Below the pieces are notes generated by a model. That model had not been told where the DNA came from. It ran no database searches and worked only from the letters and a program-made list of their open reading frames with translations. A DNA stretch of 64,000 bases from Quercus robur. Lineage: Eukaryota > Streptophyta > Magnoliopsida > Fagales > Fagaceae. Numbering within the stretch: position 1 is the stretch's first letter; each line of letters opens with the position of its first letter. Positions 1 through 64,000 of this stretch are shown here, piece after piece. Position numbers and translations under genes: made by a program. The DNA lies in NCBI RefSeq assembly GCF_932294415.1, contig NC_065535.1, positions 86,222,362 through 86,286,361 on the forward strand, read 5' to 3'.

Positions 1-3000
1 TGGAGGAATTTGGCATAGCTTTGGATTCTTGTGGCTTACTAGATTTGGGTTTCCATGGTTATCCTTTTACATGGAATAGCAAAAGACCTGGTGGTGCAAA
101 TACTAGGCAGCGGTTGGATCAGGCAGTGGCTAACACGGAATGGAGGAGCAAATTTTCTGTAAGTACAGTAACTCATTTGATGTCACACGCCTCAGATCAC
201 CTTCCAATTCTCATGCACAATAGGTCGAACAAGGTGTTTAGGAGTAATGGTACACGTGGGTTTAAATTTGAGGAAGGTTGGTTGTGATGGGCTGATTGTG
301 AACAAACGGTGGAGGAAACTTTGAAGGTAAGGGGCAAATCAGGTTTGGCAATGGCAGTTATACAGGAGAAAATACATGAGTGTGGAGCGGGCTTGAATGC
401 ATGGGGCTCTTCAAAGACTCACACGAACACGGAGTAGATTAAGAACTTGCAGAAACAGATTAAAAGATTGAATTGTGAAGAGCTAAGAGTTGAGAAGAAG
501 GCTGAATTTTTGGAAGTTAGCAAAAAATTGGATGACCTCCTCCTTAAACAGGAGATTTATTGGCACCAACGATCGAGGGTTTCTTGGCTTAAACATGGTG
601 ACAAAAACACCAAAATTTTCACTCTAAAGCCTCCCAAAGAAGACGAAAAAATTTTATTCAAAGGATACAAGATCAACAACAGGTATGGGTGGAGGAGATT
701 AATGACATTGCTGGGGTAGCAACAAGTTATTTTGAGGCCATGTTTAGTTCGGGTGGATGTGTTCAGATGGAAGAATGTCTTAATACAGTGCCGCATAGAG
801 TGACTCTAGATATGCTAAAGGTCTTTTCCAGTGAATACAATGTAGAGGAAATCAAAGCAGCGTTGTTTCAAATGGGACCAACAAAGGCTCTTGGACCGGA
901 TGGTATGAATGCTCTATTTTTTCAAAGATTTTGGCATATTGTAGGTAATGATGTGATTGCTGCTGTGTTAGATTTTCTGAATTTTGGTACTATGCTACCT
1001 GAAATTAATTATACTCACATTGTTCTTTGTTCTTATTCCTAAGATTAAGGTGCCTAAGAGAATGTCTGACTACAGACCCATTAGCTTATGTAATGTTATT
1101 GATTATTTCAATAGTGTTGGCAAATAGACTGAAGCTAATCCTACCCAGGCTGATATCACCCACCCAAAGTGCTTTCCTACCAGGTCATTTGATCACTAAT
1201 AATGTCCTAGTAGCATATGAATCTTTGCATTCCATGCATGGTAGAAGGTCAGGCAGAAGGGGTTATATGGCGATGAAATTGGATATTAGCAAAGAATATG
1301 ATCGGGTCGAGTGGCCTTTTCTGAAAGGTATTATGCTTAGATTGGGCCTACCGGAAGTTTGGATTGATAGAGTCATGACATGTGTGACGACTCCTACTTT
1401 TTCAGTATGTATTAATGGTAAAGCTTATGGTAACATCACACCTTCTAGGGGAATCCGGCAAGGAGACCCTTTATCACCTTATTTGTTTTTATTGTGTGCA
1501 GAAGGATTCTCATCTTTATTGGCTAAGGCAGAAGGAGAGGGGCGAATTCACGATGTGTCTATTTGCAAGCGAGCTCCCAATATATCCCATTTATTATTTG
1601 CCGATGATTCTTTGCTATTTTGCCGAGCTAATCCGAAGGAAGTGCAAGCTATTTCTAAGGTTTTACAGACATATGCAGCATCCTTGGGCCAATGTATTAA
1701 TTTTGAGAAATTTTCTGTTTATTTTAGCAATAATATGGGGGGTGAACAAAGGGAGAGGATTAAGATAGTTTTGGGAATTAAAGAGGTTGACAGGTTTGAA
1801 TCCTATCTTGGGTTACCTATTTTGGTGGGTAGATCAAAATACCAAACATTTGCCTATCTAAAGGATAGAGTTTGGAAGAAAATCCAAGGATGGAAAGGCC
1901 AATTGTTGCCAAGGGCTGGCAAGGAAATTTTGATCAAAACTGTAGCTCAATCTATTCCTACTTATACCATGGGAGTGTTCCAATTACCAATGAAGCTGTG
2001 TAATGATTTGAATGCAATGCATGCTATATTTTGGTGGGGACAGGTTAATAATGAATGAAAGATACATTGGAAGAGTTGGAATTCATTTTCTAAATCTAAG
2101 AAGGAGGGTGGGATGGGATCAAGGGCGGAGGGAGGGGGCAGGTGCCCCCTTTGAACTTTCAAATTTTTTTACTTCTAATATTATAATGACCTAAAATGCC
2201 TTATTTGCCCCCCCTTGACACAGAAGACCAAAAAAAAAAAAATCAATTCACGATACCTTTTCTTAGTAGACTTCTCCTCCTACTACAATTCTAATATATT
2301 AAACCAATGAGTCCCATTTAATAATGATTAAAAAAAAAAAAAATCTCTACATTGAATAGAATAAGAGTCTGAACACACTACACAGTAGCTTGATGGACTT
2401 TTAAAAACAAAAATGTACAACTATAATATAAAACAATGGGTCCCACTTGGTAATGATTAAAAAAAAAAAAAAAAAGATGTTTCATATTCATTAGTTTACT
2501 CATTTGTCACTTTAGCATTGATCTTACTAATTACAACAGCTACTGTTGAAATAGCTTTTTCGGCAATGAACATAATTAAAAATCGATTACGTAATCAAAT
2601 AGGAGATTAATAGATGAATGATTGCTTAGTCACATATATTAAGAAAAATATATTCAAGACTATTGAGTGTGAAGAAATCATGCAGCGGTTTCAAAATATG
2701 AAAAATTATCGAGGGCAATTGAGTAAAATAAGCTAGGTGTAAAAAAATAAATTAAAGTTTACACTTTATGTTAGATTTTGTATGACAATTACATTATAAT
2801 ATAGTAGTTTATTTATTTTGTTATTAATATTGATTAATTTTTTTAGATTAATTTTTTACTTCCAATCGTATCTTTTAATCTTGCCCCCCCTGACCTAAAT
2901 TCCTGGCTCCGCCACTGGATGAGATTTCGAGACATACGGTGTTTCAACTTAGCTATGTTGGCAAAACAAGGATGGAGATTATTACATGATAATGGCTCTT

Positions 3001-3138
3001 TGCTTTATGAGTGTTTCAAAGCAAGGTATTTCCCAAGAATGAAGTGCTAGATGATTGTTCAGCCAAAATAAGTGGTATTCAAATGCACACATAATAAATG
3101 AATGAAGTGCTCTGTTTGTTTTCAAAAAAAAAAAGAAG
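1..3138 (+). mobile_element. Decayed LINE (L1-type) retrotransposon, open at the left window edge
   Basis: Plus-strand remains of a plant LINE ORF2 in several frames. Positions 21-287 encode the end of the endonuclease domain, with an SDHLPI motif. Positions 447-1042 hold the linker and start of the reverse transcriptase, including a GPDGM motif. Positions 1027-2058 hold the reverse transcriptase core with [11 protein letters not shown] and the catalytic FADD. After a hAT insertion (2120-2917) the LINE resumes at 2926 with a segment reading [14 protein letters not shown], and ends in an A-run near 3123-3134. Frameshifts near 690 and 1030 and stops near 287 and 2058 make it non-functional. Its 3' end abuts the start of the block shared with 18637 onward, so it marks the left edge of duplicated unit A as far as can be seen. 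Confidence 0.88.
2120..2917 (+). mobile_element. Non-autonomous hAT element inserted in the LINE
   Basis: The ends are imperfect terminal inverted repeats: CAAGGGCGGAG on the left, and on the right the complement of CAGTGGCGGAGCC. They are flanked by an 8-bp duplication, GATGGGAT (2112-2119) and GATGAGAT (2918-2925), as expected for hAT transposons. Around 2527-2735 a plus-strand frame reads TATVEIAFSAMNIIKNRLRN and continues to a QRFQNM-like tail. This is the hAT C-terminal dimerisation domain, broken by stops. At 798 bp the element lacks most of the transposase and would depend on a partner for movement. Confidence 0.85.
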
Positions 3139-3965
3139 AAAAGCTAATACATGAAAGACACTTAATTGTCCATTACACAAGGTCCTAGATGCTTTTTTAA
3201 TTATATATAAAAAAGGGAAAAGCAATCATTAAGCCATATAACAAAGCTTCGTGGAGAGCTTAACCAAAAAAAAAAAAAAAAAGCTTCGTGGAGAGGCATT
3301 GTACAAATCTTCTTCAAGAAGATTTCAAAGTATAAAAAAGGGAAAAGCAACCATTAAGCCATATAACAAAGCTTCATGGAGAGGCATTGTACAAATCTTC
3401 TTCAAGAAGATTTCAAAGTTGCTAGAAGCTTCTAGAAATTTTTTTTTTTTTTTTTTTTAAATTTTTGTACACATTCTTTGTGAGTGCCCTTTTGGACCTT
3501 TTTTTTTTTTTTTTAAAAAAAAAATTATTGGTGGAATAAGCATGAAATTTTGGGAATATCTTATCTAGCTTCTTGCTAAAATTTATTTGCTAAAAATGTG
3601 CTAAAATATACTTGTATTTTGAAAAAATTTAAAAAAAAAATGAGAAAAGGTGGGAAAAAGTGAGATTTTAAAAAGCTGTACATGAAAACCAAAACCAAAG
3701 AAAGTTAAAAACTAAAAGTTGATAACAAACATACTCCTAGTGTCCGTTTGGGAATAGTTTATTTAACTTTTTGCTGAATTTTTTTTTTTTTTTTTTTTTT
3801 TTGCTAAAAGCGTGTTACAATATTCTTGTACCTTAAAAAACTTCGAAAAAAAAGGGAGAAAAAGAGGGGAAAATTTGAGGTTTTAAAATGCTATATATAA
3901 AAGCTGTTCATAAAAGTTAAAAGCTAAAGTTGATGCCAAACAAACTCTAGCATCATTCCATTCAA

Positions 3966-4469
3966 GGTTGTCAAAATCGGGATTCTACGCAGGATCGTGG
4001 GAGGTAGGTAGGATCGTGGATCGGATCGTGAATCGTAAGATCCTACATTATTTGAGAAAAAAACAAAAAATACACATTGGTATGTTAAATAATCACATAA
4101 ATTATACATTGATTGATATAATTACCATACATCACTACATTTATTTGTACACATTATTTAAAAATGTCAAAAACCTCAAAATGTGATACTCTATTAGAAT
4201 ATTTTTTATTTGAGTCTAACTGACACTCTCTCTACATTAGAGTGGAAAAACTTGGTCTATTGAGATTTTACTTTTAATTTGGGTCCAACTGAGCCTTTTG
4301 TTAAGTTAAAGAAAATTACAAGAAACCAATGTCGTTTGGGATTGTCAAAATCGTACGATCCTACCGATCTTGAACGATTGTAAAGATCCTTGAAAGATTT
4401 AGATTGTTTTGGGTAGGTGGGATCGTAAAATTGTAGGATCGTAGGATCCAGATCGAGATTTTGACAACC
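3966..4469. mobile_element. MITE with 13-bp TIRs (Mutator-like), unit A only
   Basis: The element begins GGTTGTCAAAATC and ends with the exact complement, GATTTTGACAACC. The flanks are ATTCCATT-type direct repeats of about 9-11 bp, and the homologous place in unit B (about 30160) has a single uninterrupted ATTCCATTAAAC. The inside is rich in GGATCGT/ACGATCC motifs and has no coding capacity. TIR length and duplication size fit a Mutator-type non-autonomous element; the family is inferred. It inserted after the DCL2 duplication or was lost cleanly from unit B. Confidence 0.82.
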
Positions 4470-6119
4470 ATGATTCCATTAAACTTAATACTCTGGCTTG
4501 GTTTGGTTCCAATTCTCATTTGAGGAAAAGTTTCCCTTTTCTTGACATTTTCTTAAAGGACACTAGTTTTTCCTATTAGATGTGTAGACCCTTTACCGTT
4601 TGGCCTCACAGGAATCAAGTTGTCTTATAATTTCAATGGTTAACAATAACCTTCATAAATTGTGTTTAAACAAAGCTTTAGTTTAATTTACTTTACAAGC
4701 ATGGTCAACCAGGAAGAGGGTCAATAGTTAAACCTTTAAAAATTTTGAGACTAAGGTTTTGTTGTTGGTTGTATTGTAAATGTTGTTGTAATTAGATTAG
4801 GAAAAAATAAAACTACTATAGTGGTTAACAAATAATAAAATTGAAGGGATATAATTTTCCTTGAATCTTTTTTTTTTTTTGAGAAGAAAAAAAAAATCTA
4901 TTTGTGTGATAATATTAAGTATCTACATCTACTTTTAATTGTGATGTAGATGACCTTTCTATTTAATACTGGTGAGATGTAAAAATCTATGTAAACCTCA
5001 TTAAAGGTTCATGGCCTTATTAAGAATAACTCTTTATTAAATGTGACCCTTCAATAAATTTGAATTATTAAGCGGAAGCTATAGATTAAAATTCTATAGT
5101 ATTTCCAAAAAAAAGTGACATCTATTGATACAAGAAAAACTACATTTGTCACATAAATGGATGAAATAACAATTTTGAAAATGAAATCAAATTTGATGGA
5201 TCACCAAAATAAAATTTTCAAAATTGATAGACCATAATGAAAATACCCCACTCTCTAATTGGTTTCATTTTCAAATTTATTTTTTCATGTCTTATATTTA
5301 CTGATGGGTCACATTAGTTACAGGCATGGACGAATCAAATGAAAAATTTCAGACTCAAAGAATAAAAATAAAAATAATCACAATCTATCAAAAAATAAAA
5401 AAATAAAAAAAGTACTCTTAAATCTTAATTAATAAAAATCTAATAAGAACAACCAATGACGTAGCCGTGTGGGCCTGTGGCTTTTGTAAAGAGCAATGAA
5501 CCTGGAAGATGCTTCACAAAAAGCACTATACATCAACTGCGAATCGAATAGTGGACCTTCGCAAGTAAAGTCGTTCATTACGAGGCCCCCACGCAACAAA
5601 CCAGTACGGAAACCTCTCTCTCTCTACTCACCAGACAAACAAACAAACAAATAATATGAAAAATGCTAGAAATAAAAACTTAAAAAATAAAAATTTACAA
5701 ATTGCTGGAAAGTGATTATTAATAAATAAAAATATAATGTTATTGATGGACTTAGATGAAAATTAGTAAGAAATTGTCCATTTGTAAAAATGTTATAAAA
5801 TAATTTGTGCCGGTAACATTACTCATAGAGGCTAACATATCTGAAATTTGTGCTACTACAATTCTCGAAAAAAAAAAAAAAATGTGCTACTACCAATTAG
5901 GTACTCAAGTTTAATGCATTTAAAATCTTACTAATTTGGTATTTAAATTCAACTTGGTTTCTAAGATATTTGAAAAAAAAAAAACACTTGTTTAAAAACT
6001 AAGTTGAAACTTACTAATTCGGTATTTAAATTTAACTTAGTTTCTAAGATAGTTGAAAAAAAAAGAGTGTTTAAAAACTAAGTTGGCTTTTAAGGACTAA
6101 ATTGGTCGATGGTACATGT

Positions 6120-6276
6120 ATCAGTGTATGAATTATATGCTCACGCAAAGACTTTTGTTGTTGGTCGGTCCATTGGTCTTCTCTCTCTCTCTCTCCCGCA
6201 CATACACTGATACATATACAAACTCGCGCTCTCTCTCTCTCTCACACATACACACACAAACAGAAATTACTGACAA
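6120..6276 (+). promoter_or_regulatory. Retained DCL2 promoter/leader sequence in front of DCL2-A
   Basis: This stretch is nearly identical to 31783-31963 in front of DCL2-B: a TATGAATTATATGCTCACGC segment, then CT and CA repeats, then ACTGACAAAAAG. In DCL2-B it lies just 5' of the coding start, so it should hold transcribed leader and proximal promoter. In unit A it is joined directly to an internal exon at about 6277-6281. I see no convincing TATA box; the assignment rests on conservation between the copies and on position. Confidence 0.55.
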
Positions 6277-8151
6277 AAAGTTGATTCATCTGGTGCTTCT
6301 ATCAGCACTGGATATAGCATCTCATTACTTCATGAATATTGTTCAAAACTTCCCTGTGATGAGTATGCCCTTTTACTAATTATGATCATCGTTTCACTTG
6401 AAAATTATGAGTTTAATCACTTAAAAACTTTGTGAACTTTTTATAACTGATCATATCTATATTTTGAGATGTATTGTATGGTTTCTTTTCTTGGCAGGTT
6501 TTTTGACCCCAACCCCAAGCCAGTATTCTTTTATTTTGATGACTTAGGAGGTACTGTCTACCACATAAATTTACCTCCCAGTGCTCCACTACGTCGAGTT
6601 ATTGGCACACCACAATCTTCACTTGAAGCAGCTAAAAAAGACGCCTGTCTGAAAGCAATTGAAATGTTACATAAAAAGGGTGCCTTGAATGACTGTCTCC
6701 TGGTTGGGCAAGATGATGTAGATGTAGACGGAATGGGGCTGGATTCTTCTGACTCAGATAGCTGTGAAGGTTGAAGCATTGAGCCAAAGCAATTTTGCTT
6801 ATTAATGTTTCTTCTCTTCTTTTTTGTCATTATGTCATATCAATTGTCTTTGATTTTGCATGTTGTCAGGTGAGGATCCACGAGGTGAACTGCATGAGAT
6901 GCAAGTTCCTGCTGTGCTAAAAGAACCGTGGACTAACTTGGAGAATCCTGTCCATTTTTACTCTTACTACATAGAATTTATTCCACATCCTGAGGATAGG
7001 GACTACAAAAAATTTGGTCTATTTGTCAAAGCAGCCCTGCCTGAAGAGGCCGAAAGAATGGAACTTGATCTTCATCTGGCTCGTGGTAGATCTGTGATGA
7101 CCAAGTTTGTGCCTTCGGGAGTTGCAGAATTTGATAAAGATGAGGTAGATGGTATTTGTTGGACAAAAAGTTTATGAGGGTAAACTAATTTTCTGACATT
7201 GTCCGATTGATATTTTCACAGATTGTGCTGGCACAGAATTTTCAAGAAATGTACCTCAAGGTCATCCTTGAACGATCAAAATTTGTTCCTGAATCCGTTT
7301 CCTTGGGAAAGAGCAATACTTGTGAATCAAGTTCATTGACATTCTACCTGTTGCTTCCAGTAATTTTGCATGATAGTGATAAAAAAATTACCGTAGATTG
7401 GAAGATTATTAGAAGATGTTTATCATCCCCTATTTTTAGGACCCCAGAAGATGCCGTGGAAAAGGAAAATTTCCCTTTGGGTGATAATTTGCTACTTGCC
7501 AATGGTTGCAGAAGCATAAGTGAGGTTAAGGATAGTTTAGTGTATGCCACTCCATACAAACAGGGTTTTTTCTTCATCACTGGCATAGTTGATGGAAAGA
7601 GCGGATACAGCCCTCATTCAGAAACTTCAAGGTATGCAGAGCACTCGTATGAGAAGTATGCAACTAGGCTTCTTGACACTTCGTAGACTATTTATACCAT
7701 TTTGGATTGCTTTTGAAACACATGTTATGCCTAATTTCTGCTTATTGAAAGGGAATTTGTTAATATATAATGAACTTAAAAGCATAATAATAAATATCCA
7801 AGTTTTATATATGTATACAAAATATACTGTAACTTCTGTTGCTTCTCTTTTATTAATTTATTAAATCATTTTTTCTTAAATGTTGGAAGTCAGGTTTCGC
7901 GTTCAACTCAAATACCCTGAACAACCTCTTTTACAAGCAAAACCGCTTTTTGGCTTGCGTAACTTGCTACATAACCGAAAGCCAGAAGATTCAGGTAATT
8001 ATTTTATTCGGTTTGTCATACTTTGTTGGGGTTAATTGCACTAAGTGATTCCTGCTTGTGTTGCAATTCTATTAATCTTGGAGTGTGTTGCATCTCAACC
8101 ATTTTTTTCTGTATGTTTTGTCGGGTTGCATCCTCTGTATACTGCCACCCA

Positions 8152-8172
8152 CCCCCCCCCCCCCCCCCCCCT
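8152..8172. repeat. Poly-C tract expanded in copy A
   Basis: About 20 consecutive C residues lie in the intron after exon 7894-7994. The matching place in DCL2-B (about 49758) has only a short run of five C. Homopolymers of this kind expand by slippage and are error-prone in sequencing, so the exact length is unsure. Confidence 0.8.
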
Positions 8173-8410
8173 CCCTCATTTGCGAGCGCACACACACATG
8201 TATTTAAAATTCAGTGTATAATTAAGCTTTTGCTGCAAAGATTTGGTGTTTGTTGAGCTGAATACTTTCGTAGTCCTAATGATATTTCCATTTGGTACTA
8301 AAAGCAATAAGAACTTCTATGCGACTAAAGCCTTTTTTTAACACTGGTAACTAAATGCGAACCTGGTGGGTCTTGAAACCCATGACCTCACCCTTCACCT
8401 GGTCTTACAG

Positions 8411-8559
8411 GGGAGGTGGTGCCAGATAGAGTTCATTGTTGGCTAACACAATTAAAAGAAACAATCCACTGTATTGAAGTTGCTGCATTGTTCGTAATCC
8501 ATGTTCAATTGGAGAACTATTTTGAGCTCAGTGGGGTTTATCTACTTGGTGGAAATTAA
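8411..8559 (+). other. Possible cryptic exon in the DCL2-A long intron
   Basis: An open stretch follows a good acceptor (TCTTACAG) and ends in TAA at 8557-8559. It is in phase with the upstream exon (7894-7994) and would add 49 residues containing GEVVPDRVHCWLTQL before the stop. DCL2-B has the same stretch at 50009-50157, open, with about three residue changes. The expected next exon (11600) is also in phase, so this is either an alternative terminal exon or a relic. I do not recognise the peptide. Confidence 0.3.
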
Positions 8560-8954
8560 ATGGCAGTGTTGACATAGATAACTTATATTTTTGGTATGGT
8601 ATTTTATCAGCGGGAGATTTTGTGGTTGAACCCCAAGACAAGCTCCCAGCTGGTTTGAAAAATTCTGTGTGTTAGGCTCATGCATGGGAGCTTATACATG
8701 AGGGATTCTTGAAGTAGATGAAATCCATGGTATGCTGATAGCTATAAGCTCTTGAGACAACTAGTAATTTATCAGGTAGGGTGTGACTTACTTTCATTGC
8801 TAGACAACAACTAGAATCTACAAAAGATAAAACTCTTAAGATTAGTGTTAGCTTTTGTAGTAGATGGTTTAGGGTTAGGGGATTTTAGAATAAAAAATCA
8901 GGAATAGTAATTGGAGTTTGAGAAAGACAGGATAATATGAAAGAAAGAATTGGA

Positions 8955-9514
8955 AATAGAAGATTCCTTCTCGTGTAACTTTCTTTGTTTGGACTGCTGC
9001 TTTAGAGAAATGTTTGATGATTGACAATTTATGAAAAAGAAAGGTTTGGATATTGGATTGGTGCTACATGTGCAAGTGTAATGGTGAATCGATTAACCAT
9101 CTCTTTCTTCATTGTCTGGTTGCTATGGATATGTAGTTTATGGTTTTGGGTTTATTTGGAGTAAGCTGGGTTATGCTGCAATCCGTTTTAGGGCTACTAG
9201 CTTGTTGGCAAGGCAAGTTTGGTTGTCATCGAAATGGTCATATATGGTTAATTGTTCCCCATTGCTTAATGTGGTGTCTTTGGAGGGAGAGAAATAGTAG
9301 GTATTTTGAAGATAATGAGAGATCCATACCAGACCTCAAGTTATTTTTCTTTAGAATTTTATTGGATTGGTGGTTGCTATGCGAAACCAATCATTCTCTT
9401 CTTTTCTTGATTTCCTTGATTCTTGTAATTTTTGTAGTTGATTGTTGACCCCTTGTACACTCCCTGTGTACTAGGGTGTTCCTTTTTATATATCAATAAA
9501 ACTTATTACTTATA

Positions 9515-9520
<6 letters not shown>
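8955..9520 (+). mobile_element. 5'-truncated LINE 3' end, unit A only
   Basis: The plus strand encodes the zinc-binding tail of a plant LINE (zf-RVT), with FFVWTAALEK, then [16 protein letters not shown], then LMWCLWRERN. It ends with AATAAAACTTATTACTTAT and an A/AT-rich tail (to about 9546). DCL2-B lacks it: there the flanks meet directly near 50548. Stops interrupt the frame. It is a dead insertion inside the long intron, made after the duplication. Confidence 0.8.
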
Positions 9521-9545
<25 letters not shown>

Positions 9546-10086
9546 TGTATAATATTGAATCCTAGATTTAGAATTAAAGCATAAATAATCTTCCATACCT
9601 CAAAGAAGGAAATCAGAACTATTTATATGCTAGAAATTCTAGCAAACATTGAATACTAGACGTAGAATAGGTCATATCACAAACGAGAACTTAAAATGGC
9701 AAAACCATAATTTGTTCACTGCTTTTGTGGTGTACAAGATACATGTGCTGCGGTAAGTTGAATTAAAGGTAAAAAGAACAAATAAGAGGGCCAGCAAATA
9801 TAAGTAATATCTTAATGGATGCTTAAATGAGCTCTTGTTGAGGTGGCACTTCCTCCATTTGTAAAAGAAGTTGGAGGGTGAGGACATGGGTTCAAGATCC
9901 ATTGGGCATCTGTAACTTATCAATTAAAAAAATAAGTTAACTCTTTAATCTAAAATAAAAGGTCTAGCTGATAAAAGTGATATCTTAACGGATGCTCCAA
10001 ATATGAGACTAAGGCTTGGTTGTTGTTTTTGATGGATCTTAATGGATGCTCCAAAGTTACTGGGGTACATTGTATCCTGATAGGCC

Positions 10087-11044
10087 ACTGAGCAGTTTTG
10101 GTTCTTGGAGTTTCAAATGAATGTTATTTGTCTCTCCGTCCACTTCCATTAGTTTCCTTACCTATGTGTCCAATAGAGCAATGACCCGACAACTTTTTTA
10201 AATTAAAAATTACAAACCAGCTTGGGTCTAATGGAGCAACCCGTTTCTATTTGGGTCTTTCCCTAATTCAATCCCAGTAACTATGTTGAAAAGAGAGAGA
10301 AATACGTTTGAGCCCACGCGATGCTGTCCTGCCCCCCATGTGATGGCATCGTCCTCCCTCCGGCACTCTTGTGGCTGTGCTTGCTCTTTGGTCCTTCGGG
10401 TCAGCTTCCATTTGCTTGCTGTGAAAACAATGGGAAAAAAAAAAAGAAAAAAGAACAAAATCGTGAATCTTATACCCAATTCAGCCTAATACGCGTCCTT
10501 GACTTAAGCAGAACTGCAGAAATGGTAAATACAGTACCCAAAATTTTTTTTTTTTTTCCCATTTTTTGGATTAACATAAACCAAAAAATGCATGACTAAA
10601 AAAAATTCTTCATGGGTTTATTTAATTTTCATTAGGTTTCTCAACAAACCTACACTTTGGTTAGAGAAATCATTAAAAGATTAAATATTTATAATAATTT
10701 GATAGTTACAACAGGGGAGAGGGGATTTGAATCTTGGATATCTTCATTGGAAATTCTAAGAGGTGTCAACCAGTTAAATCACAAGACAAAGATAAAATGT
10801 TTATTAAAAAAAAAGTGGATATTGGGTACTTAAAAAAAATTTGACCTTGGTGGCCTTCTTAGGGAGCAAGGTTCTGGCATTGGTCTAGGATGGAGGGATG
10901 ACTTTCTCAACTAAAATGTGATTCAGCAGTGGAAGTAAATGCTTTGCATCTAAGAAATTAACAAATATAGAGTAGCATAGAGAGGCCAAAGTTTTGATTA
11001 GTCTACGGAGGGGGGAGGACGGTGTCGTGTGGGGGTTAGAGCTC

Positions 11045-11081
<37 letters not shown>

Positions 11082-11318
11082 TCAATTAGATTACTGGGTT
11101 TGAATGGGGGAAAGAGAAAGAGACCCAAATAAAAACAGGTTGCTTTGTTAGACCCAAGCTTTTGTGTAATTTGTTAATAGTAAAAAAATTGTCACGTCAT
11201 TGTTCCATTAAACACATAAACAAGGAAACTAATGGAAGTTGACAGAGGGAATAGTGCTCATTTTTGAAACTTTTGGGACAGTGCTAATTTAAAATTTCAA
11301 GGACCAAAAGCGCTCAGC
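10087..11318. mobile_element. Element with long inverted repeats in the DCL2-A intron
   Basis: The left arm (about 10087-10200) and right arm (about 11185-11318) are inverted copies, roughly 80% alike by eye. They share CTTCCATTAGTTTCCTT and its complement and the CTGAGC...TTTTGG ends. The inside has a CT microsatellite (11050-11076) but no recognisable protein. The same structure sits at 51083-52332 in DCL2-B, so it was in this intron before the gene duplicated. Long inverted ends suggest a Mutator-like or fold-back DNA element; no target duplication was identified. Confidence 0.5.
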
Positions 11319-14300
11319 TATTAAACTTTAGGGACCAAAACTATATTTCGGCCCCCTCCCTCCCATATTGAAATGGTTAATGTGAAAGAGAGAAATTGAG
11401 TAACAAGTTATTTTATTAAAAAAAATTGAGAGTTTAGAAATGAACATGGCGTTGATATAAAATGAAATATGTGTGGGCATAGGTGCTTTTGTTGTACCTC
11501 AGTCTCCCTTGGAGCCATTACTGTTTTATCTTGTTTTTGTTTTCTTTAAATAAGAATAATCTTCTTTTTTGACTATGCTCATCTCAGTGTCAAAAACAGA
11601 ATCACGTAAACTGGAGGAGTACTTTACTGATTTGCCTCCCGAGCTTTGTCAGTTGAAGATAATAGGGTTTTCTAAAGATATTGGTAGTTCGATATCTTTA
11701 TTACCATCAATCATGCATCGTCTGGAAAACTTTCTTTTGGCCATTGAACTGAAGAAGACATTTTCTGCTGCATTCCCAGAAGGAGCTGAAATTACTTGTG
11801 ATAGAGTAAGGCTTTCTCATGTATAGTATTAACATAATTGGCTTTGAGGAGAAATGCTAACTTAACTTTATTGTTGCATGACTTTAATTGCACATGATCA
11901 ATATTTTTGTGGACCCCAATCGCTACTAAAGTTATGAATTTTTTATTAGGTCCTAGAAGCACTCACCACTGAGAAGTGCCAGGAGGGCTTTTCCCTTGAA
12001 AGGCTTGAAGTACTAGGTGATGCTTTTCTCAAGTTTGCAGTTGGACGGCGCCTATTTCTTTTGCATGATACCCTTGATGAAGGAGAACTTACAAGGAAAC
12101 GTTCTAATGTTGTAAACAACTCCAATTTGTACAAACTAGCAACTAGGAGCAAGTTACAGGTAAATGAATTTTAGAATATGATTCTCATCTACTTATTATA
12201 AAAAAAAAAAAAAAAAGGATATGCTTTTTACTTCCCAAATATGAACTTATCTGTCATTCTATCTTGATTTTTCTTTTCATTTGCTTTTGAATTAGTTAAC
12301 CGAGAAAATTCAACCAATCATCCTAGTGATGAAGTGCAAAATATAAGTGTTCCTTTCCAACATGGTTTGAAGGTGATAAACATGGCACCTTCAAAAACTG
12401 AAAAACTAATGTGATTGTTGATGGTCAAATGAAAGTAACAATTTGATATGGCATGTAACGACCTGAGGAAAACGATAGCCACATTTGTGCTTATACCCTT
12501 AAAGGACCAGTCAAGCTATAATTGGGGCTCTTTGGAATCATTTATAAACCCAAGATCCACCTAGTAAACACTCGATATGGGACTCAACACACACCTAAAC
12601 AATCCAATCCTATCATATCCACACAATTTGGGGTATCACATGGCACTTCTTTTCTTTCTGTAAATGTAGTGCTCTCTCTCTCTCTCTGTGGCCTGGAAAA
12701 CACTCAACTTGTCTGATATTTGAGAAAGTTTTTTGGCTTATATTATTCCCACTACCCAATGCTTCCTGTCAGGTACTGCTGAACGGATAAATTTCAGTTA
12801 GGAAAATTAGTACCTTCTACGTTACTGATATTTTCTTTTAATTGGTTTTAATATCTAAGTGTATAGTATTTGCTCTCTTATTTCAGGTATACATACGTGA
12901 TCAGTCATTTGATCCCTTGAAATTCTATGCTTTCGGTCGCCCTTGCCCAATAATTTGTAACAAGCAAAATGAAGGTTCTACTCATTCCCGGTCAAGTAAT
13001 CTTGCGGATCGTGCAAGTTTTAATGAAGTCAGGTGCAGTAAAGGTCACCACTGGTTAGATAAGAAAACAATTGCTGATGTGGTTGAAGCTCTTGTTGGAG
13101 CATTCATAGTTGACAGTGGCTTCAAAGCCGCAACTAGCTTTCTTCGATGGATTGGCATACAAGTGGACTTTGAAGCCTCACAAGTTTCAAATGTCTGCAT
13201 TGCAAGCACTAGATACATGCCACTTAGAGCTCGTATGGACATTGGTGCCCTTGAAAATTTGTTAGGGCATCAGTTTCTCCATAGAGGTCTGCTTCTACAG
13301 GCATTTGTACATCCTTCTTACAACCAGCATGGAGGAGGCTGCTATCAGGTATGCACTGCTTCTTTTCTACTTCTGGTGTTAAGCAACAGGCATTCCTCTT
13401 TGCTTAATGATTTGATGGTTTTGACCAGAGATTGGAGTTTCTTGGAGATGCTGTGTTGGATTACTTAATCACATCATATCTGTATTCAGTTTATCCAAAG
13501 TTGAAGCCTGGTCAATTGACAGATTTGAGATCGGTATTTGTGAACAACAAGGCCTTTGCAAATGTTGCAGTAGATAGATCCTTCCACCAATTTCTCATCT
13601 GTGATTCCAGTGGCCTTACTGAGGCCATCAAAATTTATGTGGACTCTGTTAAAAATCCTGCACCAGAAGGAAGTCCTCATGAGGGGCCAAAATATCCCAA
13701 GGTAAACGTTGAAACTCTTGTTTTTATTTTATTTTTGGGGTGGAGGTGTCCCTAATGGGTTTTACATGGTAATATCTTGAAAAGTATTTCTAGTTCCTAG
13801 TATATCAATGTTGCTACAATTATCAAATTAAAAAGAAATGAAATATTTTTTTTGATAAGTAAGAAAAAATTAAAAAGAAATGAAACATTGTAAACATTAT
13901 ATGTAAATCAATGTTCTGTCTAATTTCTAATGATTGAAAAGAAAAGTAAGAATATAAATTGATGCGGGATGATAAACTCTAGGAGGGGGATTTCTTTTGG
14001 GAAACAAAAGAACAAAACAGAGGAATAGGACCTAGAAATTAGCACTTAGGATTTGCTTGAAGCCAGCATCAAACAAATAAAACAGAAAAATAGATGGAAC
14101 CTTGGTATCAGCTCCTAGAGCTGTTTGGAGTCAACAACATGCAAGATATGAACCTAAGAATCAGCACCAAACACTGGAATAAAACTCCCAACACAAATGT
14201 TATAAATCCATAATCAACTGCTTACAATATTTGCATTTGGGGCCCCTTAAATAGGACTCCCAAATTACATCATAAAAGGAAAGGAAATAAATTTTAACCT

Positions 14301-15063
14301 AACAGGTGTTAGGAAAGGAAATAACTTCTAATCTATTATATTAAATGGGAAAATAAAAGAGAAATAAATCTTTAAAACTCTCAGCATCAATCATGATCAA
14401 TTAGGTCCTACAAAATCAGTGATCATTAATAGAGCAGTTTTGGTGTCTATACCGTGAACATTACATGTGAAGTTTCTAACGATTCACTTATTGCCTCAGG
14501 CTTTGGGTGACTTGGTAGAGTCTTGTGTGGGTGCCATTCTTCTTGATACAGGGTTTAACTTGAACCTTGTGTGGAAGATAATGCTTTCCTTTTTGGATCC
14601 AATAATGAGGTTCTCCAGTTTTCAGCTTAGTCCTATTAGAGAACTGACAGAACTTTGCCAATCTCATAATTGGGTCCTACGAACTTCAGCATCAAAGAAG
14701 GATAGAATATTTTCAGTTGAAGTACAGGTGAACGGAGAAGATGTTTGTGTAACTGATTCTGCAACCAACCTGAACAAGAAAGAAGCTATTAGAATTGCTT
14801 CACAAAGAATATTTGCAAAGTTGAAGGTAAATCCTTTATGCTTACTTTATGCCTTTTCTCTCCTGTTGTCTCAAGTTTATTACATTATCTTTTTTCCATT
14901 TTTTACTTGACTTCAACTCTGTAAGAACTGAATATCAGTTGTTATCTAAGTAGGGACTACAGCTCTACCTCAGGTAAACTAAATATCATTATTTGGCTTA
15001 TGTGCTCTCTCTCATCAAGAATTGCCAATGTGCTACAGCAGAATGAGAGAGAGCAGATGATTT

Positions 15064-15172
15064 TAAAGAAGACAATTTCCACACAGAAGTAGAGAGAGCA
15101 GATAATTTTTTACTTGTCAAAAAATTATCTGCTCTCTCTCTTTCTGTTTGTGGAGATTGTCTTCTCTAAAAG
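15064..15172. repeat. Intronic hairpin (arms about 50 bp) in DCL2-A
   Basis: The left arm, containing AAGAAGACAATTTCCACAC and GAGAGAGCAGATAATTTTTT, is followed by a 7-nt loop (ACTTGTC). The right arm is its near-complement (AAAAAATTATCTGCTCTCTC, then GTGGAGATTGTCTTCTCT). A few mismatches and a short indel lie mid-arm. It is in the last intron (14827-15863). It is a small fold-back or MITE that would form a dsRNA stem in the pre-mRNA. The corresponding part of DCL2-B is beyond the window. Confidence 0.75.
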
Positions 15173-16230
15173 TTAATATATCAGGTGAATGCTGACCCGT
15201 TTTCTTGCCATTATGTTTTTTCATGCATTAAAGCTGGAACTTTTCGGGCCTTTTAACCATATAATTGTTATATAGATTCATGTAGCCCACTTGGCCTTGG
15301 TAGTGTCATCATTTGGATGCTGAACTAGCTTAGTTTATTAATCAATTAATTTGTTTCTGGGGTATGAAGAGGTAGTAAGGAGCTTATTGTTGTTTAAAAA
15401 TCTCTTTCTCAATTAATTCTTTCTCTAATAATGGGATTATTAAAAGCAAGATCGGGATCTTGCCTTTTTCTCATTTAGCACAAATAGCCCTTGATGTTCT
15501 AGAATGACTTCTTTTTCATTTCATTTTTTTTTCTTTTCAATTTGTGTCCCCTTTGTCTTTTCAGATTGTCTTGTTTTGTTTATACTTTTGAATTGATAAA
15601 GTGGCAGTATAAAGTATCAATTTTTTTTATTTGTCCAGGAACTCCATATATATATTGCTCATGAAACAGGCACGCATTGTTTATTGTTGCGTATTTATCA
15701 TTTACTTGCTTTGCTAGGCATATTCTAACCAACTCAAGAAGAGTTTTAATACTTAAATTCCCTGTCCCCCAAAAGAAACCCTCCTCCCCCTTCTAACCCA
15801 TCACTCTTTCTTTTATGATACTTCATTTTCTGGAGCTCTTTAACTGTGGATGTGGATTTGCAGGCTCAAGGCTACAAGCTCAAGTCATCTTTGGAGGAAG
15901 TTTTGAAGTCAAGCTGCAAGATGGAAGCCAAACTAATTGGATATGATGAAACACCTATAGATGTAACTACTCCTGATGCCAAATTACCAAACTGGAAATG
16001 AAATACTGTTGCCACAAAAATCAAGTTTTTAGTATAAAAAAAATGTATACAAAGCAAAACCAAGCATTTGTTTAATATTATGAAAGTAAGATTTTATTAA
16101 GAGACAACTTTTTTTTTGCTTGAAAGTAGGAGACTTTTTTTTTTTTTTTTGGAGAAGAAAGTAGGAGACTATTTAAATGTTAAGATATTCGGTTAAATTA
16201 ATAACTTATTAAGATTGATTATAGTATAAA

Positions 16231-17601
16231 CTAGTCGCTAACCCGTGCGATGCACCGAAAAACTATTGATAACTTTCCCAATATGAAAATAAAAAATAAA
16301 AAATAAGATCATGGTATAAAAACTTATCTAATGAAAACCCAATGGTATACTATCAAGCCTATCATGCAATATGCAATGATATCATTGAAGTAAAATATTA
16401 TTCGATAATATCATATATATTATCAAGCCCACTTCTCAAAAAAAAAAAAAAAAAATCAAGGCCCCACTCCAAGTTAACCGGTTTTTTCTGCACCTCAGGC
16501 CCACAATTATGACCCGAAATGTTTGCTCTTTCACGAAGTATGACCAGAAGGAGAAGATTGACTCTTTAGAAGGTTTCTATTATTATTATTATTTTGAGGA
16601 ATTATCTAAGATAAAATAAATCATTTTTAGATTATTATTATTATTAATTTAATGTACAGTAAAAGAAAATCTAAAAAGTGATGTAAATTGGAAGTTTTAA
16701 GGGAAAAAAAAAAAAAAAGCAAATTGGTATTTTTGTAATTTAGTAAATATAGAAGGGTGTTTATATATCACACACCTTCTACGAAGCATCCTTTTTCACT
16801 TTTGCTAAAATCTTCCCCTCCCTACGTTATTATCTCAGAGCTGTGAATCTCTTTCATCTCTTTCTACTTCTTTTTTCTCCCCTTTCTTTTATTCACTAGA
16901 ACTTCTCTTATGGTTTTCTGTTTTTTTTTTTTTTTTTTTTCTTCACTGTAACTTTTGTTTTCCTTTCTTCATTATCGTCATTCCCTTCTCTTCTTTGACA
17001 TTCTCCATCAATTTTTTTTTCTCTAACAGTGCCCTCCGCATCTCCCTGTCATCTCTTTCATCTTCTCTTTATTTTTATTTTCTTTTGCCGACAATAAGAT
17101 CCACTGCCTTTCTTCTCTTCTTCTTCTATCAAATGCTTTGAAAGTTGAAAAATGGGAATCGGGTTTGGTGGAGTTGGGACCGGAAAAGTTGAAAATAGAA
17201 AACTTCGGGATTTTGTTTTTTGTTTTGAAGGAAGGAGAAGGAAAATGGTGGAGGAAAGAAAAAGGGTCTGCATTTTGTTTGTCAAAGGTGGAGATCGGGG
17301 ATTTGGAGAGCCGGTTTGGGTTTTGGCATAGGATTCTGAAAGCAAAAGGGTGAGTCGGGTTTTAAAAAAGTTTTATTACGTTTTTTTTTGTTTTTTTTTA
17401 ATATTATGCTGATGTTTGTCAAAGGTGGAGATCGGGGATTTGGAGAGCCGGTTTGGGTTTTGGCATAGGATTGTGAAAGCAAAAGGGTGAGTCGGGTTTT
17501 AAAAAAGTTTTATTACGTTTTTTTTGTTTTTTTTTTAATATTATGCTGATGTGGAAATTTGTGGAAGCTTAAAAAGCTTCGGCTTTATATGTATATATAG
17601 A
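16231..17601 (-). mobile_element. Non-autonomous Helitron
   Basis: Read on the minus strand, the element starts TCTATATATACATATAAAGC after an A and ends ...GTGCATCGCACGGG...GCGACTAG before a T. These are the TC start, the subterminal hairpin (GTGC-ATC-GCAC) and the CTAG end inserted between A and T that define plant Helitrons. There is no target duplication and no Rep/helicase coding. The interior is pyrimidine-rich on the plus strand and contains a 137-bp tandem duplication (17281-17554). Confidence 0.72.
17281..17554. repeat. 137-bp tandem duplication inside the Helitron
   Basis: The unit beginning GTCAAAGGTGGAGATCGGGG at 17281 recurs at 17418 with only a few differences (for example TTCTG versus TTGTG). 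Both units end in AATATTATGCTGATGT. The near identity indicates a recent duplication. Confidence 0.88.
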
Positions 17602-18003
17602 TGAGTACTTCTTCTTCTTATCGTTTCTTTTTTTTAACTACTATTTTTTTTTTTTTTGAGAAAGTTTTTTAACTACTATTAATTGTATTCTGTGCATGAC
17701 TAATTGATCACCATTAAATCAAGATTTACTTGGCTAGGAGATATCTTCAATTAACCGTACAATAGTTATAACTTTTTTTTTTTTTTTTTTTTTTTTTGGC
17801 TAGGGTACAATAGTTATAACTTTGACAATACATAACCAAACCCATTACATAAAATAAAAAATAAAAATCCAACTGACAAAATTACATCTATAGAAAATTT
17901 AAAATCAATAGAAAATGAAAATTATTTGTATCATGCCTTTTCTCTGCCAACTTTTATACCCATGTGATTACTTTTGTTTTATGTTTTTTTTTTTAACACT
18001 TAA

Positions 18004-18005
18004 TG

Positions 18006-18032
<27 letters not shown>
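18004..18032. repeat. (TA)n microsatellite
   Basis: Uninterrupted TA dinucleotides. Further TA runs follow at about 18152-18174 and 18577-18597, and in the loop of the hairpin at 18443-18468. The region 17602-18347 otherwise shows no gene. Confidence 0.9.
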
Positions 18033-18036
<4 letters not shown>

Positions 18037-18143
18037 TTGTGAGAAAACAATTAAATTTATCCCCCTTACGTTCAAATGAAATAAAACATGCATGTTCGAT
18101 AGGAAGGAGACAAAAATCTATCATATGTATAGGTTGTAACTTT

Positions 18144-18174
<31 letters not shown>

Positions 18175-18342
18175 GGATTTTACTGATGTGTGCCTTAAGG
18201 GCACACAATAGTAAACCAATTTTGGAAAAAGTTTATCGGAAATTGAAAAAGTTTTGACTACTTTTTCAATTCCTAATAAAAATTTTCTAAAAATGGATTT
18301 GTCAATGTGTGCCCTTAGGGCACATATTAACCGGACCCTATA
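18175..18342. mobile_element. Palindromic MITE-like element
   Basis: The ends carry TGTGTGCCTTAAGGGCACAC on the left and TGTGTGCCCTTAGGGCACAT on the right, each nearly self-complementary and inverted relative to the other. Between them are AAAAAGTT / CTTTTTCAATT segments that also pair. This fits a small fold-back transposon of unknown family. Confidence 0.5.
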
Positions 18343-18347
18343 TATAT

Positions 18348-18438
18348 CTGACCGGCACTGATGAAACTGGCCGGCGCCGAATCGATCTGACCACTTCCAA
18401 GCAGTTAGTAATAAGTTCTTCTTGTTCCTCTTCAAAAC

Positions 18439-18472
<34 letters not shown>

Positions 18473-18563
18473 GTTTTGAAGAGGAACAAGAAGAACTTAT
18501 TACTAACTGCTTGGAAGTGGTCAGATCGATTCGGCGCCGACCAGTTTCATCAATGCCGGTCAG
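18348..18563. repeat. Near-perfect inverted repeat: 95-bp arms around a 26-bp TA loop
   Basis: The left arm 18348-18442 and right arm 18469-18563 are reverse complements with only two mismatches. The loop is TA-rich. The arms are much less AT-rich than the surroundings and one strand has no stop: reading the right arm, a segment gives EEEQEELITNCLEVVRS. Either transcript strand would fold into a long, almost perfect stem, the kind of RNA that Dicer-like enzymes cut. It could be a young MIRNA-like or inverted-duplication locus, or a fold-back transposon. No target duplication is seen. Confidence 0.92.
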
Positions 18564-18782
18564 ATCCGGAACAGGTTTATATATATATATATATATAATT
18601 GAGGGAATATATATTCTATATGGAATAATAGTCTTTTGAAGCTAATACATGAAAGAAACTTAAATGTCCATTACACAAGGTCCTAGATGCTTTTTTAATT
18701 ATATATAACTAGCCTTCTAATAATCTTCTATTTTTTATGTAAAGGTTAATAATTTAAATCCATTATAATTTAGGATTACTAC

Positions 18783-19303
18783 TGATGAACACAAGGAAAT
18801 CAATAAGCTGAATGTCTCGGGCGTTGATGATCTCAATGTTACTTAGAATGTCCTAAAAAGATAAACACAAAATCAAAGGAGACCGGGGAGGACCAGTCAA
18901 GAATCCTCCGATGGTAAAGTCAGTATTTTTGAAATTCCAATTTGTGTGGAAGTGTCTCAATTCCTTACCTTCCTGTAGAAGAGCCCTTATATAGTGCTTG
19001 TCTGAGACAGTTACTTCTCCTACCGTTGTGGAGTTCGGAGGATTCAAAGGTAACTTCCATAACCACCATGAAAGTTACATTATTTGGGGTCTGTTTTCCA
19101 TAACCGTTTATTAGGGGAACGGGTTGTAGCCTGACAAGAAAACAGAAGTAGCTTCAACATGTTCAGGACACAAGGCGCTCGTCCAACTGACTTTGCGAAC
19201 GGACGGGCTTACCTTAGACGAATATGCTGTATGCCATCCAACATTTCCTTAGGACAGGCCATATGGACAAGTTTAAGAGTTGGTATATTTTATAACACCA
19301 TCA
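18783..19303 (-). repeat. 3' LTR of the Gypsy element
   Basis: 521 bp, TGATGAACACAAGG at one end and TATAACACCATCA at the other. It pairs with 27876-28383. A 13-bp stretch near 19262-19275 is missing from the other LTR. Confidence 0.93.
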
Positions 19304-19507
19304 GTTGCCCCCTCGTCCATATGGATCGTCTAAAGGAATGTGTAGTTTGGCATCATTTCCTTGGACGTGTGTATTTAATGTCTACAGTTAGATGTGCCAC
19401 GTGTCATAATTTTATCGATGATCAGTCTCGTCGTTTATTTTTTGAGGGGTAAGCCACATGTCATATCCTAGTTGGTTGTGTCGTTTCGAATACCCAAGTC
19501 AGTTGTC

Positions 19508-19515
19508 TATAAATA
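19508..19515 (+). promoter_or_regulatory. TATA box of the antisense gene
   Basis: TATAAATA lies about 135 bp before the ATG at 19650 on the plus strand, outside the LTR and followed by a pyrimidine-rich leader. Its position and consensus fit a core promoter driving transcription opposite to gag-pol. The start site is not determined. Confidence 0.6.
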
Positions 19516-19649
19516 GTGGAATTCCTCCTCTACCCTTTACATTTCTGAAATTTTCCTTCGTCTAGAAGTCTCTTCGCGTCCATAGTCCTCTTTCGTCTAG
19601 AGCTAGGTATTCTCTTCCTTCTCGTCCTTAGGTTTTTGGTTTCCAAAAA

Positions 19650-21827
19650 ATGTCTGAAACTGTTATTTCTTCGTCTAGCAATAGTACAGAGAAAGCTATA
19701 GACGAGTATTATGATACAATCAGTGAAAGTGGTTCTAGTAATAGTAGCCATAGTAGTGAGGAGAGTTCTACGAACGAGGGATATACTTCTGGTGTCCCTA
19801 GGCTTCCTTTAGAAGTAATCCAAGAACAACTTAGGAAAGCCTCTGGTTCCCAAGTTGGTACCCCGTCCAGTGTCCCTCCGTCTAGTCCTTTGGATGAAGA
19901 GGAGACCGTCTATAGTTGTGTAGTAGGTATTCATTCCAAAACGAATGAGCAAAGGCTTAACAATTTTAGGACATGGTACCAAATTCCGGATGAGCTTAAC
20001 CCTAAGTTGCCCGTCCGTGGAGAATGGTGCTGTAATCCTCGTTTTGGAGTAGGCGTCTATGAGGCTTATTTCTTGGGGGGTTTTAGGTTGCCTTTGAATG
20101 CATTTGCTAGAGAGTTATTGGTTAGGTTAGGTTTAGGTATATGTTAATTCAACCCTAACGCGTGGAGATTAGTTATCTCTATGCAAATTTTGTGGAGGGA
20201 AGTCTTTGGAAGGGACCATCCTCTTACTGTGGACGAGTTCCTCTTTTGTTACAAACCTTCAGAGATAAATCAATCTCTAGGCTTTTACCAATTCATAGCT
20301 AGGGGTAAAGATTGTAGATTAATCAAGTCCCTAGCCTCGTTTGACAGGAATTGGAAGACAGAGTTTATCTTTGTCTCCGGTTTTTGGGCAGGGAACCCTG
20401 TGGACGTTGGCAAGGACCCTTTTGCCCCTTATTCTGGGGACTTAGGGAACTTTCATCCTGAAGGTACGTCCCTCCCCTTTTTCGCATTTTTCTTTCTTTT
20501 ATCTTTTTTTTTTTATTATTTGCTTCTAACCTTTGTTTATTATTTGTTTTACAGGTGTTAAACGACCTTCCTTGAGTAAATTTCACCATGACCGCGTCCA
20601 CAGGGCTCGTCTTTACGTCAATAGGGATTTTCATTCTTTGGTTACCTTACGACGTCTTGCCAAGTGGGGACTTGCTCACAAGGTTATAGTGCGAAGAAGT
20701 AAGTTTCCATCTAATGGTCGTTTGAACATCCTGTCATATTTCCTGATATATTTATAATTTGTCACTTATTGTTATTGCTTTTTGCTTTAAAAATGTCAAC
20801 AATGAAAGAAAATAAAGAAAAAGAAGTTATAGGTGAGGGGAGTCGTCCTGAGGCTCAATCTCAAGCTCGTCCGTTGGCTAGGGACAAAAAGAGGTCTTTA
20901 TCTAAAAACCTTGATTTGGGAAATCTCCCCAACCGACGAGACAAAAAGGCTAAGCACGGGTCGTCCCAAACAGTCAAGTCCAACCTTCCTATGTCTCAAC
21001 CACCCGTCAAAATATATGATGTGGACTCGTCCACTCCAATTGAGACCACTCCGTCTAAGACTCCTCCGCCCAAGACGACTGTGCCATCCACATCCCAGCT
21101 TTCACAACGGCTCCCTTCAAACATTATTGAAAATGAAGACCTGGCTTGGGAACGTTTTCAGAAAGCTGTTTCAGATAAGGACATAAACACTTGCTATGAC
21201 ATGTCTCTAAAGGATTTTGAACATTCTGGTATTCATGATCTTTTTAAGGTATGTAATCGTTTCTTCCTTTTTTCTTTTTTTGAAAAATATATATTTATAT
21301 ATATTTTTTCATTTAACTTTCATTTTTATCATTTTTTTTTTTAGGCTATGTCAAAATTTATTGCAGCGTCCAGGCAAGCCACAGGATTAGACAAGATGAG
21401 GGTCTTGTTAGAGACAAGGATTCAGGAGGTGAAAGAAGAATCTAAGAAGTGGGCTGACGTAGCTGCCAAGGTTAAGGAAAAGGCAACTGAGCTACAAAAC
21501 TTGATTGAGGAGCTGAAAACTGATGTGGTGGAAAAAGATACTAGTTTTGATCATCTACAGAAGAAGAACAATGAGCTGAGTACTCTTCTTTCCAAGGCAA
21601 AGGAAGATACAGTGACTGAATTCAAGGCGTCCAAACAATACACTGATCTTCTAGACGCCAATTATGCAGCAGACTTTGAGGATTTTAGAATGGATACTAT
21701 GGAGAATTTCCCTGAAGTGGACTTTAGCTCCATTAAGCTTAACCTGGCTGCTGCTACCAACTCTCTTCTTCAAACTAGCTCCGAGGATGTCAATGTGGAA
21801 GACGATGCTACCACTCAGCCACCTTAA
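19650..21827 (+). pseudogene. Antisense ORF of the Tat-type Gypsy element (gypsy-type 'transposase' family), one stop
   Basis: Predicted exons are 19650-20463, 20555-20698, 20809-21248 and 21345-21827, with GT-AG introns of 91, 110 and 96 bp; the second acceptor is the least certain. Joined, they give 626 codons. The acidic, Ser-rich N-terminus is followed by a domain with NPNAWRLVISMQILW and an FWAGNPVDVG-like segment, then a proline-rich linker, then a coiled-coil-like C-terminus (about 21350-21640). This resembles the plant protein family known as putative gypsy-type transposon / Transposase_28, whose function is unknown. One in-frame TAA at 20145-20147 interrupts it just before the NPNAWR motif. 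It has its own TATA box. It is far better preserved than the gag-pol genes on the other strand. Confidence 0.75.
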
Positions 21828-23015
21828 GATAACCCCAATGCTAATGCCCCTTCTTCTTAAAGACGAGACCTTTACATTTAGGTTATCCTTAGTATTTCTT
21901 TTTCTTTTTTTGGTTTGATCCATTGTTTTGGATCTTTTTATTGTAACCCAAGTACATTTTATCTCGTCCATGGTTTTAGGACGGGCTTCTAAATAATTGC
22001 CTTTTGGGCTTTTTATTTTAACAAGGGTTTTTTGGACTTTATAAAGTTTGTTTCCTTTCTATCATTGTGTGGACGAATTTTTTTTTTTTTTTTTTTTAAC
22101 AATTGGTTTCACTCTTGACTCGTCCATGATAGAAGTATTCATTCATCCTTTTGAATTTTGCAAGTTATTTTTAAGTATAGCTCGTCTTTGGGGATGACAA
22201 CACTTTTTTCCTCAACTTTATTCGTCCTTAGACTTGGTAGCTGGTTTTACATTCTATCCATAAGCCTAACTTTTCCTCGTCCAAATAATTGGATTGTTAT
22301 AGTTGGCGTCCTGCTTGACATGAAATATTCATGTATGCATTTCCTCGTCCATGGGTAGGACTAATGTATTAAGGGCTTTACTTTGTCCATTATCTGGACA
22401 AATATGCCTTGTTTTTCCTTGCATCTCCGTGTCCAGAGATTTTACTCGTCTTGGGCTTTTAGCCTTCTTGTTGATTATTTTGAATAAAAACAATATAAAT
22501 ACTAAAAATTCACACAACATTATGTATATAGCATAAACATTGTTCATAGGTGAGGCATGTGCTTAGAAGCTAATGCCATTAAGGAATTTAATAAATACAA
22601 ACTCCATAATCTCGTCTATAGCTCACAACACACAACTTTAAAGACTAAATATAGTTTTAAGAAATTAACACATGCACAAAGCTTATATTTAAACGGACTT
22701 CGAAACAAACTTTTAGCTGCTTGTCCTAGGTAATGCTCGTCCAGGCTGGGACTTTACTGGTAATACCTTCTCAAGTGTTCAACATGCCAAGGGTGCTCCA
22801 ACTTCCTCCCGTCCAAAGTTTCCAAGTAGTAGGATCCTTATCTTTTGCAATTGATAACTTTGTAGGGTTCCTCCCAATTAGGTCCCAGTTTCCCATGAGC
22901 TGGGTTCTTAGTTGCCAAAGAAACTTTTTTCAGGACGAGATCTTTTATGTTGAACCGCCTTGGCTTCACCATTGCATCATACTACCTAACCATGAGGTTT
23001 TTGTATCTCGCTGTC
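21828..23015. other. Non-coding tail between the antisense gene and integrase
   Basis: About 1.2 kb inside the Gypsy element with repeated CTCGTC/TCGTCC words and poly-T tracts, and no supported gene. It separates the 3' ends of two convergent units: the antisense gene (ends 21827) and gag-pol (ends about 23016). Confidence 0.6.
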
Positions 23016-23990
23016 CTATGTTCTACGTTCGTCCTTACCTCGTATTAGATTGAGGTTTAAATGGAGTTGCTCCTCGTTGTCCTTATCCTGATACATCGTC
23101 ACCTTGTGGTTGACCATGTGCACTTTTGCAGGTATGACTGCTTCGCTTCCATAGGCTAGCTTGAAAGGAGTTTCTCCTGTAGGGGTTCTCACCGTCGTCC
23201 TGTACGCCCATAAAACATCTAGTAGCTCATCTGGCCATACTCCCTTTACCCCCTCAAGCCGAGTCTTGATGATACTTAACAAGGATCAGTTTGCAACTTC
23301 GGCCTGACCATTTGCTTAGGGGTGGGCGGGCGAGGAATAATGATTTTGAATTCCGAAGTGTTCACAGAAGTCTCTGAAAAATGCATTGTCAAATTGTCGT
23401 CCGTTGTCAGACACTAATTCTCTGGGCACCACAAACCTGCACACAATGTTCTTCCAGACGAAATTCTTGACATTTTGTTATGTGATACTCGCTAAGGGTT
23501 CTGCTTCTACTCACTTTGTGAAATGATCAATACCCACCACCAGAAACTTCATCTATCTCATCTCAAGTGGAAAGGGTCCTAAAATGTCTAGCCCCCATTG
23601 TGCAAAAGGCCTTGGGGCCATCATCGGGGTGAGATATTCTGATAGTTATCTGGGGACGTTACTAAACCGTTGGCATTGATTGCAGACCTTGACATATGCC
23701 TTGACATCAACTTGCATATTTGGCCAGTAGTAGCCTGCACGGACGACTTTGTGGACAAGTGATCTGGCTCCTGAATGGTTGCCACATGCTCCATTATGAA
23801 TCTCCCTCAATACATAATTGGCCTCGTCCGGAGCTAAACACCTCAGATAAGGTTGCGAAAAACCCCTTTTGTATAGTACCTCATCCATGAGGACGTATTT
23901 GGCTGATCTGACTCTAAGCTTCCTGGCTTCGTCTTTTCTTTCTGGAAGCTTTCCGTCCTTCAAGTATGATAATATTGGAGTCATCCAATT
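23016..23990 (-). pseudogene. Gypsy integrase, broken
   Basis: The minus strand shows the HHCC zinc-binding start (HNGACGNHSG...CNQCQRF, 23646-23830). A DDE core follows in pieces (LDILGPFP-type and VSDNGRQFDNAFF segments, 23380-23620). The end of the core holds WAYRTTVRTPTGETPFKLAYG (23100-23240). Stops lie at 23646, near 23556 and 23512, and twice near 23280-23320. Its job would be inserting the element's DNA copy; it cannot be made in this copy. Confidence 0.85.
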
Positions 23991-25988
23991 TTCTTCACCT
24001 TTTATCTGTTGTACTTCTAGAAAGTCTATGCTGGGCAGGTATTGAATTTCATCTAACTCGTCCATTACTTCACTCGCTGAGGCTGCCTTTGCTAAAGTAT
24101 TTGCTTCCATGTTTTCTTCTCTTGAGATCTGAACGAAATCAGCTTCCTTAAACTTCTTTACAAGGCATACCACCTTATTAAGGTACTTCTTCATTCGTTC
24201 TTCTTTGGCTTCACATGTCCCATTTACTTGGCCTATGACTAGTTGAGAGTCTCCCAGTATGAGTATCGATTTTGCTTCCACAGATTTAGCCAACTCCAAC
24301 CCTTTAAGAAGGGCTTCATACTCAACTTCATTGTTGGTTGTTTGATACTGCAGACAAACCTTATGCTTCAATTTATCTCCCTCCGGGGATAGTAAAACAA
24401 CTCCTATTCCTCCTGCATGCTGTGTAGATGATCCATCCACACAGACGATCCACTTCTTACTATTCTCCACCTCGCTTAAGTCATCATAACTCGGAATGAA
24501 CTCTGCAATGAAGTCTGTCAGGGCTTGAGCTTTTATTGCATTTCTGGGTTGGTACCTAATGTCAAATTCGCTAAGCTCGACAGCCCATTGGATTAGTTGT
24601 CCTGCGGCTTCCAACTTGTTCATTGCCTTCTTGAGTGGATGAGCCGTCATGACATTGATAACATGAGCTTGGAAGTAATGTCTCAACTTCCTAGAAGCTG
24701 TTATTAGTGTAAAGGCCAATTTCTCTATCAATGGATAATGTCCTTTCACTCCTCTGAGCACTCTGCTTATGTAGTAGACTGGCTTCTGCACCCTTCCTTT
24801 TTTTCTGATTAACGCTGAACTTATAGCATGTGGAGTCACTGCTAAGTACAAGTACAATTCCTCTCCCAACATAGACGGACTCAGCAAGAGGGCCGTGGTA
24901 AGATATATCTTCAGGTCTTGAAAAGCTTTCTGACACTCGTCCGTCCATTCAAATGCCTTTTTAAAAACTTTAAAAAACGACAAAAATTTATCAGTAACTT
25001 TAGAGACAAACCTGTTGAGGGCAACAACTCGTCCGGTAAGAGACTGGACTTCTTTGATATTTCGTGGAGGCTCCATGTTCAGTATCGCCTGGATCTTGTC
25101 TGGATTTGCTTCAATCCCCCTATGTGAAACCATAAACCTTAGGAATTTCCCTGATGACACTCCGAAAGCACACTTACTAGGGTTCAACCTCATGTTGTAC
25201 TACCTAAGTGTGTCAAATGTTTCCTGCAGGTTGTCTAGATGCTTTCCCTCGTCCTGACTTTTCACCAGCATGTCATCTACTTAGACTTCTACATTCTGCC
25301 CAATCTGTGGACGAAACATGTGGTTAACCAACCTCTGATATGTTGCCCCAGTGTTCTTCAAACCGAAGGGTATCACCTTATAACAGAATAAGCCTTGACT
25401 TGTGACGAAGGATGTCTTCTCTTGGTCTACCTCGTCCATCCTTATCTGATTGTATCTAAAGAAAGCATCCATAAAACTAAGTAGCTTGTGACCTGCTATG
25501 GAATCTACCAATTGGTCAATGCGTGGCAACGGGTAGTTGTCCTTGGGACAAGCCCTATTTAGATCGGTGAAATCTACACACATTCTCCACTTTCCGTTTG
25601 CCTTCTTGACCATTACTACATTGGCCAACCAGTTTGGATAATAAACTTCTCAAATGAACTTCGCTACGGTCAACTTCTGCAATTCTTCTTTAATAGCATT
25701 GTCTCTCTCAGGAGTAAACACCCTTTTCTTCTGTCGTACAAGCTTAGAGGAAGGATACACATTTAGACGGTGGGTAATGACACTAGGGTCTATACCCGAC
25801 ATATCCTCATAACTCCAAGCAAACACATCAATACTCTTCCTGAAGAAACGGACAAGGTCCTTCTTAATCTTCTCTTCTAAATTTGCTCCAACCCTGGTAC
25901 ACCTCTTGGGGTTATTCTCATCCAAGAAAATATTTTCTAATGCTTCGGTAGGCTCTACCACAACTCTCCTTTCCTCAATATTCATCAT
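23991..25988 (-). pseudogene. Gypsy reverse transcriptase and dual RNase H, broken
   Basis: On the minus strand, 25281-25988 holds the RT start, including KANGKWRMCVDFTDLNRACP and the DNYPLPRIDQLVD and VIPFGLKNTGATYQ motifs. The catalytic YVDD at about 25270-25281 reads stop-VDD. RT continues from 25193. The Gypsy RNase H (TPHAISSALIR, then HYPLIEKLAFTL) is followed by a second, archaeal-like RNase H with VCVDGSS, TNNEVEYEAL and ILGDSQLV; its last acidic position appears as Asn in EANTLAK. A stop at about 25650 separates the first RT segment. The double RNase H supports assignment to the Tat lineage. Confidence 0.88.
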
Positions 25989-25994
25989 CTGAAC

Positions 25995-26692
25995 TTATTC
26001 GTCCATGGCCAACATGGCCAGGTAGCATTCTCTTGCTGCCAGTTGATCTCCCTGCACTTGTCCTATCCCATGCTCCGTTGGAAATTTGACTGACAGGTGG
26101 TAAGTAGACGTAACTGCTTTCCAACTATTTAAAGTTGGTCTTCTAATTATGGCATTGTAGGAGGATGAACAATCTACCACCAAGAAATTCACGTCCCTGG
26201 CTACCTGTTGTGGGTATGCCCCCATCACGACAAGTAATGTGACAGTGCCTATAGGCTGCACCTTCATTCTACCAAATCCTACCAAGGGTGAGTTTACTAG
26301 ACGAAGTTGGTCTCGTCCGAGCCTCATTTGCTGAAAAACAAGGTAATAAATATATCTGCTGAACTTCCATTGTCCACCAATACCCTTGTAGTTGTATAAT
26401 CGACAATAAGCAAAGTAATAATGATGGCATCGTCATGGGGGTGGTGAACTCTTTCAGCATCCGCGTCCGTGAATGTGATTGCTTGCTCGTCCGTGGTCCT
26501 CGTCCTTGGAGATCGTCCAGAGAGTTGAACATTCTGCACTACCTTCAAATACGTCTTCCTGGACTTGGACAATTGGCCTGCTGAGCTTCCTCCTATAATA
26601 ACTCTTATCTCTCCAAGCGGGGGTTGCAATGACTCTTCTACCTTCCCTTTCAACTTCTCATCCTTATGTTCTCGTCTAAAGAAATTTCTCAA
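25995..26692 (-). pseudogene. Gypsy protease region, frameshifted
   Basis: The minus-strand segment contains LVDNGSSADI, the aspartic protease active-site loop (26360-26390). A frameshift near 26330 moves the downstream part (GRDQLRLVNSPLVGFG onward) into another frame, and a stop at 25992-25994 separates it from RT. Retroelement proteases cut the polyprotein; this copy cannot. Confidence 0.75.
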
Positions 26693-26722
26693 CTTTCCTT
26701 GTCTTATAAGATTTTCAATCTG

Positions 26723-27796
26723 CTATTTTAGATCATAACATTTGTCCGTTTTGTGCCTATGGTCTCTATGGAAGCGGCAATACTTGTTCCTATTGCGCTT
26801 GTTGGGGTGGTGTATGAGGTTTGCTTCCATTCTTTCTGCTCTCTTCCTCTTCTTGGCTATGATTACATCTTTTGCATTCATAAAGTTCTGGGTTGAATGG
26901 ATGAGTTCAACCATGGACTGAGGCTCCTTCTCATAAAACTTGTGGATGAACAAATCAAAATTAACCCCATTGTGAAAGGTCGCCAATAGTAGCTTATCAT
27001 TCACCTCATCCACCGTCAGGGCTTCCCTGTTGAAACGAGTGATAAAGGACCGCAAGCTTTCATTCTCCCCCTGTTCTATGGTCAACAGGCTGGACAAAGA
27101 ACGCTTGTGTCTCTGTCCCCCAATGAAGTTATTAACGAACAACTTGCTCAACTCTTTGAAAGAACTTACCGAATTCGGGGGTATTTTATTGAACCACACT
27201 CATGCCGGATCTTTGAGGGTGGTAGGGAAGACTCTACACATAATTTCATCCGGGAACCCCTGAAGGTGCATTGTAGTCTTAAAAGTAGCAATGTGATCAA
27301 ACGGGTCACGCGCTCTATCATACGAATCCAAGGAAGGCATCTTGAATTTTGGAGACAAGGGGTGACCATTGATGGAAGCTGTGAAAGGGGAATCTGTTTG
27401 GTGAACTAGATCCTCTATAGGATTTGTTCTTCTCATGTTCTCCCTCATCTCATCCATAACCTTCCTCATTTGGTCGATCTCTCTCTCCAAGTGTGGCACC
27501 TTTCTTGATGTGGTGCCTCTTGATTGGCTTTCAGGCACAATATTTCTTCCATCTCCCTGGCTCTGGCCTTGTTCTTCTCCATATGCCTCATGTCGTTGCC
27601 TCTTGAGATTAATCTCCCTTGTCAGTTATTGGTTCTGGAGAGTTAACTCTGCCATAGTGGTTGCTATGGATTGCACATGTTGAACAAAGGATGGTTGCAT
27701 GGCAGGCACAGATTGACAATCGCGATGGGGATTGCTAGAAGCATCCCTACTTTCTTGATGACCTGGGCTGGTAGCTCTCGATCTAGTCTGAACCAT
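26723..27796 (-). pseudogene. Gypsy gag, three stops
   Basis: The likely start is the ATG at 27796 (MVQTRSRATSPG). A capsid segment includes FKMPSLDSYDRARDPFDHI, FNKIPPNSVSSFKELS and ESLRSFITRFNREAL. A zinc-knuckle-like CRFHRDHRHKTDKC is near 26730-26770. Stops are at about 27626, 27200 and 26723. Gag would package the element's RNA. Confidence 0.85.
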
Positions 27797-27859
27797 TGCA
27801 GCCTTTTTGTCAGAGAAAGGAATTGTAGAACTCATATAAAATCTAACAAAACTTTTTCC

Positions 27860-27875
27860 CACAGACGGCGCCAAC
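27860..27875 (-). promoter_or_regulatory. Primer-binding site of the Gypsy element
   Basis: Directly inside the 5' LTR, the minus strand reads GTTGGCGCCGTCTGT, of the TGGCGCCGT type used by many plant Gypsy elements. The exact tRNA was not assigned. Confidence 0.7.
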
Positions 27876-28383
27876 TGATGAATACAAGGAAATCAGTAGG
27901 TTGAATGTCTCGGGAGTTTATGACCTCAATGTTACTTGGAATGTCCTGAAAAGATAAGCACAAAATCAGAGGAGACCGGGGAGGACCGGTCAAGAATCCT
28001 CTGATGGTAAAGTCAGTATTTTTGGAATTCCAATTTGTGTGGAAGTGTCTCAATGCCTTACCTTCCTGTAGAAGAGCCCTTATATAGTGCTTGTCTGAGG
28101 CAGTTACTTCTCCTACCGTTGTGAAGTTCGGAGGATTCAGATGTAACTTCCATAACTACCATGGAAGTTACATTATTTGGGGTATGTTTTCCATAACCGT
28201 TTATTGGGGGAACATGTTGTAGCATGACAGGAAAACAGAAGTAGCTTCAACATGTTTAAGACACAAGGCGTTCATCCAACCGACTTTGTGGATAGACGGG
28301 CTTACCCTGGACGAATATGCCGTATGCCATCCAACATTTCCTTAGGATGAGTGTAGGAGTTGGTATATTTTATAACACCATCA
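27876..28383 (-). repeat. 5' LTR of the Gypsy element
   Basis: 508 bp with the same ends as 18783-19303. The ACTAC duplication follows at 28384-28388. Confidence 0.93.
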
Positions 28384-28604
28384 ACTACATTTTCCAATCA
28401 CAAAAATACATAATGATGATAATGGGGAGATTGAAATTTATTGGGTAGAAGTTTGAAGTTGTTTGTATGACATAAATGTGGGTGTACGGCTGGTTTTTTT
28501 TTTTTTTTAAAATAATAATACGACAGATGTGTTTTTATAAAGAGACGTGTTTGTTTAATTTTTTTTAAAAAATTTTATAAATGGATAAAACAATTTGAAA
28601 ATTT

Positions 28605-29398
28605 TTAAGAGAGTAGTTCTGTTTTATATGCAACTTTTTAGTGGAAGTTAAAGATATATCAGCTTATATATATTTTTTTTAAAAAACCTATATGTACCTA
28701 TTTAGTTTTTTTTTTTTTTTGATATTTAGATTTGTTTTTGGATAAACATGGGGATGTTTAACTTATTTTTCTATTTTAAAAAAAAAACAATAGACGTATA
28801 GTTGCTTTGAAAAAGTGGGTTAGTGGAAGAGCATTCCTATTTTGTAGGCAATATTTTAGTGCAAGTTAGAACCTTCCTTTAGTTTTGTCTCTACTTAAAT
28901 CTAAGGGTGTAGGAGTATTTTTGAACAAAAAAAAATCCGGTCCAAACAGGAGAAGCCTCTTAAATAATGGTATAGATGAAAATTTTTAAAAGAGTAGTTA
29001 TGTTTTGTAGGTACTTTTTAGTGGAAGTTAAAGATATATCTACTTATTAAAAAAAAAAAAAAAAACACCCTGTATATACCTATTTAGTTTAGTTTTTTTA
29101 ATAACTATTTAGTTTTTTTTTTTTTTTGATATTTCGATTTGTTTTTGGATAAACGTGGGGGTGTTTAACTTATTTTTCTATTTAAAAAAAATAAAAATAG
29201 ATGTATAGTTGCTTTGAAGAAGTGGGTTAGTGGAAGAGTGTTCCTATTTTGTAGGTAATATTTTAGTGCAAGTTAGACATGTATTTTTACTAAACTATCA
29301 TTTAGTTTTATTTCTACTTAAACCTAGGGGTGTAGGGGTATTTTTTTTAAAAAAAAAATCCAGTCCAAACAGAGGAAGCTCCTTAAATAATAGTATAG
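28605..29398. repeat. 381-bp tandem duplication in the outer Helitron-like element
   Basis: The segment starting near GAGTAGTT at 28611 recurs at 28992. Shared landmarks are GGAAGTTAAAGATATATC, GGATAAAC(A/G)TGGGG and TATAGTTGCTTTGAA. Each copy ends in an AATAATxGTATAGA terminus, so the element appears to have two 5' ends side by side. Confidence 0.8.
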
Positions 29399-31963
29399 AA
29401 AAAGGGAAAAGCAACCAGTAAGCCATCTAACAAAGTTTCTTGGTCCTATATAAAAAAAATTAGTACATGCACTTAAAAATTGAAAACATGTGTGGAAATA
29501 TGTGTGGGTGAAAATACATATAATATTGTTTAAAAACTGAAAACATGTATTTGAGTGGGTATACCAAACGGAAAGCTTCTTGGAGAGGCATTGTACAAAT
29601 CTTCTTCAAGAAAATTTCAAAGTTGCTAAAAGCTTCTAGAAAAAAAAAAGTTTTTTTTTTTTGAAAAAATAAAAAATTTGTACACATTCTTTGTGAGTGC
29701 CCTTTTGGGCTTTTTAATTTTTTTTTTAATTTTTAATTTTTTATATTGGTGGAATAAGCATGGAATTTTGGGAATAGCTTATCTAGTTTTTTGCTAAAAT
29801 TTGTTTGCTAAAAATGTGCTAGAGTATACTCGTATTTTGAAAATAAAAAAAAAAAATGAGAAAAGGCGGGAAAAAGTGAGGTTTTAAAAAGCTATACATG
29901 AAAACCAAAGAAAGTTAAAAACTAAAAGCTGATGCCAAACGTACTCCTAGTGTCTATTTGGGAATAGTTTATTTAACTTTTTGTTGAATTTTTTTTTTTT
30001 TTTTTGGCTGAAAGCTTGTTACAGTATTCTTGTACCTTGAAAAATTTTGAAAAAAAAGAAGGGAAAAAGTGGGGAAAAATTGAAGGTTTAAAATATTGTA
30101 TATAAAAGCTGTACATAAAAGTTAAAAGCTAAAGTTGATGTCAAACAAACTCTAGCATCATTCCATTAAACTTAATACTCTGGCTTGGTTTGGTTCCAAT
30201 TCTCATTTGAGGAAAAGTTTCACTTTTCTTGACATTTTCTTAAAGGAAACTAGTTTTTCCTATTAGATGTGTAGACCCTTTGCCCTTTGGCCTCACAGGA
30301 ATCAAGTTGTCTTATAATTTCAATGGTTAACAATAACCTTCATAAATTGTGTTTAAACAAAGCTTTAGTTTAATTTACCATGCAAGCAAGGTCAACCAGG
30401 AAGAGGATCAATACCTTTAAAGATTATGAAACTGAGGTTTTGTTGTTCTTCGTTGTATTGTAAATGTTGTTGTAATTAGATTAGGAAAAAATAAAACTAC
30501 TATAATGGTTAACAAATAATAAAAATGAAGGGATATAATTTTCCTCAAATCTTTCTTTTTTTTTTTTTTTTGAGAGGAAAAAAAATCTACTTATGTGATA
30601 ATATTAAGTATCTACATGTACTTTTAATTGTGATGTAGATGACCTTCCTACTTAATACTGGTGAGATGTAAAAATCTATGTAAACCTTATAAAAGGTTCA
30701 TGGCCTTATCAAGAATAACTATTTATTAAATGTGACCCTCCAATAAATTTGAATTATTGAGCGAAAGCTATAGATTAAAATTTTATAGTATTTTTTTTAA
30801 AAAAAGTCACGTCTATTGATCCAAGAAAAACTACATTTGTCACATAAATGGATGAAATAACAATTTTGAAAATGAAACCAAATTTGATGGATCACCAAAA
30901 TAAAATTTTCAAAATTGATTGACCATAATGAAAATACCCCACTCTCTAATTGGTTTCTTTTTCAAAATTATTTTTCCATGTCTTATATTTACTGAAGGGT
31001 CACATTAGTTACAGGCAGGAACGAATCAAAATGAAGATTTTCAGACTCAAAGAATAAAAATAAAAATAATCACAATCTATCAAAAAAAAAAAAGTTACTC
31101 TTAAATCTTAATTAACAAAAATCTAATATGAACAAACAATGAGGTAGCTGTGTGGGCCTGTGACTTTTGGAAAGAGCAAGGCACCTGGAAGACGCTTCAC
31201 AAAAAGCACTAGATTAAACTGGGAATCGAATCACAGACCTTAGATCGCAAGTAAAGTCGTTCATTTCGAGGCCCCACACAACCAACCAGTACGGAAACCT
31301 CTCTCTTTGCTCACAAAACAAACCAACAAACCAGCAAACAAAATGTATGAAAAATGCTAGAAATAAAGACTTTTTATCCAAAAAAAAAAATTGTTAATGT
31401 AATGCGTGATTATTGGTAAATAAAAATATGATATTATTGATAGATTCAAATAAGAACTAGTAAGAAGTTGACCACAATATCCATTTGTAAAAATTGTAAA
31501 ATAATTTATGTTGGTAGCATTATTCAAACATAATTGGCTAATACATCCGAAATTTGTGCTACTACAATTCTAAAAAAAAAAAAAAAAGATTGTGCCACTA
31601 CCAATTAAGTTTAACACATTTTAAAACTTACTAATTTGGTATTTAAATTTAACTTGGTTTTTAAGATAGTTGAAAAAAAAACCGTATTTAGAAACTAAGT
31701 TGGTTTTAAGAACCAAATTGGTCCATTTTAAATTTTAAATTCTCTTGGTTCCAAAACATCAAGAAAATTTTTTTTTTGAGAGTATGAATTATATGCTCAC
31801 GCAAAGACTTTTGTTGTTGGTCGGTCCATTGGTCTTCTCTCTCTCTCTCTCTCTCTCTTTCTCTGTTACTCAAATACACTGATACATATACAAACTCGCG
31901 CTCTCTCTCTTTCTCTCACACACACACAAACACAAACATAAAACAGAGATTACTGACAAAAAG
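29399..31963 (+). repeat. Upstream block of duplicated unit B (main part)
   Basis: Non-coding block homologous to 3215-6276, without the MITE. It contains the same AT-rich stretches, the CTCACGCAAAG leader segment and the CT repeats before the gene. No cellular gene was found here. Confidence 0.85.
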
Positions 31964-32113
31964 CCTGAGTGAAAGAAAGAACGATGATGGCAAGTGCTAC
32001 CTAGACTTGTTGATTCTATATAACTCTAGTTTATGGTCATTCTTATTATCTTGTTTTGTCTTATTTCTCTTCTCTTCTACTTCACAACTTCGAGTCCACA
32101 GCAGCAGCACACA
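31783..32113 (+). promoter_or_regulatory. DCL2-B promoter-proximal region and 5' leader
   Basis: CT-rich leader shared with unit A up to 31963, then unique sequence. Two features could affect translation. ATGATGGCAAGTGCTACCTAG (31983-32003) is a six-codon upstream ORF. An ATG at 32033 is in frame with DCL2 and would add 27 residues with a hydrophobic run (MVILIILFCLISLLF). I prefer the ATG at 32114, which has A at -3, because Dicer-like proteins are not expected to carry a membrane anchor. A spliced 5'-UTR intron that removes 32033 is possible. Confidence 0.5.

Positions 32114-64000
<31,887 letters not shown>

Follow-up and report, generated by a model that had tools for sequence, protein, structure and literature searches.

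The 64,000-nucleotide window analysed here, from Quercus robur, holds two DICER-LIKE 4 (DCL4) units: a full-length gene, unit B, whose last exons lie past the window end, and alongside it unit A, a tandem duplicate that is broken at both ends, retains an open reading frame and has lost its AUG. On balance, unit A is most likely a disabled relic, and it probably makes no working Dicer. This reading rests on the joint at its 5' side, the lost exons, the missing start, the 3' break, the lack of a Dicer_dimer match in the product of its first in-frame ATG, and the Ka/Ks of 0.59 between the two units.

The sequence-only reading had named both units DCL2, and that name has to be abandoned. The 887-residue spliced frame of unit A scores 1084.9 bits against the solved plant DCL4 (9kby/9kbz), its residues 2-887 corresponding to DCL4 635-1519, compared with 376.8 bits for DCL3 and 372.3 bits for DCL1 (solved chains; a DCL2 chain was absent from the listing and was not scored directly). 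For unit B, the C-terminal part (856 residues) and the helicase half reach 1078.5 and 962.5 bits against the same DCL4 chain, and identity to DCL4 is 489/851 in A and 495/851 in B. In Pfam terms, unit B carries DEAD (72.5 bits), Helicase_C (71.2 bits) and a second dsRBD (DND1_DSRM 65.6 bits, dsrm 36.6 bits) encoded by exons 24-25, which begin at 65541 and 67112 in window coordinates, beyond the window end. Unit A lacks DEAD and Helicase_C (Pfam and peptide search) as well as the second dsRBD, and keeps Ribonuclease_3 in two stretches (152.5 bits), in which ERLEVLGD and RLEFLGD, motifs that we take to have a catalytic role in RNase III domains, are visible by eye. Across the genome, eight of 35 RNase III matches lie at 82-99% identity, all in A or B, and the other 27 at 58% or less; A and B are the sole two DCL4-type RNase III loci in this genome. 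Brachypodium DCL2 is reported to have one dsRBD (PMC6822278). The two dsRBDs of unit B, together with the far better scores against solved DCL4 than against DCL3 or DCL1, lead us to reject a DCL2 identity for both units.

In unit B, the only full-length DCL4 found, exon 18 opens with a 59-base CT-rich insertion (52599-52657) that has TGTC on both sides. Four AG acceptors lie between 52585 and 52680. With three of them, among which is the original one, translation runs out of frame to a premature stop; the remaining one, which starts the exon at 52666, 12 bases inside the former exon, preserves an open frame at the cost of four residues, and the solved DCL4 likewise lacks four residues close to this site. 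Intron 21 of B contains an element (54876-62568) that reads as copia-like from its ORFs, with a nested LINE 94.5% identical to the LINE at 42708-44810 in intron 10.

Alignment of the two units confirms to the base the proposed fusion of the unit A leader to exon 13: A 6123-6280 aligns to the B leader at 31779-31963, and A 6277-6420 to exon 13 and intron 13 of B at 47881-48024, with AAAG shared at A 6277-6280, in the B leader at 31960-31963 and in the B exon at 47881-47884 (Table 1). The stretch of B without counterpart in A, 31964-47884, amounts to 15,921 bp as measured on B; it includes a LINE perhaps absent from the ancestor of A, so this figure does not give the size lost from A itself. The 16-mer across the joint has a single occurrence in the 785,749,727-base genome, and a control pattern, the same string read backwards, does not occur. 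An assembly artefact at 6277 is highly improbable, given a window with zero N within a 98-Mb contig. Furthermore, A and B diverge on either side of the joint, with 132 mismatches in 1,710 aligned bases upstream and six differences in the 86 bases of the exon 13 piece, which makes a simple misjoin unlikely and argues that A is not a mis-joined copy of B sequence.

Table 1. Positions of the features of units A and B, in window coordinates.
Feature	Position	Strand	Basis or remark
Unit A, upstream region and 5' leader	4469..6276	+	homologous to B 30156-31959, blastn
Unit A, in-frame TGA directly before the open frame	6271..6273	+	sequence
Unit A, AAAG overlap at the fusion joint	6277..6280	+	A-B alignment
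Unit A, rest of exon 13 (3' part), start of DUF283	6277..6362	+	6/86 differ from B; GT donor
Unit A, exon 14, most of DUF283, first in-frame ATG 6664-6666	6498..6769	+	Pfam Dicer_dimer
Unit A, exons 15-17, platform/PAZ region	6870-7144, 7222-7655, 7894-7994	+	Pfam PAZ sub-threshold
Unit A, exons 18-19, connector and RNase IIIa	11588-11805, 11950-12159	+	Pfam, DCL4 alignment
Unit A, exons 20-21, RNase IIIa/IIIb	12887-13348, 13429-13701	+	Pfam, DCL4 alignment
Unit A, exon 22, end of RNase IIIb and first dsRBD	14500..14826	+	Pfam
Unit A, broken exon 23	15864..15981	+	homologous to B 65125-65242; unrelated sequence after; stop TGA 15999-16001
Unit B, leader side of the joint	31955..31963	+	alignment
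Unit B, GTTGATTC in the leader, alternative deletion site	32009..32016	+	identical to exon 13 47884-47891
Unit B, start codon 32114, exons 1-13 including DEAD/Helicase_C	32114..47966	+	Pfam, DCL4 alignment
Unit B, exon 13 side of the joint	47881..47891	+	alignment
Unit B, exons 14-22	48102..64000	+	exon 22 ends at 64083, past the window; exons 23-25 follow

The loss of exons 1-12, most of exon 13 and the whole helicase from unit A is likewise borne out by the alignment and by peptide searches. Searched against the window extended by 30 kb on either flank, peptides of B exons 1-12 match nothing outside B at an E-value of 0.01 or lower, and they find no helicase exons in the 36 kb upstream of A. 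When the B helicase was searched against the genome, with 73 of the 112 first-look candidates scored, 13 of the 70 matches listed fell in B and one in A, namely the exon-13 stub; the best match by identity outside the window was an 83% exon-2 fragment. Relocation of the helicase exons of A was considered and rejected, no second set being found in that extended window or among the scored candidates (73 of 112) of the genome search.

Among the 70 matches listed for the helicase query, 37 are dispersed fragments of DCL4 exons 1-2. Each of the 12 examined matches part of B 32112-33259, half of them (6/12) begin no more than two bases from the start codon of DCL4, and exon 2 contains a frameshift or stop in eight of the 11 copies placed. 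In the one fragment tested, the DCL4 piece follows an ORF with a C-JID domain, a domain known from TIR-NLR genes; a decayed piece of DCL4 may have been amplified together with an NLR family.

How the deletion arose is a separate matter from its product. The claim of a one-step, microhomology-mediated event is compatible with the joint and is the more economical, and it is unproven, as an 8-bp repeat permits a two-step route. Overlaps of at least 4 bases occur at 2.3% of all leader/exon-13 breakpoint pairs scanned and at 3.3% in a local scan, so that the AAAG microhomology is suggestive only. Alternatively, a deletion between the two 8-bp GTTGATTC repeats may have come first, with roughly 45 bp of leader (31964-32008) lost afterwards, an origin that we regard as possible but doubtful: one copy of the repeat sits exactly at the exon side of the joint (47884-47891), and exon 8-mers are rare in the leader of B (9/3,812 8-mers, or 0.24%, of 20 B exon intervals found in its 159 bases), but the route calls for another small deletion whose end coincides exactly with the repeat. 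Both routes yield the same end product and the two-step origin is compatible with A being either a relic or a source of protein; the one-step deletion is the simpler, and neither is proven.

At the 5' end, the view that unit A is a domain-clean truncation, intact from DUF283 onward, is overstated: its coding exons are open, but the start codon is lost, as is the 3' end inside exon 23. The start codon of B (32114) lies downstream of the breakpoint, and the leader retained in A is thus untranslated. No in-frame ATG precedes 6664, which is residue 86 of the 887-residue frame and lies near the end of DUF283; since the Pfam Dicer_dimer match spans residues 15-98 (72.8 bits), most of DUF283 precedes this ATG, which is upstream of the PAZ region and the RNase III domains and not of DUF283. 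Three out-of-frame ATGs (6332, 6359 and 6539) come before it in spliced exons 13-14, and two further ATGs, at 6128 and 6137, are relevant if that part is transcribed. The product from ATG 6664 has 847 residues with two Pfam RNase III stretches and no Pfam Dicer_dimer match; its dsrm score of 21.2 bits falls below the cut-off of 23 and PAZ is also below its cut-off. Over the 887-residue frame dsrm passes (29.4 bits), with PAZ at 20.7 against a cut-off of 28.8. DUF283 of DCL4 is reported to bind DRB4 (PMC7827160). Ka/Ks of the segment before ATG 6664 is 0.45, with a range (0.17-1.36) too wide to give power for distinguishing coding from non-coding sequence.

At the 3' end, homology between the units stops at A 15981/B 65242, inside exon 23, where the exon of B continues; unit A runs on for six more codons (KLPNWK) to its stop. 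This break leaves A without the second dsRBD and the native 3' end. A tandem duplication with its right edge in exon 23 would explain it. A retroelement and other DNA now occupy the 13.6 kb between the break and the left homology edge of B (29572), which makes a later deletion possible as well. Direct repeats at 18781-19303 and 27874-28383 (89.7% identical) flank gypsy-like ORFs in this interval, and 18781-28383 is an LTR retrotransposon, gypsy-like by reading of its ORFs. Two pieces of a DCL4 tail peptide, used to seek the last exons of A past the retroelement, match nothing significantly in the window, with best E-values of 0.41 and 0.075, although one piece detects exons 24-25 of B beyond it. 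A Pfam search for a dsRBD in ten ORFs at 15.8-18.1 and 28.9-29.4 kb, one of them the exon 23 frame, found none: eight match no Pfam family and two give weak, unrelated matches. A retrocopy origin of unit A is excluded, because A retains introns homologous to those of B.

The remaining frame of unit A is well preserved. Its 11 coding pieces, with edges set by hand from the A-B comparison, comprise 925 codons with no stop or frameshift; all 10 introns have GT-AG borders, and a single in-frame stretch of 6 bases sets A apart from B. As regards pseudogene lesions, the evidence is divided: the start codon and both ends are lost, and the frame between them is intact. Over 923 codons, A and B differ by Ka 0.045 and Ks 0.077, giving a Ka/Ks of 0.59 (0.42-0.87; bootstrap P for a ratio of 1 or more, 0.004), a value that points to weak constraint and would be near the expectation for one neutral and one constrained lineage. 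Simulations (1,500 runs of 856 codons) took substitutions from the divergence of 0.0646 seen in introns and set indels at one quarter of the intron rate, for which 4,410 aligned bases gave 47 gap events, 32 falling in the one long intron 17. Here a copy neutral since the duplication kept a frame with neither stop nor frameshift in 0.6% of runs (0.006), a copy neutral for half the time in 8.9% and one neutral for a quarter of the time in 27.5%. On this evidence A did not decay freely after the duplication and was under constraint for much of its existence; a late, perhaps recent, deletion with drift thereafter fits equally well.

Polarisation of amino-acid changes on DCL4 assigns 25 to A and 20 to B, with 38 unassigned to either; an earlier count of 25:19 is incompatible with a 5:1 excess in A (P 3e-5) and compatible with a 2:1 excess (P 0.11). 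At the 83 differing sites, BLOSUM sums against the solved DCL4 are 76 for A and 116 for B, and stronger decay of A than of B is unsupported (sign-flip P 0.21). Divergence along the aligned units (6277-15981 versus 47881-65242) is uneven, at 5-9% in exons 13-16 and 1-3% in exons 19-21, with 0/80 differences in intron 20; gene conversion in the RNase III half is possible.

Taken as a sequence of events, a deletion, or two successive ones, would have joined the untranslated leader to an internal point of exon 13, so that the start codon and the entire helicase were lost, and a second break inside exon 23 would have taken the linker and the second dsRBD. What is left is an open, splice-competent core of DUF283, PAZ region, RNase IIIa, RNase IIIb and first dsRBD with no natural start. 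On a transcript driven by the inherited promoter, three out-of-frame AUGs in the spliced exons would precede ATG 6664, from which at most the 847-residue protein could be made. The two breaks, the open frame, the lack of an AUG and the full-length neighbour B are observations; we infer that the promoter of A works, that the deletion came late and that no effective protein is made. The frame free of stops and frameshifts, the Ka/Ks below 1 and the balance of polarised changes all weigh against a relic.

The same observations bear on the alternative that unit A is translated from ATG 6664 into an 847-residue mini-DCL4 lacking helicase and DUF283, which would serve as a minimal dicing core or compete with full-length DCL4. 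The open frame, the 10 GT-AG introns that separate the 11 coding pieces, the retention of both RNase III domains in the 847-residue frame, the Ka/Ks below 1 and the upstream region kept in A speak for such a protein; set against them are the three out-of-frame AUGs before 6664 (and the two more upstream, if transcribed), the loss of the native 3' end and a Ka/Ks that indicates weak constraint, and we consider its production unlikely. That such a protein, with PAZ region, two RNase III domains and one dsRBD translated from the internal ATG, has been kept by selection beside full-length DCL4 appears slightly less likely still; it would be the plant equivalent of the helicase-less Dicers of animals and protists. 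A non-coding role, in which the RNA of A would for instance give rise to small RNAs that match the 3' half of DCL4, is in keeping with blocks of its transcribed region that are 87-94% identical to B and with the leader retained in the tandem copy; however, A and B share one orientation and so form no hairpin, and the intact frame would be left unaccounted for, which makes this role improbable.

The relic reading and its alternatives differ in what the locus may teach. If A is translated, it offers a natural test of plant DCL4 function without the helicase; as a relic, it illustrates the order of decay in a tandemly duplicated Dicer, in which the ends go first and the catalytic core last. With either fate, annotation could list such a locus as an additional short DCL gene and so overstate the number of DCL genes. 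The literature search met no account of the unit A locus, and absence from print is not claimed.

Several known systems resemble unit A in part. The solved plant DICER-LIKE 4 is like A over the shared residues given above, from which A departs in having no helicase, start codon or second dsRBD. Among plant paralogues, BdDCL3b of Brachypodium lacks DEXDc and HELICc (PMC6822278); both it and A are helicase-less plant DCL paralogues, but BdDCL3b belongs to the DCL3 clade and has an extra N-terminal dsRBD, whereas A is a DCL4 fragment without its own start. MtDCL2c of Medicago, described as truncated C-terminally by a stop, with RNase IIIb and the dsRBD affected, and as transcribed (PMC4833791), is like A a truncated, duplicated DCL paralogue with intact kin in the same genome. 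In mouse oocytes, Dicer-O/delta-HEL1 arises from an alternative promoter in one gene, loses only HEL1 and supports RNAi (PMC11239679); it naturally lacks the N-terminal helicase subdomain, in contrast to A, which lacks a start upstream of the retained core. The minimal Dicer of Giardia, a working enzyme with PAZ and two RNase III domains and without helicase, DUF283 or dsRBD (PMC7827160), shares the helicase- and DUF283-less layout of the ATG-started product of A, but it is not a fragment of a duplicated gene and has no dsRBD. Helicase-less or truncated plant DCL paralogues are already in print, and unit A differs from them in being a DCL4 copy that is cut at both ends and has no start.
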